A DNA stretch of 64,000 bases from Burkholderiales bacterium (GCA_021287185.1 JAJTAZ010000003.1:1-64000); one strand, 5' to 3'. Numbered from the stretch's first letter, positions 1-64,000 are shown. Notes: generated by a model not told the origin, from the letters alone. Program-made: numbers and translations.

Positions 1-456
1 CATTTCAACCAATTCCAACAATTCTTCGTCGTCGACCATGTCGCATTTGTTCAAGTACACGAGGATGTAAGGCACACCCACTTGGCGCGCCAACAAGATG
101 TGTTCGCGTGTTTGTGGCATTGGGCCGTCTGCGGCTGAACAGACCAAAATCGCGCCGTCCATTTGTGCAGCACCTGTAATCATGTTTTTCACATAGTCAG
201 CGTGACCTGGGCAGTCTACGTGTGCGTAGTGACGACCTGCAGTTTCGTACTCAACGTGTGCCGTATTGATGGTAATACCACGTGCTTTTTCTTCTGGTGC
301 CGCGTCAATGTCCGCGTAGCCTTTGGCTTCACCGCCGAATTTTTTGGTCAATACGGTGGTAATCGCCGCCGTTAAAGTGGTTTTACCGTGATCCACGTGA
401 CCAATTGTACCTACGTTCACGTGCGGTTTGGTACGTTCGAATTTTCCTTTTGCCAT
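1..456 (-). CDS. tuf: Elongation factor Tu, N-terminal part (cut by window edge)
   Basis: EF-Tu is the GTPase that delivers aminoacyl-tRNA to the ribosome in the cytoplasm. Only the first 152 residues are present; the rest lies beyond the left edge. The G domain is clear: P-loop GHVDHGKTT at residues 19-27, the DCPGH switch II motif at 81-85 and the NKCD guanine-specificity motif at 136-139. The start [10 protein letters not shown] is the family's usual N-terminus. It follows fusA on the same strand after an 84 bp gap, the normal last position in the str operon. Whether a second tuf copy exists cannot be seen here. Confidence 0.97.
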
Positions 457-540
457 GATTCTTCCTTTGAAAATACTGTGTTAAATGATTTATTTCAATT
501 TCAAGGTTGGGGCTCGTCAAACTTACCCCAACCAACAACT

Positions 541-2643
541 TTATTTAGCGCGCGCGCTCATCACCGCTTCAACGATGTTGCGTGGTGCTTCAGCATAGTG
601 CTTGAACTCCATTGAGTACGTTGCACGACCTTGGGTCGCAGAACGTAAATCAGTTGAATAACCAAACATTTCTGACAATGGCACTTCGGCTTTAATCGCT
701 TTACCACCACCGACCATGTCGTCCATGCCTTGAACAATACCACGACGTGAGGACAAATCGCCCATCACAGTACCTGTGTATTCTTCTGGGGTTTCAACTT
801 CTACCGCCATCATCGGTTCGAGCAATACAGGTTTCGCTTTGCGCATACCTTCTTTGAACGCCATAGAACCCGCCATGCGGAAAGCATTTTCGTTCGAGTC
901 AACGTCGTGGTATGAACCAAAGTGAACCGTTACTTTCACGTCAACCACTGGGTAGCCAGCAATCACACCTGATTTCAACGTTTCTTCCACACCTTTGGCC
1001 ACCGCAGGGATGAATTCACGAGGAATCACACCACCTTTGATTTCATCCACGAATGAGAAACCCGCGCCGGGCTCTTGTGGTTCGAGTTTCAATACGCAGT
1101 GACCATATTGACCGCGACCACCCGATTGCTTGACGAATTTCGCTTCAGCGTTTTCAACAGTTTCACGAATCGTTTCACGATACGCTACCTGTGGTTTACC
1201 CACGTTGGCTTCCACGTTGAATTCGCGCTTCATACGATCCACGATAATTTCCAAGTGCAACTCACCCATACCGCCGATAATTGTTTGACCCGATTCTTCG
1301 TCGGTTGATACGCGGAATGATGGATCTTCTTGCGCCAAACGGTTCAATGCCAAACCCATTTTTTCTTGGTCGGCCTTAGTTTTTGGCTCAACTGCTTGAG
1401 AAATCACAGGCTCAGGGAACACCATACGCTCCAAAATAATCGGCGCAGAAGGATCGCACAAAGTCTCACCCGTGGTCACATCTTTCAAACCGATACATGC
1501 GGCAATATCGCCTGCCAATACTTCTTCCACTGGCTCACGAGAATTCGCATGCATTTGCACGATACGACCCACGCGTTCTTTTTTATCCTTAACCGAGTTC
1601 AAAACAGTTTCGCCTGCTTTTAACACGCCCGAATAAACGCGCACAAACGTCAACTGACCTACGAATGGATCGGTCATCAACTTGAATGCCAAAGCAGAGA
1701 ATTTTTCTTTGTCATCGGCTTTACGCGTCACAGGATTGCCGCGATCATCTTCACCTTCAATGGCTTTCACGTCAACAGGTGATGGCATGTAATCCAATAC
1801 CGCGTCCAACATGGCTTGTACACCTTTATTTTTAAACGCTGTACCGCACATCATCGGTTGAATTTCACACGCCAAGGTACGTAAACGCAAACCTTGCTTG
1901 ATTTCGTCTTCGGTCAAATCGCCTTCTTCAAGGTATTTGTTCATCAATTCTTCGGTCGCTTCCGCAGCTGACTCAACCATTTGCTCACGCCATGTTTGCG
2001 CGGTCTCAACCAATTCAGCAGGAATGTCACGGTATTCGAACTTGGTACCTTGAGAAGCCTCATCCCAGAAAATCGCTTTCATTTTCACCAAATCCACCAC
2101 ACCTTGGAAGTTTTCTTCCGCGCCGATTGGAATCTGAATGGGTACTGGATTTGCACGTAAACGAGTTTTCATGCCTTCAACGACTTTGAAGAAGTTTGCG
2201 CCTGTACGGTCCATTTTATTGACAAATGCCAAGCGAGGCACTTGATATTTATTGGCCTGACGCCACACTGTTTCAGACTGAGGTTGAACACCACCCACAG
2301 CACAATACACCATGCACGCACCATCCAACACACGCATTGAACGCTCTACCTCAATGGTAAAGTCAACGTGACCTGGGGTGTCAATGATGTTGATACGGTG
2401 CTCAGGGTACGTACCTGCCATACCTTTCCAAAAGGTTGTGGTCGCTGCAGAGGTAATGGTAATACCACGCTCTTGCTCTTGCTCCATCCAGTCCATAGTC
2501 GCCGCACCGTCGTGAACCTCACCAATTTTGTGATTCACGCCCGTGTAAAACAATACGCGCTCAGTCGTTGTGGTCTTACCCGCGTCAATGTGGGCAGAAA
2601 TACCAATATTACGATAGCGCTCAATAGGGGTCTTACGAGCCAT
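541..2643 (-). CDS. fusA: Elongation factor G
   Basis: EF-G is the translocase GTPase that moves tRNA and mRNA through the ribosome and helps in ribosome recycling. The 700-residue product has the usual length. The P-loop AHIDAGKTT is at residues 17-25, followed by the DTPGH and NKMD motifs and the C-terminal EF-G domains. The start at [10 protein letters not shown] is chosen because it matches the family and has an AAGGA-type ribosome binding site seven bases upstream. An in-frame extension of eight residues is possible but has no such site. It is third in the str operon, between rpsG and tuf. Confidence 0.98.
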
Positions 2644-2801
2644 AATAATCCTTTTTGAAAAAAGCAACTTAGGGTCGCTTTTCTCTTTTATTAGTTAAAA
2701 CTGTTGCCATTTCTTAACAATCGCAACAGTGTGTACATCACGTGTTTCGCGATATTCAGGCGCAGCGCAAATGCGCCACAAACCCAAACACAACGTATTG
2801 A

Positions 2802-3272
2802 TTAGAAGCGGAAATGCGAGAACGCTTTATTCGCTTCAGCCATACGGTGCACTTCATCACGTTTTTTCATTGCACCACCACGGCCTTCAGCCGCATCCAT
2901 CAACTCACCTGCCAAGCGCAAAGCCATGGTTTTTTCACCACGCTTTTTAGCCGCTTCACGCAACCAGCGCATAGACAACGCAGCGCGGCGCGATGGACGA
3001 ACTTCTACAGGCACTTGATAGTTGGCACCACCCACACGGCGGCTTTTCACCTCAACCAATGGTTTTGCATTGGCCAACGCAGTCAAAAACACTTCCATTG
3101 GGTCTTTGCCCGATTTGGCAGCAATTTGTTCCAAGGCGCCATAAGCAATGCCCTCAGCAACAGATTTTTTACCCGATAACATAATTACATTCATGAATTT
3201 AGCCAATTCAACTGATCCAAATTTTGGATCTGGCAAAATATCACGTTTTGGAACTTCACGACGACGAGGCAT
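2802..3272 (-). CDS. rpsG: Small ribosomal subunit protein S7
   Basis: S7 is a primary 16S rRNA binding protein that nucleates assembly of the 30S head and lies at the E/P site. The 156-residue product has the standard length and begins [11 protein letters not shown] good AAAGGAAG ribosome binding site precedes the start. In many bacteria S7 represses its own operon by binding the rpsL-rpsG intercistronic RNA. The 189-base gap before this gene is long enough for such a site, but I did not establish a matching structure. Confidence 0.98.
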
Positions 3273-3461
3273 CTCATCTTCCTTTCTTCAGTTGGTCACA
3301 ACGACCTGATAACCCACACTTAAGATTCGAGTTATCACTTACTCGGCAACCCAAACATCACGGGCACGCCGTAGCTTTAATCAAAATTTTAGACTCTCGT
3401 CTAAACTCAAACCCACACAACCACGCTCATCATTGAACGCAAAAAAACATCACTTCGCCAC

Positions 3462-3839
3462 TTAAGCGGCTTTAGGACGTTTTGCACCGTATTTAGAACG
3501 AGATTGTTTACGATCTTTAACACCTTGCAAGTCCAAAGAACCGCGCACGATGTGGTAACGCACACCTGGCAAGTCTTTCACACGACCACCGCGAATCAAT
3601 ACAACGCTATGCTCTTGCAAGTTATGGCCTTCACCACCGATGTACGAAATCACTTCAAAGCCGTTGGTCAAACGAACTTTGGCAACCTTACGCATCGCAG
3701 AGTTAGGTTTTTTAGGGGTTGTGGTGTACACACGAGTACACACACCACGTTTTTGTGGGCAATTGTCCAATGCAGGAGATTTGCTCACTTCACGTATTTG
3801 AGTACGTGGCTTACGTACTAACTGATTGATAGTTGGCAT
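3462..3839 (-). CDS. rpsL: Small ribosomal subunit protein S12
   Basis: S12 sits at the decoding centre of the 30S subunit and affects accuracy. The 125-residue product starts at [10 protein letters not shown], the canonical N-terminus; a longer in-frame reading upstream does not resemble the family. The two loops where streptomycin-resistance changes usually arise, TPKKPNSA and [10 protein letters not shown], both keep their lysines, so the visible sequence is of the susceptible type. It is the first gene of the str operon here. The usual upstream neighbours rpoB and rpoC are absent, replaced by the heptose gene gmhB. Confidence 0.98.
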
Positions 3840-4142
3840 TGTTTTAATCCAATAATAAACATAACTTCGCTTAGTCACGGCAATTTTGCACTCAACCCAA
3901 CCAGCACAAAGTCGCACTTTTCACCGACACCACACACAACATCATTGGGCACATCAGTTACTGACTAAACACGAGAATCGTCGAAATAAAGCACATGGCA
4001 AAACGCCTCGTGTATTTCAACGAACTTAGCATCATACGCGGCTTTGTTAAAAAAATCAAACCATTCCAAGTATTGGTGACACGGCAACTGTTTGATTTTT
4101 CTCAGATTTACAACAAATTAAACCGACATGGCGAAAAAATGA
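3840..4142. other. Intergenic region between gmhB and rpsL
   Basis: This 303 bp stretch separates the 3' end of gmhB from rpsL, both on the minus strand. It must hold the main promoter of the str operon; a candidate is listed separately. An open reading frame of about 79 codons on the plus strand runs out of this region into gmhB antisense sequence, matches no family I know, and is not called. No RNA gene was recognised. Confidence 0.5.
4031..4059 (-). promoter_or_regulatory. Candidate sigma-70 promoter of the str operon
   Basis: Read on the minus strand, TTGATT and TATGAT are separated by exactly 17 bases, close to the sigma-70 consensus. Transcription would begin near 4024 and give an untranslated leader of about 185 bases before rpsL. 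This is a visual match only; start-site mapping would settle it. Confidence 0.4.
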
Positions 4143-4667
4143 CTACAAAACCCCGCTCGCGCAAAAATAATCAGCGCACACCCGCACACTATCGAAGCTC
4201 AAATCTGCGATTTCACTACCTTGCACACCGATAAAAATCGCCTTAGATATCCCACTATTGCGTGCCAATTGTACGTCTGAAAGCTTATCACCAATCATCC
4301 AAGATTTGTTCACATTAATATTGTGCGCGCTCACCGCCGACTCTACCATCCCCACATTGGGCTTTCTACAGCGACATTGCTCTTCGGGCGCATGCGGGCA
4401 AAAAAACACGTCTTTAATTTCAATTTTGTGCTCAGCAAAACGCTCAATCATCCATTTGGTCAAAAATTCAAAATCCGACTGACTGTAATACCCACGCCCA
4501 ATACCCGATTGATTGGTCACCACAACCAGTATGTAGCCTGCTCGAGCGAAACAAGTCAACAGATCAAAAATGCCATCGGTAAATTTGAAATCCTCAACCG
4601 ATGAAACATAACCAAAATCTTGATTGATGATGCCATCCCGATCAATAAACAAAGCTTTGGAATTCAT
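4143..4667 (-). CDS. gmhB: D-glycero-beta-D-manno-heptose-1,7-bisphosphate 7-phosphatase
   Basis: This HAD-superfamily phosphatase removes the 7-phosphate of heptose bisphosphate in ADP-heptose synthesis. The 174-residue product is typical in length. The nucleophile motif DRDGIIN is near residue 9, followed by VVTNQSG (motif II) and GDKLSDV (motif IV). The cysteine cluster CPHAPEEQCRCRKP is the zinc site of the GmhB subgroup. The start MNSKALF places the HAD motif at the usual distance from the N-terminus, although its ribosome binding site is weak. It is transcribed away from hldD-hldE-gmhA, the rest of the pathway. Confidence 0.95.
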   Translation of the reverse strand: MNSKALFIDRDGIINQDFGYVSSVEDFKFTDGIFDLLTCFARAGYILVVVTNQSGIGRGYYSQSDFEFLTKWMIERFAEHKIEIKDVFFCPHAPEEQCRCRKPNVGMVESAVSAHNINVNKSWMIGDKLSDVQLARNSGISKAIFIGVQGSEIADLSFDSVRVCADYFCASGVL

Positions 4668-4802
4668 ACGAGCACTCGTTTTCTGTAAAAATATTATCGT
4701 AAGAATTGTAAACGAATACGTGCCAAATGAGGAACCATAACCCTCAAAACAACGAAATACAAACAATATTAATTTCGCTCACATTTTTCAGCAATTGAAC
4801 AA

Positions 4803-4811
4803 TGATATAAT
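4803..4811 (+). promoter_or_regulatory. Candidate extended -10 promoter for hldD-hldE-gmhA
   Basis: TGATATAAT is a perfect TATAAT hexamer with the TGn extension, which can act without a strong -35 element; none is evident at 17 bases. The start would be near 4818, about 90 bases before hldD. Confidence 0.45.
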
Positions 4812-4908
4812 CCGCACCAGCACATAAATTGGTTTGCTTAAGCAGCCAAAAGTTATCGCGACCACAACCTTGGTCGAACCGTTTTTGGTACTTCTTGGAT
4901 GCCACATC

Positions 4909-5913
4909 ATGGATAAAAACACACCCGATTTTAATCAAAAAACCATACTCATCACTGGTGGTGCAGGTTTCATTGGCTCAAACTTGGCCCTGCATTTACA
5001 GGATAATTACCCTGCCGCCAGAATTGTGGTGTTTGATATCTTCCGTACGGGCGAGCGTTGGACGCACGGTAGCCTCAAAAGTTTTGGACATTACGCCAAT
5101 CTAACAAAATTCAGGGGCGATATTATTTGTGGCGACTTAAACAACCCTGTAGATTTGAACCGCCTGAATTCATACCAATTTGATTATATATTTCATCAAG
5201 CAGCCATTTCTGATACGCGCGTCTATGACCAAACAGTGGTCATGCAAACCAATCTCAATAGTTTCTATGATATTTTATCCTTGGCTCAGACCCATCACGC
5301 CAAACTGATTTATGCGAGTTCTGCTGCAACTTATGGCTCATCATCATCACCGCAAACAATTGGCATTGAGTCTCCCGAAAATCCTTATGGATTCAGCAAA
5401 TTGGCCATGGACCGTGTTGCACACCGCTATGTGAACGAACACCCCGACATGCGCGTTGTGGGACTTCGCTACTTTAACGTTTATGGCGCAGGTGAGTTCT
5501 TCAAAGAAAAAACCGCCTCCACTGTACTACAGTTTGGCCATCAGATTTTATCGGGTCATGCCCCAAAATTATTTGAGGGCAGCAACCAAATTTTACGTGA
5601 CTTTGTGTATATTAAAGATGTGGTACAAGCCAATATTTTGGCATGCACAGCTAAATCCAATGGCGTTTATAACGTCGGCACAGGTGTGCCACGCAGTTTT
5701 CAAGAAATTGCCGACATTTTGCAACAGCAATTGGGAACAAACTTTAAAACCGAGTACATACCGAATCCATACACGGGTTACCAGATGCACACACAAGCTG
5801 ATTTAAGTCTTTCTCAATCAGAATTGGGCTATACCCCCCAATGGACTTTAGAGGCAGGAATTGCAGACTATTTGCCCGAAATCAAAAGCAGTTTCAGACA
5901 AAAGGTTGTATAA
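4909..5913 (+). CDS. hldD: ADP-L-glycero-D-manno-heptose 6-epimerase
   Basis: HldD inverts C6 of ADP-D-glycero-D-manno-heptose, the last step in making the heptose donor for the LPS inner core. It is an extended short-chain dehydrogenase of 334 residues: the nucleotide-binding motif GGAGFIG is at residues 17-23 and the catalytic pair is Y160 and K164 in YGFSK. ATG at this position is preferred; an upstream in-frame TTG would add 25 residues before the Rossmann fold. The stretch around GERWTHGSLKSFGH resembles, from memory, campylobacterial HldD more than the usual betaproteobacterial form. Its TAA stop abuts the ATG of hldE. Confidence 0.93.
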   Translation: MDKNTPDFNQKTILITGGAGFIGSNLALHLQDNYPAARIVVFDIFRTGERWTHGSLKSFGHYANLTKFRGDIICGDLNNPVDLNRLNSYQFDYIFHQAAISDTRVYDQTVVMQTNLNSFYDILSLAQTHHAKLIYASSAATYGSSSSPQTIGIESPENPYGFSKLAMDRVAHRYVNEHPDMRVVGLRYFNVYGAGEFFKEKTASTVLQFGHQILSGHAPKLFEGSNQILRDFVYIKDVVQANILACTAKSNGVYNVGTGVPRSFQEIADILQQQLGTNFKTEYIPNPYTGYQMHTQADLSLSQSELGYTPQWTLEAGIADYLPEIKSSFRQKVV

Positions 5914-7338
5914 ATGATTGAGTTAAAAAGCAAACACCCTCGTATTTTGGTGATTGGCGACTTAATGATTGACCATTATCTATGGGGCAATTGCAATCGT
6001 ATTTCTCCTGAAGCGCCCGTTCAAGTGGTGGCCGTTAACAAAGAGAACAGCGTGCTGGGCGGCGCAGGTAATGTGGTTAACAACCTCAAACAATTGGGTG
6101 CGGTTGTGGACATCATGAGTGTTGTTGGGCAAGATGAACAAGCCCAAGAACTCACTCATATGCTGGAACAAGCGGGTATTGGTAGCATCCAACTAATCCA
6201 ACAAGCGGGGCGCACCACCTCAAAAAAATCACGGGTCATCGCTGCTCACCAACAGGTTCTGCGTTTTGACAAGGAAAGCACCGCTGAAATATCCGCTCCA
6301 GCACAAACAGAACTGCTGGCTAAGTTCAGTGCGCATATTGATTTCGTTGATATTATTGTGCTGTCCGATTATGGTAAAGGTGTGCTAACGGATTTTGTCA
6401 CTCGGGAAATCATTCGCATCGCACGCTCAAAAAACAAACGCGTCTTGGTCGATCCCAAAGGCAATGATTACAGCAAATATACAGGCGCATATTTACTCAC
6501 GCCCAACAAAAAAGAGGCTTCCGAAGCATCTAAAATCGATATTGTCGATAAAGACAGTTTGAATCAAGCCATTCAATATCTCAAAGACACATGTGCGCTG
6601 GATGTCTCATTGATTACCTTGAGCGAAGAAGGCATCGCCTGCTTGGATCAAGATTTGCAAATTTATCCCACTGTTGCACGGGATGTATTTGATGTCACGG
6701 GTGCGGGTGACACAGTCATTGCCGCTTTGGCATTTGCATTGGGTGCAAACTATTCCATTGAGCAAGCAATAGTGTTCTCAAATTTAGCAGCAGGCGTGGT
6801 TGTGGGTAAATTGGGTAGCGCGACCGCAACCTTGGATGAAATTATCGCCTACGAACAATCACTCAAACAAGTCAGCGGCTCGCTGTGCATTAAGACTTGG
6901 GACGAGATTGCTGTAATTGCACGCGATTTAAAACGGCGCGGACAGAAAATTGTGTTTACCAATGGGTGTTTTGATTTACTACACACGGGTCATGCACGTT
7001 ATTTGGAACAAGCACGCGAATTTGGTGACGTGCTGATCGTGGGCGTCAATAGTGATGCCAGCGTTTCTCGACTGAAAGGTCCCAGCCGCCCAATCAACTC
7101 AGAAGACGATCGCGCGTACATTTTGGCATCGCTCAAATCGGTGGATTACACGGTTATCTTCCATGAGGATACCCCTTATGAACTCATCAAACTGATACAA
7201 CCCAATGTGTTAGTCAAAGGTGGTGACTATCGCGGCAAAGAAGTTGTGGGACAAGATATTGCCAAAGAAGTCAAAATCGTTGATTTTGTCGCGGGAAAAA
7301 GCACCACGGGGACCATAGAAAAGATTGCCAAATCATGA
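5914..7338 (+). CDS. hldE: Bifunctional heptose-7-phosphate kinase / heptose-1-phosphate adenylyltransferase
   Basis: The enzyme phosphorylates D-glycero-D-manno-heptose 7-phosphate at C1 and later adenylates heptose 1-phosphate to ADP-heptose. The 474-residue protein has two domains. A PfkB-type kinase covers about residues 1-320, with the anion-hole motif DVTGAGD at 260-266. A cytidylyltransferase-fold domain covers about 340-474, with [11 protein letters not shown] and the HxGH signature at 357-360. The start abuts the hldD stop and the end overlaps gmhA by four bases, so the three are translationally linked. Many betaproteobacteria carry these two activities as separate HldA and HldC proteins, so the fusion is worth noting. 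Confidence 0.95.
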
Positions 7339-7913
7339 ATACACACATCGTTGAAATCATTCACGCCGAACTAACATCACACCGAGCGACCATTGAACAA
7401 GTCTTTGCTTCATCACAAGAACCATTGGCACGCGCCGCCGAGCTGATGGTGCAAACACTCAAAGAAGGTCATAAAATCCTTTTATGTGGCAACGGGGGCA
7501 GTGCGGCGGACGCTCAACACATTGCGGCCGAATTAACTGGACGCTACAAAACTGAACGCCGCGGATTACCTGCGATTGCATTGACCACAGATACATCGGC
7601 ACTCACGGCTATTGCCAATGATTTTGGTTACGAAAAAGTGTTTTCTCGTCAAGTCGAGGCCTTGGCCAATTCAGGCGACCTACTCATCGGTATCAGCACA
7701 AGTGGCAACAGCACCAACGTCTTACTGGCCCTTGAGCAGGCCAAAGCAATTGGCTGCACCACAATTGGTTTAACTGGAAATACGGGCGGCAAAATGAATG
7801 CACTGTGCGATATTAATCTGATTGCACCATCCAACAACACGCCACGTATTCAAGAAATGCACATTTTATTTGGCCATATCCTATGCCAAATTGTTGATGC
7901 ATCTTGGGTTTAA
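7335..7913 (+). CDS. gmhA: Sedoheptulose-7-phosphate isomerase
   Basis: GmhA converts sedoheptulose 7-phosphate to D-glycero-D-manno-heptose 7-phosphate, the first committed step to ADP-heptose. The 192-residue length is standard for this SIS-domain protein. The motif [12 protein letters not shown] is at residues 51-62, with the expected acidic residue at E66 and the C-terminal histidines H176 and H181 in MHILFGH. It starts within the last codons of hldE (ATGA overlap), so the enzymes are probably made together. With gmhB, hldD and hldE it completes the pathway inside 4 kb. Confidence 0.96.
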
Positions 7914-7922
7914 ATCCCGACA

Positions 7923-8990
7923 ATGCGCCCCATGAAAATCCTAATCATTATGCAGCGGTCCAACGGCGATGTTTTTTTAACATTACCGCTTATCCGAGCG
8001 CTGCAAGAGCAGCACCCAGATGCAAGCATCGATATGCTGGTGAACGATGATACTTTGGGCATTGCAAAAACACTACCCAATATTCATCAATTCATTGTAT
8101 TTAGTTACACTCGAAAAAAATCAGGCTTACGCGAACGATTGTCTCAAGAACGCGACATCATCCAAAAAATTTGGCGTAAATACGACTTGTCAATCAATCT
8201 AACTGCCAGCGACCGCAGTGTGCAATATGCAATTATGGCTTCAAAAAATTCTATTTCAGCGGTTGAGCAACAAAATAATAAATCGTGGTGGAAAAAACGC
8301 TTACTCAAGCACCACTACTTTATTGATACGCAACGACACACCGTTGAAAACAACTGCAAACCCTTACAATTTTTGGATTTGCCCTCAACCCCCATCAAAG
8401 TCATTCCAGAGGTTAACCCGCTTGCTCTTGAACAAATGCGCGCAAAGTTGGATACGCAGGGCATTACACAATTTTGGGTGATGCACGCAGGTGCTCAATA
8501 CGATTACAAAATTTACCCACAACAACTGCGCAATAAACTAATTCAAAAATTGACAGAACAGGGATTAACCTTGATTGCCACAGGCGGCAATACCCCGATT
8601 GACCAGCGAATCAAGACCGAATTACCACATCACCCCCAATGCCATAATTGGATTGGACAAACCAATTTATCAGAACTCATTGCTTTGATCAGTCTATCAC
8701 AAGGCTATATCGGTATGGACACCTTGGTGATGCACATCGCAGCCAGCCTCAACAAACCTGTATTCGCCATTTTTGGCCCCACACTTACATCGGTATGGTC
8801 GCCATGGAAAAACGAACCCACACAAAAAATACATGTGTTTCAAGCAGACATGCCTTGTGTACCCTGTGGCAAAGCGGGCTGCGACAACCATCACGGGAAA
8901 AGCCAATGTTTGGATCATATACCCCCTCGCACCATCGCACAGGAGATGAAACAATTCAATGACACACGTATGGGAGTTTTCACTCAATGA
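7923..8990 (+). CDS. Glycosyltransferase family 9, WaaQ-like heptosyltransferase
   Basis: This GT9 protein of about 352-355 residues would transfer heptose from ADP-heptose to the LPS core at the inner face of the inner membrane. The N-terminal MKILIIMQRSNGDV strand-loop is the family's start; translation may begin at the first ATG or three codons later. The acceptor and donor domain motif GYIGMDTLVMHIAASL and the cysteine-rich tail with VPCGKAGCD and SQCLDHI resemble heptosyltransferase III (WaaQ). It lies nine bases after gmhA and overlaps the next gene by four bases. The exact acceptor is not known. Confidence 0.8.
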   Translation: MRPMKILIIMQRSNGDVFLTLPLIRALQEQHPDASIDMLVNDDTLGIAKTLPNIHQFIVFSYTRKKSGLRERLSQERDIIQKIWRKYDLSINLTASDRSVQYAIMASKNSISAVEQQNNKSWWKKRLLKHHYFIDTQRHTVENNCKPLQFLDLPSTPIKVIPEVNPLALEQMRAKLDTQGITQFWVMHAGAQYDYKIYPQQLRNKLIQKLTEQGLTLIATGGNTPIDQRIKTELPHHPQCHNWIGQTNLSELIALISLSQGYIGMDTLVMHIAASLNKPVFAIFGPTLTSVWSPWKNEPTQKIHVFQADMPCVPCGKAGCDNHHGKSQCLDHIPPRTIAQEMKQFNDTRMGVFTQ

Positions 8991-9748
8991 ACCCTACCCC
9001 AACTCACCTGTCAATGCCTATTTCTGTCACTATTTTGACAAAAAATAGCAGTCGATATATCGAGGCTTGCTTGTCCAGTGTCGCCGATTTTGATGAGGTT
9101 GTGATACTCGACAATGGTTCAACCGACAATACGTTAGAGATTGCAGCACGCTTTGCCAATGTCAAAATATTCAAGTCGGAGTTTATTGGATTCGGTCCAC
9201 TGAAAAATTTAGCGCAAAGTCATACGAGCCACGAATGGGTATTGAGTATAGACAGCGATGAAGTGTTGACGCCCGAACTGTACCAAGCCATTAGAAAAAC
9301 CTCTTTAGATGACCAGTACATTTATGGATTTAATCGTCTAAACCATTTTAAAGGCAAACCCGTACGATGCTGCGGCTGGGACAAAGACACTGTGAAGCGT
9401 TTATACAATAAAACGCGTACCCAATTTGATAACGCACAGGTACACGAATCCCTACAAATGCAAGGATTGACGCTGAAACTCATTCAAGGCAACTTACTAC
9501 ACTACTCGTATGACTCAGTAGAAGAATTGATTGATAAATTGCAAAAATACTCAACCTTATGGGCAGAACAAAATTATCAAAAAAAAACCGCCAATATGTT
9601 TAAAGCGACTTACAAGTCAATATTTGCTTTTTTGAAGAACTATGTTTTACAAAAGGGCTTCTTGCATGGCAATGTTGGCATGTTAATTAGCGTTTGCAGC
9701 GCTTTTGGGGTTTTTGCTAAATATGCAAAATTAGCCGCTAAAAAATGA
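8987..9748 (+). CDS. GT2 glycosyltransferase, LgtF/WaaE (KdtX)-like LPS core enzyme
   Basis: A 253-residue GT-A fold enzyme of the LgtF/WaaE type, which typically adds glucose to heptose I of the LPS core. The sequence shows VTILTKNSSRYIEACL, then DNGSTDNT and the metal-binding SIDSDEV, followed by the VHESL motif seen in this subfamily. The C-terminal part has a hydrophobic stretch near GMLISVCSAFGVFA that could sit at the membrane. Its start overlaps the end of the GT9 gene (ATGA). The sugar and linkage are inferred from the subfamily only. Confidence 0.75.
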   Translation: MNPTPTHLSMPISVTILTKNSSRYIEACLSSVADFDEVVILDNGSTDNTLEIAARFANVKIFKSEFIGFGPLKNLAQSHTSHEWVLSIDSDEVLTPELYQAIRKTSLDDQYIYGFNRLNHFKGKPVRCCGWDKDTVKRLYNKTRTQFDNAQVHESLQMQGLTLKLIQGNLLHYSYDSVEELIDKLQKYSTLWAEQNYQKKTANMFKATYKSIFAFLKNYVLQKGFLHGNVGMLISVCSAFGVFAKYAKLAAKK

Positions 9749-9887
9749 CTTTTTGAATAAATGTAATGGTATTTTTACGCAGTTTAATTAACCACTGTCA
9801 ACTATACCAGCACCTATTTGTTACTTGCTACACACCCATTTACAGTTCTATCAAACGCTTTATTATACAAGAACAAAAAACCACATA

Positions 9888-10883
9888 ATGAATCAAGAAA
9901 TCAAAAAAATATCGGTTGTAATGTGCACATACAATGGGGCAAAGTATCTTGCTGAGCAATTGGATTCGATTCTTGCACAGAGTTATTCAAATATCGAAAT
10001 CATTGTGGTTGACGATTGCTCGACAGATAATACATTTGAAGTTCTTGAGAACTATTATCAATCCAAAGACTCACGAATTCAAGTTTTTCAGAACTCAAAA
10101 AACCTCGGTTTTGTTCAAAACTTTTCCAAAGCCATTTCATTGGCCACAGGCGATTACATTGCGTTGGCTGATCAAGACGATATTTGGAAACCTTACAAAC
10201 TCGAGAAATTCGCCAATGAAATCCAAAATCATTTACTCATATATTCAGATGCGATATTGATTGCCCCAGATGGACAATCACTTAATCGGGAACTCACTCG
10301 ACCCAATGACCATTTAGTCTCAGGGCATTGTAATCAAGCATTTTTGTTTAAAAACTGTGTATCAGGAAACACTCTGATGTTTAAAAGAGAGTTGCTACAA
10401 TACATTTTACCCATACCCAACGTCTCTTTTCACGATATTTGGATTGCTTTTATCGCTTCCTCACTCGGTACCATAGCCTATACAGAAGAAGCATTGGTTT
10501 ATTACCGACGCCATGAAAGTCAGGTCACTAACACTCAGAAAGAAAAGAAAAAGGGCTTGAGTTATTTACTACAAACGCCCATGCGCAAAATTGAGAAAAG
10601 CCGCCAAAAAACAAATGAGATTCAGCGCATTTTGAATGATTTTCTTGCGTACAGGGCATTTGCCGAAAAAATCAATGATCAAACACTGTTATCAATTCTC
10701 AACCCATTAATCAACCATTATCGTAATTACAACAATATATTTATCAATTATTCATTGAGGAAAATACTCGTCAAACACCGTGAAAATTTATTTGCAATTT
10801 GTCCTTCAAACAAAAGATTGCGTTACGCAAAAAAATACTCTCGAGGGCAAAAGTTCAACATTGCGGCAACGCTACTTAAATAA
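9888..10883 (+). CDS. GT2 glycosyltransferase, specificity unknown
   Basis: A 332-residue family 2 glycosyltransferase. The GT-A domain occupies about residues 8-230: SVVMCTYNGAKYLAEQL, VVDDCSTDNT, and the DXD-like ALADQDDIW. HDIWIAF and YYRRHESQ follow, both common in rhamnosyltransferase-like GT2 proteins. The remaining C-terminal third is lysine and asparagine rich with no motif I recognise. The start MNQEIKK is chosen over an upstream in-frame start because the family motif then begins at the usual distance. The gene is noticeably A/T-rich, consistent with a variable LPS gene. The substrate is unknown. Confidence 0.8.
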   Translation: MNQEIKKISVVMCTYNGAKYLAEQLDSILAQSYSNIEIIVVDDCSTDNTFEVLENYYQSKDSRIQVFQNSKNLGFVQNFSKAISLATGDYIALADQDDIWKPYKLEKFANEIQNHLLIYSDAILIAPDGQSLNRELTRPNDHLVSGHCNQAFLFKNCVSGNTLMFKRELLQYILPIPNVSFHDIWIAFIASSLGTIAYTEEALVYYRRHESQVTNTQKEKKKGLSYLLQTPMRKIEKSRQKTNEIQRILNDFLAYRAFAEKINDQTLLSILNPLINHYRNYNNIFINYSLRKILVKHRENLFAICPSNKRLRYAKKYSRGQKFNIAATLLK

Positions 10884-10901
10884 CCATTATCACAAAGTTA
10901 T

Positions 10902-11591
10902 TTAAGGTTGAAATAATCGTTTCAACTTCCGTGCACGCTTCTTAATGTACAAACTAAAACGGGGAAATCTTGGAGGAGGCTGATTATAAACTTTGCTCCA
11001 ATATTCTCGTAGAAATGAGTCCCTAACGTTATCAGCCGTTGCTTTAGGCTGGTGATTGCGACTATTCTTATTAACAAACACATGATATACCGCATTGTGG
11101 ACTGGTTTAGGAGTACTTCCATTGGCAATACACCTAATCCATAAATCCCAGTCCTCATACATTGGCAACTCTCGAAAACCACCTGCCCGCAAAAAATCTG
11201 CTCGTTTTACCAATGTACCAATTACCATAAAGTTGCCCTCTAAAATGGGATTCTGCGTACTGGTTTTTACGGATAACGATTTGACACCGTCTTCTATGGT
11301 CAACACGGATGGGTACAACAAAGGAGAAGGATGCGTGGTTTGGTCAATCATTTCACGCATCGCGCGAAGAAAATTCGAATCCAAAGCATCATCCGCATCT
11401 AAAAACAATAACCAATCTGCCGTTGATTGATGTGCCCCTGCATTTCTTGCCTGAGCCAACGTTTCGCCATGAATCAGATGAATCAAAGAGGCAGGAGACG
11501 TTTGTTGAAGCACTGATTTTTGTGCAATCAAGGCTTTCTCTTTCCAAGATTCGCACCCATAAGTGGCAATAATCACATCAATACCATGCAT
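10902..11591 (-). CDS. GT2 glycosyltransferase, specificity unknown
   Basis: A 229-residue GT2 protein with VDVIIATYG-type start, LAQARNAGA, the DXD-like FLDADDAL and YEDWDLWIR. The last motif is common in enzymes that use UDP- or dTDP-sugars in surface polysaccharide synthesis. The ATG at MHGIDVI is preferred to an in-frame TTG two codons earlier. The tail is strongly basic (KKRARKLKR), which could help membrane association. It lies on the opposite strand to its neighbours on the left and converges with the preceding GT2 gene with only 18 bases between stops. The substrate cannot be told from sequence. Confidence 0.8.
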   Translation of the reverse strand: MHGIDVIIATYGCESWKEKALIAQKSVLQQTSPASLIHLIHGETLAQARNAGAHQSTADWLLFLDADDALDSNFLRAMREMIDQTTHPSPLLYPSVLTIEDGVKSLSVKTSTQNPILEGNFMVIGTLVKRADFLRAGGFRELPMYEDWDLWIRCIANGSTPKPVHNAVYHVFVNKNSRNHQPKATADNVRDSFLREYWSKVYNQPPPRFPRFSLYIKKRARKLKRLFQP

Positions 11592-11772
11592 TCCCAAACC
11601 CCGACAAATTATTAGACCGCTTTCATAATAAACGATGTTACTTCAGTACAAAAAACCAACAACGAAGTTATCAACTCAAACCGTTCTATCGCAAAACAAT
11701 TTAATTTTTTATGTACAACTTGAATGATACAAGCAATGATTCAATTGTCCATTCTGCTTAGTTACTACGACT

Positions 11773-12438
11773 TTAACGAAATATTTTTTGACCTAACCTA
11801 CGCGCTTTGTAAACTGCTTTGTCCATTAACGTACAATGGTGCAATATCAATTGATTGTTTCGATGCAGTTCAGACATAATTTCTTTTTCCGCTTCCCAAG
11901 GATGCCCCCACCAACCTTTGAATGAAAATCCAACCACGTGCTTCTCATATCCTTTGTAACGAGCATCATTTAAAAAAGACCAAACCACCAAAAACCCTGA
12001 ACTTGGACAAATAAAAGGCCGATGTGTTCGAGACTGAATCAATCTAAAACATGATTGATTCAATTCATCAGACAAACGCACCACTTCTTTACCATCTCGC
12101 ACAATTTCTTCTTCATACCACTGAGAAACATCCATTGCCTCTTCTTTTGGATATTGATCCCTTAGCGGATTGTGTAACAGGTGGTTTTGATGGGTTCTCT
12201 GACTGCGAGCAAATAAGATCGTGTGCGCCTTTGAGTAAAATGCATTGGATCGGATGTCTTGTAACAATGCGTGCCCCACTGCTCCCGTATTAACTATCGA
12301 CAAACAAGTGGTTTTTATATGGTCAGGCGTAATTTTATACTGTTTATTATTGAATCGGACGACGACTTCCGCCTCCTCTAATAAACATGCGTGATTGGCC
12401 GCGGGCTCTGAATTACCTATGATGAGAACTTTTTTCAT
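11773..12438 (-). CDS. GT29-like (sialyltransferase-fold) putative glycosyltransferase
   Basis: The 221-residue product carries pieces that recall the sialylmotifs of GT29 glycosyltransferases. IGNSEPA and VVVRFNN (R28, F29, N30) match the pattern of motif L. PSSGFLVVWSFL (residues 145-156) followed by VVGFSF recalls motif S. GWWGHPWEAE, with H179 and E184, may match the small C-terminal motif. Related bacterial proteins are often misnamed urease accessory proteins. No signal peptide or membrane segment is visible, so it would act in the cytoplasm. Its place among LPS glycosyltransferases supports a sugar-transfer role, but donor and acceptor are unknown and no sialic acid synthesis gene is in view. 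Confidence 0.55.
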   Translation of the reverse strand: MKKVLIIGNSEPAANHACLLEEAEVVVRFNNKQYKITPDHIKTTCLSIVNTGAVGHALLQDIRSNAFYSKAHTILFARSQRTHQNHLLHNPLRDQYPKEEAMDVSQWYEEEIVRDGKEVVRLSDELNQSCFRLIQSRTHRPFICPSSGFLVVWSFLNDARYKGYEKHVVGFSFKGWWGHPWEAEKEIMSELHRNNQLILHHCTLMDKAVYKARRLGQKIFR

Positions 12439-12614
12439 TGCAATTTAATATGGAAATGTTTGGTCCACCGACCATTACATTAAGTTTTTTGATTATCGCA
12501 TAACATATACCCTTATCCAAAATAATTACAATATTTTGATTCAATGATGAATCGTTCAAATACACCAGCTTTTCAGGTAAGATGTGCAAATCGTCCAACA
12601 AAGAAAGTGATTAA

Positions 12615-13439
12615 ATGCCCAGCCCCAATTACGCCCTAACTTTCGCCTGTTACAACTCGGTTCAATACACCAAACTCTGTATTGACAGTATGATTAGGCA
12701 TGGTACACCACTGAATCGATTGGTGGTGGTGGACAATGGCTCGACTGATGAGACGCGAGAGTATTTACAAACCCTTCCGTTGGGGGGGCGCATTTTTAAC
12801 CAAGCCAACTTAGGATGTGGTGTGGCGTGGAATCAGGGTGCGCTTGCGCTACAAGCCGATTGGACGATTGTGATGAACAACGATGTTTTGGTGTCCGCAC
12901 ATTGGATAGAAAATTTATTACATACTGCCGAGACCTTAGGGCTTAAAGTGATTTCACCTGCCCTGATAGAAGGTGCATTGGATTATGATTTTGAACAGTT
13001 TTCGTTGGACGCATCCAAGCGTATGAACCAAGCTCATCGAATCGGAGCGCGTCACGCAGTATGTTTGGCTGTGCATAAATCTGTGTGGCTGGATGTGGGC
13101 TATTTCCAACCCGTACCGAAACTATTGGGCTATGAAGATACTTTATTTTTTCACGAACTTAGCAAGGCCAAGATTCCAATGGGTATGACAGGGGCTTCGT
13201 GGTTGCATCATTACGGCTCCATTACTCAAACGGCGATGAAACAAGAACGCGGGTTGTCACAAAAACAAGGTTTAGGCTATCGATACAATTACCGTTTACT
13301 CGACCAAAGTTGGCTGGAACGCAAACTCGCCAAACTGGAGCGCAATCGTCAAAACAAGACTTGGAGCAAGGCTGAGGTGGCACAATACGGTCAGTCTATC
13401 CATGGCTTGCGCAAAAATGGTTCGTTTGAATGGATTTAA
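12615..13439 (+). CDS. GT2 glycosyltransferase, specificity unknown
   Basis: A 274-residue GT2 protein. The nucleotide-binding half shows FACYNSVQYTKLCIDSM, VVDNGSTDETREYL and the metal site VMNNDVLV; the acceptor half has GYEDTLFFHEL and a histidine pair in SWLHHYGS. This layout is typical of rhamnosyl- and galactosyltransferases of O-antigen or outer core. The C-terminal 60 residues are basic and glutamine rich. It is transcribed divergently from the GT29-like gene and is followed after 38 bases by another GT2 gene. The substrate is not predicted. Confidence 0.82.
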   Translation: MPSPNYALTFACYNSVQYTKLCIDSMIRHGTPLNRLVVVDNGSTDETREYLQTLPLGGRIFNQANLGCGVAWNQGALALQADWTIVMNNDVLVSAHWIENLLHTAETLGLKVISPALIEGALDYDFEQFSLDASKRMNQAHRIGARHAVCLAVHKSVWLDVGYFQPVPKLLGYEDTLFFHELSKAKIPMGMTGASWLHHYGSITQTAMKQERGLSQKQGLGYRYNYRLLDQSWLERKLAKLERNRQNKTWSKAEVAQYGQSIHGLRKNGSFEWI

Positions 13440-13477
13440 ATGCTTTTGATACACACGACACAAATTAAAACAAGATT

Positions 13478-14347
13478 ATGAAAATATCAGCATTTACTTT
13501 TCTCAAGAATGGCTCTTTATTGGGCTACCCATTTATTCAATCGATTCAATCTGTATTGCCTATAGTGGATGAATTTGTGGTTGCCTTAGGGCCAAGCGTT
13601 GATGACACTGAGGCACAATTGTTGGCATTAAATGAGCCAAAATTACGGGTCATCAAAACTCAATGGTGCGATCTCATGCGCGAAAAAGGCTATGTCTATG
13701 GTCAACAAAAAATGGTTGCTCAGTTTAACTGTACGGGTGATTGGGCGTTTTATATTGAAGCCGATGAAGTCGTGCATGAGAATGACTTAGAAACCATCAA
13801 AGCCGCCTGTGAAACCCATCTAAATAACCCCAATGTCGAAGCCTTGGTATTTGATTATCTGCATTTTTACGGTAATAAAAATACCTATTTGCATTCGCCA
13901 GGTTGGTACAAAAGAGCGCCTCGCATCATCAAGACCAATGTGCGCAGTTACGCACCCGATGGGTTGTTTTGGTTGGTGTTAGAAAAAAACAAAGTAGGAC
14001 GTTATCCCAAAGCCGCGCTCATCGGCGCGCGCATGTATCACTATGGTTGGGTACGCAGCGAGGCACAAATGAATGTCAAAAGTAGCAATGTCAATCAGTA
14101 TTGGGATAAAAAACCGGAACAATTTGACTACACTCAAATTGATGCCAGCATCCTCCGCGAGTTTACCCAAACTCATCCTAAAGTCATGCACGATTGGCTG
14201 CCTGAAGCCACAGGTATTTTCCAAGCCAATCCTGAGCATCGCCTAACGCGCAAAGAAAAACGCCACCGCATCAAAGCCAAATTGGAACGTATCTTTCATC
14301 TGGATTTGAGTAAAAAACATTTTCGTCTGATTAACCCAAACAAATGA
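13478..14347 (+). CDS. GT2-type glycosyltransferase, specificity unknown
   Basis: A 289-residue GT-A fold protein whose start MKISAFTFLKNGSLLGYPF resembles GT2 proteins of LPS loci. The DXD equivalent is FYIEADEVVHE, and LGPSVDDTE replaces the usual DxGSxD motif, so it belongs to a divergent branch. The C-terminus (about 245-289) is rich in lysine, arginine and histidine. Its last four bases overlap the start of waaF, so it is coexpressed with a core heptosyltransferase. A role in outer core assembly is inferred only from this linkage. Confidence 0.72.
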   Translation: MKISAFTFLKNGSLLGYPFIQSIQSVLPIVDEFVVALGPSVDDTEAQLLALNEPKLRVIKTQWCDLMREKGYVYGQQKMVAQFNCTGDWAFYIEADEVVHENDLETIKAACETHLNNPNVEALVFDYLHFYGNKNTYLHSPGWYKRAPRIIKTNVRSYAPDGLFWLVLEKNKVGRYPKAALIGARMYHYGWVRSEAQMNVKSSNVNQYWDKKPEQFDYTQIDASILREFTQTHPKVMHDWLPEATGIFQANPEHRLTRKEKRHRIKAKLERIFHLDLSKKHFRLINPNK

Positions 14348-15306
14348 GTAAAATATTTATCGAGTTACCGACATGGTTGGGCGATGGCGTGATGGCCACG
14401 CCTGCTATTGAAAACCTATTGAAAATTTATCCCGATGTCCAGTTGACGGTGTTTGGCTCATTTGTCGCAACTGAGTTGTTCAAACACCATCCGAAAATTG
14501 AGCGAATTATCGTTGATACGAGTAAGCAATCAAGCAATCGCTTACTCCATTTATACAAGACAGCTCGTGCTTTGGGGAAATTTGATTTGGCATTGTCATT
14601 TAGAAGCAGTTTTGCCTCTAAGTGGTTATTATTTTGCTTATCTGCTCATAAAAAAGCGCTTTATGGCCGCACTCGAGATAACTGTGAGAATGGTATTCAT
14701 CAAGTCATACGCTACAACAACTTTGTCAACTGTGCGCTGGGTCAAAATTTAGAACCTGCAGATTTAACCCTGTTTACCAAACCCCTATCACCGTCAACCC
14801 ACCGCAAACCGCTACTGGGGCTCAACCCTGGCAGCACCTATGGTAGCGCCAAACGCTGGTATCCCAATGAGTTTGCACAAGTGGCGATAGTACTGTCTCA
14901 GAATTTTGATATTGTTATTTTGGGTGGCCCGAAAGAGAAAGACATCGCTCATGACATTGAACAATTACTCATCGAACAGAACGTTGTGAATGTCATCAAT
15001 CGCGCAGGCACCATGAGTATTGAGCAGTTGATTGAACAAATCGCTCAATTAGACATACTGCTCACCAATGACAGCGGCCCCATGCACGTTGCAGCGGCTT
15101 TCAAAATCAAAACTGTGGCGATTTTTGGTCCGACCAACCACATCGAAACCCACCAATGGCACAACCCAAATGAGTTTATTCTACGCAAACCCACAGAATG
15201 CGCGCCCTGCATGCAACGTGAGTGCCCACTCAAGCATCATCGTTGTATGAAAGAGATCCATGCCGAAGATGTGCTATTGGCACTCGCTAACAAAGGTTGG
15301 ATTTAA
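14344..15306 (+). CDS. waaF: ADP-heptose:LPS heptosyltransferase II
   Basis: WaaF adds the second L-glycero-D-manno-heptose to heptose I of the LPS inner core on the cytoplasmic face of the inner membrane. The 320-residue GT9 protein has ELPTWLGDGVMATPAI at its start, LNPGSTYGSAKRWY in the middle, LLTNDSGPMHVAAAF in the donor site, and the WaaF-type cysteine tail CAPCMQRECPLKHHRCM. It overlaps the upstream GT2 gene by four bases. Its last 33 bases also encode, on the other strand, the end of waaC, an unusual tail-to-tail overlap. Confidence 0.92.
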   Translation: MSKIFIELPTWLGDGVMATPAIENLLKIYPDVQLTVFGSFVATELFKHHPKIERIIVDTSKQSSNRLLHLYKTARALGKFDLALSFRSSFASKWLLFCLSAHKKALYGRTRDNCENGIHQVIRYNNFVNCALGQNLEPADLTLFTKPLSPSTHRKPLLGLNPGSTYGSAKRWYPNEFAQVAIVLSQNFDIVILGGPKEKDIAHDIEQLLIEQNVVNVINRAGTMSIEQLIEQIAQLDILLTNDSGPMHVAAAFKIKTVAIFGPTNHIETHQWHNPNEFILRKPTECAPCMQRECPLKHHRCMKEIHAEDVLLALANKGWI

Positions 15307-16332
15307 ATCTTTGTTGATTGATTTTAAAGCCAATAAATCTTTGGCCTGCTCCAAGATTGCCTGCACGGGTATTTTTCGTATCGAAAAATCACTGGCATCC
15401 AAACGCAAAGGATCTACTTTTGACGAGGACTTGACCACACGATTGATGTCACTGATCCAAGTATTTCGGTGCTCTGGCGTGTTACCAAATATCGTAATGG
15501 ACGGCACATTCAAAGCCCACGCACAATGCGTCGGCCCCGTATCACCACCGATGACCAAATCTGCCTGTGCCAACAATGCTTTCAAATCGTTTAAACTTAA
15601 TTTAGGACTGATGGTGGTCTGAGGTGCGTGCTGTGCAACGTATTGTGCCGCCGCCAACTCTTGTTCATTGCCCCAAACAAGTATGCAATGCGCACCTATA
15701 TCTCGATTCAAAGCAATCGCTAATTCAACAAACCGTTCAGCGGGATAAACTTTATTCGGACGCGAAGCACCCAAAACCAAAATGACGTTTTTTTGCCCCT
15801 GCGCCATCGGCGTATTTTGAAGCGATAGGGGTTGGTAATGTAAAAAAGGAACTTTGTTGACCAAGTCACCTTTCGCAACCCGAATCCCCAAGGGCTCACA
15901 CAATACTTTGACGTTACGCCAAATCACATTTTCAGCATAATCAATATCAACCGTTTGGCTATACAGATTTGCGGCGAATTTTTCACGAATGGAGTTTTTC
16001 GAAAATCCAATCGTATGTCGCCCCAAAAGTTTCGCCACAATCGCTGATTTGAGCAGGCCCTGTGCATCAATCACGTAATCATAATTTTGAGCCGCATAAG
16101 TTTTGAGTTGACGAATTTGTGCGAACACTTGGCGTTTATTGTGCTTGAGTGCTTTTAAATTCACCGTCAGAATGCGATTGATATCGGGGTTATCCGCCAA
16201 AATCCCCATCAAGCCCTGTTCGACAACCCAGTCAATCACCACATCGGGACGGCGCGCCTTAATCAGTTGCAAAGCAACCATGGCATGAACAATATCACCC
16301 ATAGCAGAGAGTTTAACGATGGCGATTTTCAT
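15274..16332 (-). CDS. waaC: ADP-heptose:LPS heptosyltransferase I
   Basis: WaaC adds the first heptose to Kdo2-lipid A. The 352-residue GT9 protein starts MKIAIVKLSAMGDIVHAM, the classical WaaC N-terminus, and has VIDAQGLLKSAI, VLGASRPNKVYP and the donor-binding LVIGGDTGPTHCAWAL. It follows msbA by 25 bases on the same strand, so msbA-waaC form an operon coupling lipid A flipping with core assembly. The C-terminal end overlaps the end of waaF on the opposite strand by 33 bases. Confidence 0.94.
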   Translation of the reverse strand: MKIAIVKLSAMGDIVHAMVALQLIKARRPDVVIDWVVEQGLMGILADNPDINRILTVNLKALKHNKRQVFAQIRQLKTYAAQNYDYVIDAQGLLKSAIVAKLLGRHTIGFSKNSIREKFAANLYSQTVDIDYAENVIWRNVKVLCEPLGIRVAKGDLVNKVPFLHYQPLSLQNTPMAQGQKNVILVLGASRPNKVYPAERFVELAIALNRDIGAHCILVWGNEQELAAAQYVAQHAPQTTISPKLSLNDLKALLAQADLVIGGDTGPTHCAWALNVPSITIFGNTPEHRNTWISDINRVVKSSSKVDPLRLDASDFSIRKIPVQAILEQAKDLLALKSINKDLNPTFVSECQ

Positions 16333-16357
16333 TGTAACCTTAATCGTTATTGTTAAT

Positions 16358-18205
16358 TTAAACCAATGAAGGCAACATACTCAAATGCGCATACAAACCA
16401 CCCCGCGCCAATAACTCATCGTGCGTACCTTGCTCGGCGATTTCGCCATCGTTCATCACCACGATGCGATCGGCCTGCTGCACAGTACTCAGTCGATGGG
16501 CAATCATAATGCTGGTTCGCCCCTGCATGAGGTTGTCCAAGGCTTTTTGCACTGCGCGCTCTGACTCATTGTCCAGCGCACTGGTCGCCTCGTCCAATAT
16601 TAAAATAGGGGCATCTTTAAGAATGGCGCGCGCAATCGACAAACGCTGACGCTGTCCACCTGAGAGTTGGTTGCCATTATTACCCACCAACATATCCCAG
16701 CCTTGCGGGTTTTCTTGAACAAACTCCCACAAGTTCGCCGCTTTGAGTGCCGCCTCGACTTGCTCAGGCGTGGCATTTTCACGGCCATATGCAACGTTGT
16801 TATACAGCGTGTCATTAAATAAAAACACATCCTGCGAAACCAAAGCAATTTGACTGCGCAAATTGTATAAATCAATGTCTGAGATTCGATGACCATCCAG
16901 ATAAATCTCGCCTGCAGTCGGCTCAACAAAACGTGGCAATAAATTAATCAGTGAGGACTTACCACTGCCCGAACGTCCAACCAAGGCGAGTTTCTCACCT
17001 GCCCGCACCTCTAACGTAAAATTATTCAGTGCTTTGCGTGACATGCCTTCGTAAGTTAAATCCAAATGTTTAAACGCAATATTGCCACGCGCACGATCTA
17101 ATTTTACTGTCCCCGAATTCACCTCGGGTGGCGCATCTAAAAATTCATACACCGAATCTGCAGAGATAAACATAAACTGCATCGGAATACTCAAATTGGA
17201 TAAATTTTTCAGCGGCGCGAGCATCTGCATCATCGCCACGATAAATGCCATAAATTGACCAACTGTAGTCACGCCATTTTGACTTTGCCACAGCGCGACA
17301 AACACCACAATCGCCAACGCAAAAGAGGCCACCAACTCACTAAAAGGCGACTTGGCGGAGGATGCTTGAGCCAACTTTTTTTGAAATCGAAGAATCGCAC
17401 CATTTTCAGACTCAAATCGCTCCTCAGCATGGGTTTCGCCACCGTACAGTTTAACCACTTTGTGACCATCATAGGTCTCATTGATCACATGCGCCAATCC
17501 CTTCATCTTTTCCATCGAGTCTTGTTGCAACGAGCGCAATTTATTTCGATAGTAACGAGACAGCCAATTGAGTACAGGAAACATCAACAGAACAACCAAA
17601 GACAACTGCCAGTTTAAATAAATCAGCACAATCGTCAAACCCAATACGGTCAACGAATCACGGGTCAAAGTGATGAATACATTGATGGCATTGCTGATTG
17701 CATTATTCGCGTCCAGTAGAAAGCGATTACTGGTAAAGGCACTCGGGTGGGTCAGCTGATATTTAGATGGGAGCAAAAGCATCTTTTGAAACATGACTGC
17801 ACGCAACTCTTTCAAGACAACCGCACCCACCCACGACAACAGATAACTGCTGAAGTAACGACAGAACCCTCGAAACATCACCAAACCGACTAGGAACAAC
17901 GGTACCATCCACACCTTTGAAGCAGAACCCCAAATCCAATAAGTTACCAATGCACGTAAGTGTGAAACCTTATCGACGAAACTGACTCCATCCATTTTGG
18001 GAGGGCTTAACTGAGTAGCAGAAAACCCCTGATTAATTAGCGGCGAGATAAATGCCGCCAAATAGCTCTCAGTGAAAGCCACGCCCGCTGTAGCCAGTAG
18101 CGCAATCAAAATACGAACTTTATAGCGTTTAATATAAGTCATTAAACGCATAAAATTTTTGGTGTCTTGTTCCTTGAAAACCCCAAGAAATAACTGGTTC
18201 AACAT
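16358..18205 (-). CDS. msbA: Lipid A export ABC transporter, permease-ATPase (MsbA type)
   Basis: MsbA is a homodimeric half-transporter that flips core-lipid A across the inner membrane. The 615-residue protein has an N-terminal six-helix exporter domain (about residues 20-340) and a C-terminal nucleotide-binding domain. The latter has Walker A GRSGSGKSS, signature LSGGQRQR, Walker B ILILDEATSALD and the switch histidine in IMIAHRLS. ATG at MLNQLFLG is preferred because an AGGGA ribosome binding site precedes it; the 27-residue upstream extension does not look like the family. It lies between the large glycosyltransferase gene and waaC. Confidence 0.93.
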   Translation of the reverse strand: MLNQLFLGVFKEQDTKNFMRLMTYIKRYKVRILIALLATAGVAFTESYLAAFISPLINQGFSATQLSPPKMDGVSFVDKVSHLRALVTYWIWGSASKVWMVPLFLVGLVMFRGFCRYFSSYLLSWVGAVVLKELRAVMFQKMLLLPSKYQLTHPSAFTSNRFLLDANNAISNAINVFITLTRDSLTVLGLTIVLIYLNWQLSLVVLLMFPVLNWLSRYYRNKLRSLQQDSMEKMKGLAHVINETYDGHKVVKLYGGETHAEERFESENGAILRFQKKLAQASSAKSPFSELVASFALAIVVFVALWQSQNGVTTVGQFMAFIVAMMQMLAPLKNLSNLSIPMQFMFISADSVYEFLDAPPEVNSGTVKLDRARGNIAFKHLDLTYEGMSRKALNNFTLEVRAGEKLALVGRSGSGKSSLINLLPRFVEPTAGEIYLDGHRISDIDLYNLRSQIALVSQDVFLFNDTLYNNVAYGRENATPEQVEAALKAANLWEFVQENPQGWDMLVGNNGNQLSGGQRQRLSIARAILKDAPILILDEATSALDNESERAVQKALDNLMQGRTSIMIAHRLSTVQQADRIVVMNDGEIAEQGTHDELLARGGLYAHLSMLPSLV

Positions 18206-18299
18206 ATGAGTTTCCCTAGTGATAACATCAAGCAAGTGTCCTAAAAGTAACAATTTAAATTTCAATTGTAGAAACAACGTTATCACATATCAATTTTTA

Positions 18300-21200
18300 T
18301 CATCTCAAAAAAAATCGCCCACACCTACCGTGCATTTGGTCCGTCAAAAGTGCTTTTCTTTTTTCTATGACTGTAGTATCCATTTTTTTAAATTTCCCCC
18401 AATTCTCATCAGATTTAATTTGATTTATCAACTCTGTTTCTGCCTCAATCAAAGAGTTAGCAAAACGGTAACCAAAATACTCGTAAAACATTTTTTCTTC
18501 TTGAACACTGGTATCTAGAGTTTTTGTAGCATCATACTCGTGTGAGTGAATGACAACTGCATCCTCAGCATATGCCACAGTCAATCCAGATGAAATTACC
18601 TCACTAGCCCAGAGTTGATCCTCACCCCACTCTACTTCGGGGTACGGAATATATTTTAAAACTTTTTTTCTAACAGCCGAATTGTTATCTGAGAAGAAAC
18701 AACGCAGTAATTTACCTTCAATTGTACTCGGGCTTGGTGTATTTTCACCCATATCCCAACGTCTGAGTTTTAATTGCTTACTCATGTGATTGAAGTGATT
18801 AGAAATATCTCGTTGAATAAACTCATCGTGTTCAGAACGAGCAACGTGACGACCAAAAACACCTGCAACTTTTTCGTCGAAATCAAAAGGTGCTATCAGA
18901 TTGCGTAGCCAATATCTGTTCTCAGGCAAAGCATCTTGCGTCGTATACACCACATATTCACATTCGCATTGTTCAGCCACATACTTCCGTGTCCTACCGT
19001 GTTGAAACTCAGTCTTTCTAATTTCTATTAACCTAACATTCTCAATGCTTGATTTCTTAAGAAAGTCAACTGAGCCATCACTGGATTCGCTATCAATAAC
19101 AACAATTTCAAAAGGCCAAGGCGTATCCTGCTCCAAGACTGATTCAATCAGCCTACGTAAACTATTTTCTCCTGGGTTATAGGTAGGTATAACAACCGAT
19201 GCCTTATAATTCACCTGAGTATCTCTTGAGTTTAAACTCTCAAATTGATATGACTCAAATCCCTTTTCAGATAAACGCTCAATTAATGCACTTTCAATTT
19301 GTCTTGCCGAATCTTCCCAATTTGTGCTCAGGGCCAATTTTTTAGCCTCTTGTGCTAAGTCATTTCGGTAATTTTGGTCACGCACTAGTTTTTCTATAGC
19401 ATCTGCCACACTCATAACATCAGGCTTAGCAAAACATAAAGCAGTCTCAGGGAATACGGCCCGCGTTGACTCTACATCTAATTCAACCACAGGAAGTCCA
19501 CATGCCATCATCTCAAGTGGAATTAATGAGTAATTGGTAGCCGAGAAAACGAGTCCAATATCAACTCGATTATACAAATCAGCCAATTCTTTCGGAGACA
19601 AAACCCCTAAATGTTTATATCTGAAATTGAAATTATTGGCCACATCCTTTTCTTGACCGAATAAAAAGGCTTCAAACCCAACCCCCCTCTCGTGCAGCTC
19701 TTGTAGCGCCGCCAATCCCAAATCAACGACTCGTCTTTCTGTATGCATTCGAGAATAAAAAGCAATTTTAACGACATCATGTTTTTGTTTTATATTAACT
19801 TGTGGTTGATAAACTGTTTGATCTGCACAAAGATTCCAAGAGCGCGCCCACATCCCCTTGTTTTCTGCCATTTGACGTAGCCAATTCCCAGCACATAAAG
19901 CGGAAAAACCAAACTCATAAGTATTATCCGCGAGCAAATAATTCGTGCCCATCGGATAAAATTGCGCTTCATTGTCTTGAATAAAATAAAACCGTTCCTT
20001 GAATCGGCTCATTGCTGCGACTGGATAAGCAGTAAACGAGTCAGTCGCAATCACTACATCTCCAGAAATGTAACTAACGTCGACAGGTAAATGTTCAATA
20101 TAAGTATTCCGTATATCCGCATACCATTCTTGAATTTCTGCTTTACGCTTAGCCACACTAATAGTGGCATCTGCATTTTGCAACCAAACAGTTTGTCGAT
20201 GACCAAACTGTTCTAAGAATTTAATTATGCGAAATATTGTTTGATGACCGCCCGCACCACGAACAAAATCTGGAATAACCCAATGAATATTCATTGAACT
20301 TCTATTAAAACTCCCATAAAAATTTTGGAGCGGCATGATTGGATTTTTTGAAATATTGATATTCCTCTGCCATCTTTTTGAATCCATTGAAAACAAAGCA
20401 CTTAACTCCATCCACCCCCAATAATCTTTTCCCCAATAACTACTCACTTCGTAGCCAGACAACTTAGGAAAAAGGGATAAACACCTCTCCATGACATGTG
20501 CAACCGTCCCATCTATCTGACCATGCTCATCGTCATAGTCTGTCAGTGACGGCAAAAACGGTAAAAGTTTTTCGATAACTTCTGTTTTTATCCAACACAT
20601 AGAACCAGCAGGATAGTCTATATTGATATACTGCCAATCGCTGTTTATTTTTTTTAAAAACGCATCAATCTGGTTCTTATTATGATCGTTTGAGACCAAA
20701 TGTCTAATTCGACTGAAATTAACAGGGTAAAGCAACCCATAGTTATTCGCCTCAAACTCACCAACAACTTTTTCAACTAAATCAACACTTCCTAGTGTTG
20801 CCTCCAATAAGTAACGTCGCCACGCATCACCAAAATCAATATGTAGGCTCCGTTTAGTATGGACATGGCAAAGATACTTATACCGAGTAAACAAATCTGC
20901 ACAAGCTACAAACAGTGGGGCAATGTCACGACCTTTATTCTCAACCAAACGAATATCAAAATTTGAAATATTATTTGCACTCAAGTACTCTAATATTTCT
21001 CGTTTATCATCAGAATCGCAGACTGTAATACACAAGAAAACTCCGCTCATACAAACTGGCTTTATTATTTGAAAATCATCAAAAAACACCTCTTTATAAA
21101 ACACATGGAAATGAATCGCAAGGTTATGCGCCATTTGCGACATATCTATTTTTTGTTTTAAAAAAACAGCACCTTTTACTTGAGATGCGCTTAACGTGCT

Positions 21201-22418
21201 TATTGATTCTTCCACACACTCAGGAGACCCAAAGCGAATATTAGATTGATGGTGTGTTTTCTTAATTGATGATAAATCCTTAAGAGTGGCTTTGACCATT
21301 TTAAGCCCACTCTCTTTATTAATCCGTCTTAGGGACTGGTACGCCTTTCCAATACTGCCTTTTTCAATCACTAAATGTCTAAAGCCTCTGCGCAATTTAT
21401 TGGCAGAACTGATGGCTTGCTCGGTTTTGATTAATGGTTTAACCAAACGAATCGCCCACAATTTTTTATATTTACGGTGCTGGTGTGTTTGTGCACCTAT
21501 TTGATTTGACTGCTCATGTAGTTGTTGTGATTGTGCGTTTATTTGTTGCGACTGGATATTTATTTGTTGTGACTGTTCATGTAGTTGTTTCTCTTTAATT
21601 ATCAGTTGATTGTTTTGTTCCGAAACTTTCAATTCAGACTCTGTCATTTTTCGCTCAGCCTCTGAAATTTTATGCTTAAGAATTGCAATTTCATTCTTAA
21701 ACACTAGGAGTGCCTCAGTATCAGCATCCAACCATTTTAAATTTTCCATACGAACACGCTGATCTTCGCTGTGTTCTTCCAAATTCAAAATTTCGCCTAA
21801 TGGTAAGCCATTCAAAAAACCATTTGTGTACTTAATATCCGTGTATAACATTCTTTTAGGATATTTTGTTATGTAATGTTCATTTTTAATACAAACAGCG
21901 ACAAAATCATTCCACCAATTTTCAATTTCACCACCGATTTGATTACTTACATACGATTCCAGCAGTCCAGAATTAAAATTATTGTGTCGAGCCCACGTGA
22001 CTAAAGCTTGTCCACTATCTGGATAAAATCGCCAACAATCAACAGGATAGCGATGAAACATACCATTACTCGGAACATTTAAATAAAAAAGTCCATGTGG
22101 CTTTAAAATTCGCATGATTTCAAGATAAACAATCCAAAACATTTCCGAATGTTCAAAACATGAACTTGAGACCACTATATCAACCGAGTTGTCCTCAAAA
22201 GGAAGTTCATACGGCGATGTAATAACCAAGTCCACTCCCTTACCATCAACAAAGTCAACACCAATATATTCAAACTCTTGAGGACAAAACTGCCTAATAG
22301 AGCCATTTACATCTTGACTTCCAATCTCAACCACTCGTACAGACTCATCACCACCTAAAAAATGAGGTGTATATGTATCAAAAAATAATTTTCCATTGTT
22401 TAATGCTGATGGGTGCAT
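18300..22418 (-). CDS. Multidomain methyltransferase / coiled-coil / RgpF-like / double glycosyltransferase
   Basis: A single 1372-residue reading frame joins five parts. Residues about 20-170 form a class I SAM methyltransferase (VVEIGSQDVNGS at 29-40; SSCFEHSEMFW). Residues 235-320 are a coiled coil with tandem heptads. About 430-680 resembles the rhamnan synthesis protein RgpF (ENKGRDIAPLF, HVHTKRSLH). About 710-1050 resembles WsaF-type rhamnosyltransferases of the GT4 class (HWVIPDFVRGAGGHQ, NYSLIPLEMMACGLPVV). About 1072-1300 is GT2 (SVVIPTYNPGENSL, GEDQLWASEV). No signal peptide or membrane helix is visible, so it is probably cytoplasmic. The gene is A/T-rich compared with its flanks. 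It lies between waaA and msbA and probably builds, and may cap by methylation, a surface glycan. The sugar is unknown; rhamnose is a guess from the family names. Confidence 0.85.
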   Translation of the reverse strand: MHPSALNNGKLFFDTYTPHFLGGDESVRVVEIGSQDVNGSIRQFCPQEFEYIGVDFVDGKGVDLVITSPYELPFEDNSVDIVVSSSCFEHSEMFWIVYLEIMRILKPHGLFYLNVPSNGMFHRYPVDCWRFYPDSGQALVTWARHNNFNSGLLESYVSNQIGGEIENWWNDFVAVCIKNEHYITKYPKRMLYTDIKYTNGFLNGLPLGEILNLEEHSEDQRVRMENLKWLDADTEALLVFKNEIAILKHKISEAERKMTESELKVSEQNNQLIIKEKQLHEQSQQINIQSQQINAQSQQLHEQSNQIGAQTHQHRKYKKLWAIRLVKPLIKTEQAISSANKLRRGFRHLVIEKGSIGKAYQSLRRINKESGLKMVKATLKDLSSIKKTHHQSNIRFGSPECVEESISTLSASQVKGAVFLKQKIDMSQMAHNLAIHFHVFYKEVFFDDFQIIKPVCMSGVFLCITVCDSDDKREILEYLSANNISNFDIRLVENKGRDIAPLFVACADLFTRYKYLCHVHTKRSLHIDFGDAWRRYLLEATLGSVDLVEKVVGEFEANNYGLLYPVNFSRIRHLVSNDHNKNQIDAFLKKINSDWQYINIDYPAGSMCWIKTEVIEKLLPFLPSLTDYDDEHGQIDGTVAHVMERCLSLFPKLSGYEVSSYWGKDYWGWMELSALFSMDSKRWQRNINISKNPIMPLQNFYGSFNRSSMNIHWVIPDFVRGAGGHQTIFRIIKFLEQFGHRQTVWLQNADATISVAKRKAEIQEWYADIRNTYIEHLPVDVSYISGDVVIATDSFTAYPVAAMSRFKERFYFIQDNEAQFYPMGTNYLLADNTYEFGFSALCAGNWLRQMAENKGMWARSWNLCADQTVYQPQVNIKQKHDVVKIAFYSRMHTERRVVDLGLAALQELHERGVGFEAFLFGQEKDVANNFNFRYKHLGVLSPKELADLYNRVDIGLVFSATNYSLIPLEMMACGLPVVELDVESTRAVFPETALCFAKPDVMSVADAIEKLVRDQNYRNDLAQEAKKLALSTNWEDSARQIESALIERLSEKGFESYQFESLNSRDTQVNYKASVVIPTYNPGENSLRRLIESVLEQDTPWPFEIVVIDSESSDGSVDFLKKSSIENVRLIEIRKTEFQHGRTRKYVAEQCECEYVVYTTQDALPENRYWLRNLIAPFDFDEKVAGVFGRHVARSEHDEFIQRDISNHFNHMSKQLKLRRWDMGENTPSPSTIEGKLLRCFFSDNNSAVRKKVLKYIPYPEVEWGEDQLWASEVISSGLTVAYAEDAVVIHSHEYDATKTLDTSVQEEKMFYEYFGYRFANSLIEAETELINQIKSDENWGKFKKMDTTVIEKRKALLTDQMHGRCGRFFLR
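21483..21587 (-). repeat. Five tandem 21-base units encoding coiled-coil heptads
   Basis: Five in-frame units of 21 bases encode residues 278-312 as heptads QLHEQSQ, QINIQSQ, QINAQSQ, QLHEQSN and QIGAQTH. At DNA level the units share a TTGTTGTGACTG-like core and differ at a few positions. The unit length of exactly seven codons keeps coiled-coil register, so gain or loss of a unit would lengthen or shorten the rod without a frameshift. Confidence 0.85.
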
Positions 22419-22616
22419 AAATCCCTCTTGTATAAGTTATAAGTTGGCGAAAAAAGTATAATCTGCGACTTCTTACTCACGTTTTACGCAGCACATTCAA
22501 ATAAGCGTTTAAAACTATTAGAATAGAACTCAGGCTTTTGTAACTCTAACACATTTGAGACCCCACTTTTGACCGCCTATAGAAATATTGATAATGATAT
22601 AAAATCCTCCTAAATT

Positions 22617-23966
22617 TTATTCATTAAAGAGCAATATACCAAGTTTTTCAACCGCTCCACATTGTTGGTGTATGAAGGTCCGTATCCGAACTGGTATATG
22701 AGCTACGTGTAATTGGGATTGCTGAGCATTTTCTAATGCTATAAATGAGCTTTGTACCTGCCACAGCACACCACTACCCAGCGCATCGGCACCGATTTTT
22801 TCAAAGTTATAAATACTCGTACCCACCCACACAGGTTTACCCAACGCCATTGGCTCAAGGAAGTTTTGCCCGCCATACGGCAACCATGTCCCGCCCATGA
22901 GTACAACATCGGCGATTGCATAGTAGGTAAACATTTCGCCCATGGTGTCGCCGAGCACCATGTCTGCTTGGGCGAGCGCGTTGATTTGTTGTGTGATGGG
23001 CTGCATGTCCAATTCGCTTTTGCGCACCACGTTTTTCCCCGTGTTTTTCAGCAGCGTCATGACTTCATCAAATCGCTGTGGGTGGCGCGGCACAATCCAC
23101 CATTGGGTTCGTGGCTGCGGTTTTTCTATCTGTGCGTGTGTTCGCTCAAATTCCTCAATCGCTTCAAGCCACAATTGCTCCTCCCCCTCACGGCTGGAGG
23201 CAAGCATGACAACACGGGTGTCTGTCAATAAACGCTTGATGCGTTCACCTTCGGCAACTTGTTCTGTGGGAACGTGCATATCAAATTTCAAATTACCTGT
23301 CACGGTCAGTTGCGCATCGACCACACCAATTGCTTGGTAGCGTTGCGCATCTGTTTCACTCTGTGCGCACACATGGGTAAACCCTGCATATGCGCCACCC
23401 ATGAGTGCTTTCCATTTGAGGGTTTGTTTGAGGGTTTTTTCGGACATACGACCATTGATGAGACTGGCTGGGATGTTGCGCTGGACACATTGCGCCATCA
23501 AATTTGGCCACACTTCGGTTTCCATAATCCACACATCGGTTGGCGCAAATGTTTTAAAAAATCGATTGAGCAGCGGGTTTAAATCATACGGCGCATAAAC
23601 TTGCGTCATACGTCCGTCTTGTAAATACGACGCAAATAATTCTTGACCCGAAGCGCGCCCCGTGGGTGTGGTGTGGGTCAATACAATGTGCGCATCGGTG
23701 TTTTGTGCAAAAAATGCGTGTACCAGCGGTGCGGTTGCGCGGGTTTCTCCCAGTGAAACCGCATGCAACCAAATCCGTCGTTTTTGTGGCGCAATCCGCG
23801 ATTGTCGATAGCAGGCAAATCGCTCTGCCCAATGCTGTCGGTATTCGGGTTGTTTGCGCCCGCGCCACAATAAATACAACGGCACAATGGGTAACAGCAC
23901 ATATAAGCACAGCGCATACAGGCGTCTCACCCAAGGATGGGGCTGGTGTGGGATGTAATTTGACAT
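22617..23966 (-). CDS. waaA: 3-deoxy-D-manno-octulosonic acid transferase (Kdo transferase)
   Basis: WaaA adds Kdo from CMP-Kdo to lipid IVA, starting the LPS core. The 449-residue GT30 protein has an N-terminal membrane anchor (YALCLYVLLPIVPLYLLW), the catalytic glutamate region HAVSLGETRA, METEVWPNLM, ASSREGEE, and the donor site GGQNFLEPMALGKPV. The length fits the family. It is transcribed towards the large glycosyltransferase gene, 198 bases away, and has no close upstream partner, so it probably has its own promoter. Confidence 0.95.
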   Translation of the reverse strand: MSNYIPHQPHPWVRRLYALCLYVLLPIVPLYLLWRGRKQPEYRQHWAERFACYRQSRIAPQKRRIWLHAVSLGETRATAPLVHAFFAQNTDAHIVLTHTTPTGRASGQELFASYLQDGRMTQVYAPYDLNPLLNRFFKTFAPTDVWIMETEVWPNLMAQCVQRNIPASLINGRMSEKTLKQTLKWKALMGGAYAGFTHVCAQSETDAQRYQAIGVVDAQLTVTGNLKFDMHVPTEQVAEGERIKRLLTDTRVVMLASSREGEEQLWLEAIEEFERTHAQIEKPQPRTQWWIVPRHPQRFDEVMTLLKNTGKNVVRKSELDMQPITQQINALAQADMVLGDTMGEMFTYYAIADVVLMGGTWLPYGGQNFLEPMALGKPVWVGTSIYNFEKIGADALGSGVLWQVQSSFIALENAQQSQLHVAHIPVRIRTFIHQQCGAVEKLGILLFNE

Positions 23967-24048
23967 TGGTATAGGGAATACAACTCAAGCGATGTGCGAT
24001 TGTATCATGCACCAAGGCGCTAACCCCATTCTTGTGCTCAATCGGCAC

Positions 24049-24076
24049 AAAAAAACCCACGCCAAAACGGCGTGGG
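24049..24076 (-). terminator. Rho-independent terminator downstream of the WrbA-like gene
   Basis: CCCACGCC and GGCGTGGG form a perfect eight-pair stem with a five-base loop. Read on the minus strand it is followed by seven T residues. It ends transcription coming from the WrbA-like gene before waaA. Confidence 0.8.
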
Positions 24077-24234
24077 CGAAAAAGGGGAGCGAACTCCCCA
24101 CAGCAGTAAACGGTTTAAATAAAGAGGAATAAACTTGAAACGCTTTGCTTTTGAGACTGATTAGAGAATACGCCGCAATTCTGGATAGAATATGCAGGCA
24201 AAACAAAGCCAACCAATTAAATCATTCTTTCATT

Positions 24235-24795
24235 TCAACCGTGAATTTTCTTGGCCAACTCAGCGATACGTGCACCATACAGACGTGCCGTTTCGATGTC
24301 ACCCGCAGGCGGGGTTTCTTCAGGTGGCGCGTTTTCGGCTTCACTCATCACGCCCACCGCGCTGCCGAGGCGGTTGAGTTCAGGGTGTGCTTCATTGTAT
24401 TTACCAGGCATCATACCGATGCTTGCCCAAACCATACTGTGCTGACTGGCGAGTGTTGCCAAGTATTGCAAGGTCACTTGTTTTTCACCTGAAGGTGAGT
24501 TGGACACCGTCATACCACCTGCCACTTTATCTTTCCAGCCTTGCGTGAGCCAGACTTTTGCGCTCGCATCGGCAAAGGCTTTAAACGGCGCGGAAATACC
24601 ACCCATATAAGTCGGCGTGGCGAAAATAATGCCACCCGCTTGGTTGAGGGTTTCCCAGCCCGCATCGTCAATCGTCGATACATCAACCGCAGACGCGGTG
24701 ACACCCGCCACGCTGCTCGCGCCTGCCACTGCACCATCAACCAAACGTTTGGTGTGGCCATAGCCACTGTGATATGCAACAACTACTGAAGTCAT
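24235..24795 (-). CDS. Flavodoxin-like NAD(P)H:quinone oxidoreductase, WrbA family
   Basis: A 186-residue flavodoxin-fold protein. The FMN phosphate-binding loop is HSGYGHTKR near residue 9, and TPTYMGGISAPFKAF contacts the flavin. Proteins of this kind reduce quinones by two electrons with NAD(P)H and limit oxidative damage. An AGGAGA ribosome binding site supports the start. Pirin lies upstream on the same strand, 186 bases away, and a LysR regulator lies beyond, an arrangement common for redox-stress genes. It is somewhat shorter than classical WrbA (about 198), so the exact subfamily is left open. Confidence 0.8.
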   Translation of the reverse strand: MTSVVVAYHSGYGHTKRLVDGAVAGASSVAGVTASAVDVSTIDDAGWETLNQAGGIIFATPTYMGGISAPFKAFADASAKVWLTQGWKDKVAGGMTVSNSPSGEKQVTLQYLATLASQHSMVWASIGMMPGKYNEAHPELNRLGSAVGVMSEAENAPPEETPPAGDIETARLYGARIAELAKKIHG

Positions 24796-24872
24796 AAAGT
24801 TCTCCTAAAAATATATGTGCGCTGTGTGAATATTCGTCCGCTTGCGCGTGGCGGAGAATGGTTTGTGAGTGT

Positions 24873-24975
24873 GTCATTGCGAGTGGTGGTTTACCGACGA
24901 AGCAATCCAGACCACGTCAATCTAATTAATAAAATTGCTGGACTGCTTTACCGTTAAAACTGCTCGCCACGACAC
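24873..24975. repeat. Degenerate copy of a palindromic intergenic repeat
   Basis: The left end GTCATTGCGAG and the internal GACGAAGCAATCCAG match the repeat at 30148-30249. The right half is decayed (GCTGGACTGCTTTACCG, CTCGCCACGACA). It fills most of the gap between the WrbA-like gene and pirin. Confidence 0.65.
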
Positions 24976-24981
24976 AAAAAA

Positions 24982-25695
24982 TCACGGCAAATCAAATACC
25001 AAAACTTGCGCGTCTGCTTGCAATTGCACCGTCACTTGCGATTCATTGGTGATTTTGACCGCATCACCTGCATTCAATTCAATGCCATTGACCACCGCTG
25101 AGCCTGTCGCGATGTGCACATACGCCGAGCGTCCTTTATCCAAGGCATAAACGCGTTCAGTCAAACCATCGGTATGATGTGCAAGCAATAACACCGCATC
25201 TTGATACAAACGCACCGCGCCGACCAAACCGCGCCACACCCCATCGGGTGCTGCAATCGCACGCCAGCCGTCCACCAACGGTAAATCGACAATTTGATTT
25301 TGTTCGTATTCAGGCTCAATGTTGGCGACATTGGGCTCAATCCAAATCTGCAACAGATGCGTGCCACGCGTTGCATCGGGGTTGAACTCAGAATGACGCA
25401 CGCCGCGTCCTGCACTCATTTTTTGCACTTCACCCGCACGAATCACCGAGGCGTTGCCCATGCTGTCTTTGTGTGACAACTCACCCTCGAGCACATAGGT
25501 GATGATTTCCATATTTTGATGACCGTGCATACCAAAACCCATATTCGGTGCAACGCGGTCTTCATTAATCACACGCAAAGCAGAAAAACCCATATGCGCG
25601 GGATCATAGTAGTGCGCGAATGAAAAACTGTGTAGTGCCTTGAGCCAGCCGTGGTCGGCATGGCCACGTTCGTTGGCTTTACGTAATGTGAGCAT
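24982..25695 (-). CDS. Pirin family protein
   Basis: A 237-residue bicupin of the pirin/YhhW family. The metal site HGHQNMEIITYVLEGE (HxH...E) is in the first cupin, and SAGRGVRHSE and LLQIWIEP are family signatures. Some members have quercetin 2,3-dioxygenase activity, others appear to be redox sensors; which applies here is unknown. An AGGAGA ribosome binding site precedes the start. The gene is divergent from a LysR regulator with 101 bases between them, the usual arrangement for a target of that regulator. Confidence 0.9.
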   Translation of the reverse strand: MLTLRKANERGHADHGWLKALHSFSFAHYYDPAHMGFSALRVINEDRVAPNMGFGMHGHQNMEIITYVLEGELSHKDSMGNASVIRAGEVQKMSAGRGVRHSEFNPDATRGTHLLQIWIEPNVANIEPEYEQNQIVDLPLVDGWRAIAAPDGVWRGLVGAVRLYQDAVLLLAHHTDGLTERVYALDKGRSAYVHIATGSAVVNGIELNAGDAVKITNESQVTVQLQADAQVLVFDLP

Positions 25696-25796
25696 GGTGT
25701 TCTCCTTAAAAAATAATGTGATGGACGCATGTTACACCCAACAAAAAAATCAATAAACCGCTAAAATATCGAATCACTTTCTCATTTCTAACAACA

Positions 25797-26708
25797 ATGA
25801 AACACACTCAATCCCCCGCTCAATTGACCTCCTTGGATGTCTTACAATTGTTTCTAAGCGTTGCCGAATCAGGCGGATTCACCGCCGCCGCTAACACACT
25901 CAATATCCCTGTTGCCACGGTGTCGCGCAAAATTGCCCAATTAGAACGTGAACTGCGCGTCACCTTGTTTGTCAGAAACACGCGCAATGTGCGTCTGTCA
26001 CCCGAGGGCGAGGCATTTTATGCCCAAGTCGCACCTGCACTCTCAAACGTACAAGATGCCATCAATCAACTGTCACACGGTGTGCAAGAGCTGTCTGGTG
26101 TCATTCGCATCACCGCACCATCAGATTTGGTCAATCAACATTTAACCGCTGTATTTGCACGATTTTTGCGCTTGAACCCCGATGTATCACTGCATTTTCA
26201 CCTAAACACCGATGTTATGAATTTGGTCAGTGAGCACATTGACTTGGCGATTCGGGCGGGTCAACTGGCTGACTCGGGTTTATATGCGCGGCATTTATTT
26301 GATGTCCGTCTAAAACTATTTGCCACACCCGAGTATTTAGCCGCCATGCCTGCCATTATTGAGCCCGCACAATTGAGCGACTGCAACCTACTCACGCTTA
26401 AATCCATACGCACTTTGAGTTTTGAGCGGGCGGGTGTCGCTTATAAAATACCGATTAAAAACCAAACGGGCAACGTCCAAGCCAATGAGATGAATACCCT
26501 CATCGCGTTTTGCAGTGCGGGTACAGGCGTGGCATTGCTGCCCGATGTGTCGGTGCATTCACTCGTGGCACAAAGACAATTGGTTGAAGTGTTGCCTGAC
26601 TGTGTGTTTGAGGCTGTGCCGATACATGCACTCACACCCGAAAAAACACCGCCAGCGCGGGTACGGCGTCTGATTGAATACCTCAAAGAACAACACATCA
26701 TTGCTTAA
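25797..26708 (+). CDS. LysR-family transcriptional regulator
   Basis: The 303-residue protein has the normal LysR layout. An N-terminal winged helix-turn-helix covers about residues 14-72 (LQLFLSVAESGGFTAAANTL, then VATVSRKIAQLE), and a C-terminal effector-binding domain covers about 95-295. It is closest in look to regulators next to quinone reductase and pirin genes. Divergent placement against pirin suggests it controls pirin and perhaps the WrbA-like gene from the 101-base gap. The inducer is unknown. Confidence 0.9.
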   Translation: MKHTQSPAQLTSLDVLQLFLSVAESGGFTAAANTLNIPVATVSRKIAQLERELRVTLFVRNTRNVRLSPEGEAFYAQVAPALSNVQDAINQLSHGVQELSGVIRITAPSDLVNQHLTAVFARFLRLNPDVSLHFHLNTDVMNLVSEHIDLAIRAGQLADSGLYARHLFDVRLKLFATPEYLAAMPAIIEPAQLSDCNLLTLKSIRTLSFERAGVAYKIPIKNQTGNVQANEMNTLIAFCSAGTGVALLPDVSVHSLVAQRQLVEVLPDCVFEAVPIHALTPEKTPPARVRRLIEYLKEQHIIA

Positions 26709-26976
26709 ACGCACTCGCTCAAATCACCTCAGCGTTACCACCCTCGCACAGTTTATGCCAAGTGGGTGAAAATCCTGACGAAGTCGAAGTTCACCGCAAG
26801 GCTCAGGCGTATAATGACCCATGATGATCGTGACAAACGGTGGATAATGCTTGGGGTGCGTGTAAAACCACTTCACCCGCATTTCTAAATGAAGGAAATG
26901 CCGAGTTAGCCCTTGTCATGCACCGTAAGCCCTGTATCAACGGCCTGCGTCTGTCCAAACTATTCTTGGGGAAACC

Positions 26977-28626
26977 ATGAGTGAAATTGCAATGACAATC
27001 AGCGTGTTGGCTTTGGTGGCCATTGTCGGTTTGTGGTTGGGTCAACTGAAAATCAAAAACATCGGCTTGGGCATCGGCGGGGTTTTATTCGGTGGCATTT
27101 CGGTCGGGCATTTTATTCATCAATACGGCGTGCATCTGGACGCACTCACCATGCAGTTCATCCAAGAGTTTGGTTTGATTTTGTTTGTGTACACCATCGG
27201 TATTCAGGTCGGCCCTGGTTTTTTCTCTTCTCTCAAACAATCGGGTTTAAAACTCAATTTATTCGCGCTGATGATTGTTGTCTTGGGTGCGTTGATGGTG
27301 GTGGCTTTGCACTTTGCGTTTCACGTACCCTTGCCCGTGGTTTTGGGGATTTACTCGGGTGCAGTGACCAATACCCCCTCATTGGGTGCAGGGCAGCAAA
27401 TTTTAACCGAGTTGGGTATGAGCAACATCACCGAAACCATGGGGATGTCGTATGCGATGGCTTATCCTTTCGGCATTTGCGGCATATTGCTGAGTTTTTG
27501 GCTGATTCGGTATTTTTTCAAAATCAATGTGGACAAAGAACACGTCGCATATGAGAAAGCCTCAGGCAATGACAAAGACGGTTTAGACACATTGAACGTG
27601 CGCATCACCAACCCCAATATGGATGGCTTGAAAATTCGCGACATCCCAGGGTTTGAAGGCAGGGATGTGATTTGTTCGCGCATCAAACGCGCCAATGAAT
27701 TGACCATTCCCAATTCAGAAATGCCCGTCAAACTCGGCGATATTCTGCACTTGGTCGGTGATACGCACGACATTCACCGCGTGCAATTGATTTTGGGCGA
27801 ATGGGTACAAGAGTCTTTATCGACCAAGGGTACCGACATGCGCTCAGTGCGTGTGGTGGTCACACACGAGCAAGCACTGGGCAAAAAAGTACGTGACATT
27901 CGTCAACGCGATGTCGTGGTCTCTCGGCTCAACCGTGCGGGGGTTGAACTCGTGCCAACGGGTGACACCATTTTGCAATTCGGTGACGTGCTCAATTTGG
28001 TCGGGCAAGTGGATGCGATTGAGGCGGTCATCACCACGGTCGGCAACGCTCAGAAAAAACTTCAACAAGTACAAATGTTGCCTGTATTCATCGGGATATT
28101 GCTGGGCGTGTTATTGGGCTCAGTGCCCATTCCCGTGCCAGGTTTTCCAGTGCCACTCAAATTGGGCTTGGCGGGTGGGCCCTTAATCGTTGCGATTATA
28201 TTGGCACGTGTCGGCACAATCGGCAAACTCTATTGGTTCATGCCACCGAGTGCGAATTTGGCCTTGCGCGAACTGGGCATCGTGCTGTTTTTGGCGGTTG
28301 TGGGCATCAAAGCGGGCGCGAACTTTGTGGATACCCTGATTCAAGGCAACGGATTGCAATGGGTGGCGATGGGCGCGGCCATTACCCTTGTGCCATTACT
28401 GATTGTCGGCATCGTGGCTCGACTGTATGGTAAATTGAACTATTTGACCATCAGCGGACTATTGGCAGGTTCAATGACCGACCCACCTGCGCTGGCATTC
28501 GCCACATCCATCAAAGAAGACAGCGGCGCACCTGCACTGGCATACTCGACCGTTTATCCATTGGTGATGTTCACGCGCATCATCTCGCCACAGTTGTTGG
28601 CAATTTTATTGTTTGCTATGCAGTAG
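26977..28626 (+). CDS. YidE/YbjL-type (aspartate:alanine exchanger family) transporter
   Basis: A 549-residue inner membrane protein with two repeated hydrophobic halves (about 1-190 and 365-549) flanking two cytoplasmic RCK/TrkA-C-like domains (about 200-370). Each half carries a short motif of the family: [13 protein letters not shown] in the first and [12 protein letters not shown] in the second. Members include an aspartate:alanine antiporter, but most, such as YidE and YbjL, have no proven substrate. In the 268 bases upstream a TATAAT is present at 26810-26815 without a clear -35 element, so the promoter is uncertain. Confidence 0.85.
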
Positions 28627-28669
28627 TGTGGATGGTAAAAACACGGACTAAGGCGTGCGAATGGCCAAA

Positions 28670-29194
28670 CTACGACACGACCGCCACCCGCAAATCCAAC
28701 TCCACACTGGCATTTTTGGGCAATTGGTACACGCCGACCGAAGTTCGTGTGTGCACACCCGCCTCGCCGAAAATCTCATACAGCACATCCGATGCGCCAT
28801 CGGCAACTTCACTGTGTTGGGTAAAATCGTGGGCAGATTGTACAAATACATTGAGTTTTAAAATTTTATCAATTCGCGCCAAATCGCCCAAATGGTTGCG
28901 CAGTAAAGCCAACGCGCGCATCACACAAATTTTCGCGGCGATTTGTGCTTCAAGCAACGAAACCACCTCGCCCACACGCCCCGTCACCATGACCGTGTTG
29001 CCCACGCGCGGAATTTGTCCGCTAATTTCAATCACACCTTGATGCTCAATGAGTGAGACATAATGCCCACCGATGAGGATTTGTCCATCGAAGTCGTAAC
29101 CCAATTGTTGTGCAAGTTGTGTAAATTTTTGGTTGCGATTTGGCATAGTGGGGTTTTTATGGTTTGGGTACACGAATTGGTCGAGCCATATCAT
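28670..29194 (-). CDS. RidA (YjgF/YER057c/UK114) family protein
   Basis: RidA-type proteins deaminate reactive enamine/imine intermediates or have related roles. The 174-residue product has the chorismate-mutase-like core with ISGQIPRVG, ALALLRNHLG, VFVQSAHDF and GVHTRTSVGVYQLPKNASVELDLRV. It is longer than RidA itself (about 128) because of an N-terminal segment, as in the subgroup with unknown substrate. The ATG chosen has a GAGG site eight bases upstream; a second ATG at 29146 (MPNRNQKF) matches many homologues from memory but has no such site. The true start is therefore uncertain. Confidence 0.85.
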   Translation of the reverse strand: MIWLDQFVYPNHKNPTMPNRNQKFTQLAQQLGYDFDGQILIGGHYVSLIEHQGVIEISGQIPRVGNTVMVTGRVGEVVSLLEAQIAAKICVMRALALLRNHLGDLARIDKILKLNVFVQSAHDFTQHSEVADGASDVLYEIFGEAGVHTRTSVGVYQLPKNASVELDLRVAVVS

Positions 29195-29220
29195 TGACTA
29201 AACCTCGGTTACATTTCAAC

Positions 29221-29406
29221 TTACTTCTTACGTTCACCAAAGTACGACTGTGCCCACAAAATATAAACCACGCCCATCATTCCGCCAATTAATATTCTCA
29301 TGGATTTGGTTTCTCCAAATTTAATTGTCAAATATGCAGTAATCAGCAATCCGGATACTAACAGTGTGTTGGTTTTGAATTTCCCTCTAAATGATTTAAT
29401 TCTCAT
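29221..29406 (-). CDS. Small putative inner-membrane protein overlapping the end of cysE
   Basis: A 61-residue frame starting [11 protein letters not shown] (a second ATG is directly upstream). It has two hydrophobic segments, about residues 13-31 ([16 protein letters not shown]) and 36-54 ([15 protein letters not shown]), separated by a short charged turn: a hairpin membrane protein. Its start lies inside the last codons of cysE, with a GGTG element before it, so translation may be coupled. I do not recognise the family. Evidence is only reading frame, hydrophobicity and position. Confidence 0.5.
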
Positions 29407-30067
29407 CATTTTTTTCACCTTGTAATTGCGTCTCCAACTGCGCAATCCGTTCGTTCAATGCTTTGAGCGTTTGCATCATCGGATCTTCTTCGTTGGTGTT
29501 CACGCCGTAGCCGCTGAATACAGGTGCGGCAGGTTTATCGGCTTCTTTCGGTTTACTGCCGACAATGTGCGCAGGGTTGCCCACCGCCGTCGCACCCGCA
29601 GGTACAGGCTTAATCACCACCGCGTTGGAGCCGATTTTTGCGCCTGCGCCAACGGTGAAGCTGCCCAATACTTTCGCGCCACCACCAACAATCACGCCCG
29701 CCTCGAGTGTTGGGTGGCGTTTCGCACCGCGCTCGAGCGAAGTGCCGCCCAGTGTCACGCCTTGGTAAATCGTGCAATCATCGCCAACTTCGGCGGTCTC
29801 ACCAATCACGATGCCCATGCCGTGGTCAATAAACACGCGCCGTCCCATTTTTGCACCTGGGTGAATTTCAATCCCCGTGAGCCAGCGCGACACGTGCGAG
29901 ACAAAACGTGCCAACCAGTAAAATTGATTGAGCCACAATGCGTGCGCCAAACGGTGGATGGTCAATGCATGAAACCCTGGATAGCAGGTAATCACTTCCC
30001 ATGTTGAACGTGCAGCAGGGTCTTTGGTACGGATGGTGGCGATGTCTTCTTTGATTTGGCTTAACAT
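29396..30067 (-). CDS. cysE: Serine O-acetyltransferase
   Basis: CysE acetylates L-serine with acetyl-CoA to make O-acetylserine for cysteine synthesis. It is a left-handed beta-helix protein of 223 residues. An N-terminal helical part carries [18 protein letters not shown], and the hexapeptide repeat region contains [15 protein letters not shown] with the catalytic histidine and [17 protein letters not shown]. The start MLSQIKED fits homologues better than an in-frame GTG 18 codons earlier. The last 25 residues look like a short coiled coil. It lies near trmJ and suhB, as in other Burkholderiales. Confidence 0.94.
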
Positions 30068-30147
30068 GGTGTGCTCGTCTGGGTTTGATTGTTTTGTTGG
30101 CAATTCGTCTAATTTCGTCACTATTTCAATTTACCACATCGTCATGG

Positions 30148-30249
30148 CGTCATTGCGAACCAGCCTTATCGGTGAAGCAATCCAGCAGTTTCGGATTATT
30201 TAATGCTGGGGTGGATTGCTTCGCTGATGAATCATCGCTCGCAATGACG
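30148..30249. repeat. Palindromic intergenic repeat (REP/MITE-like)
   Basis: The ends CGTCATTGCGA and TCGCAATGACG are perfect 11-base inverted repeats. Inside, GAAGCAATCCAGCA faces TGCTGG...GGATTGCTTC, so the whole 102-base unit can fold into a long hairpin. It lies between cysE and trmJ. A decayed second copy is at 24873-24975. The sequence style matches widespread short palindromic elements, and no coding capacity is present. Confidence 0.8.
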
Positions 30250-30319
30250 GAATATCGTTTGACGGCGAACAGATATTGATATAGGAATGACAGCTTGCGC
30301 AATCATAACCCAAAATCAC

Positions 30320-31165
30320 CTATTTGTCGCCCTCGTGACCTTTGCCTTCAATCACCGCCCGCGCAATGCCGCGCAAAAAATTCACTTCATTGTGCGTCAA
30401 TTGAGTTCGTGCAAATAATGCACGCACCCGCGCCATCGTTTCGCTCGGAATTTCTGGGTTAATCAAACCCAATTCAATCAGCATTTGTTCCCAATGCATG
30501 AGCATGCCTTCGACTTTTTGCACATCGGCGGTTTGTTGTTGCATGGGAATTTCGAGGTTGATTTTCGGTGTTGTTAACAAATTAGCCTGTAAACGCTCAC
30601 TTTCACCACAATACCCACCACCATGCAATGCCGCTTGACGCAGGCTATACGTCATCACCTGCACCGCTTGCGCGAGATTGAGCGAGTTGTACTCAGGATT
30701 GGCTTCAATCTGACACAGGCGTTGACACATCATCACTTCATCGTTGACCAGTCCACTGCGCTCGGCGCCAAACACAAAGGCGATTTTCGGCATCGGTAAA
30801 TTGTGCGCCAACGCGGTTGCAAACTGCGCCATCACCTCGGCCGCTGCCTCATCTGAGGTGCGCATCGGCGGCGACAAATCGCGAGGACGCGCTGAAAACG
30901 CATACGCACAATTCACTCCAACCAAGGCACTGGCCAAGTCAGGCACAATCTGCGCAGCTTCCAGAACATCGGTCGCACCCGAAGCCAAACTAATCGCATC
31001 AGGTTGACGAGTCATGTCGGCAAAGCGCGGCGAAGTAATATACAACTCGCTCAGCCCCATATTCGCCATCGCCCGTGCGACTTGACCAACATTGCCAGGA
31101 TGTGAAGTACGCACCAACACGATGCGGATTTGCGATAATTGCGCTAAAGTGGTTTGAGAATTCAT
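30320..31165 (-). CDS. trmJ: tRNA (cytidine/uridine-2'-O)-methyltransferase TrmJ
   Basis: TrmJ methylates the ribose of position 32 in certain tRNAs using SAM. The 281-residue SPOUT protein has VRTSHPGNVGQVARAMANMG at its start, then FVFGAERSGLVNDEV and NSLNLAQAVQV, the knot motifs that bind SAM. The C-terminal part (about 200-281) has the alpha-helical RNA-binding extension of TrmJ (LTHNEVNFLRGI). It is divergent from suhB with a 133-base gap, a common pairing. Confidence 0.93.
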   Translation of the reverse strand: MNSQTTLAQLSQIRIVLVRTSHPGNVGQVARAMANMGLSELYITSPRFADMTRQPDAISLASGATDVLEAAQIVPDLASALVGVNCAYAFSARPRDLSPPMRTSDEAAAEVMAQFATALAHNLPMPKIAFVFGAERSGLVNDEVMMCQRLCQIEANPEYNSLNLAQAVQVMTYSLRQAALHGGGYCGESERLQANLLTTPKINLEIPMQQQTADVQKVEGMLMHWEQMLIELGLINPEIPSETMARVRALFARTQLTHNEVNFLRGIARAVIEGKGHEGDK

Positions 31166-31194
31166 ACAATTGTGCTTAAGTCTTTGTTAAACCT

Positions 31195-31223
31195 TTGAGA
31201 AACCATGAATAGTACAGTAAAAT
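31195..31223 (+). promoter_or_regulatory. Candidate sigma-70 promoter of suhB-mutS
   Basis: TTGAGA and TAAAAT are separated by 17 bases. Transcription would start near 31230, about 70 bases before suhB, and could continue into mutS, which begins only 11 bases after suhB. Confidence 0.45.
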
Positions 31224-31298
31224 GGCACGGTTGCCACGGCCAAACGCTGGTGGCTTGCTTACGCATTTGCTCATTTTACAACTCAGACTGGATACATC

Positions 31299-32093
31299 AT
31301 GCAACCCATGCTCAAAACCGCCATTGACGCTGCTCGCGCTGCTGGCACCCTCATCAATCGCGCCGCACTCAACCTCGATCAAATCAAAGTCGGCCAAAAA
31401 AGCGCACATGAGTACGTCACCGAAATCGACCAAGAGGCAGAAAACATCATTCGTGAGCAGTTGCTCACCGCCTATCCCAAACACGCATTTGAAGGTGAAG
31501 AATCTGGCGTATCGGGTCATGTGAAATCCAACTGCCGCTGGATTGTGGATCCGATTGATGGCACGACCAACTTCATTCATGGTTTGCCCCACTACGCCAT
31601 CAGCATTGCAATGGAGCAAGAGGGCAAAATCGAGCACGCCGTGATTTACAACCCAGCCACCAACGATTTATTCACCGCGTCGCGCGGCTCAGGCGCGTTT
31701 CTCAACAATCGCCGCATCCGTGTCTCGACACGCACCCGATTAAGTGAATCCTTACTCTCACACGCCATGCCTGTTCACACACTCAAATCGCGTCCTGAGC
31801 TCGTGCGTCTGCAAACCGCGCTGCGCTTTGGCACATCGGGTCTGCGCAACACTGGCTCAGCGGCTTTGGACTTGGCCTATGTTGCCGCTGGCTACATTGA
31901 TGGATTTGTCGGCGCAGGGCTGAAAAATTGGGACATGGCAGCAGGCGCATTATTGGTCAAAGAAGCGGGCGGCCTGCTGACTGACTTTACGGGCGAAGGC
32001 GACTTTATGGCTGGCGATGTGCTCGCGGCCACGCCAAAACTCTTGCCTGCGTTGTTACGTGAAATCAATCCTGATAACACAACTGCGGTTTAA
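31299..32093 (+). CDS. suhB: Inositol-1-monophosphatase family protein SuhB
   Basis: SuhB is a magnesium-dependent phosphatase acting on inositol monophosphates; in Escherichia coli it also joins the rRNA antitermination complex. The 264-residue product shows the family metal site: [18 protein letters not shown] and, near the C-terminus, [16 protein letters not shown]. The start [13 protein letters not shown] agrees with other betaproteobacterial SuhB. mutS follows closely on the same strand. Confidence 0.95.
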
Positions 32094-32104
32094 TCAATCT
32101 CGCC

Positions 32105-34774
32105 ATGAACGCTTCATTCAAAGAGCCCAAAGAATCCAAACCCACACCCATGATGGCTCAGTATTTGAGCATCAAAGCCGAGCATCCAAACACGTTGTTG
32201 TTCTACCGCATGGGGGATTTTTATGAGTTGTTTTTGGACGATGCAATCAAAGCGGCGCAACTGCTCGGCATCACGCTGACCACGCGCGGCTCGAATCAAG
32301 GCGAACCGATTCAAATGGCGGGTGTGCCCTATCACGCCGCCGAGCAGTATTTGGCAAAGTTATTACAACTCGGCGAGTCGGTCGCGATTTGTGAACAAAT
32401 TGGCGACCCAGCGACTTCCAAAGGCCCTGTTGAGCGCAAGGTGGTGCGCATACTCACCCCCGGTACGGTGACCGATGCCGCGCTGCTCAAGGACAAATCC
32501 GATGCGTATTTATTGAGCGTGCACCCATCGACCAAATCCACAGGAACACACGCTTTATTGGGTTTGGCGTGGTTGAATATGGGCAATGGCGAATTATCCA
32601 CTACCGAAATTCCGCGCCGCGACTTGGCCACATGGATAGAGCAAATCCGTCCTGCCGAAATCATTGCCTCGGACAAGGTTTTGCCCGAGTTGCAAGCGCA
32701 AGCGCGAACATTCGACAGCCACGCACCGATTGTGTTTTCACCGATTCCGCACAAATACTGCGATGCGCAGTATGGGCAAAACGCCTTGCTCAAGCAACTG
32801 TCCGCACCGCATTTGGCGAATTTGGATGCCGAGCATTTGACTGTGGGGTTGAACGCGCTCGGTGGTTTGTTGCACTACGCCCAACACACGCAGGGACAAG
32901 CATTGCGCCATGTCCATAGCTTGAACGTGGTGCGCGGTGAGCAGTATTTGACCCTCGATGCGGCAACGCGCCGCAACCTCGAAATCACCGAAAATTTGCG
33001 TGGACAGTCTGACAGTTCAAACACCACCTTGTTTGGCCTGCTCGACCATTGTGCCTCCAGTATGGGTGCGCGATTGCTCAAACGTTGGTTGCACCATCCG
33101 CTGCGCGATGCCGCCACGGTGATGGCGCGTCAATCGGCGGTGCGTGTACTGCTCGACTCCCGTAATTTTTCAGCAACACGCCCGTATTTATCCGCGTTGA
33201 GCGACATCGAACGCATCGGCGCACGCATTGCCCTATCGACTGTGCGCCCGAAAGAACTCGCCGCATTGCGCGACAGTTTGGCGCAATTGCCCGCGATTGC
33301 CCAAATTTTAACGCCGCTGGACAACAGTCTATTGCACATCCTCACACAGGCGTTGAGCGTGCCTGAAGCACTGAGCGAATTGCTCCATCGTGCGCTGTGC
33401 GAAGAACCCGCGACCTTTGTGCGCGAAGGCGGGGTGTTTGCCACGGGTTTTGATGCCGAACTGGATGAGTTGCGTGCGATTCAGACCAATAGCGGTGCGT
33501 TTTTACTCGCACTCGAGTCGCGCGAACGCGAGCGTACTGGCGTGGCGGGACTGAAAGTCGAGTACAACCGCGTACACGGCTACTACATCGAATTGACCCA
33601 CGCGCAACAAGCAACGCTCAATGAGTTGCCAGCTGACTATCAACGTCGCCAAACCCTCAAGGGCGCGGAGCGATTCATCACGCCCGAACTCAAAGCCTTT
33701 GAGGACAAAGCCCTGTCCGCGAAAGAGCGTGCATTGGCGCGTGAGAAATATTTATTTGAATGTTTGTTAAACGACTTACAGATGTTTGTACAGGATATTC
33801 AGCGCGTTGCCAGCGCACTGGCGCAGATTGATGTGCTGTGCAATTTCGCTGAACGCGCCCGCAGTTTGAATTGGTCGGCACCGCAGTTGGTGGCAACGCC
33901 TTGCATCCACATTCAGCAAGGTCGCCACCCCGTGGTGGAACAGCAGGTCACGCCATTCATTGCCAATGATTGTCATCTGTCGCACGATGAGCGATTGTGG
34001 GTCATCACGGGGCCAAATATGGGCGGTAAATCGACCTTTATGCGTCAAGTCGCCCTCATCACATTGCTCGCGTATGTCGGCAGTTTTGTCCCTGCACAGT
34101 CAGCAACCATCGGGCCGATTGACCGCATTTTCACGCGCATTGGTGCGTCGGATGATTTGGCGGGTGGACGCTCAACCTTTATGGTCGAGATGACCGAAGC
34201 GGCACAAATTTTGCAACACGCCACACCGAATAGTTTGGTACTGATGGATGAAATCGGACGTGGCACTTCGACCTTTGACGGTTTGGCTTTGGCTCTGGCG
34301 ATTGCGCAGTCGCTCATCCGCCAACAACAAAGTTTGACTCTGTTTGCCACGCATTACTTCGAACTCACCGATTTGGCGCAACACATCCCGCAAGTGAAAA
34401 ACGTGCACCTGTCGGCGATTGAGGAGCGTGATTCGATTGTGTTTTTACACCAAGTGCAGGCAGGCGCGGCGAGCAAAAGTTATGGTTTGCAAGTCGCCCA
34501 ACTGGCAGGTGTACCGAAATCAGTGGTTGCGGCTGCGCGTAAATATCTGCACGAATTGGAAACCCAACACGCCCATGCCAATGCACCGCAACCTGATTTA
34601 TTCAGTGTCGCCGAAACCGCTGAGGATGTATTTTTCGATGCGCCATTGAATAACGAACCTGAGTTTTTACCGCATCCTGTGGTCAGTGAATTGTCTGAAC
34701 TTAATGTGGACGAACTCACACCGCGTCAAGCCTTGGATGTGTTGTATCAACTCAAAAGCAAACTGTCATCGTAA
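32105..34774 (+). CDS. mutS: DNA mismatch repair protein MutS
   Basis: MutS recognises base mismatches and small loops and starts methyl- or nick-directed repair with MutL. The 889-residue protein contains the mismatch-wedging motif F39-Y-E41 within GDFYELF, the connector, core and clamp domains, and the ATPase with Walker A GPNMGGKS at 636-643, then [18 protein letters not shown] (Walker B) and FATHYFEL. The C-terminal segment [17 protein letters not shown] matches the helix-turn-helix tail that supports dimer contacts. It is 11 bases downstream of suhB, so cotranscription is likely. Confidence 0.97.
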
Positions 34775-34856
34775 CGAATCATGTGGTTGCTTTATAATCA
34801 CCTCAAATGCGTGACTGACACGACTGGCACAACGATTAACCCCACACAGGACACTT

Positions 34857-35411
34857 ATGAAATTCTCTCGTTTGATTGTATCACTCACGCTTGCTCTGAC
34901 CAGCGCGGTCGCCTTTGCCTCTGATTATTTAACCATTCAATTAAAAGACGGTCCCGTGGTGATTAAACTCTCGCCTGAGGTAGCCCCGCAAAATGTGGCA
35001 CGTATCAAAGCATTGGCAACCTCAGGCAAATACAACGATGTGGCGTTTCACCGCGTGATTGATGGCTTTATGGCGCAAACAGGTGATGTGCAGTTTGGCA
35101 ATATGCACAAAGGGTTTGACGCAATGCGCGTGGGCACGGGCGGTTCAAGTGCGCCTGATTTACCCGCCGAATTCTCGAATATTCCGTTTGACCGTGGCGT
35201 GGTCGGCATGGCGCGCTCAAGCGATCCCAATTCTGCCAACTCACAGTTTTTCATCGTGTTTGCGCCCAGCTATTTTTTAAATGGTCAATACACCGTGGTC
35301 GGTAAAGTGGTATCGGGCATGGACAAGGTTGATAAAATCAAACGCGGTGCGGATGACAACAATGGTGCTGTGGCCAAGCCCGATCGCATGTTGCGCGTGA
35401 CCATTGATTGA
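34857..35411 (+). CDS. Periplasmic peptidyl-prolyl cis-trans isomerase, cyclophilin type
   Basis: A 184-residue cyclophilin that would speed proline isomerisation of exported proteins. A signal peptide covers about residues 1-21 (hydrophobic core LIVSLTLALTSAVAFA, cleavage before SDYL). The catalytic segment FHRVIDGFMAQTGD and the later NSQFFIVFAP and YTVVGKVVSGMD are cyclophilin hallmarks. A TATAAT at 34793-34798 lies upstream, but no good -35 element does. It resembles PpiA more than the cytoplasmic PpiB because of the signal peptide. Confidence 0.92.
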   Translation: MKFSRLIVSLTLALTSAVAFASDYLTIQLKDGPVVIKLSPEVAPQNVARIKALATSGKYNDVAFHRVIDGFMAQTGDVQFGNMHKGFDAMRVGTGGSSAPDLPAEFSNIPFDRGVVGMARSSDPNSANSQFFIVFAPSYFLNGQYTVVGKVVSGMDKVDKIKRGADDNNGAVAKPDRMLRVTID

Positions 35412-35441
35412 GTTTAAAACCTTTTGGCAAACGAGGTTTAT

Positions 35442-36518
35442 ATGGCTGCGGATTTGACTGCTTGGCTAAATTGCACCGCTCGTGAACTGGGATTTGCGGC
35501 GGTGTCTGTCAGTCAGCCCGATTTATCCAAAGCGCAAAACTTCTATCACGACTGGATACAAGCGGGCTTTCACGGCGAAATGGACTACATGGCGCGCAAC
35601 GCCGACAAACGCTTTGCACCCGCGCAACTCGTGCCTGAAACCGTGTCCATCATCAGCGTGGCCATGCCGTATTTACCCGCGCCCTTGCATCCTGATTCTG
35701 ATGCGGATTGGCAAAACATTTCGTGGCAAACCCTCGAAACTTCAGACCAAGCCTATGTCTCGCGCTACGCCCACGGGCGCGACTACCACAAAGTGGTGCG
35801 CAGCCGATTGCAAACATTGGCCGAGCGACTAACCGAACACCTCGCACCTAAACCTGTATCGTTTCGGGTGTTTTCCGATTCCGCACCTGTGCCTGAAGTT
35901 GAGATTGCCGCGCAATCGAGCTTGGGCTGGCGCGGCAAACACACCCTACTGCTCAACCGTTCGCTCGGCTCGATGTTTTTCCTCGGTGAGTTGTATGTCA
36001 GCGTGGATTTGCCCGTGAGCGCACCCGAAGTCAACCATTGCGGCAGTTGCAGTGCGTGTATGGATGTGTGCCCAACCCGCGCGATTGTCGCGCCGTATCA
36101 AGTCGATGCACGCCGTTGCATTTCCTACCTCACCATCGAGTATTCTGGCGAAATCCCACACGAGTTTCGCGTCGCGATTGGCAATCGCATCTACGGTTGC
36201 GATGACTGCCAATTGGCCTGTCCATGGAATAAATTTGCGCAAGCCAGTGAGTTGCCCGATTTTGTCGTGCGCAACGGTTTAAATGATGCATCGTTATTGA
36301 CCTTGCTCGCATGGGATGAGGCAATGTTTCATCAGCAAATGGCTGGCTCGGCAATTTACCGCATCGGTCATGCGCAGTGGCAACGCAATCTATTGCTCGC
36401 CTTAGGTAATGGTGCAGCTACACCCGAAGTACTCACCGCGCTCAGTGGATTTATCAATCACCCCAACCCAATACTGGCCGAGCAAGCGCAGTGGTCTCGA
36501 GCGCAATTGTTGTCATGA
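35442..36518 (+). CDS. queG: Epoxyqueuosine reductase
   Basis: QueG reduces epoxyqueuosine to queuosine in tRNA wobble positions, using cobalamin and two [4Fe-4S] clusters. The 358-residue protein has FHGEMDYMARN in the N-terminal part and two cluster motifs, CGSCSACMDVCPTRAI and CDDCQLACPWNKFA. The ATG at MAADLTAW is chosen because GAGG stands six bases upstream; an in-frame TTG six codons earlier lacks a site. The C-terminus includes HEAT-like helices typical of the family. It is 30 bases after the cyclophilin gene. Confidence 0.94.
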   Translation: MAADLTAWLNCTARELGFAAVSVSQPDLSKAQNFYHDWIQAGFHGEMDYMARNADKRFAPAQLVPETVSIISVAMPYLPAPLHPDSDADWQNISWQTLETSDQAYVSRYAHGRDYHKVVRSRLQTLAERLTEHLAPKPVSFRVFSDSAPVPEVEIAAQSSLGWRGKHTLLLNRSLGSMFFLGELYVSVDLPVSAPEVNHCGSCSACMDVCPTRAIVAPYQVDARRCISYLTIEYSGEIPHEFRVAIGNRIYGCDDCQLACPWNKFAQASELPDFVVRNGLNDASLLTLLAWDEAMFHQQMAGSAIYRIGHAQWQRNLLLALGNGAATPEVLTALSGFINHPNPILAEQAQWSRAQLLS

Positions 36519-36638
36519 TGGATTTGAATTATTGTTAACAATGAAAAAGTTATTTGTTTTATTGCTTGTTTATTGTCGCAAACAATGCAAATAGAATGTC
36601 AGCGTGTTTTCCATTTCCTCATTTTTAAAGGAGTCCTC

Positions 36639-37229
36639 ATGAAATCAGCACTTAGTTCCGACGTATTTAATCAATTGTTCTTTGAAGCACGCACTGTCAA
36701 TGCGTTCACCGAACAAAAACTCACCGACGAGCAGTTACACGCTCTATACGATGCGGCAAAAATGCCGCCCACCGCGTTCAACGCACAACCCGCACGTTTT
36801 GTATTCGTCACGTCTCAAGCAGGTAAAGAAAAACTCGTGCCTTTGATGATGCAAGGCAATCAAGCCAAAACCCTGCAAGCCCCGCTGACCGTGATTGTGG
36901 CGTATGACACGAATTTTCAAGAACACTTGCCAGAGCAATTCCCTGCGATGGATGTCAAAGGTATGTTTGATGCGGATCCAGCACTGACTGCAACTGCGGC
37001 GTTTCGCAATGGCAGTTTGCAAGGAGCGTACCTGATAATCGCCGCACGCGCTTTGGGTTTGGACTGTGGCCCGATGAGTGGTTTTGACAATGCGGCAGTG
37101 GATGCAGCGTTTTTCCCAGACGGCCGTTTTAAATCCAACTTCATCGTCAACATCGGCTATGGCGTCCCTGAAAGCAGTTATCCACGCGGTCCGCGCTTGA
37201 CTTTCGAGCAAGCCGTGACAATGGCGTAA
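36639..37229 (+). CDS. Nitroreductase family protein, malonic semialdehyde reductase (RutE)-like
   Basis: A 196-residue FMN-dependent nitroreductase-fold protein. Length and the motifs EARTVNAFTEQKL, KMPPTAFNAQPARFVF, GAYLIIAARALGLDCGPMSGFD and NFIVNIGYG match the RutE group (3-hydroxypropionate forming in pyrimidine breakdown). No other rut genes are nearby, so its substrate may differ. The start is fixed by AAGGAG seven bases upstream; an in-frame start 22 codons earlier has no support. Confidence 0.87.
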   Translation: MKSALSSDVFNQLFFEARTVNAFTEQKLTDEQLHALYDAAKMPPTAFNAQPARFVFVTSQAGKEKLVPLMMQGNQAKTLQAPLTVIVAYDTNFQEHLPEQFPAMDVKGMFDADPALTATAAFRNGSLQGAYLIIAARALGLDCGPMSGFDNAAVDAAFFPDGRFKSNFIVNIGYGVPESSYPRGPRLTFEQAVTMA

Positions 37230-37249
37230 AAGGCTATTGACAAGTTTGA

Positions 37250-37290
37250 TACAATAACGGGACATGCGTACACCTGCGCAGTCCCGTTAT
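37250..37290 (+). promoter_or_regulatory. Extended -10 element overlapping an inverted repeat before metH (first part)
   Basis: TGATACAAT (TGn plus TACAAT) ends at 37255. ATAACGGGAC at 37254-37263 and GTCCCGTTAT at 37281-37290 form a perfect ten-base inverted repeat with a 17-base spacer. The repeat may be an operator, an RNA hairpin near the 5' end, or a weak terminator for the upstream gene; sequence alone does not decide. Confidence 0.4.
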
Positions 37291-37303
37291 TTATTGGAAC
37301 TTT

Positions 37304-38347
37304 ATGAACACCGCATTCACACCTCGCCCCTATACCCGCGCACAAAACCTGCCCGAAATCCTCACACAACGCATTGTCATTCTCGATGGTGCAATGGGGA
37401 CAATGATTCAACAGTACAAACTCTCCGAGGCAGACTATCGCGGTGCACGTTTTGCCGAACACAGCACCGATGTCAAGGGCAATAACGAATTGCTTTCGCT
37501 CACGCGCCCCGATGTGATTAGCGAAATTCACGAACAGTATTTGGCAGCAGGTGCAGACATCATCGAGACCAACACCTTTGGCGCAACTTTGATTGCGCAG
37601 GATGATTATGGTTTGCCTGAACTGGCATACGAGATGAATTTGGTTTCAGCACAGTTGGCGAAAAAAGCCTGCGAGAAATTTTCCACGCCCGACAAACCGC
37701 GCTTCGTCGCAGGCGCGTTTGGTCCACAACCGAAAACCGCGAGTATTTCGCCCGATGTCAACGATCCAGCGGCGCGCAACATCAATTACGAGCAATTGCG
37801 CGTGGCCTATTACGAGCAAGCCAAGGGTTTGCTCGAAGGTGGCGCGGATGTGTTTTTGGTCGAAACGATTTTTGACACGCTCAATGCCAAAGCCTGCCTA
37901 TTTGCAATTGAGCAATTGTTTGAGGACACGGGCGAGCGTTTGCCCGTATTGATTTCAGGTACCGTCACCGATGCTTCTGGACGGATTTTATCGGGGCAAA
38001 CGGTTGAGGCATTTTGGTACAGCCTGCGCCACGCCAAGCCTTTGACCTTTGGCCTAAACTGCGCACTGGGTGCATCGTTGATGCGTCCATATATCGCGGA
38101 ATTGGCGAAAATTTGTGATTGCGCTGTGTCGTGCTACCCCAACGCAGGCTTACCCAACCCCATGAGCGACACAGGATTTGACGAAACGCCCGAAGTGACC
38201 TCAAGTTTGGTCGGTGCATTTGCCAAAGATGGTTTGGTCAATTTGGTTGGTGGTTGCTGCGGCACAACGCCCGAACACATCGCCGCCATCGCCAAAACTG
38301 TCGCGGCATTCAAACCCCGCGAAGTCCCTGCACACGAGTCTGTGTGA
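37304..38347 (+). CDS. metH: Methionine synthase, homocysteine-binding part (split MetH)
   Basis: This 347-residue protein corresponds to the N-terminal barrel of cobalamin-dependent methionine synthase, which binds zinc and homocysteine. It has [24 protein letters not shown], and the zinc cysteines in FGLNCALGA and [11 protein letters not shown]. It ends where the barrel ends and does not continue into the folate domain, so it is a natural half enzyme. The other domains are encoded at 41272-43905, and the two products must work as a complex. Two unrelated genes, pckG and msrA, lie between the halves. Confidence 0.92.
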
Positions 38348-38400
38348 CGCATTGTTGTTTTAGGATACAACGCATTTAAATCCCGAACCAGTATCCAAAT

Positions 38401-38430
38401 AAAAAGCGGAGGACATCATCCTCCGCTTTT
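38401..38430. terminator. Bidirectional terminator between metH (first part) and pckG
   Basis: AGCGGAGGA and TCCTCCGCT form a nine-pair stem around CATCA, with A residues on the left and T residues on the right. It can end transcription from both converging genes. Confidence 0.85.
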
Positions 38431-38456
38431 GTGCGTCATTGCTGTTGATTGGTACA

Positions 38457-40304
38457 TTACAGCGCGTTGATTTTCGCTTCCAACTCGTGACGATAGGCTT
38501 CCAATGCGGCAGGCATACGGTCTTTGAGTTTTTCAAACAATTCTGCGTGTAAACCCATTTCGGTTTGCCACTCGGCTTTGTCCATTGAAGTCACTGTTGC
38601 GTATTGCGCTGGCGTGAAGTCCAAGCCTTTCCAGTTCAAGTCTTCATAGCGCGGGCTGATGCCAAAGAAATGCTCTGTACCGTTGTCGGTTGCACCATCG
38701 GCACGGCTCAAAATCCATTGCAACACACGCATATTGTCGCCAAAACCTGGCCATACAAATTTGCCATCTGCGTCTTTGCGGAACCAGTTCACATAGTACA
38801 TTTTCGGCAATTTCGCGCCTTGAGCTTGTAATTTTTCGCCCATGTTCAACCAGTGCGCAAAATAATCGCTCATGTTGTAACCTGTAAATGGCAACATCGC
38901 GAACGGGTCACGACGCACCACGCCTTGCGCACCGAACGCTGCCGCAGTGGTTTCAGAGCCCATGGTCGCTGCCATGTACACACCTTGCGTCCAATTTCGC
39001 GCTTCGGTCACGAGTGGAATCGTGGTTGAACGGCGACCGCCAAACAAGAACGCGTCAATCGCAACGCCCGCTGGATTGTCGTACTCAGGGTCAATCGCTG
39101 GGTTATTGGTCGCTGGCACAGTGAAACGTGAGTTTGGATGCGCGGCTTTTTTGCCTTGTTTGCCCAACTCAGGCGTCCAGTCATTGCCTTGCCAGTCAAT
39201 CGCGTGCGCAGGTGGCTCACCGTCCATACCTTCCCACCACACATCGCCATCGTCGGTCAATGCCACGTTGGTGAAAATCACGTCTTTGTTCAATGAATCC
39301 ATACAGTTTTTGTTGGATTTGTTGTTGGTACCCGGAGCCACACCGAAGTAACCAAACTCTGGGTTAATCGCGTACAAACGACCATCTTTACCAGGTTTAA
39401 TCCACGCAATGTCGTCACCCACGGTGGTGACTTTCCAACCTTCGAAGCCGACTTTAGGTGGAATCAACATTGAGAAGTTGGTTTTACCACACGCCGATGG
39501 GAATGCCGCCGCAACGTGTTTTTTCACGCCATTCGGATCAGTCACACCGAGAATCAACATGTGTTCAGCCAACCAACCTTGGTCACGTCCCATGTTAGAA
39601 GCGATGCGCAATGCAAAACATTTTTTACCCAACAAAGCGTTACCACCGTAACCTGAACCATACGACCAAATTTCACGGGTTTCAGGGTAGTGAACGATGT
39701 ATTTCACATCAGGGTTACATGGCCAAGTGGTTTTGTCTTTTTCACCCGCGGCCAAAGGCGCGCCCACAGTGTGCACACATGGCACGAATTCGCCATCTTT
39801 ACCTATCACGTCATAAACGGCTTTACCCATGCGCGTCATGTGCTTCATATTCACCGCCACATACGCGCTGTCAGATAATTCCACGCCAATGTGCGCAATA
39901 TCAGAACCCAAAGGTCCCATAGAAAATGGAATCACATACATCGTGCGACCGCGCATACAACCTGAGAACAAAGGTTTTAAAGTTGCACGCATTTCATCGG
40001 GTGCCATCCAGTTATTGGTCGGGCCTGCATCTTCTTTTTTCTCAGAACAAATAAACGTTTTGTCTTCCACACGCGCCACGTCTGAAGGATCTGAGCACGC
40101 GAGGTAAGAATTGGCACGTTTGGCAGGGTTCAAACGTTTGAACGTGCCCGCTTGAACCAACTCTTCGCACAGGGCATCGTATTCTTCGACCGAACCATCG
40201 CACCAGTGAATCGCATCGGGCTGAGTCAAATCAGCAATGCTGGCAACCCAGTCAATAAGCTTTTGATTTTGAACATACGCTGGGGGGTTTAAAGTGAAAC
40301 TCAT
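38457..40304 (-). CDS. pckG: Phosphoenolpyruvate carboxykinase (GTP)
   Basis: The enzyme converts oxaloacetate and GTP to phosphoenolpyruvate, CO2 and GDP, the first step of gluconeogenesis. The 615-residue length is normal for the GTP family. The P-loop-like kinase-1a motif with the mobile-loop cysteine is [10 protein letters not shown] at 268-277 (C272). [24 protein letters not shown] and [14 protein letters not shown] are further family motifs. AAGGAG precedes the start. It stands between the two metH halves on the opposite strand. Confidence 0.97.
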
Positions 40305-40658
40305 GACAACTCCTTAGATTTTTAATAAAGCTGTGTTGGAATGACGCACTGCTTGACCGAGATTTTTTGGCAAGAACAGGTATAAAAACCTGTGATTGAT
40401 GCGAAATTCAGAATTTTTTGAATTACATTAATATAAACCTTATCAGTGTCTTTGTCCAATTTATGGGGGATGAATCGTCTGTTTTGCACGCTGAGGGTGG
40501 CTTTCAAACCAATTGGCAAACATAAGCAAAACAAATCAACTTGTTTTGCAAACCATTGCCCCAAGCCAGCATGACGCGGCTCAAGGGCACACAAACGCCA
40601 CGTGGCGATGCAAATTCACGTAAAATGCTGGTTTTACTTAGAGTTACAGGGTCGCGCC
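40305..40658. other. Intergenic region between divergent pckG and msrA
   Basis: A 354 bp regulatory gap. It holds a candidate pckG promoter (listed), a small inverted repeat ACAGGT-ATAAAA-ACCTGT at 40376-40393 that would lie in the pckG leader, and an AATTCA...TTGAATT near-palindrome at about 40406-40422. A TAAAAT at 40621-40626 could be the -10 of msrA. No gene is called here. Confidence 0.5.
40430..40458 (-). promoter_or_regulatory. Candidate sigma-70 promoter of pckG
   Basis: On the minus strand TGGACA and TATATT are separated by 17 bases. The start would be near 40423, giving a leader of about 120 bases that contains the ACAGGT inverted repeat. Confidence 0.4.
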
Positions 40659-41228
40659 ATGTCACGTTCCACACCCATTCCAAAAATTCCGCCCGAAGGG
40701 CTTGCGCTCGCCACACTTGCGGGTGGCTGCTTTTGGTGTTTAGAAACCGCTTTTTTTGAAATCAAAGGCGTGGTGGATGTCGAGTCAGGCTACGCAGGCA
40801 GTGAGCACACACCCGCAACCTACGAGGCGGTGTGTACAGGCGAAACGGGTTTGGCAGAAGTCGTACACATCCTATTTGACCCAACTATTTTGGCGTATGA
40901 AGACTTGCTCAAAATATTCTTTGTGCTGCACGACCCAACCACACTCAACCGCCAAGGTAATGATGTGGGTACGCAATACCGCAGTGCGATTTTCACCCAC
41001 AACGACACACAAGTACAGATTGCTCGTGAAATGAAATCATGGGTGGCGCAGGTGATTGAGCAAACTGTTGTGACTGAAATCGTGTCATTTATCGCCGAGC
41101 AATACACCCGCGCCGAGGACTACCATCAAGAGTATTTCGAGCACAACCCCGAGAATACCTATTGCCAAATGGTCATACCGTACAAACTGAGTAAGTTGCG
41201 GGCGAATTTTGTGGGGATGCTCAAATAA
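40659..41228 (+). CDS. msrA: Peptide methionine-S-sulfoxide reductase
   Basis: MsrA reduces the S-epimer of methionine sulfoxide in proteins with thioredoxin. The 189-residue product has the catalytic GGCFWC motif, then [39 protein letters not shown] and AEDYHQEY, all family hallmarks. The start MSRSTPIPK with CAGGG upstream is preferred to an in-frame ATG 19 codons earlier. No C-terminal recycling cysteines in the usual glycine-rich tail are seen, so the resolving mechanism may differ. It lies between pckG and the second metH part. Confidence 0.94.
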
Positions 41229-41271
41229 CCGCAGCCATTCATATATAGATAATCAATCAAAATTTCCGAAC

Positions 41272-43905
41272 ATGACCACCAACCACCGCAACCTCCGCCT
41301 CTCAGGCCTCGAACCCTTCGTTATCGACGACCAATCTTTATTCGTCAATGTCGGCGAGCGCACCAATGTGACGGGCTCCAAAGCCTTTGCCCGCATGATT
41401 CTGAACAATCAATTTGATGAAGCACTTTCAGTCGCACGTCAACAAGTTGAAAACGGCGCGCAGATTATCGACATCAATATGGACGAGGCGATGCTCGACT
41501 CAAAAGCCGCGATGGTGCGTTTTTTGAATTTGATTGCCTCTGAGCCCGATATTTCACGCGTGCCGATTATGCTCGATTCGTCTAAATGGGAGGTCATCGA
41601 AGCAGGCTTGCAATGTGTGCAGGGCAAACCCGTGGTGAACTCGATTTCACTCAAGGAGGGTGAAGCGGCGTTCATCGCCCACGCGCAAAAAATCATGCGC
41701 TATGGCGCGGCGGCGATTGTGATGGCGTTTGACGAGGACGGACAAGCCGATACGTTTGAGCGTAAAACCCAAATTTGTAAACGCTCGTATGACATTCTCA
41801 CCCAACAAGTCGGTTTTCCACGCGAGGACATTATTTTTGACCCGAATATTTTTGCGGTCGCCACAGGAATTGAGGAGCACAATAATTACGCGGTGGACTT
41901 CATCAATGCCACGCGCTGGATAAAGGAAAATCTACCGTTTGCCTTGGTCAGCGGTGGCGTGTCGAATGTGTCGTTCTCGTTCCGTGGCAACGAGCCTGTG
42001 CGCGAAGCGATACACACGGTGTTTCTTTACCACGCGATTGCCGCGGGCATGGACATGGGGATTGTCAACGCGGGGCAACTCGGTGTTTATAACGATTTAG
42101 ACCCTTTGCTCAAAGAGCGCGTTGAGGATGTGGTGCTCAACCGCCGCCCCGATGCGACTGAACGATTACTCGAGATTGCCGAGCAATTCAAAGGTGATGG
42201 CAAAAAAACCGAGATCAACCTTGCATGGCGTGATTTGCCTGTACAAGAGCGTTTGACGCATTCCTTGGTGCACGGCATCACGCAGTTTATTGAGGAAGAC
42301 ACTGAAGAATGCCGCCTCACCGCCGCACGTCCCATCGAGGTTATTGAAGGCCCGCTGATGAACGGCATGGGCGTGGTCGGTGATTTGTTTGGCGAGGGTA
42401 AGATGTTTTTACCACAGGTGGTCAAATCCGCCCGCGTGATGAAGCAAGCCGTGGCACATCTGATTCCATTTATCGAGCAGGAAAAAGCCGATGCGATTGC
42501 GCGTGGCGACGCGCAGGCCTCGCGCTCACAAGCGCGCGTGGTGATGGCAACGGTCAAAGGCGATGTGCATGACATTGGTAAAAACATCGTCACTGTGGTT
42601 TTGCAATGCAATAATTTTGAAGTTGAAAACATGGGTGTGATGGTACCGTGTGCACAAATTCTGGCAAAGGCCAAAGAATTACAAGCCGATGTGATTGGTC
42701 TGTCGGGCTTAATCACGCCATCTTTAGAAGAAATGACCTATGTCGCCCAAGAAATGGAGCGCGATGAATATTTCCGTTCGCGCCAAATTCCATTGATGAT
42801 TGGCGGCGCGACTACCTCTCGCGTGCACACTGCCGTGAAAATCGCGCCGCACTACAGCGGGCCTGTGGTTTGGGTTCCCGATGCGTCGCGCTCGGTGACG
42901 GTGTTGCAACAAATTTTAAGCAACCGCGAAGCATTTTTGGTTGAGCACAATGCCGAATACGAGCGCGTGCGCACGCAACACGCCAACAAAAAAGGACAAA
43001 CCCTCATCAGTGCAGAGCAAGCACGCGCCAATAAATTACAGATTGATTGGGCAGACTACACGCCGCCCAAACCCACTTTGCTGGGTCGCCAAGTGATTGA
43101 GGACATGGACATCGCCACGCTCGTGCCCTACATCGACTGGACACCGTTTTTTCAAACGTGGGATCTCATCGGCACGTATCCAAAAATTTTTGACGACGCC
43201 GTCGTGGGCACACACGCCAAAGCGGTGTTTGACGATGCGCAAAAAATGCTCAAAAAAATCGTTGCTGAAAAATGGCTCACCGCCAAAGGCGTATATGGCT
43301 TGTATCCAGCAAACGCCGTCAATGATGATGAAATCGTAGTATATACAGATGAATCAAAAACTCAGGAATTGCTGCGCTGGAATTCGGGTCGTCAACGCAA
43401 TGAAAAACCCATTATCGATGGTGTACGCCGTCCGAATCTGTCGTTGGCGGATTTTGTCGCACCAAGTGAATCAGGTAAAGCCGACTACGTTGGAATGTTT
43501 GCGGTCACTGCGGGTTTGGATATGGAACAGCGCATTGCGCAATTTGAAGCCGCGCACGATGACTACAACAGCATCATGTTTAAAGCGTTGGCAGACCGAT
43601 TGGTTGAGGCTTTTGCCGAATACCTGCACGAAAAAATCCGTAAAGTCGATTGGGGCTACGCACCCGATGAGCAGTTGAGCGCACACGAACTGATTAAGGA
43701 ACAATATCAAGGCATCCGTCCCGCCCCAGGTTACCCTGCCTGCCCTGCGCACGAAATCAAAACCGATGTGTTCCGTGTGCTCAATGCGAATGCAATTGGC
43801 ATGCGTTTGACCGAAAGCCTTGCGATGTGGCCTGCCTCGTCAATCAGTGGGTTTTATTTCTCACATCCTGATTCCCGCTATTTTAATGTTGGGACAACGA
43901 TGTAA
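41272..43905 (+). CDS. metH: Methionine synthase, folate, cobalamin and activation domains (split MetH)
   Basis: This 877-residue protein supplies the rest of cobalamin-dependent methionine synthase. The pterin-binding barrel is at about 1-300 ([17 protein letters not shown]). The cap and B12 domain follows, with GDVHDIGKN at 430-438 where H433 ligates cobalt. The C-terminal reactivation domain has [10 protein letters not shown] for SAM binding. The protein stops at YFNVGTTM, immediately after the last strand motif, whereas relatives usually continue some 30-40 residues, so the activation domain looks shortened. An ATG with only a weak ribosome binding site was chosen by family fit. Confidence 0.93.
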
Positions 43906-43915
43906 ATGGCAAAAT

Positions 43916-43950
43916 AAAAAACGGAACGGAGATTATCCGTCCCGTTTTTA
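43916..43950. terminator. Bidirectional terminator between metH (second part) and the YegP-like gene
   Basis: AACGGAACGGA and TCCGTCCCGTT pair around GATTA with one internal mismatch, flanked by A residues on the left and T residues on the right. It lies between two converging genes. Confidence 0.8.
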
Positions 43951-43985
43951 AAACCACTTGTTACAACCATAAAATTATTGCGTGC

Positions 43986-44315
43986 TTAGGCTTCAACAAC
44001 GGGCGCATCGGGCGCATTGGTTTTGACAGATGCGATGCCATTTTCCATGGCCGCCACACTGCTGTAATACTCGCTGCGGCCAATTTCTTGACCGTTGGCT
44101 GCTTTGAGTTTGAAATAGGGCTCGCCATTTTTGTTTTCTGTTCGCTCATAACGTCCATCGTCTGGTGCATTCTTTCGCACCGATTCAATGCCATTTTCCG
44201 CAGCTGCTTTGGTTTTATACAACTCACTGGTCAAAATCACTTGGCCATTCCCCGCCTTGAGATTGAACATGAATTGACCATCTTTAGCCGTTTTTAACTC
44301 GAATTTTCCAGCCAT
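43986..44315 (-). CDS. YegP-like protein (DUF1508 tandem repeat)
   Basis: A 109-residue protein made of two copies of the short DUF1508 beta-rich repeat, about 5-55 and 57-105. Each has the pattern FxLKAxNGQ followed by a serine-glutamate step and a glycine-isoleucine-serine helix (ENGIESVRKNAPD; ENGIASVKTNAPD). The function of the family is not established. No signal peptide is visible. It converges with metH and is divergent from the copper chaperone gene. Confidence 0.9.
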   Translation of the reverse strand: MAGKFELKTAKDGQFMFNLKAGNGQVILTSELYKTKAAAENGIESVRKNAPDDGRYERTENKNGEPYFKLKAANGQEIGRSEYYSSVAAMENGIASVKTNAPDAPVVEA

Positions 44316-44461
44316 TTGCGCACTCCTTTATTTGGGTTTGTCGGGTACTGCTCGTTGGATTGTACTATTTTTGTCATGAGATGTTGTTAAGAGGCGCGAA
44401 AATTTTGTATCCGAATGTATCGGTGCAATCGGTCTGTATTCTCTAAAAACACGGTTTCCTG

Positions 44462-44490
44462 TTGTGGTGGTGGGTGGGAAATCTTACAAT
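44462..44490 (+). promoter_or_regulatory. Candidate promoter of the PCu(A)C lipoprotein gene
   Basis: TTGTGG and TACAAT are separated by 17 bases. The start would be near 44497, just before the hairpin TCATCGGT-TTTAG-ACCGATGA at 44508-44528, which would lie at the 5' end of the leader. Confidence 0.45.
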
Positions 44491-44507
44491 ATCGCTTGGT
44501 AATTTTG

Positions 44508-44528
44508 TCATCGGTTTTAGACCGATGA
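44508..44528 (+). promoter_or_regulatory. Leader hairpin or operator before the PCu(A)C gene
   Basis: Perfect eight-base inverted repeat TCATCGGT/ACCGATGA around a five-base loop, 27 bases before the start codon. It has no T-run, so it is not a terminator. A protein-binding site or an RNA structure is possible. Confidence 0.4.
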
Positions 44529-44555
44529 TTCATCTATCTCAAACAAGGAAACGCT

Positions 44556-45116
44556 ATGAAAAAATTGACCACTGCGCGCGTTGCAGCATTGAGTATTGTT
44601 GCTGTTGTTGCTTTAAGCGCCTGCGATAAAAAACACGATATGCCACACAAAGACATGGCTGAGCACACACCGCCAGTTGCCGCAAGCCCAATGGCCGATA
44701 TGCCCAGCGAAATTCGTATGGCGGGCGATATGAAGGTTGAGGTACAAGGTGCTTGGGCACGTGCAACTGTTGAAGGTCAAAATATGGGCGGTGCATTTGT
44801 CAACTTAACCACAGACCAAGATGCCACACTGGTAGGTGCGAGTTCGTCCGTATCCGATCAAGTGGAGTTACACACCATGAAAATGGATGGGGAAAAAATG
44901 GTCATGGCGCCAGTGCCGAGTATCGCACTGCCTGCGAACACCAAAGTGGAACTCAAACCTGGTAGTTTGCACATCATGTTTATGGGTTTGAAAGCCCCTT
45001 TAAAAGAAGGGCAAACCGTCACGCTGAAGTTAGAGATTAAAAACAAGGCGGGTCAATCGCATTTCTTGGAAATCCAAGCACCTGTTAAGGCCGTTGCGCA
45101 GCAAATGAAATCATAA
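44556..45116 (+). CDS. PCu(A)C-type periplasmic copper chaperone, lipoprotein
   Basis: A 186-residue lipoprotein: signal peptide with lipobox LSAC, lipidated at C23. A histidine- and methionine-rich linker (HDMPHKDM, PMADMP) follows. From about residue 65 comes a cupredoxin-like PCu(A)C domain with the copper ligands in VELHTMKM and LHIMFMGL. Such proteins bind Cu(I) and help deliver copper, for example to cytochrome oxidase, in the periplasm. No Sco or oxidase genes are adjacent. It converges on the Cpx-like sensor kinase gene. Confidence 0.9.
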   Translation: MKKLTTARVAALSIVAVVALSACDKKHDMPHKDMAEHTPPVAASPMADMPSEIRMAGDMKVEVQGAWARATVEGQNMGGAFVNLTTDQDATLVGASSSVSDQVELHTMKMDGEKMVMAPVPSIALPANTKVELKPGSLHIMFMGLKAPLKEGQTVTLKLEIKNKAGQSHFLEIQAPVKAVAQQMKS

Positions 45117-45143
45117 CTTGCGTTGAATGCCAAACGAATAGAT

Positions 45144-45177
45144 AAGGGCTCAATATCCATATTGAGCCCTTGTTTTT
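45144..45177. terminator. Terminator between the PCu(A)C gene and the sensor kinase gene
   Basis: A perfect 12-pair stem, AAGGGCTCAATA/TATTGAGCCCTT with loop TCCA, followed by GTTTTT on the plus strand. It mainly serves the lipoprotein gene. Confidence 0.85.
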
Positions 45178-45200
45178 GAGTCATGCAAAACCCACAATCA

Positions 45201-46445
45201 CTACAACCACACCACCAAGTGCATGGCTGTATTTTTGGGCGATACAATTCTTGCACCACCACCATGACGTTCAGCGATTTTTTTTACCAAAGACAAACCC
45301 AAACCCGCACCGTTTTGTGAACGATGGGCACGCACAAATGGTTCAAACAAATCATTCGGATTGTCCAATTTAACCCCCTGCCCGTGGTCAGTAAAATGAA
45401 TTTCTGCTCGTGCGCCCGCCTGAACACCTGTCGTTGCAACACGCACCTCAACGGGTGGCAAACCATATTTGAACGCATTTTCCACCGCATTGCGCACCAA
45501 TCGGCGCAATAACTTTGGATTACCTTGTATCGTCGTAGATTGCCCACTGACGACAACGTCTTGATAATGCGCGCACTCTTCCGCCACCAAAGCAAGTAAA
45601 TCGACCGTCTCCATCGGCATCTGCGTGGTGTCTTGGTCATAAGCATCCAGCCGACTGGAGAGCAAAATCCCTTCTATCATTTCATCCAGCTCGCTGATGT
45701 CTTGCTCAATTTCGGTTTTGCGTTTTGCTTGACGCACGTCGTGCTGATCGGTTTTGAGCATTTCCACACTCATGCGGATGCGCGTCAATGGTGTGCGCAA
45801 CTCGTGTGAAGCATTGGCAAGCATCATTTTATTGGTTCGCACAAGTTCTTCAATTTTTGCTGCCGCACGATTGAAACTGCCAGCCAATTTAGCAACTTCG
45901 TCATTGCCTTGTACAGGCACGCGCGCGGATAAATCACCTTGTCCCCATTGCTCCACACCTGCGTTGAGTAATTCCAATCGTCGGGTCAAGCGGCGTGTCA
46001 GTGGCAATGCGGTCAATGCCACCGCACCCAATAGAATCAATAATCCCGTGATAAATGCCCACGCCATCGATGGCTGATTACCATGTTTGCCACGTGGAGG
46101 TGGCTGAATCAGGGCAGTACGTCCACCAGACAAGGGCACTTCAAATTTTGGTCCAAAATCGCGTTGTTCACCAACACGTGCCACTGTTTGCCCTTGTGCA
46201 TTGAGCAAAGAAACACTCAAGGGAGTATTGTGCGTGAGTTGCGTTAATACGCGCTGTTGCTCGGCGATGGAGGCATCGGCTGGGGGCAAAGCATTTTGGA
46301 TGAGTTGCCCAATCGTATCAAATCGCCCACCTGAACGCTCCTCGCGGTCATCCAGCGTGCGCCACAACAGGGCAGTCGCCAGTGCGAAAATGACGATGCT
46401 GGCAAGCACTGCGAGGTAAATTTTAAAGTACAGTCTTTGTTTCAT
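45201..46445 (-). CDS. Sensor histidine kinase (Cpx-like)
   Basis: A 414-residue membrane sensor kinase. A first membrane segment is at about 8-28 (IYLAVLASIVIFALATALLW), a short periplasmic loop of about 100 residues follows, and a second segment lies near 128-150. Next come a HAMP linker, the dimerisation domain with SHELRTPLTR (H214) and the ATPase with NAVENAFKYG, DHGQGV and GAGLGLSLV. ATG at MKQRLYFK is taken as start; a GTG directly before it is equally possible, with AAGG upstream. It is cotranscribed with the response regulator and the Spy-like gene. Confidence 0.92.
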   Translation of the reverse strand: MKQRLYFKIYLAVLASIVIFALATALLWRTLDDREERSGGRFDTIGQLIQNALPPADASIAEQQRVLTQLTHNTPLSVSLLNAQGQTVARVGEQRDFGPKFEVPLSGGRTALIQPPPRGKHGNQPSMAWAFITGLLILLGAVALTALPLTRRLTRRLELLNAGVEQWGQGDLSARVPVQGNDEVAKLAGSFNRAAAKIEELVRTNKMMLANASHELRTPLTRIRMSVEMLKTDQHDVRQAKRKTEIEQDISELDEMIEGILLSSRLDAYDQDTTQMPMETVDLLALVAEECAHYQDVVVSGQSTTIQGNPKLLRRLVRNAVENAFKYGLPPVEVRVATTGVQAGARAEIHFTDHGQGVKLDNPNDLFEPFVRAHRSQNGAGLGLSLVKKIAERHGGGARIVSPKNTAMHLVVWL

Positions 46446-46478
46446 CACGCTAACCTTGACCAAATTGAATCAATTGGT

Positions 46479-47177
46479 TCAATCTTGCTGCTTGGCAAAC
46501 ACATAACCCGCCCCGCGCACGGTCAAAATGCGCTTGGGATGTTTTGCATCATCCTCAATCACCGCACGCAGACGCGAAATGTGCACATCAATTGAGCGAT
46601 CAAACGCTTCCAACGATTGATTTTTTAATTGTTCAATCAAAAATTCGCGCGTGAGCACACGCCCCGCACGCTCGGCCAACACCATCAGCAAATCATATTG
46701 ATAACTGGTCATCTCGCACAGTTGACCATCCAAATGCACCTCGCGCGCACCAGGATGAATGCTCAGCCGACCAAAGTTCAACGCATCTGAAGGCGCAGTG
46801 TTATGCGCAGAAACGCCTCGGCGCAAAATCGCCCGCAAGCGTGCGAGCAATTCACGAGGTTCAAATGGCTTGGGCAAATAATCATCCGCGCCCATTTCCA
46901 ATCCAACAATTCTGTCCATCGCATCGCCGCGCGCAGTCAGCATGAGTATGGGGGTGTTGTCGGTTGCGCGGATTTTTTGACACACCGCCAGTCCATCCAT
47001 ATCGGGCAACATCAAGTCTAAAATAATGGCGTCAATGGGGCTACTCGAATCATGCACGCGCGCCAAACCTTCTGTACCTGTCAGTGCATGAGTGATTTGA
47101 AAGCCCGCATCCGCGAGGTATTCAACCACCAATGCGCCCAAACGCTCGTCATCTTCAATCAATAATAAATGTTGCAT
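46479..47177 (-). CDS. OmpR-family response regulator (Cpx-like)
   Basis: A 232-residue regulator. The receiver domain (about 1-118) has the acidic pair D9-D10, phospho-acceptor D54 in LDLMLPD, and K104-type lysine in YLPKPF. The C-terminal winged helix (about 132-230) shows LTREFLIEQL and RSIDVHISRLR. It resembles CpxR and RstA. It is 33 bases before the kinase gene and 144 bases after the Spy-like gene. An exact GTAAA-N5-GTAAA box upstream of that cluster is a plausible autoregulatory site. Confidence 0.93.
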   Translation of the reverse strand: MQHLLLIEDDERLGALVVEYLADAGFQITHALTGTEGLARVHDSSSPIDAIILDLMLPDMDGLAVCQKIRATDNTPILMLTARGDAMDRIVGLEMGADDYLPKPFEPRELLARLRAILRRGVSAHNTAPSDALNFGRLSIHPGAREVHLDGQLCEMTSYQYDLLMVLAERAGRVLTREFLIEQLKNQSLEAFDRSIDVHISRLRAVIEDDAKHPKRILTVRGAGYVFAKQQD

Positions 47178-47321
47178 CGTGTTTTTTTACGTGTCAATGA
47201 TGAGACATTGTATGCCAAACTGGAGACGCAATTCATTCGGATTGGCAATCACATCCCCAATGATTTACAGTCACGAACGGGCTTTATGGTTGCCCAAAGC
47301 CCGTTCATCCCCAAAAAAACA

Positions 47322-47954
47322 TTACCAAGGACGCATCGGCATCCTATTCGCCAATTGGGCGCGTTGCTCGGGTGTGAGTACCTGAGCCGCCTCTATCATG
47401 GCTTGGCTCATCTGTTTACTTTGCTCATCCATGAATTGAATTTGACTGGCGCGCACTTGCTCCACGGCCGCCGTATCAATTGGGTTTGCGCTCAACAATT
47501 CAATCGTTTTTTGACGCATGGACTGCATCGCTGTGCGGCGAGTGGTTTGGTCTTGGTTCAATCTACTGGCAATTTCGTTGAGTTTTTTCTTTTGCTCATC
47601 GGTCGCATTGACTTTATCAGCGATGCGTTCAATCATTTGAGGCGAAAATCCACCGCCGCGCATACCATCCATTGGAGATCCCGCAAAATCACCTTGCATC
47701 TCATAGGAATGCTGCATGCCCATGCGACCACGCGCATCATCACGCATGCGCTCATGTGTACATGCACGACCAATCAAACCGCCAACCAATAATGCGCCAA
47801 TCAGCATCAAAGGCATTAGCCAGCACCGACGACCGCGTCCGTGGCAATGACGACCTCGCTGGCAGGTTTTAACGGATTCGTCCGCAGTATTGGCCGCGGT
47901 TTGGGTGACATTGTCGGTGACAGTGTCTGTGCTCGGTTGGGTGTTGGTGTTCAT
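47322..47954 (-). CDS. Spy/CpxP-like periplasmic protein with an N-terminal membrane anchor
   Basis: A 210-residue protein. A polar N-terminus with histidine/cysteine-rich CQRGRHCHGRGRRC precedes one membrane segment (about 46-65, LMPLMLIGALLVGGLIG). The periplasmic part is methionine, glutamine and arginine rich and has the LTxxQ element (LTPEQRAQLANRM). Spy and CpxP proteins are periplasmic chaperones or damp the Cpx sensor; the sensing role here is inferred from its place ahead of the two-component genes. The start MNTNTQ has AAGGAG upstream. The His/Cys patch before the membrane span is unusual. Confidence 0.82.
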   Translation of the reverse strand: MNTNTQPSTDTVTDNVTQTAANTADESVKTCQRGRHCHGRGRRCWLMPLMLIGALLVGGLIGRACTHERMRDDARGRMGMQHSYEMQGDFAGSPMDGMRGGGFSPQMIERIADKVNATDEQKKKLNEIASRLNQDQTTRRTAMQSMRQKTIELLSANPIDTAAVEQVRASQIQFMDEQSKQMSQAMIEAAQVLTPEQRAQLANRMPMRPW

Positions 47955-48036
47955 GTGTGCTCCTTTATTCAATATTCAAGCAATGACTTGATGTTGACAC
48001 TTTATCGACTGCGTGTATCTGAAATATTGCGTGCAC

Positions 48037-48051
48037 GTAAAGTTTTGTAAA
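48037..48051 (+). promoter_or_regulatory. CpxR-box-like direct repeat upstream of the Spy-like/two-component operon
   Basis: GTAAA-GTTTT-GTAAA fits the CpxR consensus GTAAA-N5-GTAAA exactly. Its centre is 90 bases from the start of the Spy-like gene; on that gene's coding strand it reads as TTTAC-N5-TTTAC. The same 15 bases recur at 50303-50317. Confidence 0.6.
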
Positions 48052-48071
48052 GGTACTATTGAACTTAAAAC

Positions 48072-48102
48072 AAAAAAGCGAAACCCGTCGGTTTCGCTTT
48101 TT
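48072..48102 (-). terminator. Rho-independent terminator of rpsT
   Basis: AAAAAGCGAAACC and GGTTTCGCTTTTT pair around a four-base loop. On the minus strand the stem is followed by a run of T residues, 23 bases after the rpsT stop. Confidence 0.85.
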
Positions 48103-48124
48103 GTACAAGCACATCACTCAAACA

Positions 48125-48391
48125 TTAGGCAACCATTGCTTTCACACTGGCTGACAAACGGCTTTTATGACGTGCCGCTTTGTTTTTGTGAACGATTTTT
48201 TTGTCTGCAATTGAATCAATCACTGACTGAGCTTTCGCGAAAGCGGCTTGAGCGGCTGCTTTATCGCCTGCATCCACTGCTTTACGCACGTTTTTAACCG
48301 CCGTGCGGTATTCAGAGCGCAAAGATGAGTTGTGCGCGTTCTGTTTAACGGCTTGACGAGCGCGTTTGCGCGCCTGTGCTGAATTTGCCAT
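48125..48391 (-). CDS. rpsT: Small ribosomal subunit protein S20
   Basis: S20 is a primary 16S rRNA binding protein. The 88-residue, lysine- and alanine-rich product starts [13 protein letters not shown] and ends with [17 protein letters not shown], as in the family. It is divergent from murJ, a typical betaproteobacterial arrangement. A candidate promoter lies far upstream, so the mRNA has a leader of about 205 bases with palindromes; autoregulation by S20 is known in Escherichia coli. Confidence 0.97.
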
Positions 48392-48480
48392 GCTTTAATC
48401 CTTTAAAATATTCAAATTGAAAATCGATTTTCTATTGCAGGTAAACGAGTTACCGATCTTAATGCGTCCTGAGAAAGCAG

Positions 48481-48498
48481 GCATTTTGCGCAAAATGC
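48481..48498. repeat. 18-base perfect palindrome in the rpsT leader
   Basis: GCATTTTGCGCAAAATGC is its own reverse complement, and the flanks AGCA and CTGCT extend the dyad with a one-base offset. It lies about 90 bases before rpsT on the transcribed side. Confidence 0.7.
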
Positions 48499-48603
48499 CT
48501 GCTCAACGCGACCCGAACAACATCTTTTATATGTACTCAATTGCGTGAGACACACACAATCAGCAACATAAAAAACTCGAGCGTATTAAGAAAATAGCTG
48601 TAA

Positions 48604-48632
48604 AATATAACACTTTTTGCGCATTCTGGCAA
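48604..48632 (-). promoter_or_regulatory. Candidate sigma-70 promoter of rpsT
   Basis: On the minus strand TTGCCA and TATATT are separated by exactly 17 bases. Transcription would begin near 48597. Confidence 0.5.
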
Positions 48633-48729
48633 TGTGTTTTAACGGAAAGATGCAATTAGTCTCGTTCACACATCAGCGGTCACGTGCGTTTAACCCAATT
48701 ACAATTTTTTCTAACACCGACACACCCTC

Positions 48730-50292
48730 ATGAATTTACTCAGAACACTGGCATCCGTCAGTGGCTTTACGCTGCTGTCCCGAATAACTGGTTTGATGCG
48801 CGAGATGTTGGTCGCTTCAATTTTCGGCGCGGGAGCCACCACAGACGCGTTTTTCGTTGCGTTTCGCATTCCCAACCTATTGCGTCGTTTGTTTGCCGAA
48901 GGCGCATTCTCGCAAGCATTCATCCCCGTTTTAGGACAAAGCAAAGCGACCGATGGTGAAGCCAAAACCAAGGTATTGATCGACCGAACCGCCACGTTGC
49001 TGTTTTGGGTGGTGACACTCATTACGATTTTGGGCATCGTTGGTGCCTCAGGCGTGATGTGGGTGATGGCTCATGCCATGCAAGCAGGCACTGAGCGTTA
49101 TGAATATTCGCGCACCATGACGCAAATTATGTTTCCGTACATTATTTTTATGTCATTAATCGCCCTATCCTCTGGCATTTTGAATACTTGGAAAAACTTT
49201 TCCACGCCTGCATTTACCCCTGTGCTGCTGAATATTGCGGTGATTTGCGCAGCCATTTTCTTGGCTCCGCATTTTAATCCGCCGATTTACGCTTTGACCA
49301 TCGGTGTGATTGTGGGCGGTTTGTTGCAGTTGGGTTGGCAAATTCCCGCTTTGATGAAAATCGGTATGTTGCCACGCATTTCATTTCATTTGATGACTGC
49401 GTTGCGCGATCCACAGGTGCGTAAAATTTTAAAATTGATGTTGCCCGCGACTTTGGCCGTTTCGGTGGCGCAAATCAGTCTCATCATCAACACCAACTGG
49501 GCTGCCAGTTTGGGCAATGGCGCAGTTTCATGGATTTCGTATGCCGATCGCTTGATGGAGTTTCCCACGGGGATGCTTGGCGTGGCACTGGGCACGATTT
49601 TATTGCCCAGCCTAACGCGCGCCCACGCCTCTGGCGATATACAAGAATACAAAAAATTATTGCACTGGGGATTGCGTTTGACCTTATTGTTGGCTTTGCC
49701 TGCCGCAGTCGGCTTAGGGGTTTTGGCTGTACCATTGACCAGCACCTTGTTTCAACATGGTCGTTTTAATGCAGTGGATGTACAAAAAACCGCGCAGGCT
49801 TTGACCATGTATTCTTTTGGCTTGCTGGGTTTAATTTCAGTGAAAATTTTAGCCAGTGCCTATTACGCCAAACAGGATATTCTCACCCCTGTACTCATTG
49901 GTATTGGTGTGTTGATTGCCACGCAATTGATGAATGTGTTGTTTGTACCTTATTTACAACACGCAGGTTTGTCCTTGTCGATTGGTTTGGGGGCTTGTTT
50001 AAATGCTTTGATTTTGGTGTTTTTACTAAGTCGCCGCGGCATGCTCGGCAACATTAGCGATTGGCTCAGCTTCATTGCTAAAATCTCACTGGCGGTGTTT
50101 GTCATGGCGGTGGTCGCCTATTTCAGTAGCCATCAGGTCAATTGGTTGTCGATGAACCATGGTTTTACCGCCATGCTCCAACGCGCTTTATGGCTGGTGG
50201 CAGTGATTTGTGTCAGCGCAGTGGCTTACTTTGCCGTGCTGTTTGCTGCGGGTTTTCGCATGAGCGATTTTCGTTTGGTCAGCCACGCTTAA
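48730..50292 (+). CDS. murJ: Lipid II flippase MurJ
   Basis: MurJ moves lipid II across the inner membrane for peptidoglycan synthesis. The 520-residue protein is almost entirely hydrophobic, with about 14 membrane segments. The N-terminal signature GFTLLSRITGLMREMLVASIFGAG and DAFFVAFRIPNLLRRLFAEGAFSQAF are characteristic; arginines in the latter line the substrate cavity. A CpxR-like box lies just after its stop, within the gap before the efflux operon. Confidence 0.95.
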   Translation: MNLLRTLASVSGFTLLSRITGLMREMLVASIFGAGATTDAFFVAFRIPNLLRRLFAEGAFSQAFIPVLGQSKATDGEAKTKVLIDRTATLLFWVVTLITILGIVGASGVMWVMAHAMQAGTERYEYSRTMTQIMFPYIIFMSLIALSSGILNTWKNFSTPAFTPVLLNIAVICAAIFLAPHFNPPIYALTIGVIVGGLLQLGWQIPALMKIGMLPRISFHLMTALRDPQVRKILKLMLPATLAVSVAQISLIINTNWAASLGNGAVSWISYADRLMEFPTGMLGVALGTILLPSLTRAHASGDIQEYKKLLHWGLRLTLLLALPAAVGLGVLAVPLTSTLFQHGRFNAVDVQKTAQALTMYSFGLLGLISVKILASAYYAKQDILTPVLIGIGVLIATQLMNVLFVPYLQHAGLSLSIGLGACLNALILVFLLSRRGMLGNISDWLSFIAKISLAVFVMAVVAYFSSHQVNWLSMNHGFTAMLQRALWLVAVICVSAVAYFAVLFAAGFRMSDFRLVSHA

Positions 50293-50302
50293 GTTCACCC
50301 AT

Positions 50303-50317
50303 GTAAAGTTTTGTAAA
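50303..50317 (+). promoter_or_regulatory. CpxR-box-like direct repeat upstream of the RND efflux operon
   Basis: GTAAA-GTTTT-GTAAA, identical over 15 bases to 48037-48051. Its centre is 92 bases before the adaptor start. A TAAAAT at 50356-50361 with a poor -35 element could be an activator-dependent promoter. Confidence 0.6.
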
Positions 50318-50401
50318 AGCTGGAGTACATGCACGTTTTCTACCTTAATTTGCTTTAAAATCCAGCCGTTCATATTCATCAAAATTTAATATTGGCTCGT
50401 T

Positions 50402-51634
50402 ATGGCAACCCCATTTAATTTTTTCTCACTGTCTCGACGCAAACAGTGGGTGGCAGTACTGTTGTTGGTTTTGGTACTCTTTATTGGCTTTCGGGTGTTT
50501 CAAGCACTGACCAAAGCCTCACGTGCCAAAGCACCACCCGTTAATGCTGTACAAATTAAAACCTCCGAACTGGTTGAGGTGCAACCCACCAGTTTTAATA
50601 AGGTTTTGCCCTTATCAGGCTCACTGAATCCCTATCAGCAAACCTTGGTCAGCGCGCGCGCCAGTGGTGAGGTTGCACAGGTTTGGGTACGCGAAGGGCA
50701 AACGGTCAATAAAGGCGATGCGCTGGCAGAACTCTCAACCATCACTTATCAAGCACAGGTTGATCAGGCGCGCGCAGCGGTGAGTTCGGCACAACAAAAT
50801 CTGGCATTGGCACAACAAGATTATAAAAACAATAAGGAATTGCTAGACGCTGGTTTTATCGCCAAAATGGCGTTGCAGCGCATTGCGGTCAACCGCCAAA
50901 GTGCACAATCAGCACTTGTTCAAGCGCAACAATCCTTGGTGATTGCACAACGCAGTTTGAACGATGCGCGCATCAGCGCGCCGATTGCAGGTGTAGTGGC
51001 TGCACGCAAAATCAATGTCGGCGATACAGTCGGTATCGGCTCGCCCTTATTTTCGATTGTCAATGACAATACCTTTGAGTTGAGTTCCCCGATTCCTGCC
51101 GAGCAAATTGGTCAGGTGCAAGTGGGGCAATCCGTACAATTGCACACAGCAGGGGTTGCCAATGAGTTCTCTGGCACCATCGAACGCGTTAATCCTGCCG
51201 CGCAAGCGGGTTCACGCAGTTATATGGTGTACGTGCGGGTATTTAACAACGGACAATTGCGCTCAGGTATGTTTGCCGAAGGCAATATTTTGCTGAGCAG
51301 CCGTCCCAATGTCTTGAGTGTACCTGCAACCGCTGTGCGCACCGCAGATGGCTTGTCCTACGTGTACGTCGTCAACAACGATGTCTTAGAAAAACGTGCG
51401 GTGACATTGGGTGAGCGCGCTGGTGAACAAATTGATGCCTTGACCGAAATTACCTCGGGTTTATCTGCAGGTGAGCGGGTGGTGCGCTTGGATTTGGGTG
51501 TGATTAAACCTGATTTAAAAGTCGAATTGCTCAACGACACAGGCGCGGCACAAGCAACGGAACCATCCAAAGACAATACAGCGGCCAAGCAAGGTTTAAT
51601 CACCAAAATCAAAGCATGGTTCGCTAAAAAATAA
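50402..51634 (+). CDS. RND efflux pump periplasmic adaptor (membrane fusion protein)
   Basis: A 410-residue adaptor that would join the inner-membrane pump to TolC. One membrane anchor is at about 15-35 (VAVLLLVLVLFIGFRVF). Then come the lipoyl halves (SGEVAQVWVREGQTV; ISAPIAGVVAARKINVGD), an alpha-hairpin of about 50 residues rich in Gln and Ala, and a beta-barrel domain. The gene heads a run of adaptor, pump, isoaspartate methyltransferase-like gene and tolC. The substrate is not evident. Confidence 0.92.
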   Translation: MATPFNFFSLSRRKQWVAVLLLVLVLFIGFRVFQALTKASRAKAPPVNAVQIKTSELVEVQPTSFNKVLPLSGSLNPYQQTLVSARASGEVAQVWVREGQTVNKGDALAELSTITYQAQVDQARAAVSSAQQNLALAQQDYKNNKELLDAGFIAKMALQRIAVNRQSAQSALVQAQQSLVIAQRSLNDARISAPIAGVVAARKINVGDTVGIGSPLFSIVNDNTFELSSPIPAEQIGQVQVGQSVQLHTAGVANEFSGTIERVNPAAQAGSRSYMVYVRVFNNGQLRSGMFAEGNILLSSRPNVLSVPATAVRTADGLSYVYVVNNDVLEKRAVTLGERAGEQIDALTEITSGLSAGERVVRLDLGVIKPDLKVELLNDTGAAQATEPSKDNTAAKQGLITKIKAWFAKK

Positions 51635-51670
51635 TTTCTCTGCTCATACGACGTATTTAAAAGGTTCTCC

Positions 51671-54600
51671 ATGTGGTTTACTAAAGTCAGTATCAAAAAC
51701 CCCGTTTTTGCCGTGATGGTCATGCTCGGTCTGATTGTCTTGGGGGTCATTGGCTTTAAAAAAATGGCCGTGGATAAATTTCCCGATGTGGAACTGCCCG
51801 TGATTGTGGTGCAAACCACCTACCCCGGTGCTGCGCCAACCTCTGTTGAAAACGAAGTCTCGCGTCCAATTGAAGAGAGTTTGAACACCGTCAGTGGTAT
51901 TAAAACCATGACTTCACGCTCGTATCAAAACATTTCGGTCATCGTCGCGCAGTTTGAAACGGGCACGAATATGGACACCGCTTTACAAGACATCCGTGCC
52001 AAATTAGACCTTGTTCGGCGAAAACTTCCCGATGAGGTGGATGACCCAATTGTGCGCCAAAACGACCCGAACAGCGCGCCGATTTTAACTTTGGTGGTTA
52101 AAGGCGGGCAAAATCGCAGCCTCAAAGAATTGAGCGATATTGCCGAAAACACCATCAAACCACGCTTGCAAACCGCGACAGGTGTGGGTCAAGTGGATAT
52201 TTTGGGCGAGGTACAACCACAAATCAACGTCCTGCTTGACACCGCGCAAATGGATGCTTTGGGTGTGGGCGTGAACGAAATCAGTGATGCCATTCAAGCA
52301 GCCAATCGTGAATTGCCCGCAGGTATTATTGAGAATGCACAAAAAGAGCTGGTGGTTCAGGTCAATGGACGCTTACAAAGTGTCGCCGATTTTCGCCGCC
52401 TCGTGGTGGCCAACCGTGGCGGTGCGCCTGTGTATTTGGAGCAAGTGGCGCGCATCGAAGACGGCAGCGCACAACCAACCAGTGTATCGTTGACCGATGG
52501 CGAAATCACACTGTCGATAAATGTTCTGAAGGCCAGCGGTGCAAACACCCTTGATGTGGCCAATAATGTTAAAGCAAAAATCGCCGAATTAACCCGCACC
52601 CTGCCATCAGATATCCAAATTACTGCGCGTGTGGATCAAAGTTTGAGCATTCAAGCCGATGTGGATGACGTGACCTCAACCATTTACGAGGGTGCGGTTT
52701 TGGCGGTGTTGATTGTGTTTTTATTCCTGCACTCATGGCGCAGCACAGTCATTACCGCGTTCAGCCTGCCCGTATCAATTATCGCCACATTTGGTTTTAT
52801 GTATGTGATGGGGTTCACCATCAACACCATCACATTGATGGCCTTATCACTCTCGATTGGTTTGGTGATTGATGACGCCATTGTGGTGCGCGAGAACATC
52901 GTACGCCACATGCGCATGGGTAAAGACCACTACCAAGCATCCATGGATGGTACACAAGAAATCGGCTTGGCGGTTTTGGCAACCACCTTAAGTATTGTCG
53001 CGGTGTTTTTACCAATCGCTTATATGGAAGGCACCATCGGCTCATTTTTCCATGAATTTGGTTTGACCGTGGTGGTTGCTGTTTTGGTGTCAATGTTCGT
53101 ATCCTTCACCTTGGATCCGATGTTGTCTTCACGTTGGCACGACCCCGACACCGTCAAGCCTTTGGAAAAACGCTTTGGTAGCAAACTGCTGATTTGGTTT
53201 GAACATCAGGTGGAAGCATTTTCCGACACCTACCAAAACTTGCTCAAAAAAGCCTTACGCCACCGCGTCATGACTTTGGTGATTGCTGTCGTGACGTTTG
53301 TCGCCAGTCTGTTCATTGTGCCTGTCATTGGTTCCGAGTTTGTCCCTCAGGCCGATTCATCCGAAATCAATATCAAATTCAAAACCCCAGTGGGCACGAG
53401 TTTAGAGCAAACCACACTCAAAGCACGCCAAGCCCAAGACACCCTGAAACAGAAGTTCTCCAATGAAATTCTGTACACCTTTGCACGTGTGGGTGGTGGG
53501 AATTCGAGTGCAAACGCTGTGGAAATGTATGTGCAACTCAAACCTCTGTCTGAGCGCAAACGCACAGGCACAGAACTACTCAGTCCTGTTCGTCAAACAC
53601 TTTCGAGCATCGCGGGCATCACCGTTTCTAAAGTCACAGGGCAAGAAGGCGGTCCGTCAGGCACCAACAAGCGTTTGGTTTATAACGTCTATGGCCCTGA
53701 CCTGAACAAATTGGAAGCCTACAGCACGGAAATCATGGGCAAGCTCAAAGGGATTTCAGGCTTGATGGATGTTGAGTCCTCAGTTGCCGACAAAAAGCCC
53801 ACTGTGGACATTGTGATGAATCAACAACGTTCGGCAGATTTGGGCGTGAACACCAGTGCGGTCTCAGCTGTGCTCTCGGGTGTGGTCACGGGCACGAAAG
53901 CGGGTACATGGCGAGCGCCGAATAACGAGGACTATGATATTTTGTTGCGTTTACCACCCGAACAACGCAACAGCCCTGAAAACGTGGCCAATATGAAAAT
54001 TGCCACGGGCATCAATGCACAAACGGGTGAGCCCAACTTAGTGCGCATTGGCGACGTGGCACAACTACAACAAGGCACGACCATGGCCGAAATCGTGCGC
54101 GAAAACCTGCGCCGTCAAATTCGCATCGATGGTAATCCATTGGGGCGCAGCACAGGCGAGGTCGCCAGTGAAATTGAGAATGTTTTGCGCGACATTAAAT
54201 GGGAACCCGGTTATGGCTATTCAGTGGCTGGCGATGCGCAAGACTCCAAAGAATCAGCGGGCTACGCAGCGAGCGCGTTGATTTTAGCGGTTATTTTTAT
54301 TTACATGGTTTTGGCATCACAATTCAATAGTTTTGTGCAGCCGATTGCGATTATGAGCTCGTTGCCTTTATCCTTGGTTGGGGTGTTCTTGGCTTTATTG
54401 ATGTTCAACTCAACCTTGAATATTTTCTCGATTGTGGGCTTTGTTCTACTTATGGGTTTGGTCACCAAGAACGCAATTTTGCTGGTGGACTTTGTCAATC
54501 AAGAACGCGCGCGTGGCATAGACCGCACGCAAGCCATCATTGATGCTGCTCATATTCGTTTACGCCCCATTTTAATGACCACTTTGGCCATGATTTTCGG

Positions 54601-54829
54601 CATGTTGCCTTTGGCACTCGCTTTGGGCGAAGGCTCAGCGCGGCGCGCACCGATGGGACAAGCGGTGATTGGCGGGGTCATTACCTCAACGTTATTAACT
54701 TTGGTGGTGGTGCCCGTGGTGTACACCTATTTAGATGACTGGTCTGAGCGTCTGCGTCAGTGGTGGCATCGACACGTTCCACACGAAGTCGAAAACGCAA
54801 ATGAACACAACGATACTGAAACACTTTGA
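51671..54829 (+). CDS. RND efflux transporter, inner membrane subunit (HAE1 type)
   Basis: A 1052-residue proton-driven pump of the AcrB class, exporting hydrophobic or amphiphilic compounds through TolC. It has 12 membrane segments and two large periplasmic loops. The proton-relay aspartates D401 and D402 lie in GLVIDDAIVV. The N-terminus KNPVFAVMVMLGLIVLGV and the C-terminal RAPMGQAVIGG region are typical. The periplasmic sequence FPDVELPVIVVQTTYPGA is more like the MdtB/MexB-like single-pump branch than metal pumps; no CzcA-type metal motif was seen. The substrate remains unknown. Confidence 0.93.
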   Translation: MWFTKVSIKNPVFAVMVMLGLIVLGVIGFKKMAVDKFPDVELPVIVVQTTYPGAAPTSVENEVSRPIEESLNTVSGIKTMTSRSYQNISVIVAQFETGTNMDTALQDIRAKLDLVRRKLPDEVDDPIVRQNDPNSAPILTLVVKGGQNRSLKELSDIAENTIKPRLQTATGVGQVDILGEVQPQINVLLDTAQMDALGVGVNEISDAIQAANRELPAGIIENAQKELVVQVNGRLQSVADFRRLVVANRGGAPVYLEQVARIEDGSAQPTSVSLTDGEITLSINVLKASGANTLDVANNVKAKIAELTRTLPSDIQITARVDQSLSIQADVDDVTSTIYEGAVLAVLIVFLFLHSWRSTVITAFSLPVSIIATFGFMYVMGFTINTITLMALSLSIGLVIDDAIVVRENIVRHMRMGKDHYQASMDGTQEIGLAVLATTLSIVAVFLPIAYMEGTIGSFFHEFGLTVVVAVLVSMFVSFTLDPMLSSRWHDPDTVKPLEKRFGSKLLIWFEHQVEAFSDTYQNLLKKALRHRVMTLVIAVVTFVASLFIVPVIGSEFVPQADSSEINIKFKTPVGTSLEQTTLKARQAQDTLKQKFSNEILYTFARVGGGNSSANAVEMYVQLKPLSERKRTGTELLSPVRQTLSSIAGITVSKVTGQEGGPSGTNKRLVYNVYGPDLNKLEAYSTEIMGKLKGISGLMDVESSVADKKPTVDIVMNQQRSADLGVNTSAVSAVLSGVVTGTKAGTWRAPNNEDYDILLRLPPEQRNSPENVANMKIATGINAQTGEPNLVRIGDVAQLQQGTTMAEIVRENLRRQIRIDGNPLGRSTGEVASEIENVLRDIKWEPGYGYSVAGDAQDSKESAGYAASALILAVIFIYMVLASQFNSFVQPIAIMSSLPLSLVGVFLALLMFNSTLNIFSIVGFVLLMGLVTKNAILLVDFVNQERARGIDRTQAIIDAAHIRLRPILMTTLAMIFGMLPLALALGEGSARRAPMGQAVIGGVITSTLLTLVVVPVVYTYLDDWSERLRQWWHRHVPHEVENANEHNDTETL

Positions 54830-54849
54830 ACAAATAAGGGGGAAAACCG

Positions 54850-55527
54850 ATGAAACAAAATGCATTATTCAACATGGTTGAACAACAAATTCGCCCATGG
54901 GATGTACACAACCCTGAAATTTTAAAGTCTTTACATGACTTTCCTCGCGCAGATTTTCTACCGAGCGATTTGAAACCCTACGCCTACATGGATGTTGAGT
55001 TGCCTTTGATTATCAATGGCGAGAACACCCACACCAAACTCATGCCGCCGCGTTTACTCGCACGCATTTTGCAAGAATTGGATTTAAAGGACACAGAAAA
55101 CGTGGGTCTGGTCGGCTTGGGTGATGGGTATTTGGCAACCCTGATTGCCTACTTCAGCCGCACAGTGACCGCATTTGAACTGGACGAACGCATCATGCAA
55201 TTCGCTCAAGACAATTTAAACCACGCCAATGTGCGCAACATCAATTATGAATTAACCGACGGTTTAAAAGCCAGCACCACCAAATTTGACGTACTGGTTT
55301 TAGCGGGCAGCATCACCCAATTAACCCCCGCCCTACTGCATAAAATTGAAGTCGGTGGTCAAATGTTTGCTGTGATTGGACATGCAGATTCTCCATCCAT
55401 GCGCGCTACCATGGTTACCCGCACAGATGAAGCCGCATGGTCACAAAAAGTATTGTTCGAAACCGTACTGGCACCTTTGACCCAAGCGAACGAGAGTGCG
55501 TCCACTGCCACATCGTTCACCTTTTAA
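54850..55527 (+). CDS. Protein-L-isoaspartate O-methyltransferase-like protein
   Basis: A 225-residue SAM methyltransferase-fold protein of the Pcm family, which repairs isoaspartyl residues. The family order is present (MVEQQIRPWDV, FPRADFLPSDLKPYAYMDVELPL, GLGDGYLATLIAYFSRTVTAFEL). However, the SAM loop reads VGLVGLGDGYL rather than the usual VLEIGTGSGY, so binding may be altered. In Burkholderiales such a divergent Pcm commonly sits directly before tolC, as here. Its TAA stop abuts the ATG of tolC. Confidence 0.82.
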   Translation: MKQNALFNMVEQQIRPWDVHNPEILKSLHDFPRADFLPSDLKPYAYMDVELPLIINGENTHTKLMPPRLLARILQELDLKDTENVGLVGLGDGYLATLIAYFSRTVTAFELDERIMQFAQDNLNHANVRNINYELTDGLKASTTKFDVLVLAGSITQLTPALLHKIEVGGQMFAVIGHADSPSMRATMVTRTDEAAWSQKVLFETVLAPLTQANESASTATSFTF

Positions 55528-56925
55528 ATGAATGGCACTATGAATTTGCTGCACCCCAATCGCCGTCGTCTGACTCGTCCCACCGTTGCGCGCGCGTGGT
55601 GGGTTGCGCTGTGTTTGCTCTCAGCCAACCCTTCAGCATTTGCCTATGATTTGTGGCAGGCCTACCAAGACGCACAACAAAACGACCCCACCTATTTGTC
55701 CAGCATGGCAGAAAAAGAGGTCTATGACGCACAAAAAAGTCAGGCACGCGCAGTCATTCTACCCACCATTATGGTCACAGGGGGTATCTATAAAACACGC
55801 AAACAGTTTTGGTACAACCAACTCCCCGATACGCACACCAAGCCAGCCAACCTCACCGTGTCGCTGAATCAACCGATTTTTGCATTGGACAAATTAACGG
55901 GTTACAAACAAGTGTCGGTGAACGCACAAATCGGCGACTTAAAACTGGCGCAAGCCAAACAAGACCTCATCACCCGCGTCGTACAAGCCTATTTCAGCGC
56001 GTGGCTTGCTGAGCACAACGTACAGGTTGCAAAAAATGTACTGACTGCCGCCGAACGCCAATACCAAATGGCGCAAAAGAATTTTGAGGTCGGCAACACC
56101 ACGGTAATTGACACGCAAGAAGCGCAAACCATGTGGCACAACGCGCAAGCAACGCTTATCAATGCGCAAACCAATGTGGACAACGCCAAAAGCACTTTAG
56201 AATCTGTAGTTGGACATCCGATCGCTGAGCCACTTGCGGGCATCAGCGCACCATTAAAACTCAAAATGCCTGTACCCGATACCGCAGACAAGTGGGTTGC
56301 ACGTGCCAACGAATCGAATTACAACGTGAAAATGGCACAACTCGGCTATCAGGTTGCTGACTTAGAAACCACCCGCATGGCACAACAGCGTCTGCCGCAA
56401 ATCAGCATCGTCGCCAGCCGTAAGTGGAACAGAAGCAATTATCATGACCTCAACGATGAACAAACCGCCACCAATACCATTGGGCTGGAAGTATCCATGC
56501 CGATTTTTGACGGTGGGCTGATTGGTGGACAAGTGCGCGAAGCCGAGGCCAAAAAAACCATCAGTGCGCAATCCTTGCGCGCCACGCAAATCAGTGTGGC
56601 GCAAGGCACTCGCGCCGCATACAACCAAGCCGTCAGCGGTTTGGCAACCATTTCTGCCTTGGAATCCGCCCAATCCGCGGCGAAAAAATCAGCCGATTCA
56701 AATTTATTGGGTTATCAGTTGGGAATGCGTATCAACGTGGATGTGTTGAATGCGCAAAATACCTATGCGCAAGCACAATACAACCTCGCCCAAGCCCAAT
56801 ACAATACGATTTTAGGAAATGTCAATTTGAAATCAGCCGTGGGGGGCTTAAATGATGAAGATGTGCAATACATCAACGCCTTACTCAACACCCAGTCATC
56901 CAAACCCGCAGAAAAAACCAATTGA
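55528..56925 (+). CDS. tolC: TolC-family outer membrane efflux channel
   Basis: TolC forms the trimeric channel-tunnel through which RND and type I systems export. The 465-residue protein has an N-terminal signal peptide (VALCLLSANPSAFAYD, cleavage before YDLW). The two repeated halves each have the beta-barrel strand and long helices, for example QPIFALDKLTGYKQ and MPIFDGGLIGGQVR. Either ATG (first or fifth codon) could start it. It is the last gene of the efflux operon and directly follows the methyltransferase-like gene. Confidence 0.94.
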   Translation: MNGTMNLLHPNRRRLTRPTVARAWWVALCLLSANPSAFAYDLWQAYQDAQQNDPTYLSSMAEKEVYDAQKSQARAVILPTIMVTGGIYKTRKQFWYNQLPDTHTKPANLTVSLNQPIFALDKLTGYKQVSVNAQIGDLKLAQAKQDLITRVVQAYFSAWLAEHNVQVAKNVLTAAERQYQMAQKNFEVGNTTVIDTQEAQTMWHNAQATLINAQTNVDNAKSTLESVVGHPIAEPLAGISAPLKLKMPVPDTADKWVARANESNYNVKMAQLGYQVADLETTRMAQQRLPQISIVASRKWNRSNYHDLNDEQTATNTIGLEVSMPIFDGGLIGGQVREAEAKKTISAQSLRATQISVAQGTRAAYNQAVSGLATISALESAQSAAKKSADSNLLGYQLGMRINVDVLNAQNTYAQAQYNLAQAQYNTILGNVNLKSAVGGLNDEDVQYINALLNTQSSKPAEKTN

Positions 56926-56951
56926 AACCGAATGGTGAATGGTTATCCAAA

Positions 56952-56983
56952 AAATAATACGCGCATGATTGCGTGTATTATTT
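56952..56983. terminator. Bidirectional terminator between tolC and the DegS-like gene
   Basis: AAATAATACGCGCA and TGCGTGTATTATTT pair over 14 positions (one G-T) around TGAT. It separates the two converging genes. Confidence 0.75.
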
Positions 56984-56997
56984 GGGAAGTGTCAAAC

Positions 56998-58146
56998 TCA
57001 ATTGCGCATTGGGCTGACGGTTGGGCGCTCACCAATCACAATGGGCAGTTGAATCATTTGACCGTTGCGTTGCAATGAAATTTTGGCCGATGTTCCTGGT
57101 TTGAGTTTGGCGACCTCATTAATCATAGACGTCACATCCTTAATGCTCGTGTCATTAATCATCACCAAGATATCGCCCACTTGCACACCTGCTTGAGCGG
57201 CAGGCCCATTGGCAGCCACACTGGCAACAATCACACCATCCGCACTGGTTAAGTTAAAGGCTTTGGCCATTTGCGGTGTGATGTTTTGGCTGGATACACC
57301 AATAAAGCCACGCGAAACTTTACCAGTCTTAATGAGTTCCTGGGCCACTTGCTGCAAGGTAGACACTGGCACCGCAAATCCCACCCCTGCATTGCCGCCA
57401 CTGCCATTATTGCCACCATTGACAATAAATTCATTGATGCCAACCAAGTGACCGTTTGAGTTAATCAGTGCACCGCCCGAATTACCAGGGTTAATCGCCG
57501 CATCGGTTTGAATAAAATTTTCAAAGGTATTCGCCCCCATTTGTGTGCGATGCAGAGCAGAAACAATCCCCATAGACACGCTTTGCCCCACATCGAATGG
57601 ATTACCAATCGCCAAGACCACGTCACCCACGCGCAACTCCTCCTCGCGCCCCATGGTGATGGGAACCAAATCTTTCAAATCTATTTTCAGCACCGCGATG
57701 TCATTGTCGGGATCCACACCCACCAGTTTCGCGCTGGCATCTCGATCGTCGCTGAGCACCACTTGAATTTGCGTCGCACCTTCAATCACATGCTGATTGG
57801 TGACAATATAACCTTGCTCATCAATAATCACGCCTGAGCCACTGCCTTTGTCCATACCCGCAGAAACGCCCACGGGGGTATTGGTTGTGGTATAAATACG
57901 CACGACCGAAGGCATCGCTTTATTAACTGCTTCATTGAACGACAAACCTGCCAAATTTGCAGGAGCCTGTTTAAAAGTCAAATTGGCTTGCGGATCTGCG
58001 GCTGAGGTCACCAAACCAGCAGGTCCTCGGGTCAATCGAGTCAAACCACTGGGTATCCATTGTGGCTTGAGTGTCGCGATGACAAACCCCATCAACACGA
58101 ATACCGTGATGATTTGCGCCAACCCTAACCAAACTTTTTTAAACAT
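56998..58146 (-). CDS. DegS-like membrane-anchored serine protease (S1C, single PDZ)
   Basis: A 382-residue periplasmic protease of the HtrA family. One membrane anchor is at about 7-26. The trypsin-like domain has the triad H119 (NQHVIEG), D149 (DNDIAVL) and S223 (NPGNSGGAL). One PDZ domain follows at about 285-375. A single anchor plus a single PDZ fits DegS, which starts the sigma-E cascade by cutting an anti-sigma factor; rseA-like genes are not visible here. The ATG start overlaps the ATG of the divergent nif3 gene. An AGGG site nine bases upstream supports it. Confidence 0.9.
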   Translation of the reverse strand: MFKKVWLGLAQIITVFVLMGFVIATLKPQWIPSGLTRLTRGPAGLVTSAADPQANLTFKQAPANLAGLSFNEAVNKAMPSVVRIYTTTNTPVGVSAGMDKGSGSGVIIDEQGYIVTNQHVIEGATQIQVVLSDDRDASAKLVGVDPDNDIAVLKIDLKDLVPITMGREEELRVGDVVLAIGNPFDVGQSVSMGIVSALHRTQMGANTFENFIQTDAAINPGNSGGALINSNGHLVGINEFIVNGGNNGSGGNAGVGFAVPVSTLQQVAQELIKTGKVSRGFIGVSSQNITPQMAKAFNLTSADGVIVASVAANGPAAQAGVQVGDILVMINDTSIKDVTSMINEVAKLKPGTSAKISLQRNGQMIQLPIVIGERPTVSPMRN

Positions 58147-58891
58147 GGAACGTACCCTACTATTAACTGAAATTGAAACCCTACTCAATTGTGCCCAATT
58201 CAAAGACTATTGCCCAAATGGCTTGCAAATACAAGGACGTAACAGTATAACCAAAATCGCTGGTGCTGTCACAGCGAGTGCAGCCGTGATTGAGCAAGCC
58301 ATCGCTTGGGGGGCCGATGCGTTGCTTGTACACCACGGCTATTTCTGGCGCGGCGAGGATGCGAGCATTGTCGGGATGAAATACCACCGCGTGCGTGAAT
58401 TGGTGCGCACGGACATGAATTTACTCGCCTATCATTTGCCCTTGGACGCACACCCAACACTGGGTAACAATGCACAACTGGCATTGAAATTGGGTTTGCG
58501 TGTGCACGGGCAATCACCCACAGAGCCGCTGGTGTGGTTTGGCGAGCACACCAGCAACCCAAGCATCGGGGTGTTTTGTACCCAAATCACCGGTGCCTTG
58601 GGGCGTGCGCCTTTGCTCATTGGCAATGAATCTGAGCCTTTGGGACGCGTGGCGTGGTGCACGGGCGGTGCACAAGACTACATCCACATCGCCGCACAAC
58701 TTGGTGCAAACACGTATATTTCGGGAGAGGTTTCAGAACGCACCTACCACGAAGCACGGGAACTGGGTGTCAACTACCTTGCCTGTGGCCACCACGCCAC
58801 CGAACGCTTTGGCATACAGGCATTGGGCGAATATTTGAGCCAAAAGTTTGGCTTGGTTTATCAATTTTTTGATGAAAACAATCCTGTTTGA
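58145..58891 (+). CDS. Nif3-like dinuclear metal-centre protein
   Basis: A 248-residue member of the Nif3/YbgI family, hexameric proteins with a two-metal site of uncertain function. The expected ligands are in LLVHHGYFWRG and in LACGHHATERFGIQAL near the C-terminus, with YHLPLDAHPTLGNN between. The start MERTLLLTEIETL gives the usual length; an upstream extension of 70 codons would be antisense to the protease gene. Its ATG and that of the protease share two bases. Its last 31 bases overlap the end of mutY. Confidence 0.93.
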   Translation: MERTLLLTEIETLLNCAQFKDYCPNGLQIQGRNSITKIAGAVTASAAVIEQAIAWGADALLVHHGYFWRGEDASIVGMKYHRVRELVRTDMNLLAYHLPLDAHPTLGNNAQLALKLGLRVHGQSPTEPLVWFGEHTSNPSIGVFCTQITGALGRAPLLIGNESEPLGRVAWCTGGAQDYIHIAAQLGANTYISGEVSERTYHEARELGVNYLACGHHATERFGIQALGEYLSQKFGLVYQFFDENNPV

Positions 58892-59946
58892 TGCTCATTG
58901 TGCAAAATGCGCAACAATTCTGTCGCAGGCTTGGGCAAAGCCAAACTCAAATGGTCGGTGTCTGAACAATCAAGCCACTGCCCCTGTTGTGATATCTTCG
59001 GCGGCGCATCCAATGTGATGAGGTGAGGTGAAATTTCCAATGTGCGGTGTGTGAGGCGATGCTTGATGACGGCCAATTGTTCTATTGAGCGCGGATTTTG
59101 AATGCGCTCATTTTGTGGAAATGCCCACAACTGCGCCCAAATCCCTCGCTCAGGTTGTTGCTCAACCCAGACTTGGTTTTGATAGCGATAAATATACCAA
59201 TCAAATGTCAGTGTTTTAATCGCGGTGCGAACTTTGGCTGCGGGTATTTCGTGCACACGATGCGTTTTAACCGCCACACAGTCGTCTTGCCACGGACACA
59301 CAGCACAATCCGGTTGATTTTTTCGACACAGTCCCGCCCCCAAATCCATCACACCTTGAGTGTAAGCGCGCAAAGCGGTTTCAAAGGGCAGACCCAATTT
59401 CAGTGCATCTTCTGGTTTTATCAGCGTTTCGTGGGCTTTTTGCCATAATATTTTGTCGGTCTGCGCACTGGGCACATCGTCTATGCCATACACACGACTG
59501 AGAATCCGTTTCACATTACCGTCGAGTATCGGTGCGGGATACCCATAGGCAAATACGGCAATCGCCGCTGCCGTGGATGCGCCAATGCCTTTCAGGGTTT
59601 GTAATAACTCAGGCGTGCGCGGAAATTCCCCACCAAAGTCAGCCACCACCGTTTGCGCGCAAGCGTGCAGATTGCGTGCGCGGCTGTAATAGCCCAAACC
59701 CGCCCACAACGCCAGCACCTCATCCAAATGTGCATTGGCCAAATCGGTCACGCTTGGGAACCGCGCCAAAAATCGCGCGTAGTAATCCACCACCGTCACC
59801 ACTTGAGTTTGTTGCAGCATAATTTCTGAGAGCCAAATTCGATAGGCATCGTGAGTATTTTGCCACGGCAACTCATGTCGCCCGTGCATCAATTGCCAAC
59901 GCACGAGTTTTTCTGCCAAGGAAGTGGGCGAATTTATTTTTGACAT
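58861..59946 (-). CDS. mutY: Adenine DNA glycosylase
   Basis: MutY removes adenine mispaired with 8-oxoguanine. The 361-residue protein has the catalytic glutamate E41 in LSEIMLQQTQV, a helix-hairpin-helix (TLKGIGASTAAAI), the catalytic aspartate region ILDGNVKRIL, and an iron-sulfur loop with spacing C-x6-C-x2-C-x5-C (CRKNQPDCAVCPWQDDC). A NUDIX-like C-terminal domain recognises 8-oxoG. Its start lies inside the end of mutM (13-base overlap), and its end overlaps nif3. Confidence 0.95.
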   Translation of the reverse strand: MSKINSPTSLAEKLVRWQLMHGRHELPWQNTHDAYRIWLSEIMLQQTQVVTVVDYYARFLARFPSVTDLANAHLDEVLALWAGLGYYSRARNLHACAQTVVADFGGEFPRTPELLQTLKGIGASTAAAIAVFAYGYPAPILDGNVKRILSRVYGIDDVPSAQTDKILWQKAHETLIKPEDALKLGLPFETALRAYTQGVMDLGAGLCRKNQPDCAVCPWQDDCVAVKTHRVHEIPAAKVRTAIKTLTFDWYIYRYQNQVWVEQQPERGIWAQLWAFPQNERIQNPRSIEQLAVIKHRLTHRTLEISPHLITLDAPPKISQQGQWLDCSDTDHLSLALPKPATELLRILHNEHQTGLFSSKN

Positions 59947-60770
59947 TTGGGACAAAAGTAAGTGGCACGTTGGGCTTGTACCATGCGCGTAATCGGTGTT
60001 TTGCAACGCACGCACGGCGCACCAGAGCGATCGTACACATTGAAATTCATTTGAAAATACCCTGTGTTGCCATCGCTATTGACAAAGTCCTTGAGCGTGC
60101 TACCGCCGCGCTCAATGGCGGATTGTAATAATTGGGGAATGTGTTGCGCCAATTTTCGACATTCTGCGCGGGTCAGTGCACACGTGGGTTTTTCAGGATG
60201 AATCCCACACAAAAACAGCACTTCACTGGCATAAATATTGCCCACGCCAACCACCCATTTACCTGAGAGCAACGAGACTTTAATCGATTGCTTGATGCTA
60301 CGCGTGGTCTGATAAATATAGGTCGCATCGAATCGCACATCGAACGGCTCCATGCCCAAACCACATAAACGCGGGTGCGTCTGCCAATCGCCATCGGCCA
60401 AGTCATGCCAGAGCACTGCGCCAAACCGCCGTGGATCGTGGTAGCGCAGGGTGTGCGTGGCAAACACCCAATCGACATGATCGTGTTTTTGTGGCGCGGC
60501 GGTATTCTCGACAATCCGCAAACTCCCCGACATGCCCAAATGTATGAGTAAAGCCCCGTGTGAGCCATTTTCACACGCACACAATAAAGCCAAATATTTG
60601 CCTCGTCGCGCGGTCTGCATGATTTGTGCGTTTTTTAATTGTTTAATAAGCGCAGGTTCAATGCGCCAACGCAGTTGTGGTTGGCGCACCACCATACGCA
60701 CAATGGTGCGTCCCTCAATGTGGGGGGCAATGCCCATGCGCGTGACTTCGACTTCAGGTAATTCAGGCAT
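59934..60770 (-). CDS. mutM: Formamidopyrimidine-DNA glycosylase
   Basis: MutM (Fpg) excises 8-oxoguanine opposite cytosine and cuts the strand by beta/delta elimination. The 278-residue protein has the required N-terminus PELPEVEV with catalytic P2 and E3, the lysine in GKYLALL, the H2TH region, and the zinc finger CVRCKTPI...CPKC at the C-terminus. It is followed by the overlapping mutY, so the two parts of the 8-oxoguanine system are coexpressed. Confidence 0.97.
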   Translation of the reverse strand: MPELPEVEVTRMGIAPHIEGRTIVRMVVRQPQLRWRIEPALIKQLKNAQIMQTARRGKYLALLCACENGSHGALLIHLGMSGSLRIVENTAAPQKHDHVDWVFATHTLRYHDPRRFGAVLWHDLADGDWQTHPRLCGLGMEPFDVRFDATYIYQTTRSIKQSIKVSLLSGKWVVGVGNIYASEVLFLCGIHPEKPTCALTRAECRKLAQHIPQLLQSAIERGGSTLKDFVNSDGNTGYFQMNFNVYDRSGAPCVRCKTPITRMVQAQRATYFCPKCQK

Positions 60771-60867
60771 CTTGTTTGGATTGGCTCGGATTTGTTCGGT
60801 TTATCGGATAATTTGGTTACAATGCTGTTTCAGCAAACAACCTTCAAACACAGGACGTTTAGGATTT

Positions 60868-61866
60868 ATGAAAGCAACCGTTTCAACCTTATTAACCCCT
60901 CGCCGTATTGTAACAGCCATTGCGTTGTGCTTGGCGAGCGGGGTGTCTTCAAACTTTGCTCATGCCCAAGCGCAGAGTGCGGTTGAGCCGCTTCAATCGA
61001 ATGGCGATAACAGCACGACCTATGTGTTGCCCAAACAAACACTCACGTCCGAAATCACCACATTTCAGATTTTGAGTGATTTGGCACTCAGCCGAGGCAA
61101 CTTAAAAGTCGCCTACGATGGCTATACACATTTGGCAAAGAAAACCAAAGATCCCCGCTACGCTGAACGCGCGTATTGGGTGGCCGCGCTTGCCAACGAT
61201 TTGAATGCTGCGCTGCTGGCTGCTGACTTGCTCAAATCGATTGCGCCGAACGCCACCTTAGGCCAAGACTTGGTTGAGCAAGCGTACATCAAAAAAATTC
61301 TGGATAAATCTGAGGCTGGCCAATTGCGCGAAGCCTATCAAGCCACCAAAACTTTTTTAAATACCCATCCCAACCATGAACTTGGGTTGACCTTGCTGGC
61401 GGATATTGCCAGCAAATTGAAGTTAGATGACGAGACCTTATACGCCTTTGAGCAGTTGTATCGACTATCGCCCAATGACCCTGAAGCGATGAATAATTTG
61501 GGTTATTTTTTGGCCGACCACAACCTGCGTTTGGACGAGGCCAATCAACTGATTACCCGCGCATTGCAAAAATCCCCTAAAGCCCCCCACATCATTGATT
61601 CAGCCGCATGGGTTGCCTATCGTCAGAATGATTTGGACAAGGCACTGAAACTGGCTCAGCAAGCGCATCAATTGTCCAATGCCCCCGACATCGCTCTGCA
61701 CTTGGCCGAGATTTTGTGGGTCAAGGGTGATGTCAACGCAGCGCGTCAAATATTTACCACGCTCAAGTCTCTACCTGCCAGCCAGCCGAACGAAGAAATT
61801 CAAGCCCTGTTAAACGAAACCCTAAAACGTTTGGGTGTGAATTTAACCGAATCGACAGCACCTTAA
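60868..61866 (+). CDS. Tetratricopeptide-repeat protein, probably periplasmic
   Basis: A 332-residue protein with a signal peptide (about 1-32, VTAIALCLASGVSSNFAHAQA) and TPR-type helical pairs from about 60 to 325, clearest at NNLGYFLADHNLRLDEANQLI and AWVAYRQNDLDKALKLAQQAH. Such genes stand before lolB in many Burkholderiales. The start with AGGATTT upstream is preferred; a longer in-frame reading of over 100 codons is antisense to mutM and is not supported. The exact function is unknown. Confidence 0.88.
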   Translation: MKATVSTLLTPRRIVTAIALCLASGVSSNFAHAQAQSAVEPLQSNGDNSTTYVLPKQTLTSEITTFQILSDLALSRGNLKVAYDGYTHLAKKTKDPRYAERAYWVAALANDLNAALLAADLLKSIAPNATLGQDLVEQAYIKKILDKSEAGQLREAYQATKTFLNTHPNHELGLTLLADIASKLKLDDETLYAFEQLYRLSPNDPEAMNNLGYFLADHNLRLDEANQLITRALQKSPKAPHIIDSAAWVAYRQNDLDKALKLAQQAHQLSNAPDIALHLAEILWVKGDVNAARQIFTTLKSLPASQPNEEIQALLNETLKRLGVNLTESTAP

Positions 61867-61893
61867 AACCCGCCACCATTCGACAGAACACTT

Positions 61894-62514
61894 ATGAGAC
61901 CCCCCCTACGACGCAGTTTGCTGACACTGTTTGCCCTGTACAGCCTCGCCGCATGTACCACGCTCAAACCGATTGAGCGTACCGAGTCATCCACTTTTAA
62001 CATGGATGCGCGCATGGCCATTCAATTTCAAGAGACAGACTCGGACAAAAACTCCTCAGGCAAACTGCGTTGGGATGAATACCCCAGTTCAACCGACATC
62101 ACCTTGTCCACGCCGTTTGGCAATACCATTGCCTTAATACACATCACCCCAACCCAAGCGACCTACAAAGGCTCGGATGGCAGCGTGGTAATCGAAGACA
62201 CCGCCGATGAGTTGTTTTACCGTTTGTTCGGCATGGATTTACCGATTGCCAACCTGCGCGATTGGATAGGCACACCGAATCAACCTTTGACCAAAGTACG
62301 CGATGAAAATGGCTGGCACGTGGTGATTACAGATACGTTTACCAATCCCAATTTGGCGCGCCGACTGGAAATCTCACGCACCGCGCCCAAAGCCTTGAGC
62401 CTTTACATCTCGATTGAAAACCGCTCGGACAATATCACGGCAAACCCTGAGCCAGCCAACCATGACGTCAATTTAGATGATTTATTGCCCAAGCCCAAAC
62501 CAGCGCAACCCTAA
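61894..62514 (+). CDS. lolB: Outer membrane lipoprotein insertase LolB
   Basis: LolB accepts lipoproteins from LolA and inserts them into the outer membrane. The 206-residue product has a lipoprotein signal peptide with lipobox LAAC (C21), then a half-open barrel domain. The segment around LFYRLFGMDLPIANLRDWI matches the family's hydrophobic loop region. It is 27 bases after the TPR gene and 12 bases before ispE. Confidence 0.9.
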   Translation: MRPPLRRSLLTLFALYSLAACTTLKPIERTESSTFNMDARMAIQFQETDSDKNSSGKLRWDEYPSSTDITLSTPFGNTIALIHITPTQATYKGSDGSVVIEDTADELFYRLFGMDLPIANLRDWIGTPNQPLTKVRDENGWHVVITDTFTNPNLARRLEISRTAPKALSLYISIENRSDNITANPEPANHDVNLDDLLPKPKPAQP

Positions 62515-62526
62515 TCTCAAATCATC

Positions 62527-63423
62527 ATGCAGCCCACTCAAACCTACCTGTCACCTGCAAAAATCAACTGGTTTTTACACATTGTTGGCAAGCGCGCCGA
62601 TGGCTACCACTTACTGGAAACCGTGTTTCAAAAAATTGATTGGTGCGATGAATTGCACATCAGTCCAAATACTACGGGGCAAATTCAGCTTACAGGCGAT
62701 TTATCAGGTGTAGCGGCAGAACACAATTTAATCCACCGCGCTGCCAGCGCACTCAAAGTCCATGCCCACACACAAAGCAAAAGCGTCGATGATTTGGGCG
62801 CAGACATTCATATCCACAAAAATATCCCGACAGGTGCAGGATTGGGCGGTGGCAGTAGTAATGCCGCAACGGTGTTGATTGCTTTAAATCAATTGTGGCA
62901 ACTTGATTTCGATAACGACACACTACAAGCCATCGGTCTGCAACTTGGTGCAGACGTGCCCTTTTTTGTCAGCCCACAGCCCAGCGCATTTGCACAAGGT
63001 ATTGGCGAAAAACTCACACCCATTGAATTGCCTGCGCGTGAATTGTTATTGGTCAAACCCAATGTACACGCCGACACCCGTGCAGTGTACCAACACCCAC
63101 AATTGGTGCGCGACCACGCGCCTTTGAATATGATCATGTCCGAATTGAGTGTACAACTGCGCAATTTGAATGCACACACACTATTGAGCAACGACATGCA
63201 AGCGGCGGCATTTGCGATTGCCCCTGAAATCAAACAAGTGCGCGATGCCTTGCAAAACATCGCGCCACAAGCCTACGTGCGCATGAGCGGCTCAGGCGCG
63301 ACCGTGTTCGTCTCGCCGCAAAGCGTTGCCGAGCGCGACGCGCTCAATCAATGGCTCGAAACGTGCCCTGCGGATTGGCAACATCGTTGGTGTCGCACGC
63401 TTTCTGACGCACCTTTTGAATAA
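62527..63423 (+). CDS. ispE: 4-diphosphocytidyl-2-C-methyl-D-erythritol kinase
   Basis: IspE phosphorylates CDP-methylerythritol in the non-mevalonate isoprenoid pathway. The 298-residue GHMP kinase has SPAKINWFLHIVGKRADGYHL at its start, the glycine-rich ATP loop PTGAGLGGGSSNAA, and the C-terminal MSGSGATVFV. The final 80 bases overlap, on the other strand, the end of the cysteine-cluster gene. The tRNA-Gln gene often found after ispE in Burkholderiales is not here. Confidence 0.95.
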   Translation: MQPTQTYLSPAKINWFLHIVGKRADGYHLLETVFQKIDWCDELHISPNTTGQIQLTGDLSGVAAEHNLIHRAASALKVHAHTQSKSVDDLGADIHIHKNIPTGAGLGGGSSNAATVLIALNQLWQLDFDNDTLQAIGLQLGADVPFFVSPQPSAFAQGIGEKLTPIELPARELLLVKPNVHADTRAVYQHPQLVRDHAPLNMIMSELSVQLRNLNAHTLLSNDMQAAAFAIAPEIKQVRDALQNIAPQAYVRMSGSGATVFVSPQSVAERDALNQWLETCPADWQHRWCRTLSDAPFE

Positions 63424-63748
63424 CGCCCTGAGCATCAATTTCAGCCATCCCCCAAGCACGCCGCGCGCGGTTGCATCGCTCGTCACCTGCTTGGCATTCA
63501 TGGCAACTGCTTGAGCGCGCTGCATAAATCGTGCAACTGACTTCCTGCCCCACCTCGCCCGCCAACGCCACACAGCGTTTTTTCGCTTGATTGGTGCCAC
63601 GCATCGCAACGTAATACGGGTTCACGGGCTCGGTCAAATCAATCGGCACTGAGCCATCAGGATGCACGCTGGTCTCGCCCCAATAAAATGACACGCGAAA
63701 ATACGCACAACAAGCACCACAACGAATACAAGGGTTTGAATGACTCAT
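63344..63748 (-). CDS. YkgJ-family cysteine cluster protein
   Basis: A 134-residue protein of the zinc- or iron-chelating CxxCxxCC family. The N-terminus has CIRCGACCAYF, then CVALAGEVGQEVSCTIYAARSSSCHECQAGDERC. The function of the family is not established. It converges with ispE and its last 26 codons are antisense to the last 26 of ispE, so both tails are constrained. The start MSHSNPC is the only good ATG. Confidence 0.86.
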   Translation of the reverse strand: MSHSNPCIRCGACCAYFRVSFYWGETSVHPDGSVPIDLTEPVNPYYVAMRGTNQAKKRCVALAGEVGQEVSCTIYAARSSSCHECQAGDERCNRARRAWGMAEIDAQGVIQKVRQKACDTNDVANPQGTFRAID

Positions 63749-63834
63749 ATACAGTGAAACCAGATGATTTTAACAGCGCAAAATCATACCAAACCGCTGG
63801 GTTCGCAGCAAGTTTATCCATCACAGCTCAACTA

Positions 63835-63863
63835 TTACAATCCATGCAATAGCGCGGTACAAT
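63835..63863 (+). promoter_or_regulatory. Candidate sigma-70 promoter of hemB
   Basis: TTACAA and TACAAT are separated by 17 bases. Transcription would begin near 63870, 40 bases before the hemB start. Confidence 0.5.
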
Positions 63864-63909
63864 AGCACCATATTTTTGCATCCTATCTTTTGCCAACACT
63901 TTAAATACC

Positions 63910-64000
63910 ATGAGTTCATTTAACCAAGCATTCCCCCAAACCCGTATGCGCCGCATGCGCCGTGATGCCTTTTCGCGCAACCTGATGCGTGAGCACACAC
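63910..64000 (+). CDS. hemB: Delta-aminolevulinic acid dehydratase, N-terminal fragment (cut by window edge)
   Basis: HemB condenses two 5-aminolevulinate molecules to porphobilinogen in haem synthesis. Only the first 30 residues are present, but MRRMRRDAFSRNLMREHT matches the conserved N-terminal segment of proteobacterial HemB (RMRRDxFSRxLMREN). A promoter candidate stands upstream. The identification rests on this short stretch. Confidence 0.75.
   Translation, partial: MSSFNQAFPQTRMRRMRRDAFSRNLMREHT

Follow-up and report, generated by a model that had tools for sequence, protein, structure and literature searches.

A methyltransferase, coiled coil and three glycosyltransferase modules in one predicted protein encoded between waaA and msbA of a Burkholderiales bacterium

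A five-module gene in a core locus

The window is a stretch of 64,000 nucleotides of DNA from a Burkholderiales bacterium (GCA_021287185.1 JAJTAZ010000003.1:1-64000). On its minus strand, between waaA and msbA, lies a frame at 18300-22418 that is open over 1372 codons (4.1 kb) from an ATG start, with no interruption. AGAGG, a likely ribosome-binding site, is found just 5' of the ATG, and since M1 and H2 are invariant in the 55 sequences of the N-terminal domain alignment, we take the start of the protein to be correct. Scans for promoters and terminators around the gene returned matches at chance level. The features of the gene and its nearest neighbours are as follows.

15274..16332, minus strand: waaC-type heptosyltransferase I (locus annotation)
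16358..18286, minus strand: msbA (lipid A-core flippase), the downstream neighbour; comparison with the sister genome puts the likely true start at 18205
18300..22418, minus strand: whole gene for the 1372-residue fusion protein (reading frame, Pfam)
18429..19223, minus strand: GT2 module, residues 1066-1330 (Pfam, alignment)
19275..20321, minus strand: WsaF-like GT4 module, residues 700-1048 (Pfam, solved-structure match, alignment)
20463..21161, minus strand: RgpF-type glycosyltransferase module, residues 420-652 (Pfam, alignment)
21426..21458, minus strand: WAIRLVKPLIK, seemingly a degenerate form of the SxSW[RK]xTxPLR motif found after the coil in relatives (read by eye)
21462..21731, minus strand: coiled coil, residues 230-319 (COILS-like score, AlphaFold2 helix)
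21498..21589, minus strand: in-frame 21-bp tandem repeat of 4.4 copies within the coil, with QSQQIN-type heptads (repeat scan)
21753..22418, minus strand: class I SAM methyltransferase domain, residues 1-222, with an EIGSQDVNG loop, GVDF and HRYPVDCWRFYPD (Pfam, alignments, model)
22617..23966, minus strand: waaA (Kdo transferase), upstream neighbour (locus annotation)

A preliminary description had read the order methyltransferase, coiled coil, RgpF, WsaF-like GT4 and GT2 in a single 1372-residue frame. Pfam, alignments and the open frame bear this out, and key residues are conserved in each catalytic module. The N-terminal domain matches Methyltransf_11 at residues 62-112 (Pfam, E 1.6e-11), and in alignment with relatives its conserved residues (EIGSQDVNG, GVDF, HRYPVDCWRFYPD) are intact. 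An AlphaFold2 model of residues 1-440, built on a 55-sequence alignment, consists of a confident methyltransferase domain and then one helix. In VIA-align 2 the modelled domain falls among class I SAM methyltransferases, with a best Z of 16.2 (167 aligned at rmsd 2.4). Its matches include CgnL (7pd7, Z 13.9), to which the methyltransferase of O7 ORF6 has been reported to be similar (PMC11231755). The check by predicted structure that the same description had named thus turns out in its favour as regards the SAM fold. It had also seen no kinase domain, and rightly: Pfam finds no kinase family match in the protein, and the methyltransferase ends at about residue 215 with the helix beginning at 218. 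A kinase and a CBM (carbohydrate-binding domain) between methyltransferase and coil, the form taken by O7 ORF6, are absent by Pfam and in the model, which leaves no space before the helix.

The three C-terminal modules are recognizable by Pfam. RgpF matches residues 420-652 (E 2.1e-37) over the second half of its profile only (259-499 of 503), WsaF_C matches residues 884-1008 (E 5.9e-13), or 884-1014 when taken together with GT4, with WsaF_N below threshold, and Glycos_transf_2 matches residues 1074-1219 (E 2.5e-22). Among solved structures, the top match is WsaF itself (2x0d). Alignments show that the RgpF module keeps NKGRD, HTK and PAGSM, the WsaF-like module keeps the QDNE and NYSLIPLEMMACG stretches, and the GT2 module keeps D1109, TQDA and GED. 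The model of residues 400-1372 had a mean pLDDT of 53, too poor for a fold search.

With a GC of 0.377 and GC3 of 0.31, against a GC of 0.45-0.50 in waaA, msbA and waaC, the gene looks imported, as for a cargo gene; its GC is low evenly over all modules. No full-length homologue of the five-module protein was found in 100 relatives, ~398 phylum-wide and 399 order-wide genomes (partly overlapping sets, ~930 other genomes), nor by a direct scan of genome contigs with the whole protein. A search for the same architecture elsewhere, also suggested beforehand, found the five-module set in 0 of the ~930. Parts of the set do recur. Rhizobium lusitanum encodes RgpF-WsaF-GT2 as one 969-residue protein, without methyltransferase or coil, that is 40% identical to the fusion protein over residues 430-1354. 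In several lineages GT2 and WsaF occur as adjacent genes beside ABC exporters, sometimes with RgpF, at the loci that we label L088, L129, L190, L192, L194 and L026. At L192 and L026 the RgpF, WsaF and GT2 set lies beside a Wzm/Wzt-type transporter without a cap-binding domain; L088 has the order wzm, wzt, a WsaE-like MT-GT2-GT2 protein (MT, methyltransferase) and then GT2/WsaF genes; and at L129 the methyltransferase, GT2, WsaF, wzm and wzt are separate neighbouring genes. This recurrence, in one chain in R. lusitanum and as neighbouring genes beside ABC exporters, speaks for the modules acting together.

The coiled coil and its methyltransferase relatives

The COILS-like score, calculated with a hand-typed matrix, exceeds 1.3 throughout residues 230-319 and peaks at 1.64. 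In shuffle controls, the whole-protein maximum was 1.44 and the 95% point for the same Q/E/K-rich region was 1.60; the heptads therefore stand out only a little from what the composition of that region gives by itself. The AlphaFold2 model has a single helix at residues 218-352, confident to about residue 310.

Scanning 84,980 species genomes for the methyltransferase gave 417 relatives, of which we kept the 80 closest. Most close relatives are stand-alone proteins of ~230 residues, and about 70 of the 80 stand alone, with neither a long coil nor an ABC exporter. Long-tailed relatives occur in Pseudomonas, Variovorax and Ramlibacter, where they are fused to a coil, often also to glycosyltransferases, and encoded beside wzm/wzt. 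Eight loci have such genes, of which L078 came from a separate search, outside the 80.

L153, Pseudomonas: MT-coil-WbsX-RgpF
L154 and L164, Pseudomonas: MT-coil-RgpF-HAD
L078: MT-coil-GT4-GT2-GT4
L157 (Ramlibacter), L148 (Variovorax, MT-coil only), L168 and L135: long-tailed methyltransferase

The proteins of L153, L154, L164 and L078 share with the fusion protein a homologous methyltransferase (51-55% identity), a coil, a SxSW[RK]xTxPLR-type motif and, in three of them, RgpF; they differ in their other C-terminal modules (HAD hydrolase, WbsX or glycosyltransferases) and in that their genes directly follow wzm-wzt. Across the relatives the coil is roughly 55-110 residues long, and in several of the long-tailed ones SxSW[RK]xTxPLR or a near form of it follows the coil. 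A Wzm/Wzt-like transporter is nearby for all 7 methyltransferase genes with a tail of at least 100 residues, as against 2 of 73 short-tailed ones (Fisher p = 1e-8), a figure to be read as an association and not as a rate, as the 80 were picked by similarity and include related species. In a free tree of the methyltransferases, the ABC-linked fused forms make a clade (96/97) with the window protein outside it, whereas the likelihood rose when the window methyltransferase was constrained to group with these forms (p-AU 0.585). With the constrained tree likelier, a separate origin of the window fusion is unsupported; a shared origin with the ABC-linked fusions is neither shown nor rejected by the tree.

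The coil of the window contains a DNA repeat of 21 bp, or one heptad (4.4 copies, 70% match), and repeats are also found in the coils of L148 (33 bp x 4.1, 96% match), L168 (63 bp x 4.6, 96% match) and L153 (21 bp x 2.6). All four are in frame, with units of 7, 11 or 21 residues. In L148 and L168 the copies are nearly identical, a sign of recent duplication of a kind that would elongate the rod while keeping it intact, and they suggest that the window coil could be tuned in length by gain or loss of in-frame 21-bp heptad repeats. Among the open-licence papers listed for tandem repeats with WbdD and coils, none mentions such repeats.

Locus, genome and known systems

Besides waaA, msbA and waaC, the core locus has glycosyltransferase and heptosyltransferase genes and genes that we name from sequence as hldE and gmhA. 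The gap between the fusion gene and the likely msbA start is ~94 bp. In the sister species the flanks are 84-89% identical, and the waaA-msbA slot is taken up by genes unrelated to the fusion gene, for a nucleotide-sugar pathway and for a DUF4422-GT8 protein. The genome has no detected Wzt_C cap-binding domain, no PF01943 Wzx and no Wzy_C domain of WaaL/Wzy, the last being matched in 17 of 21 genomes of the relatives set. A WaaL/Wzy-type ligase was not found in a 70%-complete genus mate and gave a marginal match only in the sister, and a PF13425 ligase search matched no control genome and so carries no weight. With the assembly at 97.7% completeness, a ligase gene may lie in the part not covered. 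A gene set among core genes, in a genome with no detected O-antigen ligase, is what would be expected for a lipooligosaccharide outer-core enzyme.

Away from the fusion-gene locus, contig C29 carries rmlB, rmlD, rmlA and rmlC (rmlBDAC) with a KpsC-like gene, C11 carries a KpsMTE-type capsule exporter, and C6 carries a Wzm/Wzt-type pair without a cap-binding domain, next to glf and genes of galU-like, acyltransferase and GT2 type. The absence of wzm/wzt noted in the preliminary description thus stands for the window, where msbA is the sole transporter found in the locus, and for Wzt_C-bearing forms in the genome, but it does not extend to the C6 pair or the capsule exporter.

The comparison with WbdD made in that description was right in kind, coil-fused methyltransferase relatives being encoded beside wzm/wzt elsewhere. 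WbdD of E. coli O9a and K. pneumoniae O5 has an N-terminal methyltransferase and then a coil, and the O5 type caps with methyl alone (PMC11231755), so the absent kinase is no obstacle to a terminator role. In contrast to the fusion protein, in which the polymerase modules are in the chain, WbdD, whose type is marked by an amphipathic helix at the C terminus and a site that recruits the polymerase, works with a separate polymerase, WbdA; the O9a/O3 form has a kinase; and WbdD-type genes have a linked wzm/wzt with Wzt_C, whereas the pair in this genome lacks Wzt_C and is on another contig. The WbdD coil places the cap enzyme ~20 nm from the membrane (PMC5082667), while that of the window, at 69-90 residues, would span ~10-14 nm.

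The one-chain architecture is consistent with the further suggestion of a self-contained polymerase with a built-in ruler. Such a polymerase would not, however, be the first, since O12 WbbB and O7 ORF6 of K. pneumoniae are single chains of this type (PMC11231755) and the joining of cap, rod and sugar transferases is, with WsaE as a further characterised example, an already known format. O7 ORF6 has a terminator methyltransferase, a coil and C-terminal rhamnosyltransferase modules in one chain (PMC11231755), but with a kinase and a CBM between methyltransferase and coil and with GT2, GT2 in place of RgpF, GT4 and GT2. WbbB (K. pneumoniae O12 / Raoultella terrigena) unites a cap enzyme, a coil ruler and polymerase modules in one polypeptide (PMC11231755); its cap enzyme is a Kdo transferase, whereas that of the fusion protein is, by Pfam and model match, a methyltransferase. 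WsaE, of the Geobacillus stearothermophilus S-layer glycan, is a methyltransferase and two glycosyltransferases in one chain (PMC2943079). The fusion protein is like it in having an N-terminal methyltransferase with at least two glycosyltransferase modules, and the WsaE system has a WsaF-type GT4 partner and a methyl-capped dTDP-rhamnose glycan (PMC2943079, PMC3898925), to which correspond the WsaF-like GT4 here and rmlABCD in the genome. It differs in having WsaF inside the chain, an additional RgpF module and no wzm/wzt beside the gene. WsaE itself is likened by description, and the WsaE-like protein of L088 has no BLAST match to the window methyltransferase. What is new is the five-module set with WsaF in the chain, unmatched in the ~930 other genomes searched, and the presence of such a gene in the core locus of a genome with no detected ligase or cap-reading transporter.

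Proposed function and alternatives

The domain content, the intact motifs, the methyltransferase fold, the link between long tails and Wzm/Wzt in the relatives, the recurring GT2 and WsaF pair and rmlBDAC make it very probable that the fusion protein is an enzyme of the WsaE / O7-ORF6 / WbbB class. Beyond class, we tentatively propose, as a whole statement that is possible rather than probable, a methyl-capping single-chain glycan enzyme that builds a chain, probably of rhamnose, on lipid A-core for export by MsbA. The three C-terminal modules would add sugars, probably rhamnose, to the growing chain at the inner membrane, while the coil, as in WbdD, O7 ORF6 and WbbB (PMC11231755, PMC5082667), would keep the N-terminal methyltransferase out of reach of short chains. 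Once the chain reaches the methyltransferase, its end would receive a methyl cap. The acceptor would be lipid A-core, and the finished lipooligosaccharide would be exported by MsbA. We infer the sugar to be rhamnose, the methylation to be a cap and the coil to be a length limiter; lipid A-core as the acceptor, and so MsbA as the exporter, is the least certain part. This route is favoured by the neighbours waaA, msbA and waaC, by the other glycan genes in the sister's slot, and by the lack of Wzy_C, Wzt_C and PF01943 Wzx. The existence of a Wzm/Wzt-type pair in the genome argues against it, and given the low GC, the imported look and the ~94 bp to the likely msbA start, the adjacency to msbA may be chance.

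As long-tailed methyltransferase relatives sit by ABC exporters, the product could instead be linked to undecaprenyl pyrophosphate. The protein would then be an orthodox WbdD/WsaE-type terminator-polymerase, its capped chain exported by the C6 pair or the capsule exporter, which we consider somewhat unlikely. The fused relatives beside wzm/wzt fit such a route, as do the C6 pair with its glycan-related neighbours and the RgpF, WsaF and GT2 sets found by the same short transporter type at L192 and L026; moreover, in an engineered strain a glycan from elsewhere can be exported through a K. pneumoniae transporter that has no CBM (PMC11231755). It is harder to reconcile with a genome in which neither Wzt_C nor, as in the genus mate and with the sister marginal, a WaaL/Wzy-type ligase is detected, and with a fusion gene in the core locus, away from the transporter. 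Another reading has the enzyme make a short fixed oligosaccharide with an O-methyl sugar; nothing would be polymerised, and the coil would not be a ruler but serve only to make the enzyme oligomeric. Core oligosaccharides are short, the R. lusitanum protein suggests that the glycosyltransferase unit needs no ruler, and most close methyltransferase relatives have no long coil or ABC exporter. WsaE methylation, too, is independent of chain length in vitro (PMC2943079). However, the methyltransferase-coil junction, the coil length and the post-coil motif resemble those of the ABC-linked relatives, and coils of this class act as rulers in O9a and O12 (PMC11231755); on balance we find a ruler-free enzyme unlikely. 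That the modules were joined by chance or by an assembly error and share no function is very improbable: it would agree with the lack of a full-length homologue in the ~930 genomes, but the frame runs open through 4.1 kb, conserved residues are intact in all four catalytic domains, base composition is uniformly low over the modules and analogous fusions exist.

In its fullest form, which we hold to be quite unlikely, the lipid A-core proposal would have a ruler-type terminator-polymerase that left the O-antigen pathway of ABC transporters for that of lipooligosaccharide, making a length-limited capped chain directly on lipid A-core for MsbA export, doing without a ligase, a second polymerase protein or an exporter of its own, and with a coil length tunable by 21-bp heptad repeats. 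Were the chain built on lipid A-core, one gene would stand in for the greater part of the O-antigen machinery, and the length of the surface sugar would be fixed before MsbA. Were it ABC-exported, the protein would extend the WsaE/O7-ORF6/WbbB series by a format of five modules and be a compact enzyme with which to make glycans in vitro. By either route, the coil repeats in this methyltransferase family would allow glycan-length tuning through repeat slippage in a protein ruler to be tested.

Core locus of two congeneric species

Almost all of the core locus is different in these two species, which belong to a single genus (4143-16332 in the window, 3917-8263 in L028, the locus of the sister species):

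Window 4143-16332: core locus, with one GmhB-like and one epimerase gene, hldE, gmhA, heptosyltransferase genes and several GT2 genes
Window 11773-12438, minus strand: 221-residue ORF within the core locus
L028 3917-8263: corresponding stretch of the sister species, with one RgpF, one GT2 and one GT25 gene

At the thresholds used, the 221-residue ORF had no match in Pfam or NCBIfam.

An ABC exporter locus on contig C6

Another contig of the window genome, C6, carries the following genes:

L188 6932-13558: Wzm/Wzt-type ABC exporter, followed by one galU-like gene, one acyltransferase gene, glf and one GT2 gene

This is likely a polysaccharide locus whose product contains galactofuranose. The exporter is without a cap-binding domain, and no O-antigen ligase was detected in this genome.

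RgpF coverage and coil repeats

Because the sister-species protein (L028 4726-5622) matches the first half of the Pfam RgpF profile and the window protein (20463-21161) the second half, the profile seems, from these matches, to span two separable modules.

In two loci of long-tailed relatives of the window methyltransferase, the methyltransferase-coil gene holds a near-perfect in-frame tandem repeat within the coil:

L148 (Variovorax) 8834-8967: 33 bp x 4.1, 96% match
L168 7949-8236: 63 bp x 4.6, 96% match

These repeats are candidates for a ruler whose length is tuned by slippage.
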